Source: Paralichthys olivaceus
Taxonomy: Eukaryota; Chordata; Actinopteri; Pleuronectiformes; Paralichthyidae
Length of the DNA stretch: 64,000 bases
Reading direction: 5' to 3'
Assembly: GCF_024713975.1 (NCBI RefSeq)
Contig: NC_091115.1
Coordinates: forward strand, 5,206,001 to 5,270,000
Shown here: positions 1 to 64,000 of the stretch, piece after piece
Layout of the letters: every line of letters starts with the position of its first letter
Position numbering within the stretch: position 1 is the stretch's first letter
The notes under the pieces: model-generated
What the model was told of the DNA's origin: nothing
What the model saw: only the letters and a program-made list of their open reading frames with translations
Databases searched by the model: none
Program-made: the position numbers and the translations under genes

Positions 1-1600
1 TTGGAAAAGTGGCAAATTTAGGCTTTTACAGATGGAGTTTTTCTTCAAGCCTCACAAAAAGATCTCAGAGGACTTGAAGATCCGGAGCTGTTGATTTGCA
101 CAACACAAGAAAAGGGTCCCAAAGAGTTTAAATATTCATCAGCCTACACTTTATATATAAATGTTAAGACAACTGATACTTCAGAACAAACTTGATGCCA
201 AAAGTCTAACATTTCTGAAAGAACCAATTTTCCTCTAGTACCAAAAACTAAGTACTGGAAAAGTAATTCTTCCAAGACTGAAGAGGGCAGCATAATAACT
301 CTACAAGCACATGAGTCTGACTTCAAACAGAAGAAGAAGAAAGCAGGTACAGTAAAAAGTAAAAGCAATACGTGGAATGATGGCAGGAATATGTTTTTGA
401 GACAATGATTTGTGGATTAATTATTATTTACATACTGACAACACATGCAGCAGTGCATATCAAAGAGTGATAATGTATTTCAATAAGAAAACACTATCAA
501 ACATTTTACGAGTGGCCCAGTTACCCAACAGAGGAGCTGTGGGACTGACCTCAGGAACTCCTCCTCAGTGTTGCGCAGGTTTGATCCACAGCGACCAGCT
601 CTCATCTGGTGCTGCACGTGCTTCAGTCGGACATGGTGACTACTGACAGCCGACAAATCCCCCGTTAGGCCTCCACACCTGCCTGTCATCACATAGAAAT
701 CTAATTCATTAAGCGCCGATGAATCACACTGCAGCTTTATCAATCACTGCCAGACCCCTGAACACGGCCGAGAACTGGATCCCTGCCTTCACCCAGCGAC
801 ACGAGTTCCCCCCAGAGTTAGCTGAAGAATGTGGCGTGTGTCTAACACATATATCAGTGCCTCAGTAAAGGTGAACACCTCATGTCATCATGGACTGCAG
901 ACCAGTCATGTGTAAATCAATGATATACATATACAGACACGCACACACGCACACAGACAGACACACACGATATATGATGCAGCACCATGATCTTTGATCT
1001 GCAGCTGTTGTGTCTCGTTTCGAGAGGGAAGTGTTTTATATGTTGCTTCCATCTCAACGTCGTTTCAGCTCCTGGGCACTCGATGGTTTTGCTATTTAAG
1101 TCGAATGTGACTACGATAATAACTATTCATCACTTGGAGCTCAGCTGAATAAACATCAGCGTGTATATATATATATATATATATATAAATATATATATAT
1201 AAATAAAAACACATACAATGGAACAGTCAGCTGAGCACAAGCTGCACTAGGGCGTGTCTGACTGGATTAAATAACAAAATCAAGAGTTCTCTGCAAAGCA
1301 CATCTTCACAGAGCTGTGCACAACTTTATCATTCCGATGAATTAGATCACAAAATTAATCAGCAACTTTTTTTTGACCATCTCCCGATGACTTTAAGAGC
1401 CAAACATTTGACTGTGGATCTCTGATATGAGAGGATTTTCTCTTCAGCTGTTTAGTGTCAACGCAAACAAACTTTGAACAGTTTGTGAGATGAGACCCGG
1501 AAGCTCTGACACAACTATTTACTGATTCACACGAACCCTTCATGTATTAATATGTCATCGAACACAGTAGTTGGCTGCAGCACTACACGAGTGTAAAGTA
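1..1600. other. Mostly non-coding left edge
   Basis: I see no gene I can name here. The stretch has an imperfect AT dinucleotide run near 1163-1204 and a short CA-rich patch near 940-970. A minus-strand open stretch around 543-655 is flanked by a plausible acceptor (near 655) and donor (near 546), so it could be a single coding exon of a leftward gene. It matches no family I recognise and may be chance. Confidence 0.4.
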
Positions 1601-1616
1601 AAAGTACTTCACTTAC

Positions 1617-1850
1617 CTTCAACAACAAACCTGGGGGGGGGGAGGGGGGGAGGGGCGGTAGCAGGTGCGCTGATTGTTCGGGGGTTAGCTTAGCCAGCTA
1701 GCTTCTTTGACAGTCCCCGTGTCTCAAACCGTCTTCTTCACTGTGGCCGGGGTTTTTATTTTCACTGTTCTCATCGTTGCTGTCACAGTTTTCATTCACG
1801 TTTGTTTTCAGGGTTCTTGTTTGTTTCGTGTTCGCCGCCATGAGAGCTCA
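1617..1850 (-). promoter_or_regulatory. Possible promoter and first exon of a minus-strand gene leaving the window
   Basis: Read on the minus strand, the segment has ETS-like GGAA cores (complement of aaccggaagagg near 1849-1860) and an ATG in good context followed by GCGGCG at 1841-1839. It ends at a strong donor, GTAAGT, just past base 1617. The ATG opens a 47-codon frame that stops at 1698, so the frame either uses an internal donor or is an upstream ORF in a 5' leader. GCTAGC/GTTAGC-type repeats, also present at the other two putative promoters of this window, lie at about 1685-1702. The poly-G run at 1633-1655 is next to the donor. No product is recognisable; the call rests on the start context, the splice donor and base composition. 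Confidence 0.3.
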
Positions 1851-1929
1851 ACCGGAAGAGGCGCTGAGGTCATCCTCACCGTATTTTTTTTTTTTTTTTT
1901 GCAACAGTGTCGCCGTGTGGCTGGGAGAG

Positions 1930-4514
1930 GTAACACAACTAATTCAATTTTTAAAAAACATTCTTATCAATATAAATAATTCACAATTGCTGTTTATTGA
2001 GCTGAGTTTAACTTAATTTTTCATTAAACGAATTTCCTTATTCGACAGGTACGATTCATAACAATCAGTTACAACCATAGACTGTATATAAAGAGGTTAC
2101 AACACAGCTGAAGTATTTGCTTCTCTTTTCTGAGGATTGACATCAACAGATTCCATTCTTTCCAAAATGTCAACTTTTCATGCAATAAACAGTGGCAATA
2201 CATTTTTCAAATAATCCAGTGGATCTGAATAGAAGAGGGGAAACCTGTCATGGTGTATAACTAGTTACATCTCATAAAAAAGAGTATATACAAATATCAA
2301 ATGTATAAAAAAAAGTATACAGCTGAATGGCAGATGTTGAAACAGTCCTATGAGCTTGATCGATCCAGATGTTGTGATTTATTTCTGTCTGCTTCCCAGA
2401 ATTCACAGCGTTGGCTCGTCTCTAAAGGGTTAGATTGAGATGACAGAACTAAACTAAAACAAAGCAGAGATATTTGTTTTTCCTGGACAAGTTCCTTGTC
2501 TGAAAATAGCTCAGTGGTTCAAACAATGGAACAAATTATGAAGATGAAAGGCAGCGAGTTTTATTAAAAAGTCACTGAACTGTGTTGATATTATAGCCAA
2601 TCTTCTTTTTAAAGTACTGCACAGTACAGGATAGCTCAATTACATGTTTCTTCTATACATGAACTTTAAGAAAACCTTATTTTATTCTGTTCAACAGGCT
2701 ACTGAATGCTGTGCCATTCATTTGTCTTGACAGCACTCACTTGATTCCAGGTGTGGATACATGTTCTCAGTCACTGGGTGACATCTGGAGTGAAAACTGG
2801 AGGTGAAGCGAGACAAGATGGATGACATGGACATTCACTCAGTCTGGAGATTGGAGAAAAAAATCGTAGAGTAGCAGCTGGAACACTGGAAGAGGAGGAG
2901 CAGGAGGAGGAAGAGGAGGAAGAGGAAGATGAGGAGAAAAAGGAGGAGGAAGAGGAGGAGGAAGAGGATGTCTGTGAGTGCAGGACTCACGTATCGTTCC
3001 ACACAGACAGCATCATGAAATGAAATCACTCAGAGTCGGGGAGGTAACCAGATCAACACAGACACACAACAACAACAACATCATCATCATGGTGTATGTA
3101 ATTTAATTTGTTGTAAATTACACTCACATTGCACCACAACGTATCACAGCATCAATACATCCTGAGCAGACATCGATATTTCAACAATTACGTTTGACAG
3201 AGACCTCCACACGGGGAGGAAATCTGCTGATTGAATTTACAGTGACTTTAAAAGCACCAGCGAGGAAGAGCACGATGTGAAAATGACAACAGCATTGTTG
3301 TAGACGTTGAAACGCATCCTTACGTTGTCCATGTATTGTCCTTGTCCTCTGATATTAATAGATTGCAGCAGAGGAAAGGGAAAAGACATGGTAAGAATTT
3401 TATTTTCAATTGTCTGAACAAAGCCACAATTTATAAAAGCTCAGAGAAAGATTGTAACTCCTGCGTCCAAAGTGCTCGGAACAAGAAGAGGCTCAGAAAA
3501 CGTGCAGATAAAAATAACTGGTACAAGAAAAAAAACACTAACAAAGCACAAAAACTGCTTTTTAACTTTAGCGAGTAGAAATTTGTTGATAAATTATAAA
3601 TCAGCCTGCGAGATTCTTCCATAGAAAACATTTACCTTCGATTAAAGTACAAATTCGGATATACAAACACACTCGAAGGCCTTTCAAAAGATTTAGGATT
3701 GGAGTTTAAATGAGCGCTCATTAAAACTTAACCACGCTAATCAAATTTTAATGCTCATCAAAAAGCAGCAGACGTTCTATCCTGGAAATGAAACGTACAC
3801 ATCCTGTCGTAGCTGCAGTATATTCTCATTCAGGCTGCAGGCTCAGATGATTTTTTTTTTACTAACGATGCAGAAACATACCCTCACACACAGATATAAA
3901 AATATTAAGAGTCAGAACAACAGCACCGACGAGTCAAATGCACTTCACCACCTCGCGTGGGTCGGCACGACTCGGGAAGAAATGCACAACAGCGGAGCAG
4001 AAAACCACTCATCACATGCAATAACGTTCAGCACTAGTGCGATATGGATTAACATTTATTCACATTTGAATTTATCTTTGCCCTGTTGATAGTTATCTCT
4101 TCATTCGCTATGGATGATGCAGACATCTTAAGACGTGGTTTACAGGATCGCTGGTGTTGGTGGAAGTAAACATGTTGCGTTTTTTTAAGCACCTTTTCTT
4201 CACTGTAGACGAGATTTGTCTGTTTTAGGCACCGAAACTTTAACTTTGTGTGTTCTCCTTTGTTCATGTGTTACATCAGAAAGGCTGGAGCAGGAATCGT
4301 CAAACCTTTCATGGTGCATCTACACAACATTGACTGTATATAAAGAAAAGATAGACAACGCTTCTCCACAACCTCCCATCGTACAATGATGAAGTGGTAA
4401 ACTCCCTGTGTTTGTGTGCAGTAAATAGAGCAAACAGTGACGTTTTTCCACATGTTCTGTTTGGTTGGTTTGTGTCTCTTCTTTGTGTGTCTCTTGTCGT
4501 CAGTGTTGTCGTCA
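1930..4514. other. Intergenic DNA and probable apaf1 3' untranslated region
   Basis: No coding exon is visible. A purine-rich AGG/AGGA run lies at about 2889-2970. A copy of the CATAGACTGTATATAAAG repeat end is at 2076-2099. The part nearest 4514 is probably transcribed as the 3' untranslated region of apaf1, but I could not fix a polyadenylation site. Confidence 0.45.
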
Positions 4515-4661
4515 TCACACAACCCTCTGGAGGATGTAGAGGATGCCAATGCCGTCGATGGTGACGAAGGTGGAGAAGTCGGACGACACGTGGATCCTCT
4601 TCAAAGCGCTTCCAGCTGGATAGAAGGTCTGCAGGGCCTCGCCTCGCTCCACATCCCACCA
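4515..4661 (-). CDS. apaf1: apaf1 exon 27: last blade and stop
   Basis: It encodes WWDVERGEALQTFYPAGSAL, then KRIHVSSDFSTFVTIDGIGI and LYILQ before a TGA at 4517-4515. Human ends with GILYILQTLE. A second in-frame TGA follows directly. Confidence 0.95.
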   Translation of the reverse strand, partial: WWDVERGEALQTFYPAGSALKRIHVSSDFSTFVTIDGIGILYILQRVV

Positions 4662-5082
4662 CTGGAAACAAGAAGGAGAGAGTTTTAAAGCTCTTCACTG
4701 ACATTAAACTGCTGCAGAGCGTCTGGGCAGACTGAGGTCAACACTGTGTATAAGTTTGTCGCAGGCAAACAGTGAAAAGAAGAGACACTGAAACATTCTC
4801 CAAAAATGATGGTGACATTAAAAAGTTTTTAAAAAAAACCTGTGACAACTTCTAATGACGTCACAATGTGCGATCCAGACGACCCGATGTAACGAGCGAG
4901 TGAGCGGGAATTTCATGCTGACTTCAGTGTTTCCTCTGTGACGGGTGAAAAACGGCAGGAGTCAAGTAGTGTTTGATCTCAGTCAGACCCTGAGACAAAT
5001 TGGTTGCTAAGAAAAACATGATGGATTTAATAATAATATTATCAGACTCAAACTCTCACACAGCCACAGGCTCACACACACA

Positions 5083-5131
<49 letters not shown>

Positions 5132-6469
5132 CCCCCCCCTCACCACACCCAGAGCAGTTTTCCTGAGTGATTCTGTTTAATCTCAGTTTAAAGTCGAAAT
5201 TTTCCATTGAAGCTGCAGCTCACTGAGATGACTCATCAGAGACACATCAAGTCAATCATTTATAACCTGGCAGGAGGGGGGGGGGGGGGGGGGCACACTT
5301 TCAACTTTGATAATATAAAATCATAAAAAATGAAAGTCGACATGAGTCAAATTAATAGGCGGAAGTTTTAGAGGTGTATGTTTTTGTTATAAAGCATGTT
5401 TGTTTTTGTGTGTGTGTGTGTGTGTGTGTGCACAGTGCTTCATGCACCATTCACACACTGTCAGCTATCAGGGGCAACTTTGACATCGTGACACAGCTCA
5501 GATCCGACAATAAACCTGTTTTAATCTTCTGTTCCAACAATAGCTGGTAAGTAACTGTCGGAGTCAGAGGCCTGATAACCTGTGATTAATAATTCACTGT
5601 GTACAGAGAAATCAATTCTCTCCTCATACATGTGTCTTTCTCACCTGGAATCACGCAGGAATCACAGAGGAAAATACTTTACACCACGTGCTGCTAGAAA
5701 AACTCGACTCACTACCAGGAAACATTCAAGTGACTCTAACTAATGTAAAAAGCTGCTTTACATAATGTCTTATTAGGTTGGTTCTGTTTGTGGTGCAGCA
5801 CCATGATGAATCTGCAACGCTGTTTAAATCTCTGCTGCGCCGAGGCCGAATCTGACCAGAGAGCAAACGTGACATTTCAACACGAATTAATTTTGTGTTT
5901 CTGACGTCTGTAAATACAGACATATAGAGACTGAACATAAAATAAACATAAACCAGTGTTTGCCGGTCCTGAATATTACTGGACTTTAATTCACACATGA
6001 TAAGAAGCAGATGCAAAACATCTGCATAATAAAGGGCTGGAGCCACCGTTCACCCAGCTCGTATTTTGTCTCTGCACACAAAAATATATACATGAATACA
6101 TGCATATAAATGTATTTACCATATCATTGTTTCCTCCTCTTGCTCTGATTAATTATTGCAAAACAAACATAGGCTCATAAGATGGATCGGCATTAGTCTC
6201 CAGTGTCCAGGGAATGAATGGTAAGTTGTTTTGTTTTATCCAGGGATAAAGAGAGAGAAGCAGATGTGTGGCTGCATGAAGAAACACAGACGTGATGAAG
6301 GAGGGATCAATAGACAGGTGGAGGGATGAAACGAGGATACACACTGTGCAGATATGAGACGAGGGAGTGAGACTCCAAACTGTAATTGCATCTGAATGGA
6401 AGGAAATCTGGCTGCTGGCTGCCAAAGCTCTGACAGCTCAAACAAAGAAATAATACTTAGATGCCTCCG

Positions 6470-6521
<52 letters not shown>

Positions 6522-8488
6522 AATGCAGAAATACAGAAAATAAGAATTGAAAAAACCACAGATGAGAGGAAGTCGAGAAACAACAAGACAGAATCTGCTG
6601 ACAGACAAAAGGATTAACAGGGAGATGTGATGTGTGGAGACAATAGCTGGTGCAGAGTAAATGTTTGAGGGAAGAGTCAACCGACGGACAGAAAGTGTGA
6701 AAATTACGCTAGCCTCCGAGTGAGACTGCAACCACAAAGAAGAAGAAGAAAGAAAACGTCCAGAAAACCACTGCGTTGAATCATTTACACCAGAGGACGG
6801 TGGCGAGAGCAGACTGAGTGGAATGCATATTAATGCATCTGCTCGAGAGGGAGAGGACGGGGCAGCGAAGGAGAAGTCAAATTTCTTTGATTTAAGACGA
6901 AGAAGAGGAGGAGAGAGAGAGAGAGTGAAAAGAGAGATCATATGAACACAGAAACAAATGAAGATGAGAGAAACTATAAATGGTGAAAAAAGAAAACACA
7001 TTCATCATAACAACAGCGAGACCGGCTCCATAAGGGCTTGTGTCTCATATGGGAATACACAGCAGTGCTATGTATGTGACACAGAGCCCATGTCCTCGGA
7101 GCAGATGGCTGATGTGCTGATATCAACAGCATCACTACAGGACCATTGATTTATGAGAGAGCCAGTGGAGCACGTAGACGCTAAATTACTGTACAGTGTG
7201 CGCTGCTGGCGAGAGGACAATACCCCCCGGGTGTGTTTACCGTGTGTGTGTGACCATCTCTGTTTTTTCATTTTTTTATTTCCAAACATCCAGCGCAGCA
7301 TCCTGGCTTCAGTCTGTGCTGAGGCTGCTGAAATTAACTTGAAGAATGGTTGGAAAATGAGGCTGCTACAACGTGAGCTGCACATTACATGAATACTAAT
7401 GTAAGGAACAGACACAGTGGGGCCAAGAGGAAATGTATACGGAGAGAAAACGTGAATGAATTAGCATTAGAATGACACTGACGCTGATGTTTAGAGTGTA
7501 GATTACAAAGGTAGAACTCATACAGCAAATTAGTAAAAAGTATTTTGAAGATTCCGTACAACAGCTACTGGTTTTCCTTCACTAATTAATCTGTCAAGGA
7601 TCAAGGATCAGAGTTCATATGCTATTTAACTGATTACCTCTGTGAAGGAGGTCGTGTTTTCATCAGCGTTTGTTTGTTTGTTATTTTACGTTTTAGACGT
7701 TTTTTCAATTTTTCATTTCATGGTCATTTCCGGACCAGGTCACACAGCTCGTCTTTAAAAACCCTCAGTCATTTCTGTCACTGATAACATGCACCTGATC
7801 CTGTCGTGGACTCGCTACTGGTTCTGCATCTCGTCTCTGCGTCATGTTTACTCGTTGTATTGTAAGAATTATGTCACAGGGTAAATAGAGACCACAAACG
7901 TGATGGCACAGAACAACAAAGGCGACTGAACCCTTATCTGTAAAGCCACAACACTCTGCACGCTCAGATAAGCTCCCTCTCAGCGTCAAACTCCCAAACA
8001 CAGGGGTCAAAACCACGGGGTGGCTGCGTGTGTGACCCCAATTCTATCCAGCGAACAGCAGAGGGGCACCAAATCTCCTCCGACAGTCCCTCAGCGTTAG
8101 CTCTGGTGACGCTAAATAGGTCTGCTTATTTAGACCACCTGATGGAAAGCAGCGCTTACATAACGGAGATACCTGCCCGTGTGTGTGTGTGTGTGTCTTC
8201 TTGTAAAGGCCGGGGAGATGATGGGAGATGCGTGTGTGTGTGTGAGTGAGCGCACGGTTGCATCTTTCAAAAAAGGGTGGAGGGAAGTAATTAATCTTCC
8301 CTCTTACATAAATAGCTGACATACAGAGTCCAGGGGGAATAGGTGCGATTTCTACGCTCTGTAAAAAATCCTAAAGACTCAAGCGACGACCAGCAGGCGG
8401 GAGGGGAGGGGGATTACAGAGAGAGGGGAGACCAGCTGGAGGAGATTTAGGCGATTTTGTAAGGCCACCTTCGCTTCAGAAAATGATT

Positions 8489-8567
<79 letters not shown>

Positions 8568-9492
8568 GGGGGGGGTGTGACCAGGCCAAAAGTCCTGCTG
8601 GGTGGGAAACAGTGTGACACTGAGTTTGAATTATTCATCCAAGGTTCCGTCCACTGAAATATTGATGCTCACACAATCCACCACACTTTCCCCCCCCCAC
8701 ACCCTCTTTCCTTTTTTCCCTTTCTTCTTTCAAGCACATTTTTCCTCTTTCTGTTTTTCTTTCACTCATACACACCCCTCTCTTTTCTGTCAATCCTTAC
8801 AGTGTGCATGAAAGTGGTAGATGTAAGATTTGTCAGAGAATCCAAAACAGAGAGAGAACAAATAGGAAAGTCAGAGAGAAAATATTAGCTGGTAAAAAAA
8901 AAGAAGAAAAAAAAAAGAGGAGCTGGGGAGTAAGAAGAAATGACACAGAAACATAAGAGTAAAAGGATGATGTTTGAGAAAAAGAAGAAAATGATGGAGA
9001 GAAAGAGGAGGCTGAAGTACAGAGTAAGAGCTCAATATGAAATCTGGATTGATGGATCGGATAGATGGAGATCAAAAGATGAACAAACCACTGGTGCTTT
9101 CATTTCATTTGCTCTCAGAACACAGTCCTTACAACCACAGAAAGACAAACGTGTTATAACTTTATAGGTGGTATAAAAAACGTAAAAGATAAAAGTTGTC
9201 CTCATAAAAATGTGGGAAATGTATTTATTTAATATTTTACTGACAAGTGGCGTTTTTTCCTCCCTTCAGTTTATAGTTTCTCCTTCCTACATCAAGATTG
9301 TTAGGTTAAATACTCGTTTGAAGCCTCATGGGAAATCTACATGATTTCACTGACACGGACGGGCTGTGTTTAGTTTAGTCCAAACTGAAGTTTAGTAGGT
9401 AAGGTATGTAGTCTTTGATCAGACTCAAAGTTCATTAGGTGCATTCGACCTTCAGATTTGTAAATCTAGTTTTTATGTCGAAAACATATTTA

Positions 9493-9553
<61 letters not shown>

Positions 9554-12500
9554 CCATACATTTTACAAAGAAAACGCCATCAACATCTCCCTCCATCCTC
9601 TCCTCCATCACTGTTCTACCATCTCCACTCTACATCATCTCATCTCTGTGTGATTGGTGCTCAACACAAACACACACACAGACACACAGAGAGACACATA
9701 CACACACAGACACACACACACACACACACACACAAAGGCCTCTCTTCTTTAGTGAGAGACACAATTAACCCCGGCTTAATGAGCAGCGCAGGGGAAACAA
9801 CTGCCTCCCAGAGACAGATAAATATTTCACAGGCCTGTGTTTATACCCCGAGCCTGACAACAAGAGCACGGAATCCAGGCCAAGTTCGTTCCGAGCTCAA
9901 CTTTCACAAAGTTCTTCACTCTCGCTTTGTCTCTTGTGTGTGAGGGAGAGAAATGCAGATGCCGAAGCAGGAAGTCAAGGACATATGGAAACTACATCTA
10001 CTCCGGTTGCAATTTGACCACATGAGCAATAAGGTGTGAATCATCTTTACTAACCTCTGGAACGGGAAAAGGAGATGGTGGAAAAATAGAACAACAGGCT
10101 ATGAAAAAAATTGGATGCACTTTGAGAGGCTGTTTTGCATCTTGTGAGTGTGTGTAGTTATTTTTAGAGGTAGGTCTGCTGCTACGCTGCAACAGCACTG
10201 CGGGGTGCTTACATCTGAAACGGCATGAAGACAAGAAAAGTGCTGAATAAAATCAAAAGTGCAAGTGATGCCTGAACCAACGCCGTGGCTGCGTTCCACC
10301 GGGTCGTATACATACATGTCCTCTCAGAAGACAGCAGTTGTCGTAATGTTGTTTACAACTTTGAAGGAAGTGGGAGGGCGGTACAGGGATGAAAGCACAA
10401 GCCGAGGATGAAGTTAGTCTGTGCGGTCGCAATAATATCCGAAAAAATGAAACTTGAATTACATTTTTCGTCCTGAAAGAGATTTAGGTCAAATTACTAA
10501 CTACTTGATTGCTGACGAGGTGTTTCAGGAGTTTCTCTGCTCAGACACTAAACAAACCTCCTGGTATCTAAAATACAATCTTTATTTTTACAAATAACCT
10601 GCTGTGTTATTTTCAACCATTAGAAACTGCATTTGCAAAAATGTATATTTTTGATTTCAGAAATGAAAAACAGACCTGAGGCAGTCGCACCTACAGGCAA
10701 CATAACTCCACTACTGGGACTGACTGATGTTCATCCTTGATAAAAAAGCCCTAACATCTGCTCTGCCATTAAAGGAAATGGAGACACATTTACTCACGGC
10801 TTAGCCAATGTCATTATACAAAAATCTTGGCAGCTTGATAACCCAATCAATCCCTCAGAGAGGTGACTGATTTTTCTCTCCACTCCATCCTTTGCCTTCA
10901 GTCGCTCACCGCTCTTCCGCTTCTTGATCTTTGACAGATTGGCCGTCCATCAAACATCTCCTGAGGGAAGGTCAGATCAACCTTCTCTCCTTCATTTCAT
11001 CACGCTCATCCCTGCCCTCCTTCCCCCCAGCTTCGTTTTGACTCTGGCTTGGCGTGATGATTGACGGTAATAGTTCATTGCCCCACGAGGCCTCATTAGG
11101 ATACGCTAAACGATGATGGCTCAGGCTGAGAAGGCAGGAGGGAGGTTTACTTAACACCTATTGGGTGAAAGCAAGCTCAACTGATCTGAAAGAGCTTTAG
11201 TCAGATACACTGGAAACTAGAATAACTGCCCTGCTGTTGAAAGCCTCCATCAGTTTCAGTCTACTAGCTTTTTTTTTTCCAGATTTGATTTGAAGTCACC
11301 GTGACCTTTGACCACTAAAATCTGATCAGTTCATTTGTCAGTATTAGTGAACATTTGTAAAGATTCGCCCGAGGTCTTTTTCAGAAAATGCGTTCAAAAG
11401 GCAAAAAAGGGTTTTTTGTGTGTTCACAGTGACGTTGAACTTTGACGTCCTCCAAAGAATATTTTCCGCATGATGGGTGTTTCAAATATATCTGTATGAC
11501 CTTGACCTTTGACCTCCAACATCGAATCAGCTCATCTTTAAGTCCAGGTGAATGTTCATACGTAATTTAAGGAAATTCCCTCAAGACGCGGAGGTATAAA
11601 AAGCAAGCACCTTTAAAAAAACACAGCATCACGCTGAAAAGGGATTTGAGTGTGAAAACTGAAAAAGTTAAACTTCCAGCGAGGGAGGTAGACTTCAAGT
11701 GTGAGGTCACCAAAATGGACAGATGAAGAAAGTGACAGCAGAGAGTGGGAGAAAAACAAAAGCACGGTGTGAAAACGAGAGATAACAATGAAGGAGAAGA
11801 CTGAAGGTGGAGGTCTGGTGGGAACACAGAGGCAGAGAAATAGGGAGTGAAAGCGCAGGGGGGGGGTAGGAAGGTGAGATAAGGTGAAATTGTTTCTCTT
11901 TCTCTTCCATCACAGGCTCGGCTGATAAGTGATGTCTGACAACAGTGGTGGCAGGGGAGAAGTGTCATCTAAAACACTCCCATCCATCTGGGGATACACT
12001 ATTCGGAAGTGTGAGTGTGCAAACGTGGGGGGGTGTTAAAGTTAGTGTGTGTACGTGTGCTTGACCGCGCACGAGTGTCCCGGAGACAAAAGAAAAGAAA
12101 TTGTATCTATCTTTTTTGTATCCTGTCGGGTTTCTGGGCCTTCAGTGGTTCTGTGGAGCAACGTTTTGATTGTTTTTTGTGTCTTGAGGACGCACGTGTG
12201 TATGTGCACAAACATGTAAGCTAATGCAAATGTTTTCTACACCCATGACATCTCACACGCCACACTAATATTTACATATGTTTAAAATACTGTTGTGATC
12301 CGGCCTTTACACTGATCAACAGTTGCTGGCAATAACAGTCCTATGAATACACATATCTGTACCGGTTTGTTTATTTGTCAGCATGATTTTGGAAAAACAT
12401 AAAATATAATAACGCAAAGATATTGATTTAATTCAAATGGACTGTCAGACCTTAGCAGCGATATCCACTGTACTTACTGCAATTCTAGATTTATTCTTTT

Positions 12501-13721
12501 ATTTATTTGATTTAATCATTTTAGTTAGTCATTGACATATATTGCAATATATACAGGGAACGTTCTGATGTAGAATTAGATGGAAAAACTAGAAACTTAA
12601 ATAATCTATGTGTGCTCGCCTCCTTTTTTATATTTTATTTCACAGCAGAACATCCTCAGAGATCTGCAGGTATATCTAGGGTGACTTATGCATTATGAAC
12701 TGGGACTCTCTGTGCACTCCACTGCTGAGGAGTTCATCAGCTTGTAGCCTGTTGGGTCGCACCAGTCCCGACTGACTGGCATAAATAAAGTACAGCCACC
12801 GACACATTTGACACAATGTTTGTAGTTTTATGCTTTGAAATGAAGTACGAGGCTCCCCCTGGATGTCACATGATGAAGTACTGATGTGGAAAATCAGTTG
12901 GCACAAATTTCCACAACAGTGAATATATATTTTATTACCAGCATATGACCCTTGGGAGGTTCACTACAGTGATATCAAATATTTTTCCAGCAGCTCAAGT
13001 AAACAGCACAGCTCATAATAATTTCTGAAACCAAAAGTATCCATGTGTTTAACAACACAAGATGGATGCAGCTCTTTAAAAGCCTGTTCGCGACTGAGGC
13101 AACGATGCCTTGCTCAGACTTAAATAAACAAATCAGCGGCCTGTATGAAGAAGAGTCTTATTATTTTCCCTCGTAAAGATTTACCCACAAGGTGTACAGC
13201 AGAATGATGGACGTATCAGTGAGTCAGACCCTATTGAAACAGGGGGATTAACAGATCTGAACAGATCAGACATCGCTGCTGATGAGATAGCACCTCAGAC
13301 AGCTGGCTTAGTGAAGTAGACCCAAGAGATATCGATTAAGATTAATTAAAGACACGTTAGAATCTGGGAAACTGTTCATAACATTAGAAAGATGTGTCAT
13401 TATCATAGCCATGTATATAAAGATGTGCAAAGTGTCTCCACTATCCAGAAATTTAGGAAAAATATCCCGGATATAAACGCGGTTATGTTGTCTGCACAGT
13501 AGCGATGCATCAAATAACTAATTCACACTAAACTCCATGAAAAAATGCACATTTGGACAAACATCAGCGTGATAAGAACCTCCTGAAATAATTCAGTGTC
13601 TGTCTGACAGCAGCTAAGCAGTCCATGGTCAGTATTTGTAGAGAGTGATTTTTTTTTTTTCAGTGCTTTTGTGTCTTTGTTACAGTTTGGTGTGAATTAT
13701 TCTGGGCTGCTGGGCCTGTGT

Positions 13722-13812
<91 letters not shown>

Positions 13813-16797
13813 CTTGCAGTTAGGATGAGCCTTTTCACACCTGCCGCCTCCCTCTTGGATCCCTCTGTGACGGATCGACTCATCAGCATCTACTGTTTGT
13901 GTGTCCTTGCCTGTGTGTGTCCTTGTTTGCGTGCGTGCACGTCGAGGACAGGTGAGAGACAGGTATTTCCTAGCCGAATGTGGAGCAGAAGGACAAAGGA
14001 CTGATGGGAATCGGTGTCGGAGGGACTGCTTCATCACCTTCTGACGCACGTACATAAAAAACACACATTTATCCGTTCACAAGCATCTACGCCTACCTAA
14101 TGCACCAACACAAGCACGGATGTTGTGTTTTTATTATGTAAAGTGAAACGCTGGTGACGAGGAGCATGAGAAATGTTTAATTAAACACTCTACACAGGTA
14201 ACTATGCACAACAGGGGACTGGGCAAGCACACACCCCACACAACAGCCTGCTGCTTTTAATTACATGCACACCATTCAGCCGACCATGCAGGCAGAGGGA
14301 GTGAAACACAGAGAGAAGAGAGGCAGAGCAGGAAGTAGCTTGAGAGCCGATAAAGGCAGAAGTACTGACAGAAATGAGTAAAAAGAAATACTGGAACAAA
14401 CCAGAAAAGCATGGTTCTATACGTAGAGCCAATGACCCGAGTAGAAAGAGACAAATGATTCGCTACGAGCCTCGTGTTTCATCATTTTAACTGATTGACT
14501 CAGTGATAACCACGGGAGACATCGCCCGCTGTCACTTCTCCTGCTCTTATCCGACCAATGACAACATCATCCCATTTAACGGCAACAGCAACACACTGAG
14601 TCATTGTGCACAAGGGCTTCTGATGTTCAGAACTGAAAACCCTCCAACGAATCCTATCATGATAAGAAAAACATGTCTTCTCTGCTTATTTTTCTTTATT
14701 TTCTGAGTTATTCTCTTCCAGAACACTGCAACACTAATATAAAGGAGTAAAGGATCTGCTGTAGATTTTTTAACTGATCTATATTATGATAAATGAAATT
14801 ATCCTCATAGTAATTAAACAAACAATGCTTCGAGGGGCTGTGTTTATGGTAACACATAATCCATAATATTCTTATCTCACCAGTATTTACAAGCGGTCCA
14901 TGAAAACGGATTTGTGACTGCCTTCAAATTCTTTTGTATGTGCACAATAATTTACTGGAGCTTAGAGCTTTGGATTACTGTTTATTTATGCTGTCTAATA
15001 AAGTTGAGCTTGAATCCCTTTATTTCTCATCTCCAAAATAATACTGAACACATTTAGAAAACACTGACACGCCATCTTATAAAGTTGTTACGACAAACAG
15101 ATGCCTTTCACATCCAGCAGACACAGAGCAATATTAGCATCGGTTTGGACCCGAGCCTCTGTCCAGCTGATGAATGCAAAGCCCCTTTTCACCTTGTCTC
15201 CAATTTTTTATTTGTTCTTTGAGACACTAAGTAATGTAAATTTAACCCCTCCCTCATAAATATCAGTCCCATAAACATGCCTGATTTTATTTCCATCAAG
15301 ATCCATGAATAATTCTCTGAGAAATCAAGCAGAATGTACCGCACCAAATTTTGACTGTTTTTTTCTTTATCCAACTGCAACATATGCTCTTTTTGTACAG
15401 ATCATTCATTACAAATTAAATCTTTATTGTTTTGTTCAGGGATGAAGAGAGAAAGACAGATATGTAGCTGGATGAAGACATAATGACGGTGGGATCAGGA
15501 TTACAAGTTACTTTTCTGGAGGCAAAAACAAAGGTGTTCTAAAACTTTAGTTTTTAGTTTAGTTTGCCACTGCAACATGACTATGGACACAACATGAGCA
15601 TCATTCAATAAAACATATAAAGTATGCTATATCATAGAGATACTATATTTATGTTTTATCTTTATTTTAAACCTGACCCATTATCTAAGTATCATGTGGT
15701 AACCATTGATTTCTAACCTCTAGTTTCTAAGTATGACAAACAAAAAAGTTTTTAACTTTCAGAGCTTTCTGTGGCTGTATTGTATCCAAGCCAAACTTCA
15801 GTATCAATCAGCCCACAACTATGATTCAAAGACACATTTCACACAATCCCACTGATCCTCCATAACGAAGTCTCTCCCTTTCACCAGCTGACGATAAACA
15901 AAACACCAAAGACCCTTATGGGGATGTTCAGATGATTGCCAAGCCTGTTTCCAAGACTGATGCTGGTATTCTTGTTCCAAGTTTTAAGTAAAAAATACCA
16001 CTCCCTTTTTTATCTATAAATCTGCAGCTCAGAAACAGGGGAGTACTAACAAGTCCATTCAAAGTTCCGAGTCTAAGTGCAGTTACCAAGATGGCTTGTC
16101 AAGACATTTGCTAATTGTAAAATAGGCGAGCGAGGAGACACGCCCGGCAACGATTATTAAAACAGATAGACATCTAGATTATCATCGTGCTGCCTCACTC
16201 AGCTGGCTATACGAGAGGTACACACTCTGTCATGGTGATTACTGTGACGGGCAGCGTGGCCTCTCATAGCTGCCCAGCCGACACAAAGTACAATTAATCA
16301 ATCAAAGCTCCCGACTCGGGGGTTCATCCTTTAAGACAGGCATAATAATCCCTCACTGCTTCCCACATCCACGCACTGAAGTCCACATGCTCTACTGAAG
16401 AGGAGAAGAAGAGTCTGCATAATGGAGGAATGGAGTGATCTAGAAGCTGATTAACAGAATAATTATGACTGTCGTGGTAATGTAACAGAAGACAAAGCTG
16501 ACGAGTGTCGGATGAGTGCCTCAATCAGAGCAGGCCAGTGTGCAGCATCACTGACTTCAAGAATAACAGCTTTGTCGACCCACACACAGGTATAAACAAA
16601 GACACACACACACACACAGCACAGCCCCACACACGGTATCAGGAGTAATCTGAGATATAAAGTCTCATCGATCAGAGCTGCTCTCTCTTGAGGATTACAT
16701 CATTGCACAGCAAATAGCCAATCAGAGCCCAGCTGAGACTGTCCGCTCTGTGACCCCATCTCCTGTAAAAGCAATAAGAGGTGTGCACAAACACACA

Positions 16798-16841
<44 letters not shown>

Positions 16842-18171
16842 ATTCTAGACTCGTCACAAAGAGGCATTGATATCATCCTCCAAGGTATTGAGCGTTTTTA
16901 TATAAACCTGAACCCGTGCAGTTTAGTCCTCTTGGCAATATATCACTGGTGCATGTTGGGACATGTTTGTGTTGTTGATACTGTGCCAAATTGAAAACCT
17001 CTCAATCAAATCACTCAACCTTGATTCTCCCCCTCACACAAACATGCACCAACATCGTTATTGGCATCGGCCCTCGCAAATCCATATCAGGCTCTACTCA
17101 CACTGCCTGAAGTATTCACATCTTATCCTGTGACACTTGACATTCAGCTCAGATTCCTCCCATTTCTCAAGATCATAATTGACATGTTTCTGCATCGTGA
17201 CTGCACTCTAGTTCTCTTTGACTCCTCATAGTGAACACATCGTGGCACTTAACCATATGATTCCTGTGTTATCGTACCTTGATGTAGCCACCAGTCGAGA
17301 CCAGGAGAGAGTTGTCTGGGGAGAAGTGCAGGCAAGTCACCCAGCCGCCGTGGAGAGAGTCCATGCCGTCTTTACCGTCCCGCGAACAAATCTTCAGCAA
17401 GGAGCCTTCTTTGACGCTCCACAGCTGTGAAAAGCAAAACATTATAAACCACCCATAAAGAAAATTCCACTAACAAATGACAAAGATGCCAGCTGTGTTG
17501 GTATTTAAAGATTTTTCAGAATAATTAAGGTTTTATAAAAATGTATTCCTTACTGTTCTATCAACTAACTTGATTTTCAGCCACATGTAACAGCGGATGG
17601 ATTTTGCTCAGTTGCCAGAGAGATGGTTCAGTTATCATGTGATACAAGTGGTCATGTGTGAGAGGACACTGTAGACACGTTCAGCGGCGGCGTGCTTCTT
17701 TTAATGCGTCCAACTGGTGGATCTCTTCTGGCCTAACCTATCCCAGGATTCACTGCGCTTTGGTGACGAACAGTTTTTCAAAGAGGTAATGGTGCTGGCA
17801 AGCGACGAGCCGTCCGATGCTTGAGAATCACGCTTTACATTAAGCGAACAGCTAAAAGGAAACATGTTGAAAAAACAAGAAGCATTCAAACTTTCTCGTT
17901 ATGTCCAACTGCAGTTATGTTGCTCGGCGTTATCCTCTGTGGGCCAGACTGTCATTAGAGTTTGGCCTTCACAGTCTTCACAAAAACTCTTGCATCAGAT
18001 ATGACCAACATGTCATCCTTAGGTCACGTGATGATTACTAAACCATCTCCATGGCAACTGAGCATGTTCATGAACTTCATACGATGTGGCTGAAAGCTCC
18101 AGAAAGACACCATAAGAGTCGAGAATGAACCTTGTGTTAGCCTAAATGAGAAATTACCCATAAAGCACCAC

Positions 18172-18204
<33 letters not shown>

Positions 18205-20105
18205 ATGAAATGATGGTTTGTGATCCCTGGTGCAGAACATCATGTATATTGCAGCTGTTATGCAAGTGTTCAGATGCCATGCTCCTTTGACAATGACACA
18301 TCACATGTACGGCTATATTTAACTCTTGGCATGCTTTTGTGCTGAATGACTCAGATTTGTTACCATAGAAACAGGGGTGAGATTTCAGTGCGGTTTATGT
18401 AATTGGATCTGAGGGATTGGGACCTCTCTGGATAATGGAGCAGGTTCAGCCTGGAGACCACTCAAGGGCATTAACCCCTTGTTGACTGACATAGTCTACG
18501 AAAGGTTTACCGTAGCTTAACATCTTCGAACACAGTGTAACTTTTAATTTACTTTGGATTTGGACTTTTGTATTTGTGTGTGCACGCGTGTTTGCAGATG
18601 AACGGTGCCAATTCCGAAACCTCTGAAATCCAATTTGGCAGCCTGAGTCCTCTCCTTCGCCTCCCACTGTCGGACATCTCCTCCTCTGCCTGATTCTCTT
18701 CATCTCAACTTTCTTGGACAACCACCCCCTCCTCCAGCGCCCGCGCCCCACCCTGAGAGGAAGCCCTGAAGCCACCTTTTCATCTCTGAACACTGCAGCA
18801 GTAACGATGATGGGGCAATCTCTGGGATAGAAGTTGACATCTGTAATTGTGTTTTTGTTTGTTGCACTACTTCTCCTACTAGTGCATAATGCCATTTATT
18901 AGTGTGAACATATTGATGTGAGTATCTTGAGGTAGGAGGTCTTTCCTGCAGCCGCTATCTTTTCTCTCAAATCACCTTCATCAGTCCCTCCACTTTTCTC
19001 TTTGCAACCTCAGTTTCCTCTTTAACATTCTTCTTCCCTCTCTCTACACGTCATCTTTTTGTTTGCATTAAGGGAAGGATAGCAAGAGATAAAAACGGTG
19101 AAGTAAATGGCAGAATAGACACACATTCTGCCATTCTGAACACACACCCGAATCTCTCCGTTGTCGTCCCCAGTCGCGAGGCACTGGCTGTCCCAGGAGA
19201 ATCTGCAGCTTCGGACACAGTCTTGGTGACCGCTTAGCGTGTGGAGGCACTGCCAGGACTCACAGCGCCAGAGCTAAGAGCAAAAAATAATGCATCAAAA
19301 AAAGTGAAAAACTGAAATCAGTATTTTAGTTTTTCAAATTATTAAAAAACACAGAAATGTTCATATTCAGACTTGGTTAGTGCAAAAGTCTGCATGCACT
19401 GGATGGATTTACCTCATTTTTACACTACACTAGAACTGAAGGGAGCAACACGATCCTATCGTAACCCATTTAGAATAAGACTAGGTACTTTCTGTAACAC
19501 AGGCCATTTAAACTGGATGAATTTCTCTGGGAAAGAGAGTGATATTGCACTGTAGATGAAGTATAATTAGAAAAACCAACATAGAAGTGTTTACAGGGAA
19601 ATAACAGGACATATAATTGTGCCAAATACAGAGTTAATGTTGTTATAGCACTGCATAAGAACAATGCAACTGTTAATGAGCACTCTCCCACTCTCCCCTT
19701 TTCCTTTTTGTATCTTCTATTCCTGCCTTCTTTTCTCTTTCCATCCTAGTCTGCTGTCACTGTTTTTCATCCTGACCCGGTTGCATCCTGTTCTGCACAG
19801 AAAATAACACAGCTCATAATTAGACCCTTCATTTGGCAGCCAGCTAACTATGTCTGTACACAAAGTCCCATTCATATGAAGGTCAGGAGAAAAAGAAAGA
19901 AAAAAAAACGGAGAGAAAGAGACAGAAGAAGAGGGATAAGCAGAAGTGCACACTGTCTCTCTTTTTGTGGTGTTCAACAAAGACACTCAAGGCTGAGCGC
20001 TCTGGTTGGACCTCGAGATAGACAGAGATCCGGGGCTTGTTTGTTTTGAGCTACCAAAGCCCCTCAGTCTGTAAAGCATGGACTTTGTAGCTGGCTGCTA
20101 ACCAG

Positions 20106-20155
<50 letters not shown>

Positions 20156-23100
20156 AAACAAACACGAAGCTCAATTATCATCTTTGCCAAATCCATAAAA
20201 CACACATTCTCTCTCACTACCATTGACAGACAGAGGCCAGGTTGGACGGCAACCTAGTGGCTGCAATCTACAGGAAGAGCAAACCCAAATTCCCGTGTGA
20301 AACTCAGTGGCAGTGGCTCGAGATGAACTGCTCGCAGCTTTGCATTGTTTCGTTCATGCTGGACACTGAGAAACACAAGTTGTCATCCGTGTCTGAATAT
20401 GAGCGAGGAGAGACGCGAATCTAACACTGAACCCCCGACAGTGAAAATAAGACAGTTTCAAATAGCGCACAGTCGTAATGCAGTTCAGCTTGTGCAGTTC
20501 AGCATGGTTCAGTATTCTGTGGACGATGAGTAGGAAAAGCAATTATTTAAGAGAAGTTTGGGGAAAAAGGCAATATCCAGTCTACAGAGTCGGTCAAAGT
20601 CAGGCTAAAGTCAAGCACAGCAGTGTTGGTGAACAGCATCCTGGCAAAAACTACATCCAGACAGCGAAGTGGGTCAGTTTGCTTGTCAGCCCATCTGCCA
20701 GGCTGGTGGTTCAGCAGGTCCACAGGCTCTGCCATTTAGTCAGACTAAATAATCACTGAACGTGGGTGTTGAAGGACCGGCTGACCAGCAGCTTATTTAC
20801 CAGACCTGACACTGTCGCTGCTGCACACTTTAGTCTCTAAGGTCCCTCACCACCCTGCTGGTGAAACCTTTAGCCTCAGACATCACCCGCGGCAACGCGT
20901 CTATGTGCTGTAGGTAACAAGTTTGGAAAGAGGCTGGCGGGAAGGCGTTGACGTGTAATAGGTCGCCTCATTACTGGCAGCACAAGCAGATATGTCTCAT
21001 CCCGTAAAAATTAGTATTAATGTGTGTGAGTGTGTTGAACCTTAGCAGTCTTGTCAGCAGAGGTGGTGGCGAACAAGCAACCGTCTGGAGAGACATGACA
21101 GGACAGAATGGCTCCCTGATGAGCGTTGATGTCCTGCAGCTTCTCTCCACTTTCTATGTCCCACACCTCGAGAAAGACAGAGATGATTCAATATTTGTTT
21201 TATTTTGTGTGTGTGTGTGTGTGTGCGTGTGCGTCTGAGCGTCACCTTGACAGTACCGTCGTAGGACCAGGATAGCAGTCTTGTGTCGGCCTCTGAGCTG
21301 TTGAGCCGAGAGAAGCACCTGACCTGCTCTCTGTGACCCTGGAGTACTCTACCCTCGCCAGACTGCCACCTCCACACCTACAGGGGGTAGAAGAGAGATA
21401 TTAGACACTGATGCTCTTCACTTCACCCCCCCCCCCCAAAAATGACATTGAAGCATCTTGATCCTTGCCCGGTGGCAGGCTGCAGTATGAGTGAAAACCC
21501 CCGTTTCCTCTGTGTCGGTGGATGGGACATGGGCTAACCTGAAAACGTTTAGTTTTTCCCAGCGAATATTTCACGGACCTTGATGAAAAATAAGATCGGC
21601 CACATTTAGGGATCTGATCTTGGTGTGTGTGTGTAATTAGGTGCAGTTTGGTTAAATTTAAAAAAACTGTTGTCATTCTAGATCAATCTGTCAATGTTCT
21701 CCTGATGGTGTTCATTTTGTCAGTGGTGGTACGTTCACACTCGCTTCTTTGTTTTAGTGGAGATTCAGGTAAAATTAATTTCGGACTGGTGTGTGTTTCT
21801 TAAATCTCTACAACTGAGAAATGGTGAGTTAGAAAAAAAGTTGTAAAGAAACCTGGATCCAGACTTTTCCTTAAAGTACCTACAAATAGCCACGCTGATA
21901 GAAAAGGACATAAAAGTAGTGGCAAAGAAAGAAGTAAAGAAAAAACTGCTTTCAAACAGCAATGTGTTGTAGCCACGTAGCATCCACCAATCATCTGACA
22001 GGGAGGGAGCTATAGATGCTGCAGTGCGGCCTCACACATACAGGGAAGTAATATATCAGTGCGCTTCTGAGTGCAGAAGAAACTGCTTGTGGAACAGCAG
22101 ATCACAGTATTTCATGTTCTATTCTATACATTTTTTTTGGGTGTCTTAGGTGCAGAATTTATGCCAATGCAACCTCACATTGGTGTACATACTGCTAGTT
22201 TTATGCCTGTGTACAAGCAGGTGAATGAGTCGAGATCAGAGTTCAGCTGAGCTCAATGAGGTCAGGACAGACAGCATCATCCAGATCATTTTATCATGCC
22301 CGTATGCTATGTCGCCACTTTTCCTTCTCTGAATAGACTCTGTCATGTGTCCAAAGGTTATAATCCATCACCAGCTAACATCAGTGTCATTAGATCTCTT
22401 TACATTCACTCTGCGTCTGCATTAACATCTAAATACACACTTTCATTTCCGAGCGGGCACACGTCAAACAGCATAAATTTGAATAAGCAGCGGACGACCC
22501 GGGAAAAGTGATGTTGCAGGAAGCTGCAGCATGAATACGGAGCGAGGCCCTGCTCTGTCGGAGAGAGAGGAGGAAGTGCTGCAGTGGACAGGTCTGTCGG
22601 CAGAAAAGAAAAGATGAAGAGGAGGAGATGAGAGGGGGAAGAGGAAAGGGGAAATGAGCAACAGAGCATGAAGGGTGGGGGTTGAGAGAGGGTAATGGGC
22701 CGAAATACACACACATACCCACACACAAACATAGACAGTTCCGGTCAAAACGAGAGCGGGAGGAAGATAAAGATTTATCGAGAGCGACACAGCCGAAGGC
22801 AAATGAGATGAAAGAGGGGATGAAGAAGGGAGAGGTGAAGAGGCTGGGGAAAAAAAGATGGCAGAGTGTAACAGGTAGGGAAAGGTGAGAAAACCACAGA
22901 GAACCGAATGACTGTGAGGATGAGCGATTCAGCAGAGCAGACGGTTTTACTCAAGGTGAGGAATGGGGATGAGGGTGAACAATAATCAATAGCAGGGAAG
23001 AAAAATGGGAGGCAGGTTGGGGGAGGGAGGTAAAAGAACACGGCATCAATTAGGCAAGAAAAGGATGGTGGGGTGAGGGAGAGAGTGATGAATGGAAGAA

Positions 23101-26100
23101 ACACAAACAGGAGCAGACAGAGAGTAACAAAAAAAAGCATAAATGGAGGAAAAGAGGAGCTGCACACCCTGATGGTGGTGTCCTCGGAGGATGTGATCAG
23201 GGTTTGGCCGTTCTGGCTGAACTGGCAGTGCAGCACCGTCTTCGTATGTCCCAGCAGAGTGGCCAGAAGCTTCCCAGAGGGCACTTCCAACACCTGCAAG
23301 AAAGAACCAAAAAATAATCAAGTAAACAGCAAAACTGCGTCTCAGCTTCTCCACTCTTAGGTGACATAAGGTTCAACCCCGGCAACATCTGCACAAGTCT
23401 TGAATGATATCTGATTTATACTCGGGGAGGAAAACTGTCCCAGAGTTTCCCTTAAAAAACAATCCTGACAAGCAGTCGCATTTCGAGGGAGGACTGGAAG
23501 CACATCAAAAAAGAAAGCGGAGAAAGGGGGAAAAGTTATAATGTAGAAATAAGCCCTAGAGATTCTTTCACAGGATATTTAATGCTGGTTTGGAGGCGAG
23601 ACTGACAGGTGACAGGTCGAGCCCATGTAACGATGGGACCTAGCTACTACGGCGCCATCCTCCGGTCTCTACTGAGCAGACTCTATGTGCAAGATGGCAG
23701 CGTTAGCATCTGATATATTTTAGCTTAATTTCAACTTAATTAATAGAAGACATCCATCTTTATTTACAGTCTATGAAACACACAAACACACTCACACACA
23801 AAATTCCTCTAGAGCCACTTTGGTTCCTAGTTTTTAAGTCATTCTCATAGACTTCTATAGAAAATAACTTATTTTTCCAACCAGAGGAGTCGCCTGGAAA
23901 TGGAATAAAACGAATTAAATACAGCAGCACAACATTTTCTTAACTGCAGCAGAGCAACTGTATTTCTGACAGTATAAAGGACAGACCTGTGATGTTTGAA
24001 ATATTTACATCTCAGTGGACAAGGTTAAACTGTCTGAGCAGAACAAGCCCGGGGGTAAGACAACCATGTTTCCAAAGGCTCTAAGCACTGAGACGTGAGA
24101 CTCAGAGACCCAGAGAGAAAACGCTTGGGCAGGTTTCACACACCCAGCTCAAAGATTTCTGGGATGGTGCATTGAGGAAACATTCCAGAGGGCGTTGGGC
24201 AAAGAATATGTAAATATATATATATATATGTATAAAACCAGAGGAAAGACTTGTTTAAAGTGCCACTGCCAAGGGAGTAAACACGTCTCTGAAGTCATGT
24301 TAAGTCAGAGAAACATCGATGACAGTGGTGAAGGAACGAGATGGTCAGTGTTGAGGCTGCGCTGATTGATGACACATACAATAACAACAATAATCTGTCG
24401 ATTCTGCTGTTATGCTTTGAAAAAGTAATGAACAAACACACAGATATTACACTTTTCCCTTCGGCCGACCACAGTCCCTGACTAGCTGTGGGTCCTGCTG
24501 CCTGATACACACACACGCACAAACATGCACACAGACACACACACTCCTAGATACTTTCACGATCATGAAGAAACACACAGTGACGTTCGGTTTTCTCCTG
24601 CATGTGTGTCATGAAGACTTTAACATTTAAATTAAGGTGTTTCAGACATCAGAAGCTGTGAATGAAGTTCATGAATTATTAGTCATTATTTTTCTCCAGT
24701 TAACTGATGGTAAATAAGACCAGAGGAGGAAAGAGGAAATAAATGCCTCCTCCCACTGCAGCAGTCAGTGGCACTTCCATGTAGCACCACAGCTCCCTCT
24801 GGTGTTAGCTCAGGGGACTACAACAGCAAATGCTGAAACTCCCTCAGGATTAAAAATGAATCTATAACTGTCGTTGGAGATAAGTGATTAAGTATAAGTT
24901 ATATATGTTATATTCAATTTGCAATTTTTTAAATAAACTGGATATACGACAAGGGTTAGGGAAAGTGTTTAACACCACTGGTGCAAAATTCTTGGCTCGA
25001 CAGTGAGTCGACCTCAACCATGTGCTTTACATGCACCAGACACATACGTTCACAAACACACACCTGCCACCACGCAGAATAGGACTCCATTCTCTGCCTG
25101 CAAACAACAATTTATCACAAAGACAAAGAGCGGAGGAGCCCGGAGAGCAGGGGGGGGCCGACGGAACAAAAAAGAGAAGGAAAGATAAAGGAAACAAAAG
25201 AAGGGTTGAAAAGAAAGAGCAGTGTGTGACAGAGACTTGAGAGCAGGTGGGAAGAATAGTGGGAGAACAAATCACAGGTTAAAAAGAGGAGTGCAAAGAA
25301 AGAGAGATGAAAGAAAGAGGCTGACCTGGTGAGCAGCTGACAGGACAGATAGAAAAAGGCGACAGTGCTTGTGTCAGATCTCATGAATCAATGTGCCCTG
25401 AAAAAAAAAACACGTCCGAAGGCAACGGGGACAAGTGTTTTACTCAGCTATACACACAAACCGTGGTAACACACACACATACAAACTGACGCACATGCAA
25501 CTTGGGCTGTTGAAGCTGGAACGAGCAAATTGACAAATCCTTTAAGCACCGGATTGACGGTTTAATAATGTTGGCAGCAAATAAAGTTTAGGAGACATAA
25601 ATACTGTGTTTTCCACCTTTACTGTTCCATCCTCTTGTCCCAGAGCCACTGCAGAGGGCTGCTTGCACAGACAGGTACACCTGATCCTGGACGACTGCTC
25701 CTCTGACTGGAACAGCACTGATCCCGTCTTGCCATCACGTACCTGTGACACACATTGATTTATATAGTTGTTTTCAGACATGAATTTGGTGCTGGACCAC
25801 GCAGCAGGAGATTCTCTGCTCAGACACGTTCGCAACAACACAAGTCTTCGGGTGAGGGGTGGTGCAGCAGGCAGAGGCAGAACGAAACGTATTAATTCTG
25901 CTAAAGAGATCGTGTTTTTATTTTCAGCATATCGACGCCGGCGTCGTCCCTTATCACCACAAACTCTCTTGATATCTTCTTTGTTGTCTTCTATGTATTT
26001 TCTTTCTGAGATATTGTTATATATATCAGTTCATGTGTGAAAGCAGCTTTTTTAAATTATGATTTTGGTACCAATCATACATGTCTGTACTTGATGGTAA

Positions 26101-29100
26101 TGCTCACAGAAACATTCCTGCTTCAGCCAGTAAACTGCTCTTTTCTTCTGTTTTCTCACCTGCAGCCTGTTGCAGTTGTCGGCAGCCGATACGGTGATTT
26201 CTTCATCACAGAAGAGAACGTCAGAGTCTCTCTTCAGACAGACGGCAGAGGTGGTGTGAACCTTCTTAGTCTCCCATAACTGCGACACAAGAAACACAAA
26301 AAGAAAAATATGAAATTGAGTTTCACTTTTCTCATGTTCGTCGTCTCAAATTACTTCATGGTTAAATAAATTTACACAGAGGATCATTTTCACATTATTG
26401 ATGATAACTAAATTCATTTTTTATATAACCTCAGTTATTAAGGAAGCACCCGAAGCAAGCAAACGCTAATTCGTTAATCATACAGTAGCTGTTTGTTCTT
26501 TATTTAAAGCATATTGAGGCCTAATGGAGTAAAAAAAAAACACTCCTCATACGGTATCAGACTTTGTAGAGGTGCGTGAGTGCATAAACATGAAGCTCGT
26601 CTTATTCAGTAATCAGTATAGTGTGGCCTGGGTACTATATTGTGTTTTCATTCCTGAGAATTTTCTTATTAGGGCTGAGAAATCTCTCCCGGAAAATATT
26701 AGAGGCAATTATAACATAAGTGACAGTATCAGTTAAAGTTCACCCCAACAGAGCTGAATCACACACGTGTCAGTCTCACCCTGACAGTCTGGTCATCGGA
26801 GCACGAGAGCAGCTGTGATCCGTCATCAGAGAACTGGACACACTGGACCCAACTCAGGTGTCCACTGCAGTCAGCCATCTTTTTATTGGACTCCAGGTCC
26901 CACAGCTGGAAGACACACACACACACACACACACACATCATACAGGTCATACAGCTTTTAAACACTTCTGCATTGGCTTTACTCTCCGGACACCATAATA
27001 AACAAACTGCATGTATTTCTTAAATGTTATAATATAATATGATAGAATTCTAAATCTGCATCAATTATGACATATGAAAACAAAAAACAGACACTTAATG
27101 AAAATGTGTAATTGTGTATGTGAGATAGCATGTGCGTTCTACCTCCACAGCGTAGTTTGAGAAGGCAATGGCGAGCAGGTTACTGGTCGGACAGGCGTGA
27201 CAGTACTGCACGGTGCTCAGACGATTTGTTTTGATCTCCAACAACATGTCTGACGTCTCCACATCGAACACCTGAGAAAGAGCGACACGCAGACACGCAG
27301 ATGAGTTTCTGCCTTTGCACTCGGTGAATTCATTTTCAAAAAGCCATAATTTGATCAAAGTTGTTTCAATAGATAATAATCTGGCACATCAATGTATTTA
27401 TAAAAAGAAGTATCATCTTGTGCCTGAACATTTGAACCTGAGGCAAACTTCATCATTAGTCTCCTCTTCCTCAGAGACAAGCTCCGCAGTGTTTGTGTTG
27501 TTTCGAATGAATGGAGACATAGAGGCTGCAGACAGACCCATGGCAGGACAAGACTGACTGATTTCAGAGAGCTCGGGAGAGGAGGGGCTGCTCGCATTTA
27601 CAGCCAGGACACACGCTCTTCAGACTCTATAATAGACAACCTGACAAACAGCCTCTCGTTCCTGTCTTCTTCACCGAAATGACAACGACGAACTGAACCT
27701 TGAGGTGACGGATATTTATCTGTACGGCTGAGACAAGTACGATGCCCACAAAACAACGCAACACAGTAAACAATGTCATGCATCTCCGCCCACAGAAAGC
27801 ACAAATATACTTTTCAAAATAATATTCACATACCAAAACACTGTTCCTGGCGGCACATGCGATACGTTTGCCATCTGCAGTCCAGGTGCTGCACTTGACG
27901 AGGACGGCTTCATCGCTCTCGGTAAACATGCTGTTCACGTTGATCGTCTTCCACTCGTTGGCGGACGACACCTGAAATAGCTGCATTCACACAAGAACAC
28001 ACAGACGTTGGAGCATGTGAGCACAAACAGCGTGCAAGTTAAATTAGTTATAAGCTCTCATTTCATTGGTCAGATGTAGAATTGAGATAATGACTATGCA
28101 TCTTTTATTACCTCTGTCAAGAAGGTCCATTTCTTTGTTTGTGGGTCAGAAGGATTATGCAAAAATTCGGTGAAAGGACCGGACATGGACAAAGAAAGAC
28201 CCCACTAAATTTTGGCTAAGATCTGAACAAAGGCACGGATCTGGTAACTATCTTTCTCTTACTTTAACATTCTGAGGCTTTTATCTGAAATAATTCATGG
28301 ATCTTGATGAAAAGAAGATCTAGTGGATTTTGATGTTTGTGACAAGCGACATCCATTGCACTTGTTTCCATCCAAGGAGAGGGATCCCTCACTTGTGACT
28401 CTCTCTGGGGTTTCTTCTTTTTCCCCCCGATAAAAGGTTTTTCTGGTATTTTGCTCACTCTAGTCAAAGGTTAAAGGATGTCGCACCTCGTTAAGCCAGG
28501 TGAGGAAAATTGTAATTTTCGGGCAAAACTGTGACTTGTGATACAGTGATATAACTTTAAATATCCAAGACACGTTTCTTTAAAAAAGACCTTGGACAAT
28601 TTTAAGCAGAGAATAACTTATTCACTTATCACATATGAACATATGCTCTGCCTCCAATTTCAGAGAAATTGTGGAAAAGTGGAGTCTTAATCTTTTAGTA
28701 TCTGATACACTTGATCTTGACATATGGCACCAGGATACCGCAGTAGGCCATTTTTACTGGCAAAATCAATGACTTCTGTACTGAATTTTTTTTTTGCACA
28801 GATTTTACAAATAATACGGCATGCTCTTCAACGCTCAGAAATCATGCAGTTTAGAAAAGTACTAAGCTTTGCCTTGGAAAAAAAACAGCTCTACATGTAT
28901 CCAGTTTAATAGCACTCACCTTCACAGTGCCATCGTTGGAAGAAGTGGACAGATAGGTGTCATCAGGGGAGAAACAACAGTGGTTGACTGGTTCAAAGTG
29001 CCCAAACATGGCGTTCTGGGAGGACGGTCTGTTGAGGTTCCACAACTACAGAAACAGAGAAAGCACAAGCAAAAAGGGAGAAATATCAATAAAGAAAAAA

Positions 29101-31602
29101 AGAGATAAGAGCAGAGAGAGAGAATCGTCTGTATTCACAAATCACAATTTGTCTCGTAGGCTTTAACAAGATGCAACATCCTCTGTCCTTAACCCTCAAC
29201 AAGATTTTTTTAAATCCTTTAACAGGGTAAAAGAAAATGTAGGAACCTCAGAGAGAGGCACATGTGAGAGATCCCTCTTCCAGGACGGACAGAAGTGCAA
29301 TAGATGCCGAGTGTAGCTGAACACATGAACAAAATTACAATATTTACAACATGGATTAGAAGAAACAGTTTCTAACATAATGGAAATGTGTGTCAGTGTT
29401 TGAAGTATTTATACATAAGAAAGTGTTTGATAGAAATGACGGGAGCAGCAATGAGAATTGAAATGGAGGAGTTATTCGCAGTAATGGTAGAATATGTGAG
29501 ACGGCATATTGATAATAAAGCAGTCTTGTTGTAATCACAGTCCATGATCAGCTAACTCCACCATCATGATCCATGGAAAGAAGGAGACAGAGGAACACAA
29601 AGGAAGAAAGGTCACAAGACAGTGTATAAAAAACACTCACTCACCTTGACATTCAATAACTTGTCGTCGGAGCAGGTGGCCAGGAGGAGCTGCCGTCTCG
29701 TGTTTGTGAACTGACAGTGGTTGACCTGCTCTTCGTGCTCCACCGCAAAGACCCTCAGCAGCATGGCTCGCTCCACATTCCAAACCTTGTTCCAAACGAT
29801 ATAGAGATATTTCAGCATTGGTTTTTATTGTCCTCGCCGGTTCGTTGCCGGTTATGATGGACAACCCAGCCTTTCTCTTCTTACCTTAACTTTTCTGTCA
29901 CTAGAGCAGGTTGCTAGGAGACGGTCGTCCGGGGAGAAGGCGCAGCAGAGCACCTCATCATCGTGGGCCTGGATCTCTGTGAGCTTCTCGCCCGTGGTGC
30001 TTCTAAACACCTGAGCAGGCAGGTACCATTACAGTAAGTTACTGACTGAGCTCATTAGCACAACTTTACTACAGATTCACTTCTGGTTTCAAAGGTCCCG
30101 GGATGGAACTGGTACATTTTCGAGTGAATGACCCTGAGGGGGTCATAAGATTTTACAATCAGACCCAAATCTTATATAATTCTTATTTGTTGCCCAGGAC
30201 CAGATAAACACTTTACAAAGCCCATTCTACTGCATTATATTTTCCAGTATTTTGTCTCCATGGAAACTATTTTTCTCTCTATCCTCCCTTGCAATCTCAC
30301 TTAAACACGCACACACATAAATATATATACATTTATATATTCGCAAAGAAACAAGTGCTGCTTTGATACCTTGAGTGTCTTGCTGGCTCCACAGGTGGCG
30401 ATCTTGGCTCCGTCATGGGAGAAGCAGGCAGAGTAGATGGAGCCCTGGTGAGGGTGGATCACCAGACGGGAGAGAGTCTCCACACTGCTCTTATTCCTGG
30501 ACAAACACACACACACACACACACACACACAAAGAATAGTCAAAACTAGGATACACAACCCATGATCACCATGAACAATTTGAAAGCAGACAGAGAGGCA
30601 AGTAGGAATACAATTGCACCTGATCTGCATATATACAACAAATAATTTGAGCACACATCAAACACCATGTAAAATAGTTTGCTTGCATACAGCCAGTCAA
30701 AGTAGAGTTGTCCCTCGCTGGCCCGGTGCTGTGCCTGCAGCAGAGCCTGTTTATAGACATCGGATGAGTGTGGCTGAGACAGAGCGAGCTGCACCACGTC
30801 GGGGAAAGGACGCTGTTCCAGGTGGTGGCCGTTCAGAGACAGGAACTCCTGGAACTGACTGCGCACCTCGCTGTTCTGGGAGGACAGAAAAGTAAAAGTC
30901 CACTGGAGTCTGGTAAATGGAAACGACCAATGTCTTTGGACGGCAGAAGCTTGATCGCTGTGTAATTACTGGGTCTCCCACATAATTTTGTGAAATGATC
31001 ATGTATATTTTTATATCCATATTTATCACTCAAACACTTCTGTTTTAGTTTGTAGTGATGCACTTTGTGACTCTTGAATGGTGGTGCATGAAAATAAATA
31101 AACTTACTTATCTCTAGAGGTGTGGAGGAGGTTGAAAATTACTCAAAAAACATTATGCACTGAGATTAAATTACTGTTGTCTCATAGAAGAACAATGTCC
31201 TCTTACAGTACATGTCCTAGTTAATCGGTTGCGTAGCCCCACACGTCCCCACTTGTGTCTGATAAACCTTTATCAAATCTGCCCTCTCTCTTGCAGTGAT
31301 GGAAATTGGAAAGGGACCAGGGGACAACCAAAATCCAGAAGGGCAAAACCACTTATCTTTGCAAAGGAGATAATCAGGAACAACTTTGGGGCAAAAATAA
31401 CAGATGGTCACACTTTTTATTTAATTCACAAAGTTTCATGGAGAGGGCAAGAGGGACAGATGGACTTCTAAACTTGTATTTTCCCTGAGGGGAGGGACTT
31501 GTGTATTTTTATTTATATAATATACAGCTCACATTTTAATGAAAGGCTTTGAGCGACACAGTTACTTTCTGACCCTTCTATCATTTAAATCTTGTCTTGT
31601 GA

Positions 31603-31648
<46 letters not shown>

Positions 31649-34600
31649 TGTTTCATGCAAAGTAAAGTTGTATAATCTGCTGACCTCTTTGTCCAGAATT
31701 GGTCCATACTCCACATAGTCGTTGATGAGGTGCGCTGGACCCATTATCTTGGCCTTGATGCTGACCCAGTCCAGAGAAAACATGAGGGAGTAGAGCTCCT
31801 GGACAGAAAGACACCATGAAAAAAGACAGAGTTACAGTCATGGTAAAAAACAAAGCGAAGCTGAAGAAATAACGCTGTTGCCACATGTGGAGTGGCTGTC
31901 CACATCTAAATATAGTGCATGAGTATAAGAGTGAGGCTTGGATATATGCATTAAATGTGTATTACCATATTAAAAACCATATGTGGAGGGGCCGTGCATT
32001 GGTTGGAGACTTCAGGCATTATTATGGGGTGGTGAAAGAATCTTGGATGTTTAGAAGTGTATTCAAGAAGAGATCAGAGAGGTTTTCGGTAACTTAAAGA
32101 AATAAACTTCAGACCGAGCACTCTGCCTGTCTACTGGGAATTATTCCAGATAATAAGATGGAAGGAGATTTGATTTATTTATTGAGCATTCTGCTCTTAA
32201 CAGTGAAGAAAATGACAGTTTCCTGGTTGTGGCCGCAGCCCACAAACATAATGCAATGGAGAGATGGGGTAAAGGTCTTTAACTATCAACTAATTCCAGG
32301 AAGCTCTTTCTGACTGTATGTGGATTGCATATCTGGAAATCAGCTTCACACTGTATTTTTAAGGGAACAAGGAAGTTCAGTGTCAAATATGGTGCAATTC
32401 GGACATGTGTTTATTTGCAGTGGCTCAATTACTGCAGGCCACTTTCAAGAAAACTGCAACTGGTATCACCAGAGGCCAAGAAAACCGCCCATTCCAAAAG
32501 GCAGGTTTAGAACAGGCATGTCAAGATTACCTGCTGCGACAAGATATGTTTGCTAAAAGATAGTACATTAAGACTGGGAATGTCAGAGCTCTAACCAACC
32601 AGTTCTAATTTTCTTTAAATATCAAGTTTAAGTTTTATAAGAAAAATGTATGTTCCTTTGTTGTGTATATATATATATATATATAAAAAAAGGCTTTTTA
32701 TATCAAGCTATAAAACTAATTCCTAAAACAATAACATCACAACTGTGTGTGTGTGTGCGCGCATATGTGTGTCCGTGCGCATGTGTGTGCGTTACCTGGG
32801 TAAGGTTGGCTTTAGCCATGTGGTACGTCAGAAATCTGATCCAATAAAGACACTCCTCGTCTCCTGAGATGGGAGGACCGTTTCTGTAGTGCTGCTGATA
32901 CTGACGCACCACTTTAGAGTGAAGACTCTGAAATTGGTCAAAAATATAAATGAATGTCTTGATGAGGGTTAAATGTTTTGATTATAGCCACTTTGCAGTA
33001 TGCTTGCCAACGCCTCTATTGTAAATCCACGTCTGTAAATCAGATCTTAACGCTTGTTGCCGATTTAACAACACTTGACACTTTAGAGTTTTAGATGTCA
33101 CCTCGAGCTGGGCACGGTTCTGCTCCACCAGGAAGTCCAGCTGAAGATCGTGGAGGTAATACAGGCAGGGTTTGTTGTGAGTGTCCACAAAAAGCAGGGA
33201 CTTGTTGACAAACTCCTCGAGAATGTCCTCCACCTCCTCCAGCTCCAGGTCCCACAGAACAGACAACACCTGGGAAAAGGAATAACATGGTTTACCCTGT
33301 GTGACCTTTGAAAAGACTGGGAGATTTAGTTCTTCTATGGAGGAAAAAGAGAGAGACACTTCTTTCAGCCAAACCTTAGCTGGGATTTTAATGTCCTTCT
33401 CCATCACAGTGAGGTCCTTGTAGAGCTCTCGATGTTCGTCAGGCAGGACCTCGATGCTCGCAGCCATGGCTTGGTCCAGGGCGTCGTAGTCATAAGATGA
33501 GGACTTCCGTATACGCTTGAACTGCTTCTGCTGCAGCTGGCAGAGGTAGTAACGCCAGCGGTTGGGTTTCTCCTTGAGCAGGGCCCCGATCAAGGACACC
33601 ACCAGAGGGGAGCCTACGGTGGTGGAACAGAGGAGAAAAACTGTGTTACAGCAAAATATGTCGGCAGAATCAGAGAAGGATGACTCAATAAATGCTTTTA
33701 TTTTCTGGTGGTTTTAAAGGTTAATTTACATCACCAATTTTTGTAACACATATTAATGAGATTTTTTTTCCTTTTATAATTCCATAAGAAATGTTTATAT
33801 TTTATTTGCAAGGCAAAATTAGATACGCTATGACTTCTGCAATTTTTACAAATTGCATGTTCAGTGTGTTTCAGTTTACAGACCTTTACATTCTCTGACA
33901 ATGCTGCGAGCCTCCTCTGGCAGTCCAAGGGGGTTAGTTTGGGTGTAAAGAGCGAGTATCTCCAGTCCTTTGTTTTCATCCAGTCCGCTCTCCACTTCCA
34001 CCTCATGTTTAGCACCTATAAAGTGAAAGCACAATTGCGTTGTACACAATTTCTACGGTTCGCTTTATTCAAGTTTGCAACAGGGTGCTTACCGCTGACA
34101 GAATTAGTTAGGCTTCTGTTTCTGGTGGTTAGAAGAATCCGACAGTGGATATCAAACACCTTCAGCACCGCGCTGTCCCAGATATCGTCGAGAATCAGCA
34201 GAGATCTACAAAATCCAGAGGAGAAACCTACAAGTGATCAGACAAAATAAACTGGAAACAGACAAGTATTCAAAAAATGTAAGTACATACAAGTAAAGTC
34301 TAATCTAATATATCCTCTCTAACATTTGGCTTGTTTTTGTTTATGTGTCTATCTTGTTATTTACAACTAATTCTGCAGAAAACAGACCAATAATGACATA
34401 CATTATATGAATTTGTCAAATTGATATACATGCATACTTAATATGTTGTTTTCCTTTCAGTCATGTTATTAAATCATTACTGGAATTATTTAATATTAAA
34501 CTGAACAAGTCAGATTCAATGAAATGGACATTTCTACCTCGGAAATTTGCACAGCAGCTAAAGTTCAACAGTAATATTTAGCTTAACTGAAAAGTACATC

Positions 34601-35957
34601 AGGATGATCTAAGCATGACAACCTTGGGTATCTGCGCAGCATAAGGAAGCGCAGGCGCTCCTTGGCTTCATCCAGAGAGTTGAGGGGACGGTGGAGAGAC
34701 TGTGTGTCCAGGTGCTGCTCCAGGTGCTGCTCCAGGCGGAAACACAACGACTGGATCTTCACCAGAAGGTCTGGTTTGTCCAGCTGGCCGATAGACAACC
34801 AGTGGATGCCTCCAGGGAAGCACTCTGCAGAGGGAGGCAGGAGGACGGAGAGTGAAAAGACAGATGTCGAAGGGATAAGAGGTGAGAAGCTACCGGAAGC
34901 TGATGACTAAGCAACCATGTTCGAAACTGTAACATCAGCGAGAATGAAAATCTCTCCAAGATTACTGGAGATTTTCATAGTTTAGCTTTTTGTGTTGGGC
35001 ATTCAGTGAATCAGTCAAAGATAACTCACCTTCAATGACACCTTGGTGTCTGACAGCCTCTGCGGCCAGTACAGATTTGCCTGAGCCAGCCATTCCGAAG
35101 ATGGTGACCCAGCCAGGTTCATTTTTCAGCCGGTAGAGTTTCTCTCTTACCCGGTTCAAAAGTTCCGGTCTGCTGACAAACACCACAGGCCTCTGTGGAA
35201 CACCACCTTCACTCAGCACCACTGTTATACAAACAGGAAGGAGATCGATATTAAAGGTGTAACTTTCCCACACCTATGGGTTTAATAACAAGATCATTTA
35301 GCAGATTTGTGAGCTCAACATCAAAACTAGAATTTCAACCTGAGCAGTTTACGTGTAGATATTTCTACATATACGCACGGACGCAAAACTGAAAAACATG
35401 GAGACTTGACAAGCTTTCACCACACCACCCACATACAATTTCCTTGCCGACAGTCACACCTACACACTCATAAAACAAACTTCCAAACCTCCAGTCTCTA
35501 CACCCACGATGCCCCCCCTTCCTCACCATAAGATGTGCAACCATCAGAGTAGCTCTTGTGTGCATTTTCTGAGACCTGCGGAAGGTCATCGTGAAGCATG
35601 TTGGCCAAATCATCATATGCCTCCTTAACCAGGGCGTTGTAGAAGGAGATGTAGGCACGGTTGTCCTTCCGCAGCAGCAGCTCCAGCAGAGCCACAGCCT
35701 GATCCTTTCTGGTGGGCTAGATGGAGAGAGACAGTATAGATGAGATGTGGACAGATAAGTTGATATTTCACTTCCAAAACAGTCAGTTGTTAAGACTTGA
35801 GTCCAGATCTCACCTGAGTCCTGATCCTCTCCTCCTCATCTACGCTCATGACACCATCACTGATCATGTGGTCCATCAGGTACGAGGCCTTGATGTCTTC
35901 TTCGAGTCTGTGGCGAAAGCGAAGCAGACAGCTCCGCGCCCCTTCCTCCAGCGCCAT
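4515..35957 (-). CDS. apaf1: Apoptotic protease-activating factor 1 (complete, 26 coding exons)
   Basis: Apaf1 is the cytosolic apoptosome scaffold. Cytochrome c binds its WD40 propellers, dATP/ATP is used by the NB-ARC domain, and the heptamer recruits procaspase-9 through the CARD. The exons I assembled total 3783 nt, exactly 1261 codons, giving 1260 aa against 1248 aa in human. Order: CARD about 1-95, NB-ARC about 105-420 with P-loop GMAGSGKS at 154-161 (Lys160, the same number as human), Walker B LLILDD ending at Asp250, the LHD motif (MHD equivalent) at about 443-445, a helical arm to about 600, then about fifteen WD40 blades. The start ATG at 35957 is chosen because MALEEGARSCLL aligns with the human amino terminus; an upstream in-frame ATG at 35996 lies at the exon edge. 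No frameshift or lost catalytic residue was seen. Exons are listed separately. Confidence 0.96.
5083..5126. repeat. CA microsatellite
   Basis: A nearly pure CA run in the giant apaf1 intron, followed by a short poly-C stretch. A second GT run is at about 5408-5430. Confidence 0.95.
6474..6520. repeat. CA microsatellite
   Basis: A pure CA dinucleotide run inside the giant apaf1 intron. The histidine/threonine or cysteine/valine reading frames across it are artefacts of the repeat. Confidence 0.95.
8493..8575. repeat. GT microsatellite ending in poly-G
   Basis: About 70 bp of pure GT followed by about 11 G residues. It is likely to be length-polymorphic. Confidence 0.95.
9495..9551. repeat. 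GT microsatellite
   Basis: A pure GT run. A related imperfect CA/GACA run follows at about 9663-9735, so the two nearby arrays have opposite dinucleotide orientation. Confidence 0.95.
11280..11580. repeat. Repeat segment with TGACCTTTGACC motifs
   Basis: Two related subunits each carry a gtgacctttgacc- or tgaccttgacctttgacc-type core followed by an AATC(A/T)G(A/C)TCA-like stretch and a shared TTTTTCAG/CCCTCAAG-like phrase. The pattern resembles an abundant interspersed repeat of teleost genomes, whose formal family name I cannot assign. It lies within the giant apaf1 intron. Confidence 0.5.
13716..13811. repeat. Long GT microsatellite
   Basis: About 90 bp of GT with one early TATG interruption, the longest dinucleotide array in the window. 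Confidence 0.97.
16796..16839. repeat. CA microsatellite
   Basis: CA run in the apaf1 giant intron, about 0.4 kb upstream in coordinate of exon 26. Confidence 0.93.
17278..17424 (-). CDS. apaf1: apaf1 exon 26: WD40 blade
   Basis: It encodes LWSVKEGSLLKICSRDGKDG, then GGWVTCLHFSPDNSLLVSTG and GYIK, matching human HGGWVTDLCFSPDGKMLISAGGYIK. 147 bp, phase 0. The next intron is the 12.6-kb giant. Confidence 0.95.
19148..19273 (-). CDS. apaf1: apaf1 exon 25: WD40 blade
   Basis: It encodes LWRCESWQCLHTLSGHQDCV, then RSCRFSWDSQCLATGDDNGE, matching human ELRGHNGCVRCSAFSVDSTLLATGDDNGEIR. 126 bp, phase 0; donor GTGTGT. Confidence 0.95.
20106..20149. repeat. CA microsatellite
   Basis: CA run in the intron between apaf1 exons 24 and 25. 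Confidence 0.93.
21041..21166 (-). CDS. apaf1: apaf1 exon 24: WD40 blade
   Basis: It encodes VWDIESGEKLQDINAHQGAI, then LSCHVSPDGCLFATTSADKT, matching human CHQGTVLSCDISHDATKFSSTSADKTAK. 126 bp, phase 0. The donor GTTCAA is far from consensus. Confidence 0.94.
21246..21377 (-). CDS. apaf1: apaf1 exon 23: WD40 blade
   Basis: It encodes VWRWQSGEGRVLQGHREQVR, then LNSSEADTRLLSWSYDGTVK, matching human RGHQETVKDFRLLKNSRLLSWSFDGTVK. 132 bp, phase 0. Confidence 0.95.
22560..23150. repeat. Purine-rich low-complexity tract in apaf1 intron
   Basis: About 600 bp strongly biased to A and G on the plus strand (GAGAGAGG, GGAGGAA and similar), lying next to apaf1 exon 22. The serine/proline/phenylalanine-rich open frames on the minus strand here come from this bias and do not look coding. 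Confidence 0.7.
23168..23293 (-). CDS. apaf1: apaf1 exon 22: WD40 blade
   Basis: It encodes VLEVPSGKLLATLLGHTKTV, then LHCQFSQNGQTLITSSEDTT, matching human HKKTVWHIQFTADEKTLISSSDD. 126 bp, phase 0; donor GTGTGC. Confidence 0.94.
23570..23778. mobile_element. Truncated small inverted-repeat element (one end)
   Basis: It ends with catccatctttatttacag then tctatg, the complement of the CATAGACTGTA(T/A)ATAAAGATGG end of the complete element at 38564-38926. The left boundary is uncertain. Confidence 0.5.
25617..25742 (-). CDS. apaf1: apaf1 exon 21: WD40 blade
   Basis: It encodes VRDGKTGSVLFQSEEQSSRI, then RCTCLCKQPSAVALGQEDGT. It corresponds to the human INGRTGQIDYLTEAQVSCC blade. 126 bp, phase 0. 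A small inverted-repeat element begins 25 bp upstream in the adjacent intron. Confidence 0.9.
25767..26048. mobile_element. Small inverted-repeat element (MITE-like) in apaf1 intron
   Basis: The ends form an 18-bp terminal inverted repeat: left gttgttttcagacatgaa, right (complement) gctgctttcacacatgaa, 15 of 18 matching. The internal motif agcaggagattctctgctca is shared with the element at 41323-41532. There is no coding capacity, so it is a non-autonomous element. Confidence 0.6.
26160..26279 (-). CDS. apaf1: apaf1 exon 20: WD40 blade
   Basis: It encodes LWETKKVHTTSAVCLKRDSD, then VLFCDEEITVSAADNCNRLQ, matching human LWETKKVCKNSAVMLKQEVD. 120 bp, phase 0. Confidence 0.94.
26780..26905 (-). 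CDS. apaf1: apaf1 exon 19: WD40 blade
   Basis: It encodes LWDLESNKKMADCSGHLSWV, then QCVQFSDDGSQLLSCSDDQT, matching human KVADCRGHLSWVHGVMFSPDG. 126 bp, phase 0. A CA repeat sits about 5 bp upstream of the acceptor. Confidence 0.94.
27143..27271 (-). CDS. apaf1: apaf1 exon 18: WD40 blade
   Basis: It encodes VFDVETSDMLLEIKTNRLST, then VQYCHACPTSNLLAIAFSNY, corresponding to human HHSTIQYCDFSPQNHLAVVALSQY. 129 bp, phase 0. Confidence 0.92.
27834..27980 (-). CDS. apaf1: apaf1 exon 17: WD40 blade
   Basis: It encodes VSSANEWKTINVNSMFTESD, then EAVLVKCSTWTADGKRIACA, matching human TSANERKSINV and the WSADGARI blade core. 147 bp, phase 0. Confidence 0.93.
28100..28480. repeat. Interspersed repeat fragment (CTCTGTCAAGAAGGT type)
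   Basis: It shares the phrases 'tttgt ttgtgggtcagaaggattatgcaaaaa' and 'catggatcttgatgaaaa' with copies at 7630-7740, 21560-21680, 45390-45910, 48700-49130, 52430-52530 and 59310-59420. It is a dispersed family in this window, in both orientations. I cannot name the family. Confidence 0.55.
28920..29045 (-). CDS. apaf1: apaf1 exon 16: WD40 blade
   Basis: It encodes LWNLNRPSSQNAMFGHFEPV, then NHCCFSPDDTYLSTSSNDGT, matching human TMFGHTNSVNHCRFSPDD. 126 bp, phase 0. Confidence 0.94.
29645..29785 (-). CDS. apaf1: apaf1 exon 15: WD40 blade with weak acceptor
   Basis: It encodes VWNVERAMLLRVFAVEHEEQ, then VNHCQFTNTRRQLLLATCSD. 141 bp, phase 0. The acceptor is AACAAG after a purine-mixed tract without a good polypyrimidine run, which makes this exon a candidate for skipping. 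Confidence 0.88.
29885..30010 (-). CDS. apaf1: apaf1 exon 14: WD40 blade
   Basis: It encodes VFRSTTGEKLTEIQAHDDEV, then LCCAFSPDDRLLATCSSDRK. One blade in 126 bp, phase 0 on both sides; the closing DRKVK takes the place of the usual WD. Confidence 0.93.
30370..30496 (-). CDS. apaf1: apaf1 exon 13: first WD40 blade
   Basis: It encodes LSRLVIHPHQGSIYSACFSH, then DGAKIATCGASKTLK. This is the first repeat of the cytochrome-c-binding propeller. A CA microsatellite (about 30507-30531) immediately precedes the acceptor and could affect splicing. Confidence 0.92.
30691..30875 (-). CDS. apaf1: apaf1 exon 12: end of helical arm
   Basis: It encodes NSEVRSQFQEFLSLNGHHLE, then QRPFPDVVQLALSQP and a YFDWL end. 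It aligns with human FQEFLSLNGHLLGRQPFPN. The donor is GTATGC. It is the only exon downstream of exon 7 that ends out of phase. Confidence 0.93.
31603..31647. repeat. CA microsatellite
   Basis: CA run in the intron just downstream (in gene direction) of apaf1 exon 11. Confidence 0.94.
31685..31798 (-). CDS. apaf1: apaf1 exon 11: helical domain 2
   Basis: It encodes ELYSLMFSLDWVSIKAKIMG, then PAHLINDYVEYGPILDKE, matching human LMFSLDWIKAKTELVGPAHLI. 114 bp, phase 0. A CA repeat lies just downstream in the intron. Confidence 0.93.
31885..32645. other. Unexplained stretch in apaf1 intron 10
   Basis: This approximately 0.76-kb stretch has moderate complexity and short open frames on the plus strand. 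The texture suggests a decayed mobile element, but I found no terminal repeats or recognisable protein motif. Confidence 0.3.
32796..32927 (-). CDS. apaf1: apaf1 exon 10: helical domain 2
   Basis: It encodes QQHYRNGPPISGDEECLYWI, then RFLTYHMAKANL, matching the human DQEDCMYWYNFLAYHMASA segment. 132 bp, phase 0. The donor GTAACG abuts a GT/GC-rich stretch at 32745-32790. Confidence 0.92.
33102..33269 (-). CDS. apaf1: apaf1 exon 9: winged-helix domain with LHD motif
   Basis: It encodes VLSVLWDLELEEVEDILEEF, then NKSLLF and YYLHDLQLDFLVEQN. LHD is the Apaf-1 form of the MHD motif that holds ADP in the locked state. 168 bp, phase 0 at both ends. Confidence 0.94.
33270..33374 (-). other. apaf1: Short apaf1 intron 8 that is open in frame
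   Basis: The 105-bp intron lies between a weak donor (GTTTGG) and a good acceptor (TTTTCCCAG). Its length is a multiple of three and it has no stop in the reading frame of the flanking exons. Retention would insert 35 residues between the NB-ARC and winged-helix parts. Confidence 0.8.
33375..33613 (-). CDS. apaf1: apaf1 exon 8: NB-ARC GxP motif and winged helix start
   Basis: It encodes GSPLVVSLIGALLKEKPNRW (the GxP motif Pro contacts the adenine) and KQFKRIRKSSSYDYDALDQA. Its donor is a poor GTTTGG. The following 105-bp intron is open in the same frame, so intron retention would leave a translatable message (see findings). Confidence 0.94.
33884..34015 (-). CDS. apaf1: apaf1 exon 7: NB-ARC helical subdomain
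   Basis: In the correct frame it reads GAKHEVEVESGLDENKGLEI, followed by LALYTQTNPLGLPEEARSI. This aligns with the human KGLEILSLFVNMKKADLPEQAHSI region. The frame follows from the preceding exon's phase. Confidence 0.92.
34093..34205 (-). CDS. apaf1: apaf1 exon 6: Walker B and sensor I
   Basis: It encodes SLLILDDIWDSAVLKVFDIHC, then RILLTTRNRSLTNSVSG. LLILDD is the Walker B strand with its acidic pair, and LLTTRNR carries the sensor arginine. Acceptor TTTTGTAG, donor GTAAGC. Confidence 0.93.
34623..34824 (-). CDS. apaf1: apaf1 exon 5: NB-ARC
   Basis: It encodes CFPGGIHWLSIGQLDKPDLL, then an RLEQHLEQHL repeat and KERLRFLMLRRYPR. The duplicated LEQH looks like a small local expansion: two copies of CAGGTGCTGCTC lie in tandem at about 34710-34733. 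This accounts for part of the extra length over human Apaf-1. The donor GTTGTC is weak. Confidence 0.9.
35030..35221 (-). CDS. apaf1: apaf1 exon 4: start of NB-ARC, P-loop
   Basis: It encodes SEGGVPQRPVVFVSRPELL, then PGWVTIFGMAGSGKSVLAAE. The P-loop GMAGSGKS (35073-35096) binds the nucleotide phosphates. Human has Cys at the fifth position where this protein has Ser158. Confidence 0.95.
35527..35716 (-). CDS. apaf1: apaf1 exon 3: second half of CARD
   Basis: Codons 49-111 include ALLELLLRKDNRAYISFYNAL, equivalent to the human MILKKDNDSYVSFYNAL helix, and YDDLANMLHDDLP. Acceptor CTAG, donor GTGAGG; the exon ends one base into a codon. Confidence 0.93.
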
Positions 35958-35998
35958 CTCTGCGTAACTCACCAACCATGCAGGATGTCGGTGCACTG
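35814..35998 (-). CDS. apaf1: apaf1 exon 2: start codon and first half of CARD
   Basis: Codons 1-48 begin at 35957. The stretch KASYLMDHMISDG matches the CARD helix that in human reads KTSYIMDHMISDG. Acceptor TTGCAG, donor GTGAGA. The preceding 41 bases are 5' untranslated unless the ATG at 35996 is used. Confidence 0.93.
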
Positions 35999-36792
35999 CA
36001 AATTAAGGATGAAAAGATGATGTGGGTTAATGACAGATGCACCAATGAGAGGACAGTGAAATACACTATGCGGCTCAAAGTATATGACACCTGTATGTTG
36101 AGCGTGTCATTACAAAGCCACAGATATTAACATGCTGCTACTCCACTTTTCTAAGAACGCTTTCCACACGACTTTGAACCCTGACTGTTGTTTGCTCTAG
36201 TTCAGTCACAAGAACATTAGAAAGGAAGGGCTTTGACACTGGGTGATAAGGCCCTAGCAGCTGTTTCATTTTACCTACACGTCACAAAGGTCTGCCAGTG
36301 ATTCATGACACTGATTCCTTACAATAACATTGCATGACCGGGCATGAAAACTTTGTTGATGGGCTATATGATAATCGTTGTCTGGTTATAACTAAGTGAC
36401 ACCAATAGAAAAAGACGAAGGAGGTCCAAACAGTGGAAAGACAAGTTCTTATCGGCTGCTCAGAGAGGCCGAGAAGAAGAAGAAGAAGAAGAAGAAGACA
36501 GCTCCACAACAAGGAAGTGACATTACACAAAGTTCAAGCAGTCTTCTTCACCACTAGATTTAAAGTAACACAGTCACAAATTGATGTTAAGAACTGCTCC
36601 AGCTTCATTTAAGAATAATGAGAATGTCTAATATGAACACAATGGTGTGAGGAGGCTACTTAGACAGCTCTGTTGTCAGTGAAAGTGAAAAAGAGACACT
36701 GTCAAACACAACCGGGGACAAATGCAGGTGTGGTTACATGTTTGAACACAGCTTTTTAATCTACATGAGGCTGGCACACGAACCTCCTCCCC

Positions 36793-36812
36793 ATACATGT
36801 CTAGACAAGTTC
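36793..36812. promoter_or_regulatory. Candidate p53 response element in apaf1 intron 1
   Basis: Two adjoining decamers, ATACATGTCT and AGACAAGTTC, have no spacer. Against RRRCWWGYYY the second is perfect and the first has one mismatch (T at position 2), so 19 of 20 positions fit. It sits about 60 bp inside intron 1. APAF1 is a known p53 target in mammals; use of this site is inferred. Confidence 0.55.
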
Positions 36813-36868
36813 ACTCATTCAGACCTGCTGAAATGAAACAAAGGCAGAAACGACTTGTGGATACTTAC

Positions 36869-37015
36869 GGGCGTCTTCGTCTCTCTTTTGGGACGAAGCT
36901 GTGTGTTGAAGTGTAGATATCCGGGAGTCGACGCGAAGTTTTAAAACATCCAAAGCGAAGAAAGTCTCATTATTTCTCTGTATTTACGTTCAACTACACA
37001 CCCAGCCCCGAGACA
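36869..37015 (-). other. apaf1: apaf1 exon 1 (5' untranslated), approximate 5' end
   Basis: A strong minus-strand donor (GTAAGT) lies directly after base 36869, and the next acceptor (TTGCAG) precedes the exon with the start codon at 35998. The transcription start is not visible. I place the upper edge near 37015 because a GC-rich, ETS-like and CCAAT-containing block begins just above it. Intron 1 is about 870 bp and holds an AAG repeat at about 36470-36499. Confidence 0.6.
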
Positions 37016-37110
37016 CGGGTCGCTTCCGGATTCACAACAAAAACAACTGCCCCGGCTCGTGGCAGCCAATAGCGTGGCGGGATTTAAACCACGTGACCAA
37101 ATGAGCTCAT
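37016..37110 (-). promoter_or_regulatory. apaf1 core promoter region
   Basis: The block contains an ETS-like CGCTTCCGG, a CCAAT element (agccaatag, 37063-37071), an E2F-like site in GGCGGGATTT (37077-37086; complement AAATCCCGCC, one mismatch from TTTCCCGC) and an E-box/CLEAR-like CACGTGACC (37091-37099). APAF1 is an established E2F1 and p53 target in mammals. Whether these sites are used here is inference. Confidence 0.5.
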
Positions 37111-37419
37111 GCGTCTCCAGAGTCCGTCACTGGGCAAACTGATGCTGCCTTCGCGGATTGTTGATTTTGCTCGTGAAAATTTGTTTCCACGAATTTAAAC
37201 GCGTCGGGTTCGTACTGAGACCGAAAACGAGCTGACAAAAAGATCCCATTCGGGCTGAATACACACAAGATCTGTAATATGTAAACTTTATTCGTGCAAA
37301 ACGCGTTTATTTTTGATGAGATCTCCGCGGTTTTGTGTTTATAAATGGTAGTTGTAAAAATTTCGTGACGGTCCTTAAAGGGAACCAGTGCTGCATGGCG
37401 ACAGCGTGTTTATTATTCC

Positions 37420-37470
37420 ATATTTAATCGATAAGGATATTTAATCGATAAGGATATTTAATCGATAAGG
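37420..37470. repeat. Three exact copies of a 17-bp unit
   Basis: The unit is ATATTTAATCGATAAGG at 37420, 37437 and 37454, all identical. Each carries an ATCGAT palindrome and a GATA core. It lies about 0.3-0.4 kb upstream of the apaf1 promoter block. Confidence 0.97.
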
Positions 37471-38563
37471 ATCCTAATATTAGGAAAGTTCTCAGCAAAA
37501 AGCACGTTATCTATCAATCTGATACATGCACTGTAAACACTGTTAATATTATGCAAATGTTTTTATCAGAATGTTTACAATGTTATTAGATGAGTGTAAA
37601 TATATCATGTGGAATCATATGCATTATATGTGCATTTCAGATATTATGTTCATATTAATATTTTGTGTACTTTGAGTCCAGTATAGCTTGTTTTTTGCAT
37701 TTTGGTTTTGTACTTCCATTGTGGTACAGCACAATTAATATATTTTTCCTTAACCTTCTCATCTAACCACAATTCACAATTCATCTTACCCGTAAAACAC
37801 ACACACACACACATTCCCTAAGACATGCAGACATGCATACACACACATAAAATACATAACAAACTTCAAATGTGTCTCTTTTTTATTATATTAACTGTGG
37901 TACAGAGGAAAAGTACAACAACTTCCCAAGCACATAATTGCTTTTTTCTCTGTGCATATTTGGGTCTGCGGAAAATTTTGGACACAAAATCACTTTGAGT
38001 TCAGCACCTTTCAAAACCAATTCAGCCTTAACAGCCAACATAACAATACTGTAACAATAATTGCAACTACGTCAATATAACAAGTATTCCACCATCAGAA
38101 TGCAAGTAAAAGAGTAGAACACTAAAACATATGACAAACACTCACAAGCAAAAACAAAAATTACAAAATCCAACAAAAAGCTACTCATGCAGACAACTGT
38201 TTATTTAAAAACGTCAAATACCCATTTCTAGATCTAAATTATTTCTGTAGCATAATATCAGTGGATTACAAACAACAGATAAACGTCTGGTTCTGTGGCT
38301 GGTAAAAAATAAAAAAGGGAGAACAATCAAAGGACTGACTCAATGGGAAAAGGGCTACCTCATGATTTGCATTGGTATGTTTAATGGCGGTCATAGTTAA
38401 CCATAGGTAAATGCTACTCTGCTAATTTTTAAGATATATACATACATATATATATATATGCTTGAATTTTATTCATCTTTGCTGCATAAAGCTTATTGTA
38501 TGTCTCAGACATACAAAGGTTTTGCCCTTTTTTCCTTCTGACAAAGAAGCAAATTGACAAAGG

Positions 38564-38926
38564 CATAGACTGTAAATAAGGATGGACGACTTGTTTCCAT
38601 ATCCTCCCGCTCAACAGAAATGAAGCCAAAATACTGCAGATACAAACTCTTCCATTTTGCACAAATGACATCACTTTGAGCCAGAGTAGGAGCTCACTAG
38701 GGATGGAGCCGCAGTTGTGAGGTCCCGCTGTGGCACATGCTCGATCAATCGTGAGTCAGGTATAGCTGTCAAGCACCATATAAAGAAAGATTGATACTTA
38801 GAAACTTTTCGTGTAAGTTATGTCAATGTCACATCTGCTAACAAGGAGGAGGCAGAGTTTATGACTTATACTGCAGTTACCATGTTTGGGAGCTGTCATT
38901 TCGTCCATCTTTATATACAGTTTATG
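38564..38926. mobile_element. Complete small inverted-repeat element (MITE-like), 363 bp
   Basis: The left end CATAGACTGTAAATAAGGAT continues GGACGA. The right end, complemented, begins CATAAACTGTATATAAAGAT and continues GGACGA. There is no coding capacity. End fragments of the same family occur at 2076-2099, 4328-4346, 23751-23776 and 56757-56780. Confidence 0.65.
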
Positions 38927-39257
38927 GTCTATGGACAAACTTACAATGCAGGGTCTCTCAGGTTCAGATATGAATCACTGTCTGGTTTGAAGCTGTGGAT
39001 GCTCATAGGAAAACCTATATTAGAACATTGATCACGAAGGATGTAGGTCCACATTAAATGTTGACCGCAGGGTGCCTATACTGCAGTGCCTTCACTGCTC
39101 AATGTAGCGATAAAAACTACATTTGTAATACACAGAAGGTAACTCCAACTATTGGAGAGCACTGGCTGAGCAAAGCAGTAGTACTGTGCAGCTGTGGTAC
39201 CTCCTTAGCTTCCACTATATCAAGTAGCTGAAAGACTTCTCGAGCCAATGTTTGGTT

Positions 39258-39520
39258 TTAATCCGAGGCAATGGCGTCCTGAGCCGTGCTCTGAGGAGAG
39301 TTTGCTGCTGGTGGGCTGCCGCTGAACATCAGCTTCCTGATGATATCCGCGTAGAAAGGACCATAGACACTTTTGTTATAGTTGACCAGGGTGATGAACT
39401 TTGCGCCCATCAATGCGAGTTCTGGCTTTATGGAAGTCAAGCCAGCTGGTACCTGTTCAAGTTTGGCTTGTGGTTTAGGATTGCAGATGAGCATCATGAA
39501 GTACTGCTGCACACGGTCCT
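39258..39520 (-). CDS. tcp11l2: tcp11l2 exon 10: carboxy terminus and stop
   Basis: It encodes QQYFMMLICNPKPQAKLEQV, then GAKFITLVNYNKSVYGPFYA, and a serine/alanine-rich tail ending at TAA (39260-39258). Confidence 0.92.
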
Positions 39521-42500
39521 CTGCACAGAAAATAAAAGAATGACATAAGGTTAGAACATCTCAGCCGCATAGATTTCTGGCTGGTTATAATCTTCTTTAT
39601 GAGTAAAAAAAACGATGTTCTCTCTGCCTCACCAACTAGAGTTCGGATGGGATTGTCCTTCTGAGTGATGCTGCCGATCTGGCCCGTGAGAGTGGCCTGC
39701 AGCGCCAGGGTCAGTGCAGGGTAGTTCCGCTCTGTGAGAGACTTGTTGAGCTCACAGCAGATCTGAGCACTGACACCCTCTAGTGCCTCTTTTAGGTTAA
39801 AGCCCCTAAAGATGAAGAAGAAAAGAGGTAAGGTTTGAGCTCCTCTTTGATGTGAAGAAGACAGCAGATAATCTAAGAGAGGAAGAAACGTGAACTGACG
39901 GCCTGTGCATGCCATCCAGCAACACACTGGTCATCCTCTTCAGGCGGTCAGACAGGGAGGGTAAACCCTGGATAGGTCCACCGATTGTGCTGTGCACAAT
40001 GAGCAGCACCTCGTTCACCGCCTGACACTGCTGGAGCTTCCACTGAATCTCTCGCAAACGTATTTCATCTGTAATCCACGTCTGAAGGGAAAACAAGAAG
40101 AGAGACTTAAATAAATAGTTTGAAAAGACAGGATGATACTGAGAGGTGAAAGAAAGAAAGAAGAATACACAGTTCACTGCAAACACACAATTACATTTAT
40201 TGGATACAGATTAGTTTGTTGCGTTGAGTAAATGTTTAACAGTTGGAGGACACACTAGGCTCTGCTCTGCCTCAGCCAACACTGTAGCTGTGGGGCCAAT
40301 TGTGATCTCCGACTCATCTGATGCCAAAACTAAAGGAGATTATCTCGTCTGTAATGTTCTCTTCCTGTCGATTACTGTCTTTACAAACAGGTTCAGACGG
40401 TAGAAGTCAAACATTAGCTCTTTTAATGAGCCCCCAGATGCTTCTGCCTGGCTCTGTCCTAAATTCAAAAATTTTCAAGCTCCTTTAAAGGTTCACTGTG
40501 TAGAATTGAGTTATATTGAGTGTTGAAGTTGCATGTTGTAGCTGAACACCCCTCAACTCACCCTCTCCTTCCAAACATGAAAGAGAACCTGTGGTAGCTT
40601 CAGTTGTCATAAAAATTCAAAAGCAGTTTAGTCTGTTCGGTCAGGACTAATGTAAAAAACATGGCGGCCTCTGTAGAGAGGACCACTCGATGTAAATATA
40701 AAGTATTTAAATATAAAGGGGCTTTTCTGGAGTAAAGAAAACAACAATTTATACAATTTAGATGAAACGAACTAGTGAAAACATCGTGAGGATTATTCTA
40801 CATTAAATTTCTGCCAATAGATCCCTTTCACCTAAATCTTACACACTGGACCTTTAAAGCTCAATATTTGGTTGTTTCACAATCTCACAGCAACAAGTCT
40901 GACATCACTGTTTTCACAGAGACGTATTAACAGCATGTGACACGATGTAAAAAGATTTCTTTGGAATCCTATGAGACACTTAGAAAAGACCCTCAGATAA
41001 CAGCTTTGTGTGTTAGGAGTTTGAAAAGTCTTATACCACGAAAGCATTTCAACCTAAATAAAGCCAACTAAAGAAAAAACTTTCTCTCTCTCTTAAAAAC
41101 ACCAGTTCAACACAATCTTACCTCAGGCAGTGGACTCTTACTGTAGTCCCATATGAGGATATGGAGGAAGGCAGCATTGAGGATCTGGAAAGGCCCCGGC
41201 ACAGCTCGCTCTTTCCCCTGACTCTGCTCTGTGGTGGACTGCAGTTCCTCCAGTACAGACTTAATCCAGGAGATGGTGTGGTCCAGAGCATCTGAATAAA
41301 GTAATCACACAAACTCAGTAAAGCCATTTTCAGATATGAACTCTGCAGGGTGTCCACAGGATTGGATCCGGACTTTCTCCGGAGATCACAGCAGGAGATT
41401 CTCTGCTCATACGCATTCACAACAACACAGAAATGTACAGAGTGTCACTTGGACATTTAGGTTTTTCATATACAGCCGCTTTGGAAAATGTCCAGAGGTT
41501 CACCAGAGTTTAGTGAATGTCTAAAAGCAGCTTATAACAGTAGATAGCATTAAAATATTAAAAAAAACATTATTGGAATGAAAGTGAAAAGGGTTTTCTT
41601 GTTCACTTACTGGGTGTTTTTTCCAGGATGCTCTGGAACATGGCCCTCTCATATTCAACGCTCTCCCTCTGCAGCACAGGCCGCAGGTTATCAATTCTAA
41701 AATTGACCATATCCGCCTTCATCAAGTCCAGTACACGAAAAATTTGCCTGATGAAAAGAAACAGTCCACCGTTTTTAATGTATAATTTCAGCACTTTAAT
41801 GTTTTTAATGCTTTTAAAACAAACTTTGTGTCTACCTGAACAAAGTCACAATGTTATCTGTGCTTTCCCGCAGATTCTTCACCTCCTCATCCCTGATCGG
41901 TGCACACATCTTGCCCATGGTGGTCATAATGTAAGAGGCAAGTCCCTGGATGTCCACAGCATCGTTGTCAGCCTGCTTACGAATCAGGTCTATGTCCAGC
42001 ACCTCCATGATCTGGGTCCTCATTCGATTGGCACCCGGGTTGAGGAATGACAGTAAGATCTGTCAAAAGAGGAAAAAGATTTATCACACATATCCCTTCA
42101 CGATAATATCAGGAGAATATCTAGAGTTCAGTACTTGTCTGAAAGCAGCATAGTGTGTATGCTGACCTCTCTGATCTCCTCCAACAGTTTGATGGCTTGG
42201 CCATACTCAGGTGGATCATCGTTCAGCTCTGCCTCCAGGATATCCCAGAAAGCTTTGTGGACATTGTCTGAAACCATTTTCCATAAGCTGAAAAAGACAA
42301 AAAGAAATGGAGGATTGAGCGTTGCATATTATCTGTCAGAAGCTGCTATGACCGTCAGCCAATGCTTTTATCACTGGCAAGGAGCGTCACCAAGAACTGT
42401 ATTTTTAGTCCACAAGAAAAATTCTTGAATACAGGAGAAAAGGAAATATGTGTGTGTACAGACATTGTGAGGTCTAGAACTCTGAGTGACGACAATTTGG

Positions 42501-43808
42501 GACAGAGAAGACATTTTGACTGGTCCTCACTTTCTTACCCACTTTCAATGGGCTGTTTCAGGGTTAAGACCAGCTTTTATTAAAATAATTAACTGAATTG
42601 AGTCAAACCTCTTTTACTTTGATAGAGAAAGTTGACTTGATCTAAAGTTGCATACGTATCATTTGTATTAGAAGACAAACACCTTCATAATGTAAATACA
42701 GTATTTTCAGTGCTAAACTTCTTATCTTACTGTGTTCTTACAGCATAGTTTTGACCGTTTCTCTTGCAGTTTGGTCAAATAATGGAGCCTCTGTCTTTCT
42801 GCTATCTCATGGTTGTTCGAATAATCACATGAGTGTCCCGTTAACATTTAGCAGTTACAGTAGAACAACCAGATCATCACAGTGTCCCAGCAATGCTTTG
42901 AGCGAGAAAGCGTTTCTGTACCAGCTTTTCAACAGCCAACAGAACAAGACTCTCATCTGGTGATATAAGTTCTCTTCCATGATAATTATGTCAAGATTAT
43001 AAAACAAAACATACATCTAATAAGATCTAATAATACATTGAAGGAAAGAAATCTCTTATGATGGAGATTTATGTAAGACGGCATCAAGTATAAACATTGT
43101 AAAAATTGACTTTCCCACTGTGTATTTATTTCAGACAAAGGAGATATGTTTTCGTCAATGTCCATTGCCTTGTTTATTTTATGTTAGCAGGATTGTGCAA
43201 AAACTAATGAATGAATAAACGCATTTGCACAAATAACTGGAAGGATGGAATATCACTTTCTTCAACATTGTGAGAGGTTGTTTTTGTCCATTATCAGCTA
43301 GCAGGACAAACTGATATGTATATTCAGGATAAGAAATATACTCAACACCTTTAAATATAGAAAAAAATTAGAGACAAGATGTTATGCAGCTGGTTTACCT
43401 GTCCTGTGGTCGGCTGACTGGTTCTAGATGGAAGTTGCGGTTCACAGTGATCTCATGGGCGAGGCTGAGTTTGGAGAGGTCACTAACAGACTCCATGACC
43501 TCATCCATGGTTAAGGTTTTGGGTGGGCTCGCTGTGGAAAACAAATAAATTAGTGTGTCACTGGTGGAGTTTCATGAAGGCAGCGGTGTGGACGGTACAG
43601 ACAACAGACCAGAGAAAGAAGTGCCAGAGACAAACTCACAGGATGGCGTGCAGTGCTTGCTGGAGCAGTCGCTGGTGAAGCTTTCACGGGAGCAATCCAT
43701 GTAGCTGGTGGACGTCATGCTGTCGCAGCGTTCTGACGATGACTCCACATCACTGCCTTGGTCCTCACCGCTGGATGTGGAAGAGGGTCGCTCATCATTT
43801 AGAGGCAT
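39258..43808 (-). CDS. tcp11l2: T-complex protein 11-like 2 (complete, 9 coding exons)
   Basis: The nine exons assemble to 1572 nt, 523 aa plus stop, against about 519 aa for human TCP11L2. The serine-rich amino terminus MPLNDERPSSTSSGEDQGSD is typical of the TCP11-like 1/2 proteins. It is followed by the TCP11 domain: LAHEITVNRNFHLEPVSRPQ, DNVHKAFWDILEAEL, LDIDLIRKQADN, YERAMFQSILEKTP. The molecular role of this family is poorly defined; T-complex 11 relatives have been tied to signalling and cytoskeletal or sperm functions. No signal peptide or membrane span is evident, so a soluble intracellular protein is expected. I favour L2 over L1 from the amino-terminal sequence; the paralogue call is less certain than the family. 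Confidence 0.9.
39633..39805 (-). CDS. tcp11l2: tcp11l2 exon 9
   Basis: It encodes GFNLKEALEGVSAQICCELN, then SLTERNYPALTLALQATLTG. Donor GTGAGG; the intron after exon 8 is only 94 bp. Confidence 0.91.
39900..40081 (-). CDS. tcp11l2: tcp11l2 exon 8
   Basis: It encodes TWITDEIRLREIQWKLQQCQ, then VNEVLLIVHSTIGGPIQGLP and LSDRLKRMTSVLLDGMH. The preceding intron holds the 377-bp MITE-like element. Confidence 0.92.
40483..40859. mobile_element. MITE-like element, 377 bp, in tcp11l2 intron
   Basis: The terminal inverted repeats are CTTTAAAGGTTCACTGTGTA (left) and, complemented, CTTTAAAGGTCCAGTGTGTA (right): 18 of 20 match. AGCTC lies just outside the left end and overlaps the right edge, a possible short target duplication. 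There is no coding capacity. A truncated second copy lies in the fucosyltransferase copy 2 intron (54131-54263). Confidence 0.75.
41122..41291 (-). CDS. tcp11l2: tcp11l2 exon 7
   Basis: It encodes ALDHTISWIKSVLEELQSTT, then PGPFQILNAAFLHILIWDYS. A small inverted-repeat element lies 30 bp upstream in the preceding intron. Confidence 0.9.
41323..41532. mobile_element. Small inverted-repeat element related to that at 25767
   Basis: It starts gccattttcagatatgaac and ends gtgaatgtctaaaagcagct. Its interior shares agcaggagattctctgctca with the apaf1 intron copy. A lone end (ttgtctgaaagcagca) occurs at about 42135-42150. Confidence 0.5.
41611..41747 (-). CDS. tcp11l2: tcp11l2 exon 6
   Basis: It encodes QIFRVLDLMKADMVNFRIDN, then LRPVLQRESVEYERAMFQSI. 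The LMKADMVNF and YER..F pattern is conserved in the family. Donor GTAAGT. Confidence 0.92.
41836..42059 (-). CDS. tcp11l2: tcp11l2 exon 5
   Basis: It encodes LLSFLNPGANRMRTQIMEVL, then LIRKQADNDAVDIQGLASYI and CAPIRDEEVKNL, all characteristic of TCP11 family proteins. Donor GTAGAC. Confidence 0.92.
42167..42287 (-). CDS. tcp11l2: tcp11l2 exon 4
   Basis: It encodes LWKMVSDNVHKAFWDILEAE, then LNDDPPEYGQAIKLLEEIRE, a hallmark of the family (HKAFWD and PPEY). Donor GTCAGC. Confidence 0.92.
43399..43531 (-). CDS. tcp11l2: tcp11l2 exon 3
   Basis: It encodes SPPKTLTMDEVMESVSDLSK, then LAHEITVNRNFHLEPVSRPQ, the entry to the TCP11 domain. Donor GTAAAC. Confidence 0.9.
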
Positions 43809-43820
43809 CTTGGGTTACAA
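43640..43820 (-). CDS. tcp11l2: tcp11l2 exon 2: start codon, serine-rich amino terminus
   Basis: ATG at 43808-43806, 12 bases after an acceptor (TTGCAG). It encodes SSGEDQGSDVESSSERCDSM, then TSYMDCSRESFTSDCSSKHC. The acceptor implies at least one upstream non-coding exon. Donor GTGAGT after one base of a codon. Confidence 0.88.
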
Positions 43821-46600
43821 CTGCAACATGAGAAGTTTGTGATAAAAAGAGTCACTGGAATTCCTAACAAATTTGCTAACTCAGCCTGTTCACTAGATAT
43901 GTCTTTCTTTCACAACAAAACACAGTCTGTATATTTATTGTTACCAAGGAAATCCAATTAAAAGATTAAAACCAACCATGAAGTTATCCAACAAAGAAAT
44001 ATTTTCTGTGTTGCTAAAGCCTGATAGAATGTATTATTTTTAAATTGTTTTCTTGATTATTATTCAAAGATTGTAAAGAGGTGTCAAGATGTTGTTTAAA
44101 CGCTCTAAACATATAAATATAACACAGTTTTTCAACAGCATCCAAGTGTTTTTCTACATTGCGACTTCAAAGCACATGAACACACACAGAATGACAATTT
44201 CACAACTTGGGAAATAGAACTTTCAGAGGAAACGTGAATGCAGTGTCCGCGGACAAAAATTAGATCAGGACGTATTGAGAGACAAAGAAAAGACACCTTT
44301 AGCTTAGTTCAGCCTGTGCTTTACACAGTGTGTAATGGTTGGTGAATGAGGGCAAATTCATTTTCTTTGACTTTCTAAATAGTGGCTGTTGTCAAGGCTG
44401 TAAACAGAAAAACAAAAACACCACATAATAAAAAAGCTGGCAAGCCGGTCCTATGGAAACAGAAAGATTCCATCTGAGATTCAACATATTATTAAATTAA
44501 TTCACGGAGCATGAAGTTGTTTACCATCTGTTTACTGCAACAGGGGATGACGATAATCTGCAAAGTCAGGATACCAAAGCAGCTAATTTCCACAAAAACC
44601 CTTATTCCTTCAGGTTACCCAAGCCCTTTATCCAGGCCTTTCTATTGTGTCTCCAGGGCAACATGGGACAACAGAGGGCTTCTCAACAGTCAAAACTATC
44701 CTGTTACACCGGTCCTGGTGCTGTCTGTTGTCCACACAAAGAAACAAACACCTTATTGTAAACCGAGATAAAGTCAGACAAACTGTAAGTGCCATAGAAG
44801 TTATGTTCATGTTTTCATCATTGAAAACACAAAAACAAATCAGAACACGTAACTCTATAAAAGCACAAGCATGTATGTTGATTATTGTAATGTCCACAAT
44901 AAAACAGGCGTCTGCCTTTCTAATAATATCTCAGTCATATCGGGCTGACAGGGTGACCCTTGGGTGTTCCTGCTCCTGTCCCTGGTCTCAGTTATCTGCT
45001 GCCAAAAATGAAAGCACACTCCCTTGCTGCTCTTTTGGTTTAAAGATAGCTCGAGGGGTTAGGAGGGTGGGTGTGGGTCATGTGCAACTTCCGTGTGCCC
45101 CCTGCCATGGCCCAAAGCCCATTCATTACATCATCTGCTAGACTTGACAGCTATGCAGCAGGCCAATTTTCAGCGATTATCCAGAGTGATGGGAGCAATG
45201 CAGTCCAGAAAACTGATTACAGATTAGGTGGACTCGCTCTGTCATCCACTGCTTCATTATGAGAAATCCTCTTAAAGTAATCTGAATGTTGGGCGGAGTA
45301 AAATGCAGACGTACACAACAAGGTAAAACCTAATTGTATGACAAATAGGAAAATACTTAATGGTTGTATTTAAAAAGATATGTTACCTAAAAATGTTTTG
45401 TCTGCTTTTGTTAGTTAGCAGGATTAAGCAAGAAACTACTAGACGGAACACCAATACATTTTGGTACAGATCAAGAGGCAAATCTAGAAGATGTTTCCCC
45501 TTTGTTTAACACTGCAGAATTCATGGATCTTGATGAAACAAATCAGGCACATTTTGGGGACTGATATTTCTCTATTCCTCTTCCTATTACAACAGAAGTG
45601 TGTTGCATTAACTTAAGAAAAAAATCTGTTACCGTTTGTTGGTTTACACGAAAACTCAGTGAAACTGGGTGGAAGGATCGTACATGAAGAAGTTATCCAT
45701 AAAATGTTGGCGTAGAGCTGGAGAAAGTGAACGTGGGGATACAGGAAGTTTTGTTTATTAATTTCTTTTTGATACGGGGTTCTGACATTTTATGTAATAG
45801 GAAATAATGCATGGAATTGATTTTTTAAATAATCAAGCATATTTAGGGCACTGATAAATATGAGTGTGTGCACTGACATAGAATTTAAATGTGGTTTCAT
45901 AAGGGGACTATTGGTCCTTGGTGGACATATTGACTTAAATACATCATAACCTGTTGACTGCAAGATACATCATTGTGATGGGATGGTTTCATAACATCAT
46001 CACAATCTGCCGGATTATCCTTGCCCACATTTATGAATAAAGGAATGACACACACACACTGATATGAGCAGATGAACAGAATGTAGTTTCTATGTGCACA
46101 GTTGCTCTGCTACAGGTGACGGGCTGTTCCATTAACTCCTGCAGAAACAAAGACAGCCTCCTGGGATCCAGATTCGACTGCAACATCATGTAAACAAAGC
46201 AGTGAAGCAGGGAGGAGGGGCTAACGACGTAGTGACTCTCCTCATTGGCTGCAGCTCCCCGTCACTCATCCCTACATGGAAACTCTTTGGTTAGGAGGCT
46301 GTGCACATGTATAAAAAAATATCCACACACGCGTGAGAAGTGGGTACACGTGATCCCCTGGTACAGAGCACAACAACAACTCCATACACATTTCAAACAG
46401 AGCTTTTTATTCCTATGCCAACAACAGAAACCGAGCTAACAGCGCAGTAAACACGCTTTTGTTTAAATAAGCTTTTGTTGTAGCTAAATGTCATGTTGTT
46501 AATTAAAGTAACGTCTTTGCTGCTCAACCAAAACCTCCGCACTGGAACATAAATCCCGAGTTTGGCTAATGCCATGCTAACTTTTGACACTAGCCTTCAC
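43821..46600. other. Probable tcp11l2 intron 1 and upstream DNA
   Basis: No coding exon was found. It contains interspersed repeat material at about 45390-45910 with the 'catggatcttgatgaaac' and 'gtgtgtgcactgacatagaatt' phrases of the family noted at 28100. Confidence 0.55.
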
Positions 46601-46970
46601 ACTCGTGCTGCTCTTTGACATAATTCGACGACTGAGTCTCTTCGTTTCCGCTCCGCGGCAAAGCGAGAGATTGACGTGGTAAAAGTCGCCAACGAAGCCC
46701 GCCGATTGGTTCGTGGTTGTGAGAAGAATCAAATGTGCGGAAGAAAGTAGATTTTACCTCATTCGAAATCTCCAGAAAAGAAGGCCAAGGCTAGAATTGG
46801 CTGAGCTCTGAAGGGAGGATTCGTGCTGTTCCGTTCTGCGCTTTAAAGATCCTTCGCGTCCCAGCTGGCTCCGAGGACAAACAGGCGAGACCATTTCTCA
46901 CAGACAGAGGGGGTGCTCCCGTACAAAAACACAGACTGTCTGTGACACCGGGTGCTATTTTATTCAGAAT
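46600..46970 (-). promoter_or_regulatory. Probable tcp11l2 promoter and first exon zone
   Basis: This is a local CpG-rich stretch with an inverted CCAAT element (cgattggttcg, about 46702-46712). A possible minus-strand donor (GTAAAA) follows base 46759. The start site is not determinable by eye. It is the only CpG-rich block upstream of tcp11l2, which needs an upstream exon because its start-codon exon begins at an acceptor. Confidence 0.4.
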
Positions 46971-47123
46971 GTATATTTTATGACGACGCACGTGAAGCTG
47001 TGGATTGTTTTACGTTTATTTAAGGCGGGATTTAACAATGTTGCAAACTGTATCACACTCGATATATATGGTACACCCCGATCTGCTTCATGTGGGGCGT
47101 CTTTGTTTACGGATGTGACATCA

Positions 47124-47198
<75 letters not shown>

Positions 47199-47600
47199 CT
47201 CTCTGTTTGTTCAATTCAAAATACTTTATTGTCATTGCACAGTCCTACAAACATACAGCAAACAAGACACAATCCACCACACGAATAGAAATCAAAATAA
47301 GGGGATTCCCGGACCATGATGGTGGGAGGCAGGATAGGATGTGGCGATAGACCAATTTCTCGAAACACTTCATTTATATGTGTTTGGGTTTATCTGTGTG
47401 TGTGTTTATCTGTGTATTTGTACTTGTGTGTTTGTACATGTGTGTTTCTCTGTGTGTGTTTGAATGTGTGTGTGTGTTTATCTGTGTTTGTGTAGGTGTA
47501 AATATGTGTGTTTGTGTTTTTATCTGCGTTTGTGTGTGTGATTGTGTCTTGTGTGTATATCAGTGTTAGTGTGTGTGTGTGTGTGTGTGTTTATCTTTGT
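47124..47600. repeat. GT microsatellite, LINE/SINE-like tail and degenerate GT-rich array
   Basis: A pure GT run lies at 47124-47197. It is followed by aattcaaaatactttattgt then cattgcaca (47213-47240), the type of 3' tail found on teleost retroposons. A variable GT/TTTGT array then occupies 47376-47595. Cysteine/valine-rich frames here are repeat artefacts. Confidence 0.75.
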
Positions 47601-49259
47601 GTACTTTTTAGCCCCTCTTTGGGACCTTTCCCAGTATAAACAATAACCTTTTCAGGACCAGTGGACTCGTGGTCCCCATGACGTAAAACTTCTCCATCAC
47701 TCATTTTGGTCTTTTCCCCACTCCTCTGTCTGCACATTTATGTCCCAATATATTGTCTCCGAATGAAAATGACTTGTCTACAAACCAAGCTCCAAAACAA
47801 ATCAATACCACCCCAAACTCATGTTAAACTCCTTTAATCCCAGAACATCTGGCGTTGGTGGAGCAGAGGCAGGAGTGTCTCCGATCGCCCCCTGCAGCTG
47901 ATCGTAGGATCCCTATTTTCCCCACATCTTATCCTTCCTTCTGAGTCTGAGCCAGAAGCTCCTTTGTTCTTCCTACTCTGCCTGGGGTCTGTACTACTAA
48001 ACAAGTTCAACATGACCATGGATATCTTTCTGAGATTCCAGCAGAATTTAACCAAACAATCGCAGTCTGGCTAAGCGGCCACACAAAGGTGGTTATCATC
48101 TCCACAACCCAGGGTTTAGGGTAAGGGTTAGGGGACCAGTGACCAGTGAACTGACAGCAGAGCCACATATTTTACAAACGACGATCAAACTGTTAAATTA
48201 ACACATTATCCAGAATAAAATAAACAGTTACAGCTGCTAAATGCAGTAAGAGCAGCTGGTAAATCATCTCTAATTGTGTGAATGTGTAAGTTATGGAGCC
48301 CCTGGTGACATTTGGGAAAAATATATTATGTGACCACGATAAAAAAAAATTTGGGGAACGAGATAAATAAGTTGGGCCACAACAAATGAAACTGCTGTAT
48401 ACTAACAAGACCTGTGGAACCCTAACCCCAACCCACTGAAATGAGGAGGCCTCTTGGGTGAGAGATGAAATGAACACACTGTGGTGGAAACGTTTGACAT
48501 AGTCATTTATTTTGTTTTATCTTATCTTTACTTTATATTCTTCACTTTTCATGCTTGTTTGATTAGCGTTGTTAATTTCCCAATCTTTGAACAATAATGG
48601 AATTCTGATTCTGATTCTGAATAAACACACATGGACCTAATTCTTTCAGTAGTTTTCTTGTAATCTTGCTAACTAATAAACAAACACAGATGAAAACATA
48701 CCCTCCTTGGCAGAGGTAACTATAAAGGCACTTAGAGAGCACAGAGCTCCACCAAGGCGTATTGGTCTTGGTCATTTTCACATTATGTTGAATATATATG
48801 TATTGAGATCAAACACATTCACATTTACACGTTTCATAAAGATACAACATTTCTTGAGATATAAAAAAATTATTCTGAATCTGCCCCTTTGATCACATCC
48901 GCTCCTAAATTTAATGAGTTCTTCCATGGCCCACATGTCACCCTTATATTAATAAAATAATCAATTTATATTAATTATAAATAACAAAAATAATAAAATC
49001 AGTTCAGTGGTTTTTGCATAAGCATTCAAACCCGCAATGAAAATGTAATCTCCTTTGACTTAAGTGGAAATCCTTCCAGTAGTTTTTGTTTCATCCTACT
49101 TACACACAATAAACAAACTGACAGTAGTGAAAACCTTCATAAAATAATGGGTCCTGGTTAGCATCCAGTGGATATTATGATGCCTTCAGCAAAGAAGTTT
49201 GCTTGAACCCATTCTCATCAGTGAACCAAAGATAATTTGATCAATTCTCTTTTTTTGTG
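47600..49259. other. Intergenic DNA with repeat fragments
   Basis: No coding exon was found. A retroposon-like tail ending in repeated ATTCTG (48600-48622) and a reverse-oriented copy of the 28100-type repeat (48700-49130) are visible. Telomere-like TTAGGG/CCCTAA snippets occur at 48112-48134 and 48418-48434, in opposite orientation. Confidence 0.5.
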
Positions 49260-50429
49260 CTATTGATCCCAAAACCAATGAGTAAGAGAATGAGAAGCAT
49301 GATATCCTCTGTTTTTTTCTAAGTAACGACAAGCTTTGCAGGCATGTTCCCTGCCGAATTGTGAACCTTCGACTTCATACCTCTTTTTCCAATCAAAGAA
49401 TGTCATATATTCAGCAGTATTCTGTTCAAGGTGAAGGAGTCTCTCTGCCAGCTCCTTTGGAGTGGGAAAGTCATCGACATGAATGAAAGCGTCGCCTGGG
49501 ACTTGGTCTTCGTAGTTTCTTCTCGTTGTGCCCAGAGCTACGGGTACAGTTCCCAGTTTCATGGGATTGAATAACTTCTCTGTGATATAATCTGTGTGTT
49601 GAGAGTTTTCAAAGGCGAGATAGAATTTACAACTTGAGACAATGCTAGCATAGCTTTCAGCATCTACATGTTTGCCAAAAGCCTTCCCATAAGTTTCTAT
49701 GTGGATGTGTTCTTTCAGTTCGTTGTAGTACTGAACTCTTTTGAGCCCCTCATGCCAGTTGCTCACAATCCAACAAACCAACTTGTCCTTGGTTGGCAGC
49801 TGGAAACTCTCCACCTCAGATGTATGTGGCTCTAAATGCCCATAATGCACTGGGATATGTGAATCTAAGCGATAACAGGATGTCACGTTGAACAAGTTAT
49901 CAAGTCCAGGTAATTTTTTGCAGTTTGAAGGTGACTCCATGTTGAACCACACCCATTTCTGAAACCAGGGACGTGGCTCACTTGGCATGTTTTCCAGATT
50001 TCCCTGAATGTCCCAGTGGTGGAAGAGAACCCCGTGGGCTTTGTGGTAAAGAGACTTGTCATCAGTCAAGCGGCATCCTTTATATTTTACCGTATCGCAA
50101 GTGAGATCAAATTTGTGGCCAAATGGCCACATCCAAATCAACAGGAGAATGTCGGGCTCAGCCTCCACCTCCACATCCTGGATCTTCTGGGGACCATCGG
50201 TAGGTGCTTCCTCGTGCTGCTCCGAGGAACGGTTTTGGTTTGAGCCCTGGGTCTGTGCCTCCACAGGACACACACAAGAATGATTTCCTCTCTTCAGATA
50301 AACACTGAAATCAGGGAACTCGATTTCTGACTTGTAGTATGTTAAAAAAATCACAAAGAAACACACCAACAGTACGCAGCCGAAGGCAATTTGGCGCGGA
50401 CGAGTCATCTGGCAGCTCGAGAAGGACAT
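49260..50429 (-). CDS. Alpha-1,3-fucosyltransferase, GT10 family, copy 1
   Basis: It is a type II Golgi enzyme that transfers fucose from GDP-fucose to GlcNAc or Gal-GlcNAc on glycans (Lewis-type epitopes). The 389-aa frame has no intron. It has a short cytosolic tail, a signal-anchor at about 14-32 and a stem to about 92 with N-glycosylation sequons (NHS, NRS). The GT10 catalytic domain includes HHWDI at 137-141 and the GDP-fucose-binding signature FYLAFENSQHTDYITEKLF at 269-287. Trp at the third position of HHWDI is the residue type that in human FUT3 favours type 1 acceptors (alpha-1,4 activity), whereas Arg favours type 2. It most resembles FUT9-like fish enzymes, but the human orthologue is unclear. 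An acceptor (CTCCAG) at 50439 and a donor after 51643 imply an upstream non-coding exon. Confidence 0.93.
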   Translation of the reverse strand: MSFSSCQMTRPRQIAFGCVLLVCFFVIFLTYYKSEIEFPDFSVYLKRGNHSCVCPVEAQTQGSNQNRSSEQHEEAPTDGPQKIQDVEVEAEPDILLLIWMWPFGHKFDLTCDTVKYKGCRLTDDKSLYHKAHGVLFHHWDIQGNLENMPSEPRPWFQKWVWFNMESPSNCKKLPGLDNLFNVTSCYRLDSHIPVHYGHLEPHTSEVESFQLPTKDKLVCWIVSNWHEGLKRVQYYNELKEHIHIETYGKAFGKHVDAESYASIVSSCKFYLAFENSQHTDYITEKLFNPMKLGTVPVALGTTRRNYEDQVPGDAFIHVDDFPTPKELAERLLHLEQNTAEYMTFFDWKKRYEVEGSQFGREHACKACRYLEKNRGYHASHSLTHWFWDQ

Positions 50430-51642
50430 GGTTCACGTCTGGAGAGACAAAAGGTTGCGTTTTATTTTTAATTCGAATATTTCTGTACACAGGTTGTTAC
50501 TACAACTTGATTTTGAGCCAACAAACCAATTAATATGAACATGTAAATTTAGACGTGTCATGTTTTTTTTTAAATTGACATTTCTCTATATGAGTTCTAC
50601 TGTTGATGTAAACTAGTGCAGTGTCTGTTCTTAACTTGTCAGTTTGGAATGGGCTGTTTGTTTGGCCTGGATTGATGCTGGTTGCAGCTTTTCCTTCTGA
50701 AACTGTAAAAGTGACCTGCACTAACTGAGCTGTGATGAAGCTGTTCACCTGTTTATTCAAAGTTCAGTTTATTCAGTTCAGCTTGTGAAAGACAACATCA
50801 CTGATGGTGTTGAGTCCAGGTCGTCACTGCTACAGAGCGCTGGTTGTCTGTTTATTGAAGTTTATTAATATTGAACATATCGCTTGTCCATCTCACACAA
50901 GCCTTTGTGCATCCGTCAATCTCCCCAGTCTCACCTTGTGCTTCTGCTCAGTTCCTTTGACTATTTTTGGACTTTCCTGTTCGTCTGCATGCCTATAACC
51001 GCCAACTGGAGCATCTACAAGCCTGTTTATTTACATTAAAATTCTCTTCATTACACATTTTGACTCCTGAAATCTTTTATGTCTCGACGTTCATCTCAAA
51101 AATGCCAAAGTTCCAACAAATATTGGCCACAATACATTGCACTAAGAATAAAAGCACATAATCCAACAAAAAGTGTTTTTTTTTCTCTTCAGGCAAGTCA
51201 CCAGATGTTTGGCTTCATGAGTAAGATGAAGAACCTTGCAGATATTTTTTACACCCATGAATATCACTCAAATCTAAGCTCCGTCTATGGGAACAGCAGA
51301 GGTGACAATAAAGGACAAAGATACTGTGTGTTTTCATGAACATCAAACACTAATGACCAAACTATAATGGAAGAAACTAATAACTAGAAAAATGCATTAC
51401 TGAACCATCTGAACCTGTCAGACATGTTGAGAAGCATAAGAAGGGCTTTATAAGTGTTACGTTAAACTAAAATTTGATTTTAAACCATAAGCGAAATAGG
51501 AAAAGCTTATTTCTTTTTTCCGTTTAATTAAACCGTCTAATAATATTATTTTCATAAAACTCTAAATAAAAAAATGAAACTCTAAAACAACATACAGAGA
51601 CTCCATTAAGGTAAAGCTGGAAACATGAAGCAGCAGTCTCAC

Positions 51643-51730
51643 CTTGATGGAGAAAAGCACAGGTAGATCACAATGACTGAGATGTTCCTCTTTCTGTTTT
51701 TAGCTGCTGAGTTTCCTCATGTTTAACATC
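51643..51730 (-). other. Probable 5' untranslated exon of fucosyltransferase copy 1
   Basis: A donor (GTGAGA) follows base 51643. The same exon and donor recur at the equivalent place upstream of copies 2 and 3, which supports it as a real shared leader exon. The 5' limit is unknown. Confidence 0.5.
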
Positions 51731-52231
51731 TATTTGCATATAGTCACCTGATCCTATACAAATGATATTGTCTGGTTTGATGGACCCACATTTGTACCAG
51801 ATTCCAGCTCGACTCAGGGCACGTCAGTTAGATGTTTTCCCAACTGGATATGGCCACTAGACAATGTATTGACAACAAAGGACAAGATCTAAATCAAGTG
51901 ATTTCGAATAAAACTTTAATCTTAAGGGGCAGAACCAGCGGATGATGAGGGTTTGTGCACTTCACTAAGTATGACTCAGGTCGACAGGTCGAACAGGTTC
52001 CGAGCCTCTCCCTGAGGAGTCGTATCTCACTATTGACTTTCCTGTGTTCGTAACTGTGTCACAAGAACCATTGGTATCAAACTTTAGTTTAACAGATCTA
52101 GGCTGCAGTCAAAGTCAAAATGTTCTTCTTTCCTCACCTCAATTCACCTGCCTGAGCCAACAGAGCCACAAAAAGGACACAACCTGCTTTGATTGTTTGC
52201 CATTTATGTGTGGCAGCATAATCATCTTAAT

Positions 52232-52233
<2 letters not shown>

Positions 52234-52288
<55 letters not shown>
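52234..52288. repeat. AT microsatellite
   Basis: A pure AT run between fucosyltransferase copies 1 and 2. The matching duplicated position near copy 3 (58415-58432) is a much shorter TATATACA tract. Confidence 0.95.
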
Positions 52289-52294
<6 letters not shown>

Positions 52295-52640
52295 ATACTA
52301 GTGATACTACTCCTTCTACTCCTTCTTTATTAATAAACTATGACTGTGTGCCAGTTAGCTTGCATGAACAGGAGAACCTTGAACTGAAACAGCTCAATGA
52401 AATTCAGCCAGGCATGAGTTCCTCCATGGCCCAGACCTCACCCTTCTACCAAGTTTCAATACAACTGTTTCAGTAGTTTTTGCATAACCATTCAAACAGA
52501 CAAACAAACAGCAATGAAAACCTAACCTCCATAAAAAACACCGGTTGATATTACGATTCCTTCACCCAAAAAGTTCCCTTCAGGCCATTGTCATCAGTGA
52601 ACTAAACTAAAACATAATTGGATCAATGCTCTTTTTTGTA

Positions 52641-53813
52641 CTATGTATCCCAGAACCAATGAGTAAGAGAATGACAAGCATGGTGTCCTCTGTTTTTTTG
52701 TAAGTAACGACAAGTTTTGCAGGCATGTTCCGTTCCATAATAAAAGTGTTGAATTCTATACCTCTTTTTCCAATCAAAGAATGTCATATATTCAGCAGTA
52801 TTCTGTTCAAGGTGAAGGAGTCTCTCTGCCAGCTCCTTTGGAGTGGGAAAGTCATCGACATGAATGAAAGCGTCGCCTGGGACTTGGTCTTCGTAGTTTC
52901 TTCTCGTTGTGCCCAGAACTACGGGTACAGTTCCCAGTTTCATGGGAGTGAATAACTTCTCTGTGATATAATCTGTGTGTTGAGAGTTTTCAAAGGCGAG
53001 ATAGAATTTACAACTTGAGACAATGCTAGCATAGCTTTCATCATCTACATGTTTGCCAAAAGCCTTCCCATAAGTTTCTATGTGGATGTGTTCTTTCAGT
53101 TCGTTGTAGTACTGAACTCTTTTGAGCCCCTCATGCCAGTTGCTCACAATCCAACAAACCAACTTGTCCTTGGTTGGCAGCTGGAAACTCTCCACCTCAG
53201 ATGTATGTGGCTCCAAAAACCCATAACGCACTGGGATATGTGAATCTAAGCGATAACAGGATGTCACGTTGAACAAGTTATCAAGTCCAGGTAATTTTTT
53301 GCAGTTTGGAGGTGGCTCCATGTTTAACCACACCCATTTCTGAAACCAGGGACGTGGCTCACTTGGCATGTTTTCCAGATTTTCGTAAATGTCCCAGTGG
53401 TGGAAGAGAACCCCGTGGGCTTCATGGTAAAGAGACTTGTCATCAGTCAAGCGGCATCCTTTATATTTTACCATATCGCAGGTGAGATCGTATTTTTCGT
53501 CAAATGGCCACATCCAAATCAACAGGAGAATGTCGGGCTCAGCCTCCACCTCCACATCCTGAATCTTCTGGGGACCATCGGTAGGTGCTTCCTCGTGCTG
53601 CTCCGAGGAACGGTTTTGGTTTGAGCCCTGGGTCTGTGCCTCCACAGGACACACACAAGAATGATTTCCTCTGTTCAGATAAACACTGAAATCAGGGAAC
53701 TTGTTTTCAAGTGTGTAGTAGTATGTTAAAAAAATCACCAAGAAACACACCAACAGTACGCAGCCAAAGGCAATTTGGCGCGGACGAGTCATCTGGCAGC
53801 TCGCGAAGGACAT
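52641..53813 (-). CDS. Alpha-1,3-fucosyltransferase, GT10 family, copy 2
   Basis: The 390-aa intronless frame has the same layout as copy 1 and near-identical sequence. It differs by a one-residue longer stem start (YYYTLENKFPDF), WPFDEKYDL where copy 1 has WPFGHKFDL, RYGFLEPH where copy 1 has HYGHLEPH, and a different carboxy end (RIQHFYYGTEHACKTCRYLQ). It keeps HHWDI (138-142) and the fucosyltransferase signature; the residue after EKLF is Thr289. Same Golgi type II topology is expected. Confidence 0.93.
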   Translation of the reverse strand: MSFASCQMTRPRQIAFGCVLLVCFLVIFLTYYYTLENKFPDFSVYLNRGNHSCVCPVEAQTQGSNQNRSSEQHEEAPTDGPQKIQDVEVEAEPDILLLIWMWPFDEKYDLTCDMVKYKGCRLTDDKSLYHEAHGVLFHHWDIYENLENMPSEPRPWFQKWVWLNMEPPPNCKKLPGLDNLFNVTSCYRLDSHIPVRYGFLEPHTSEVESFQLPTKDKLVCWIVSNWHEGLKRVQYYNELKEHIHIETYGKAFGKHVDDESYASIVSSCKFYLAFENSQHTDYITEKLFTPMKLGTVPVVLGTTRRNYEDQVPGDAFIHVDDFPTPKELAERLLHLEQNTAEYMTFFDWKKRYRIQHFYYGTEHACKTCRYLQKNRGHHACHSLTHWFWDT

Positions 53814-54130
53814 GGTTCACCTCTGGAGAGACAAAAGATCTGGTTATTGAAGACAGAACATTTGATTTGAAAGAAGTTGTTTTCTATGTTTTTATCTGTA
53901 CACACATGTTGTTACTACAGCTTGATTTGGAGCCCACAAATCAGTTGATATAATAACATTTTATTTCCATTTCTAAAACTGCCTTTAACAGTTTCAGCTT
54001 TTCCTTCTGAAACTGTAAACATGACCTGCGGTAATTGTAAGGCCACTTGGTGATGTTAATGGACATTTTGTTGATCAAAAGATGTGTGGCTTCATGAGTA
54101 AGATGAAGAACCTTACAGATATTTTTTTTT

Positions 54131-54263
54131 TCTAGGGTAAAGAAAACAACAATTTATACAATTTAGATGAAACAAACTAGTGAAAACATCATGAGGATTA
54201 TTCTACATTAAATTTCTGCCAATAGATCCTTTTCACCGAAATCTTACACACTGGACCTATAAG
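54131..54263. mobile_element. Truncated MITE-like element in copy 2 leader intron
   Basis: It matches the right 130 bp of the 40483-40859 element, including caatttatacaatttagatg and the ttacacactggacct end. It replaces about 350 bp present in the equivalent introns of copies 1 and 3, so insertion came with a deletion, or a deletion followed. The poly-T run at 54123-54131 marks the left break. Confidence 0.7.
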
Positions 54264-54295
54264 GTAAAGCCATAAACTTGAAGCAACAGTCTCAC

Positions 54296-54380
54296 CTTGA
54301 TGTAGAAAAGCACAGGTAGATCCAAATGACCGATGTCTCTCTCTCTGGTTACAAGTCTTGTTTGTGCTTTTGTCTGGAGA
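54296..54380 (-). other. Probable 5' untranslated exon of fucosyltransferase copy 2
   Basis: The shared leader exon: donor GTGAGA after base 54296, with agaaaagcacaggtagatc as in the other two copies. The upper end diverges from copies 1 and 3 after about 54330. Confidence 0.45.
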
Positions 54381-54639
54381 TCTGGTTTGTCAGTCTAACA
54401 GGAATTTCAGTAATGCTGTTTGATCACTATCACAGGGTTTGATGGCAGTGCCCACATTTGAAACCAGATTCCAGCTCGACTCAGAGCACGTCAGGTAAGT
54501 GTTTTCCCACCTGAACATGGCCACTACATAATGTATTGACAACAAAGGACAAGATCTACTTCAAGTGATTCAGAAAATTACTTCAATCTTAAGGGGCAGA
54601 ACCAGCGTATGATGAGGGTTTGTGCGCTTCACTAAGTAG

Positions 54640-54717
54640 ATGATAGATAGATGAACTTTATTGATCCCAGTGGGGAAATTGTTGTGTCACAGCAGCAGTT
54701 CAACATTCACAGAGAGT
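54640..54717. repeat. Retroposon tail with GATAGATA motif
   Basis: It has gatgatagatagatgaactt, then tattgatcccagtggggaaa and ttgttgtgtcacagcagcag. This is the familiar form of a LINE/SINE 3' end in teleost genomes. It directly abuts the fucosyltransferase fragment at 54718. Confidence 0.6.
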
Positions 54718-54758
54718 ACATCCTTTATAATTTACCGTATCGCAGGTGAGATCGGATT
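54718..54758 (-). pseudogene. Isolated fucosyltransferase coding fragment (about 38 bp)
   Basis: catcctttataatttaccgt followed by atcgcaggtgagatcg matches the stretch of copy 3 at about 60328-60363 base for base, including the AATTT that differs from copies 1 and 2 (both have ATTTT there). It encodes only a dozen codons and has no flanking homology. Confidence 0.7.
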
Positions 54759-55410
54759 TATTACCACAATAATTAATATTACTAAAAACCTTGATTATCA
54801 TACTGCAGGAACAGATTTACTGTGATCAACTGAAACGTGAACTTGTCAGACTTTACTGACTGTCATTGGAGTGTCAAGTAAGTGAACATGCAGAATGTCG
54901 GTGACTCAGATAACCTGCACCCATGGATGTCCTACATGAGACAGAACTAGACTCCAACAAGACTGAACACTGAGTCACCACTTCTGCACTGACTCCAGGT
55001 ACAGACCTGTTTTTATAACTTACTAACAATAAAAGCAAAGTATTGCACATAATACATGATGCATTACATAATATATGCAATACTTTTAATGTGGAAGAAC
55101 TCCATACTGCACATTCATTGTCTTGGTAGTACAGTGTTTAATCCCAAACCATATTCAGATACATAGTTGAATATCCAGAGAATATAAGGACACAAACATT
55201 GTTTGAAAGTAACACTTATCTTTGCAATAATGCCATACTTTTGTGTTTCCTGTCATTTTATTAGGGAAGGACGAACCTGAGGGACACAGCTGTGCTGAGT
55301 GTGTTCTGTCTCTTATGGCAAAAAAGAAAAGAAAACCCTGTTTTTATCTAAAGTTTATCAAATCAGAAAGTAAAAGATGAACATTGTTGTGATAACTGTT
55401 ACTATATTCT

Positions 55411-56517
55411 TCATGACACTTTGCAATGACTGCCAAATCTAAGCAGTTGCAGGTCATGTTTAGTTGAGGGAGGAACACATGAAGTGTTGTGCAGATGAAG
55501 CGTGTGCAGGTCGGCCTCATGTTGACCAGCCTGAAGCTGCCGAGCTCCAGTAGATTCTGAGGACATCAGGTGCTGCAGTGCTTCCTGACATGAAATGAAA
55601 CAAGTCATGATAAAGGATGTTTTATCCTGAAATCATTGTCACATCTGTAGACAATAAGGAACATATAAGAGCAACACTTAAGATTATTTACAGATACTGT
55701 ACAATACAATAATTACAATACTTTTGACACATGTGATATCAGCTGTGTTAAGAAGCCAAGACTGGTACTTAAAGTTCATTCTGTGTTCAGCAGGTGGAAG
55801 CACCACAGATTTCAGCCAAACTGATGTACTAAAAGAAAAACACATTGTACAAATATATAAAATGTCTTTCTACCTCATCTGTAATATTCAAGGTGATAAT
55901 CTCTCACAGTGCTGTTGATAACAGTCCACATCAAGTCCCTCAACTTCTCTCAGAGTGAAAACAGATAAATATATAATAAATATGAGCACTGTTTACAACA
56001 GTGGTGTGTGGAGATTAAAATCACATCTTAACTGTCATATAATTACACATCTGCACTGAGTCTAATTCACTGTGAATTCCATAACAGGCTAAAAAAAAAC
56101 GAGGTTGTAATAGTAATGGTGGTTCTACGAGTCTGTATCAGAACATTTGTGAAACATAGTTACTGTCACATGCAATTTACACATGTAGCTTATTAATGTT
56201 AGCTTTTTAAAATTACAATCAAGTGACAACACACAACTCTTTACTGCAGATGTGAAAACTTAGTATGAGGTAGTTAGATTGCGTCAAACTGTTCATTAGA
56301 CGTGTTCAATAAACGGTAAATTACCACGATAACATTAAAAACCACTTGAGGCATGTAAGCGTATGTAGTATGATCATGATAATGGATGAATCAATAGGTT
56401 TTGTTGTTGTTGTTTAGTTTCAGGGTAACTTACCTCTGTTCGGTTCGTTGTTACGACCGCGACCATCCCGGAGCAACAACACGGCAGCGCTAGCCGGTTA
56501 GCAGTAGCGGGTAGCAT
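55411..56517 (-). CDS. Candidate two-exon small ORF of unknown function
   Basis: Exon 1 (56517-56434, 28 codons from an ATG, with a second in-frame ATG at 56466) ends at a GTAAGT donor inside a CpG-rich promoter block. Exon 2 (55584-55411, 57 codons and TGA) starts after a good acceptor (TTCATGTCAG), and the phases agree. The 85-aa product begins MLPATANRLALPCCCSGMVA and contains LQHLMSSESTGARQLQAGQH. I recognise no family, domain or membrane span. Alternatively exon 1 is merely a distal leader exon of fucosyltransferase copy 2, and the downstream frame is chance. Confidence 0.3.
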
Positions 56518-56700
56518 GTAGCCTAGCTCCTTAGCCTGAGCTAACCCGGTAACGATGAGCTCTGTGGGCGTGGCTCAGTTGTCAGTCTTCACTCGGCACG
56601 CCTAGCGTCCACACGCGCTCCTCCTCTTTGCCCATTTATGGGTTAGCCAGGAACTAGGAGGAGTCAGGCCCCGGCAAGATGGCGCCGGGTGAAACGCCCA
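56434..56700 (-). promoter_or_regulatory. CpG-rich promoter-like block with first exon
   Basis: CpG dinucleotides are dense here compared with the flanks. The block carries GCTAGC/GTTAGC-type motifs and ends in a strong minus-strand donor after 56434. It could drive the small ORF at 55.4-56.5 kb or act as a distal promoter for fucosyltransferase copy 2. Confidence 0.5.
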
Positions 56701-56780
56701 CTGCGAGCCACATTTTCACTCTTCAGAAACCAACGGGTGACGTCACGGACACTACGTCCATCTTTATATACAGTCTATGG
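56677..56780. mobile_element. Right end of CATAGACTGTATATAAAG element
   Basis: It ends tccatctttatatacagtct then atgg, matching the right end of the 38564-38926 element. Immediately left lies caagatggcgccgggtg, a phrase paralleled in the 23570 copy. Confidence 0.5.
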
Positions 56781-57131
56781 TCGGAGCCCTGGAGGTGGGA
56801 CTCCACTCTGTCCCTGTACTGCTGATAGCACTCGGGAGCGCGTACCTGGACTTCCTGTACTCCTCCAGATCACCTGAGCTCTAGGCGACAGTCCGTGCTT
56901 TAAGTTTGGCATTGACGTCACCATTAATCCAGGGCTTCTGATTTGGGAATGTCCGTACAGTAATCCTCGGTACGACGTCATCGATACGTTTGCTGACGTA
57001 GCAGATGACCGTGTCCGTGTTGATGTTGTTGTCCTTGAGTAGTAAAGTCCTCTTTTTGTATTTCTTCTGCAGCAGTCCTGTAGAGCCGAGTCTGTATGTT
57101 CTCATATTAAGATACACTCCACTGAGGGGAA

Positions 57132-57910
57132 CATTCTGTCAGGTAGGTGGGGGGGGACCAAGACGCAGAAACTAAATACTGTTTAACAAAAAGTGCCCTT
57201 TATTTAAAAAGGTAAACGTAACAAAAGGAATCTTAAATAAACAAAAGTCGCACTAATCATAACAGGGGAGTGGAACAGGGAAATACATGAAAGAACTTAG
57301 GAGGAACGTGGCGAGAGGTGACGGGACACATGAACATGACGATAAACGACGATGAACCAACAACCACATGGGGGGAACACCAAGACTTAAATACACACTT
57401 GAACTGATCAGTAAATGGGGACAGGTGGCACAAGACAAACAGGTCAACATGATGAGGGCAGGAAGCCAAATGGGGAAACACACCAGGAGCAGAGACTAGA
57501 AAATAAAACGGGAAACAGAGGAACACTGAACAAACTTAAAACATGAATTCAAAACGTAACAAAAACACTGTTGAAACATGAACTGAAAACACTCATAAAA
57601 GAGGACAAAAATACAATAACCATGACAGGGATGAACACAGGAGAAGCACAGGGTGGAACACAGAGGAACGCAGAAGGGAACACGAGAGGAAAAAAGGGTG
57701 AAACAAAGAAAGAGAAACACAGAGATGAACACAGGAAGGCACACATGAGAACATAAAGAGGAACACAGAGATGAGACACAAGCGAGGGACACAGAGGGGA
57801 CATAGAACAAACCTAAAACATGAATTCAAAACGTAACAAAAACACAATTTAAACTAGAACTGAAAAAACTCTTTATAAAAGAGGACAAAATACCATAACC
57901 CTGACATATT
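57132..57910. repeat. Interspersed A/GAACACA-rich repeat with internal direct repeat
   Basis: The interior is low-complexity (gaacacag, gggaaac variants). Two approximately 100-bp direct copies, 57523-57627 and 57804-57905, share aaaacatgaattcaaaacgt then aacaaaaacac and end at a CATGACA/CCTGACA phrase. It resembles a teleost non-autonomous repeat, name unknown. Cysteine/serine/phenylalanine-rich frames on the minus strand are artefacts. Confidence 0.5.
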
Positions 57911-59521
57911 CAAGAATTACTTCCAACCAAATTCACAGTCCATGTTGACTCGTCAATCTTCACATCTTCATCCTGCTATTGATTCCTCACTAGTAGAGGT
58001 CAAATTTCATCTAGATTTAGGAGCTAAATTATGGGATGGCTTTTCACAGGTGTCAAAGAACTGTTGTTCAATAACATGCTACAAAAGATGCTTAAAAGAT
58101 CATTTAACACTGTTCCTCTTTTAGTATTGTTGTCTGGAGATTTGATTTGTTTGGGAATGTTGTATATTGCTCAGGAGTCAATGCATGTGTATACAATCTC
58201 ACCTCACCACAACACACCATCACACTGAGATCTGAATCTGAATCCCTCTGCACACCTCTGTCCAATTATGATCTACCGTCACTTGGACTCAGAGATGAAC
58301 TGGTTACATCTCAGAGTAAGATTATGTAGATGGAGAATGCACTGAGTGGTGGAGGCATCCAACCGCAGTGCAGTATTTCTAGATTGTTTCATATAATGTC
58401 AAATAAATTGTTTGTGTATATATACATATATACTGGCGATACTACTCTTACTACTCCTTCTTTATTAATAAACTATGACTGTGTGCCAGTTAGACTGCAT
58501 GAACAGGAGAACCCTGAACTGAAACAGCTAAATGAAATTCAGCCATTATTTATTTAAATTTTATTTATTATTCATTTATACTATTATTTGTACTATATCA
58601 GTACTTTTCCTATACTGTGATGTCTCAAAAAGGCCACTACATGGGAGCACAGTCTCTACTATTAGCAATATATGTTGCACTACTAAAGGTGCTCTATATG
58701 GCACAATTGGAGGATCCATCCAACTACTGGCCTACTTTTAATACTACCACTACTACTTCTTATTTCCCAGTTAGCCAGCCTCCACAACACCAGGGCCTTA
58801 AAAATGAGGTCGCCAAATTTAATCCAGTCATCATTATTTTTGTTATACTGTATGTGAATGCATCTTTCCTACTGTGGCATATTCAAATATTCAAATGGCC
58901 ACTAGATAGCCCCAGAGTCTTTACTACTGTGTTGGCAAAGACTCACTGAGCTCAATATCTCACAATCTATCTGTATTCAATTGGTTGTTCATGTGTCTGA
59001 AATATCATACTGCACAGTTCTAAAAGTGTACGTCTTAGGAAGTTGAAGTTTAATGCTGTTTTAAAAAGAGCACTTAACACGTATTTCTGCCAGACAATTA
59101 TGGTTCTTGTTTAGACTTTTAACAAATTTAGTTTTCCCATAAAAGATTATAGTTAATAACAAAAATTCAAGAGAGACACACAATTGCACATTTTCCAGGA
59201 TTTATTGTTGTTCTTGTTAGGCCTTACAAGAGTTAAGGAAAGAAGTTTACATACAACAATGAGAGAATCTATTTAAAGGAGACTGTTGGCGATGTAGAGT
59301 TCCTCCATGGCCCAGACCTCACCCTTCTACCAAGTTTCAATACAACTGTTTCACTAGTTTTTGCATAACCATTCAAACAGACAAACAAACAGCAATGAAA
59401 ACCTAACCTCCATAAAAAACACCGGTTGATATTATGATTCCTTCACCCAAAAAGTTCCCTTCAGGCCATTGTCATCAGTGAACTAAACTAAAACATAATT
59501 GGATCAATGCTCTTTTTTGTA
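57911..59521. other. Intergenic DNA 3' of fucosyltransferase copy 3
   Basis: 58430-58546 and 59296-59521 are duplicated from the 3' side of copy 2 (52295-52412 and 52415-52640). About 750 bp in between (58547-59295) has no counterpart there and looks like a later insertion, though no terminal repeats are clear. Confidence 0.6.
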
Positions 59522-60691
59522 CTATGTATCCCAGAACCAATGAGTAAGAGAATGACAAGCATGGTGTCCTCTGTTTTTTTGTAAGTAACGACAAGTTTTG
59601 CAGGCATGTTCCGTTCCATAATAAAAGTGTTGAATTCTATACCTCTTTTTCCAATCAAAGAATGTCATATATTCAGCAGTATTCTGTTCAAGGTGAAGGA
59701 GTCTCTCTGCCAGCTCCTTTGGAGTGGGAAAGTCATCGACATGAATGAAAGCGTCGCCTGGGACTTGGTCTTCGTAGTTTCTTCTCGTTGTGCCCAGAAC
59801 TACGGGTACAGTTCCCAGTTTCATTGGCCTGAATAACTTCTCTGTGATATAATCTGTGTGTTGAGAGTTTTCAAAGGCGAGATAGAATTTACAACTTGAG
59901 ACAATGCTAGTATAGCTTTCAGCATCTACATGTTTGCCAAAAGCCTTCCCATAAGTTTCTATGTGGATGTGTTCTTTCAGTTCGTTGTAGTACTGAACTC
60001 TTTTGAGCCCCTCATGCCAGTTGCTCACAATCCAACAAACCAACTTGTCCTTGGTTGGCAGCTGGAAACTCTCCACCTCAGATGTATGTGGCTCCAAAAA
60101 CCCATAACGCACTGGGATATGTGAATCTAAGCGATAACAGGATGTCACGTTGAACAAGTTATCAAGTCCAGGTAATTTTTTGCAGTTTGGAGGTGGCTCC
60201 ATGTTTAACCACACCCATTTCTGAAACCAGGGACGTGGCTCACTTGGCATGTTTTCCAGATTTTCGTAAATGTTCACGTGGTGGAAGAGAACCCCGTGGG
60301 CTTCGTGGTAAAGAGACTTGTCATCAGTCAAGCGGCATCCTTTATAATTTACCGTATCGCAGGTGAGATCGTATTTTTCGTCAAATGGCCACATCCAAAT
60401 CAACAGGAGAGTGTCGGGCTCAGCCTCCACCTCCACATCCTGGATCTTCTGGGGACCATCGGTAGGTGCTTCCTCGTGCTGCTCCGAGGAACGGTTTTGG
60501 TTTGAGCCCTGGGTCTGTGCCTCCACAGGACACACACAAGAATGATTTCCTCTCTTCAGATAAACACTGAAATCAGGGAACTGGTTTTCAAACTTGTAGT
60601 ATGTTAAAAAAATCACCAAGAAACACACCAACAGTACGCAGCCGAAGGCAATTTGGCGCGGACGAGTCACCTGGCAGCTCGAGAAGGACAT
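59522..60691 (-). CDS. Alpha-1,3-fucosyltransferase, GT10 family, copy 3
   Basis: The 389-aa intronless frame has a signal anchor at about 14-32, a stem to about 92 and a GT10 catalytic domain. The amino-terminal part is copy-1-like (MSFSSCQ, YLKRGNH) and the catalytic domain copy-2-like (WPFDEKYDL, RYGFLEPH, RIQHFYYGTEHACKTCRYLQ), so the gene is a mosaic. The acceptor motif is HHVNI (137-141) where both sister copies have HHWDI. The residue after EKLF is Arg288. The donor-binding signature FYLAFENSQHTDYITEKLF is intact, so an active enzyme with altered acceptor preference is plausible. Confidence 0.93.
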   Translation of the reverse strand: MSFSSCQVTRPRQIAFGCVLLVCFLVIFLTYYKFENQFPDFSVYLKRGNHSCVCPVEAQTQGSNQNRSSEQHEEAPTDGPQKIQDVEVEAEPDTLLLIWMWPFDEKYDLTCDTVNYKGCRLTDDKSLYHEAHGVLFHHVNIYENLENMPSEPRPWFQKWVWLNMEPPPNCKKLPGLDNLFNVTSCYRLDSHIPVRYGFLEPHTSEVESFQLPTKDKLVCWIVSNWHEGLKRVQYYNELKEHIHIETYGKAFGKHVDAESYTSIVSSCKFYLAFENSQHTDYITEKLFRPMKLGTVPVVLGTTRRNYEDQVPGDAFIHVDDFPTPKELAERLLHLEQNTAEYMTFFDWKKRYRIQHFYYGTEHACKTCRYLQKNRGHHACHSLTHWFWDT

Positions 60692-61905
60692 GGTTCACGT
60701 CTGGAGAGACAAAAGGTTGCGTTTTAGTTTTAATTCGAATATTTCTGTACACAGGTTGTTACTACAACTTGATTTTGAGCCAACAAATCAATTAATATGA
60801 ACATGTAAATTTAGACGTGTCATGTTTTTTTTTAAATTGACATTTCTCTATATGAGTTCTACTGTTGATGTAAACTAGTGCAGTGTCTGTTCTTAACTTG
60901 TCAGTTTGGAATGGGCTGTTTGTTTGGCCTGGATTGATGCTGGTTGCAGCTTTTCCTTCTGAAACTGTAAAAGTGACCTGCACTAACTGAGCTGTGATGA
61001 AGCTGTTCACCTGTTTATTCAAAGTTCAGTTTATTCAGTTCAGCTTGTGAAAGACAACATCACTGATGGTGTTGAGTCCAGGTCGTCGCTGCTACAGAGC
61101 GCTGGTTGTCTGCTTATTGAAGTTTATTAATATTGAACATATCGCTTGTCCATCTCACACAAGCCTTTGTGCATCCGTCAATCTCCCCAGTCTCACCTTG
61201 TGCTTCTGCTCAGTTCCTTTGACTATTTTTGGACTTTCCTGTTCGTCTGCATGCCTATAACCGCCAACTGGAGCATCTACAAGCCTGTTTATTTACATTA
61301 AAATTCTCTTCATTACACATTTTGACTCCTGAAATCTTTTATGTCTCGACGTTCATCTCAAAAATTCCAAAGTTCCAACAAATATTGGCCACAATACATT
61401 GCACTAAGAATAAAAGCACATAATCCAACAAAAAGTGGGTTTTTTTCTCTTCAGGCAAGTCACCAGATGTTTGGCTTCATGAGTAAGATGAAGAACCTTG
61501 CAGATATTTTTTACACCCATGAATATCACTCAAATCTAAGCTCGCGTCTATGGGAACAGCAGAGGTGACAATAAAGGACAAAGATACTGTGTGTTTTCAT
61601 GAACATCAAACACTAATGACCAAACTATAATGGAAGAAACTAATAACTAGAAAAATGCATTACTGAACCATCTGAACCTGTCAGACATGTTGAGAAGCAT
61701 AAGAAGGGCTTTATAAGTGTTACGTTAAACTAAAATTTGATTTTAAACCATAAGCGAAATAGGAAAAGCTTATTTCTTTTTTCCATTTAATTAAACCGTC
61801 TAATAATATTATTTTCATAAAACTGTACATAAAAAAATAAAACTCTAAAACAATATACAGAGACTCCATTAAGGTAAAGCTGGAAACATGAAGCAGCAGT
61901 CTCAC

Positions 61906-61995
61906 CTTGATGGAGAAAAGCACAGGTAGATCACAATGACTGAGATGTTCCTCTTTCTGTTTTTAGCTGCTGAGTTTCCTCATGTTTAACATTTG
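61906..61995 (-). other. Probable 5' untranslated exon of fucosyltransferase copy 3
   Basis: The donor GTGAGA after base 61906 and the exon sequence are nearly identical to those of copy 1 at 51643-51730. The intron to the coding exon (about 60700-61905) is likewise nearly identical to that of copy 1. Confidence 0.5.
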
Positions 61996-62052
61996 TTTGC
62001 ATATAGTCAACTGATCCTATACAAATGATATTGTCTGGTTTGATGGACCCAC

Positions 62053-62640
62053 CTTTATTTGTGGCAGCATAAAGTGCACAACCCCACATTCAACCTAAAT
62101 GTTCTGCACACGCATTAAATGTAAATTGCATCTGTATTATTTGAAAGTGTTGCCCACCATACATACATATGGAAGGCTTGGAACAGGGGAGTAATTAGTT
62201 AGATTGATTTGGAAAAGTAAAAGTATAGAATAGAAAAGCAACTGTATAAAATATATGAAGCAGGAGCTTTGTTGCAGGATCTAACATTTGAAAATGTAAA
62301 TATGTATGATCCAAAAAACACACAAATACATACTGTTCCTGTTACCAAACGAACTAACTAACTAACCATTTGTTCCACATCTGCTCTGTAATCACCACTA
62401 GAATCCATTGCATACGAGGAAGAGAGTAAAAATCTCACCTTGAAGTATAAAAAGAAGTTTCTTAAAAAGTAAAAAAATTGCTCAACATTTTTCTGAAATG
62501 CTGTAAAGTCTCAAATGTAATTTATTGCTTGACAAGCTGGTATTTTCCTGCACCGTCGAAATACGACGAGAACATATGAATGCGGAAATTAAATGACAAA
62601 AGTAAATATCTGAATGAAGACACCAATAAAAAAACCCTTT
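62053..62640. other. AT-rich intergenic DNA
   Basis: No gene, hairpin or repeat end was recognised between the fucosyltransferase duplication and the LINE. Confidence 0.5.
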
Positions 62641-64000
62641 CGAAATAGGGTTCAAGGTTCAAGGATTATATGGTCATATGCACAATAACATTTAACAGTT
62701 GCTGGCAATGAAATGCTTCAGTCCCAGGCCCCCTTTTAGACATGCTCTGAATTTATGAAAATAAAAAATTAAAATAGAATATAAAATATATAAAATGAAA
62801 TAGAACTAAAAATATATAAAATGAAATAGAACAAAAATATATAAAATTAAATAGAATATAAAAATAAAAAATACCAATACAAAAGTAGTACAAATCTTGT
62901 GCAAATATTGTAAAGTGCAGAGAGATGAATTATGACAGATGGGAGGAGTTTAAAAGTCTTATGGCCTGCGGGATGAAACTGTCCCTGAGCCTGGTGGTGC
63001 AGGCCCGGATGCTGCGGTACCGGCGGCCAGATGGCAGCAGACAGAACAGTCTATGGTTTGGGTAGTAGGGGTCTTTAATGACCCGGTTGCTCTTCTTCCT
63101 ACACCGCTGGGTGAAAGGGTCCTCCATGGTTGGCAGCTCTGTCCTGGTGATGTGCTGAGCAGACTTCACCACCCTCTGTAAAGCCTTACGGTTCAGGGCG
63201 GTGCAGCTGCCATACCAGGCGGTGATGCAGCCAGTCAGGATACTCTCAATGGTGCACCTGTAGAAGTTGCAGAGAATCCTGAGGTCCATGTTGAGCCTCC
63301 GCAGCCTGCTGAGATAGAAGAGCCGCTGTCTGGCAGTCTTTGTGATGGAGTGTGTGTGTTGAGTCCATGTCAGGTCATCCGAGGCTGCTGACTCTCTCCA
63401 CCATAGTCCCATTGATTGATAGGAGGGCGTGTTTAACTCCCTGTCTCTTCCTGTAGTCCAAGATCAGCTCCTTAGTTTTGCTGATATTGAGATGAAGGTT
63501 GTTGTCCTGGCACCAAGATGACAGGGCTCTGACCTCCTCTCTGAAGGCCATCTCATCGTCGCCGGTGATCACGCCTATGTTATCCGCAAATTTAATGATG
63601 GTGTTGGAGCTGTGGGTGGCCATGCAGTCTTACATGAACAGGGAGTACAGGAGAGGGTGAGCACGAAGCCCTGGGGGGGCCGGTGCTGAGAGTCAGGGTG
63701 GAGGATGTCGTGTTACCTATCCGCACTGCCTGGGGTCTGCCCGTCAGAAAGTTCAGTATCCAGTCACAGAGGGCGGTGTTGAGCACATGGTCTCTGAGCT
63801 TGGTGACGAGCTTCAGGGGCATGATGGTATTGATCGCTGAACTATAGTCAATGAACAGCATTCTCACATATGTGTCCTTCTGCTCCAGGTGGGCGAGGAC
63901 AGAATGAAGGGTGAGTGAGATGGCATCTGCAGTTGACCTATTTGGCCTATAGACAAACTGCAGTGGGTTCATTGAGTCAGGGAGGGAGGAGGTGATAAAG
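62641..64000 (-). mobile_element. LINE retrotransposon, L2/CR1-type, 3' part, decayed
   Basis: On the minus strand, fragments of reverse transcriptase occur in three frames: 63972-63592 ([30 protein letters not shown]), 63623-63375 ([19 protein letters not shown]) and 63412-62930 (RLFYLSRLRRLNMDLRILCN, LLPSGRRYRSIRACTTRLRD). The frame changes show it is not functional, and the catalytic FADD is FADN. The 3' untranslated tail carries ttcaaggttcaaggattata and tgcacaataac (62650-62690). The 5' part lies beyond the right edge. The clade name is from memory of teleost elements. Confidence 0.85.

Follow-up and report, generated by a model that had tools for sequence, protein, structure and literature searches.

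Copy 3, one of three fucosyltransferase genes that form an array in the window (the whole stretch of DNA analysed, 64,000 nucleotides), is a young chimera of copies 1 and 2, a point missing from the preliminary description of this DNA, and it carries Val-Asn at a position in motif II where both of the other copies have Trp-Asp. Our preferred reading, to which we give a probability of roughly 45%, is of a young chimeric duplicate that sustained one clustered change, which removed the Trp linked to type 1 acceptors and may have narrowed or weakened acceptor use.

Results

Three GT10 fucosyltransferase genes

The three genes were delimited as follows:

49260-50429, minus strand: copy 1, 389 amino acids, HHWDI; upstream-side parent of copy 3 (ORF, Pfam and alignment)
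52641-53813, minus strand: copy 2, 390 amino acids, HHWDI; downstream-side parent of copy 3 (ORF, Pfam and alignment)
59522-60691, minus strand: copy 3, GT10 fucosyltransferase of 389 amino acids, HHVNI (single intact coding ORF, Pfam and PDB)

Both PF17039 and PF00852 were found well over their cut-offs in all three copies. Copy 3 scored 113.4 bits with PF17039, against a cut-off of 28.7, and 214.6 bits with PF00852, against one of 23.9, and belongs to the GT10 fucosyltransferases. Its main parts are:

60587-60661, minus strand: predicted membrane-anchor helix, residues 11-35 (AlphaFold2 model)
60101-60415, minus strand: PF17039, N-terminal (acceptor-side) domain, residues 93-197 (Pfam)
60197-60199, minus strand: Glu165, aligned with FUT9 Glu137 and retained in all three copies (alignment)
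59537-60058, minus strand: PF00852, C-terminal (GDP-fucose) domain, residues 212-385 (Pfam)

The top PDB match of copy 3 was human FUT9 (8d0o; E 7.4e-94), with which 136 of 295 aligned residues were identical. We take Glu137 of FUT9 to be the catalytic base; the residues of copy 3 aligned with FUT9 Tyr168, Arg202, Tyr241 and Lys256 are identical to those of FUT9, and these four, like Glu137, presumably have functional roles. The FUT9 numbering used here assumes that the 322-residue chain ends at residue 359, the end of FUT9 given in PMC11949838. When copy 3 alone was modelled with AlphaFold2, the mean pLDDT for the whole model was 37.9 and the only part with fair confidence was the helix at residues 11-35, a candidate for the type II membrane anchor of the Golgi alpha1,3/4-FUTs (77-79 in the blocks covering residues 11-30, and 46 in block 31-40). 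The coding sequence is monoexonic, one ORF of 389 codons, as in the Golgi alpha1,3/4-FUTs, and a splice-acceptor-like CTCTCCAG lies 9 bases ahead of the ATG in all three copies.

The array is adjoined by exons of apaf1 (22775-35273, minus strand; WD40, NB-ARC and APAF-1-like winged helix, from Pfam and PDB), which point to a vertebrate-like genome, presumably that of a fish to judge by its general appearance. A retrotransposon remnant lies at 62930-63999 (minus strand), with ORFs matching RVT_1 (21.8 bits, under the cut-off of 29.6) and ALKBH8_N.

Copy 3 combines parts of copies 1 and 2

The chimeric nature of copy 3 follows from its two flanks, the upstream one being of copy-1 type and the downstream one of copy-2 type:

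60692-62056, minus strand: copy 3 upstream flank, of copy-1 type; aligned with 50430-51793 over 1365 columns, it shows 16 mismatches and 1 gap
59297-59521, minus strand: copy 3 downstream flank, of copy-2 type; aligned with 52416-52640 over 225 columns, it shows 2 mismatches

With the coding sequence included, the homologous blocks pair 49165-51793 with 59422-62056 (96.4%) and 52416-53951 with 59297-60798 (95.1%). Within the coding sequence, the site patterns of copy 3 pass from copy-1 type to copy-2 type past about nt 252-314. The exceptions (nt 75, 104, 105 and 110 before the switch, and nt 341, 390 and 773 after it) can be explained as changes private to copy 1 and to copy 2, respectively.

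Under forced alignment the flanks of copies 1 and 2 were mostly 30-75% identical per 100 columns and seemingly unrelated; a local search, on the other hand, revealed interrupted upstream homology with anchors of 77-96%, and these are therefore older paralogous flanks. Since this upstream homology is old and interrupted, yet the 1300-column block containing the coding sequence is 93.7% identical, the coding region of the two genes has probably been homogenised. Residues 352-360 of copy 1 (approximately 49350-49376, minus strand) read EVEGSQFGR, as against RIQHFYYGT in copies 2 and 3, and run into the diverged 3' flank; this dense block of differences resembles the border of a tract of conversion or homogenisation.

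An isolated 41-bp piece of fucosyltransferase coding sequence was also observed in the non-coding DNA upstream of copy 2 (54719-54759, minus strand). It is identical to copy 3 at 40 of 41 positions and includes the AAT (Lys to Asn) codon of copy 3 that is absent from copies 1 and 2, which suggests that this variant was once present in more than one place.

A clustered change of three bases in motif II

60272-60277, minus strand: Val139-Asn140, GTG AAC (copies 1 and 2: TGG GAC, Trp-Asp); aligned with FUT9 Arg111-Asp112

The plus strand reads GTTCAC at 60272-60277, so that the minus strand supplies codons 139-140 of copy 3, within FHHVNI; copies 1 and 2 both have FHHWDI and the codons TGG GAC. 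Reading the minus strand and comparing the copies bore out what the preliminary description had reported, a conversion of TGG GAC to GTG AAC by three changes within four bases (nt 418, 419 and 421 of the coding sequence). The near-identity to copy 2 that it described over some 100 bp on either side was also seen: the only differences in the 100 nt upstream were at nt 341, 348 and 390, and the next one downstream was at nt 773.

Copy 3 is unlike both other copies at 11 sites of the coding sequence, two of which are three-state. When these 11 sites were placed at random, three fell within four bases with P = 0.0022, and the motif change was therefore probably one event. Clustered change in copy 3 is not peculiar to the motif; a second cluster was found at nt 866, 867 and 870 (codons 288-289, approximately 59825-59830, minus strand), where a Thr to Arg replacement and a silent change fall in the donor-side domain. 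As to the source of GTG AAC, the longest string shared with the remainder of the window, among matches covering all the changed bases, was 10 bases. A templated origin from ACGTGAAC near the ATG (it stands immediately ahead of the ATG in copies 1 and 3 as well) was considered and dropped, because several unrelated places likewise gave matches of 8 bases.

Near-identical tandem copies are, as a general matter, readily misassembled, and an error of assembly or base calling at the motif might be imagined. We consider this extremely improbable, because the reading frame is kept and the three in-frame substitutions match neither neighbour, which is not what collapse of the copies would be expected to give. 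The Val-Asn change thus looks real. Of the three coding sequences, only that of copy 3 contains a PmlI site, CACGTG.

Val-Asn lies outside the motif II consensus

According to PMC11949838, all alpha1,3/4-FUTs have a motif II, [F/I/V]HH[R/W][E/D], that serves lactosamine recognition, and PMC4202792 makes Trp111 of FUT3 and FUT5 responsible for recognising type 1 acceptors. Copies 1 and 2, with FHHWD, conform to this consensus, whereas FHHVN in copy 3 departs from it at both residues. The earlier view of Val-Asn as unusual is thus upheld against the consensus as given in PMC11949838. The suggestion that the site governs acceptor specificity held in part: the changed residues do lie in the acceptor-recognition motif, according to PMC11949838 and PMC4202792, but no evidence was found in our comparisons for a new acceptor preference. 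Pattern searches of genome contigs (59 matches) and viral contigs (1 match) yielded no confirmed relatives, and a search of titles and the openings of abstracts, with few subscription journals among them and with terms other than the Val-Asn string itself, gave no published description of the variant, which is weak evidence of novelty.

The cost of the change was gauged by scoring variants of the copy 2 segment against PF17039, in which the first position took 11 of the 20 residues and the second took 9. The scores were 116.5 bits for Trp-Asp, 115.9 for Val-Asp, 115.9 for Trp-Asn, 115.4 for Val-Asn and 118.4 for Arg-Asp, so that Val-Asn is penalised by only 1.1 bits relative to Trp-Asp, and all 20 versions scored fell within 113.6-118.4 bits. 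Both motif positions are thus tolerant of substitution in this broad N-terminal model of GT10. This small gap is what would be seen if position 111/112 tolerated Val-Asn and copy 3 behaved like copy 2. We think such a functionally silent change very unlikely, as the profile is a broad GT10 model with nothing specific to vertebrate FUTs, which we take to span GT10 beyond the alpha1,3/4-FUTs, whereas the motif II consensus is stated in PMC11949838 for every alpha1,3/4-FUT.

Divergence among the copies

Replacement and silent changes were counted by the method of Nei and Gojobori for the three pairs of copies, over the whole gene and in four regions, and no significant excess of replacements was found in any pair, either over the whole gene or in the four regions. 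The dN/dS that the preliminary description had put forward as a check on altered function did not lend it support: the full-length values were 0.81 (copies 1 and 2), 1.15 (1 and 3) and 0.77 (2 and 3), with Fisher P of 0.76, 0.42 and 0.83, respectively, for a replacement excess, and those for codons 91-210 were 0.95, 1.67 and 1.56, again without significance (P 0.30-0.66). Compared with its parents, copy 3 shows 15 replacements and 3 silent changes (P = 0.44), or 16 and 3 under another assumed breakpoint (P 0.39-0.44 over both); the ratio of 15:3 is close to that of the sites, 917:250. Its pN was 0.0164 and its pS 0.0120, with 0.0113 for the flank, and the replacement rate was not significantly over the flank rate (1.64% against 1.13%; P 0.14-0.19 by breakpoint). 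Copy 3 has therefore diverged about as fast as its flanks, which is how a weakly constrained duplicate should behave; the same comparison (P = 0.19) leaves room for selection on copy 3, and relaxed constraint and weak positive selection are indistinguishable with these data. A claim of positive selection on copy 3 was accordingly rejected as unproven, there being no significant excess in the pairwise, parent-wise or flank tests.

The near-neutral full-length dN/dS values (0.77-1.15) and the proportion of replacement to silent changes are also what would be seen if copy 3 were drifting towards a pseudogene under relaxed constraint, with Val-Asn as one of several harmful changes and most activity lost. 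Loss of the acid of motif II, contrary to the consensus of PMC11949838, points the same way. Against this, the 389 codons contain no stop or frameshift, although at such low divergence this would be expected in any case, and the GDP-fucose domain is nearly unchanged (4 of 140 columns variable over 212-351). On balance we regard such decay as unlikely, while giving it appreciable weight.

The distribution of differences along the protein bears on another reading, in which Val-Asn is adaptive, conferring a new acceptor preference while the acceptor side diversified throughout the array. Amino-acid-variable columns among the three copies numbered 8 of 90 (with one gap column) over 1-90, 16 of 121 over 91-211, 4 of 140 over 212-351 and 13 of 39 over 352-390. 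The differences are therefore concentrated on the acceptor side and in the C-terminal tail, and the donor region varies less. It is consistent with an adaptive change, moreover, that FUT10 and FUT11, which are off motif II, use a different acceptor (PMC11949838), and that 24 FUT9 genes have been published for one fish (PMC8692874). However, silent changes in the donor region are few as well (0, 1 and 1.5 by pair), so homogenisation accounts for the pattern without selection, and the significant replacement excess that might be looked for was absent from every pair and region. We consider the adaptive reading quite improbable. Slightly more doubtful still is one in which copy 3 would be active and its Val-Asn motif II would give it an acceptor unused by the known alpha1,3/4-FUTs, recombination and clustered mutation having operated in the array while the acceptor side diversified and the donor side stayed uniform.

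Discussion

The preferred explanation, a young chimeric duplicate with narrowed or weakened acceptor use, may be set out as a series of steps, of which we infer the functional ones throughout. Copy 3 would have arisen by recent tandem duplication from a GT10 fucosyltransferase of Golgi type that resembles FUT9, the upstream half of copy 1 and the downstream half of copy 2 having presumably recombined inside the nearly identical coding region. To judge from the clustering, TGG GAC would then have become GTG AAC by a single multinucleotide mutation, or by conversion over a short tract with an unseen relative as donor. Copy 3 retains its predicted anchor, its donor-side GDP-fucose domain and the glutamate that lines up with the catalytic base of FUT9, so that it probably still binds GDP-fucose. 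Val-Asn takes away the Trp tied to type 1 (alpha1,4) transfer and leaves motif II without its acid. The likeliest outcome would be a narrower or weaker use of acceptors, with at most a type-2-like alpha1,3 activity, rather than a new sugar preference.

Several points count against this preferred explanation. Copies 1 and 2, which pair a FUT3-like Trp with a scaffold whose nearest comparator was FUT9, are only putative users of type 1 acceptors; the cost of Val-Asn in the profile is so small (1.1 bits) that the change may matter little; and replacements in copy 3 run somewhat above the changes in the flanks, which would allow for selection. A new acceptor preference of copy 3 is possible on the sequence evidence, and lost or weakened activity fits the data equally well; sequence alone cannot separate a new activity, a narrower activity and a failing enzyme.

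Should copy 3 prove active, the array would amount to a natural test of motif II, in which nearly the same protein carries either Trp-Asp or Val-Asn, and the contrast in this residue pair between copies 2 and 3 would bear on the role of motif II in a FUT9-like scaffold. An inactive copy 3 would be an ordinary decaying young duplicate. The Val-Asn finding is of modest weight unless activity of copy 3 is shown.

Among known fucosyltransferases, human FUT9, an alpha1,3-fucosyltransferase of GT10, has the same two-domain architecture as copy 3, the HH of motif II, the glutamate at position 137 and the same donor-side residues, a likeness drawn from PDB comparison. The two differ in the residue pair itself: where FUT9 has Arg111-Asp112, copy 3 has Val-Asn and copies 1 and 2 have Trp-Asp. 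The Lewis enzymes FUT3 and FUT5 (human alpha1,3/4-fucosyltransferases) have in common with copies 1 and 2 the Trp after HH, where copy 3 has Val, although this likeness is by published description (PMC4202792), neither enzyme being among the six PDB sequences matched. FUT10 and FUT11 (POFUT3 and POFUT4) are, like copy 3, GT10 members that are off motif II; according to PMC11949838 they have FYGTD at this place, act on protein and are polyexonic, whereas copy 3 has FHHVN, with the HH kept, and a single coding ORF. Copy 3 is not of the FUT10/FUT11 type. Because its motif II departs from the consensus, we did not file it among the canonical alpha1,3/4-FUTs (FUT3-7 and FUT9); it nevertheless has their build and probably functions as they do. 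The presence of multiple FUT9-type genes in a fish has a precedent in Lagocephalus sceleratus, for which PMC8692874 describes an expansion of FUT9 to 24 genes, so that a large FUT9 expansion is already known from one fish.
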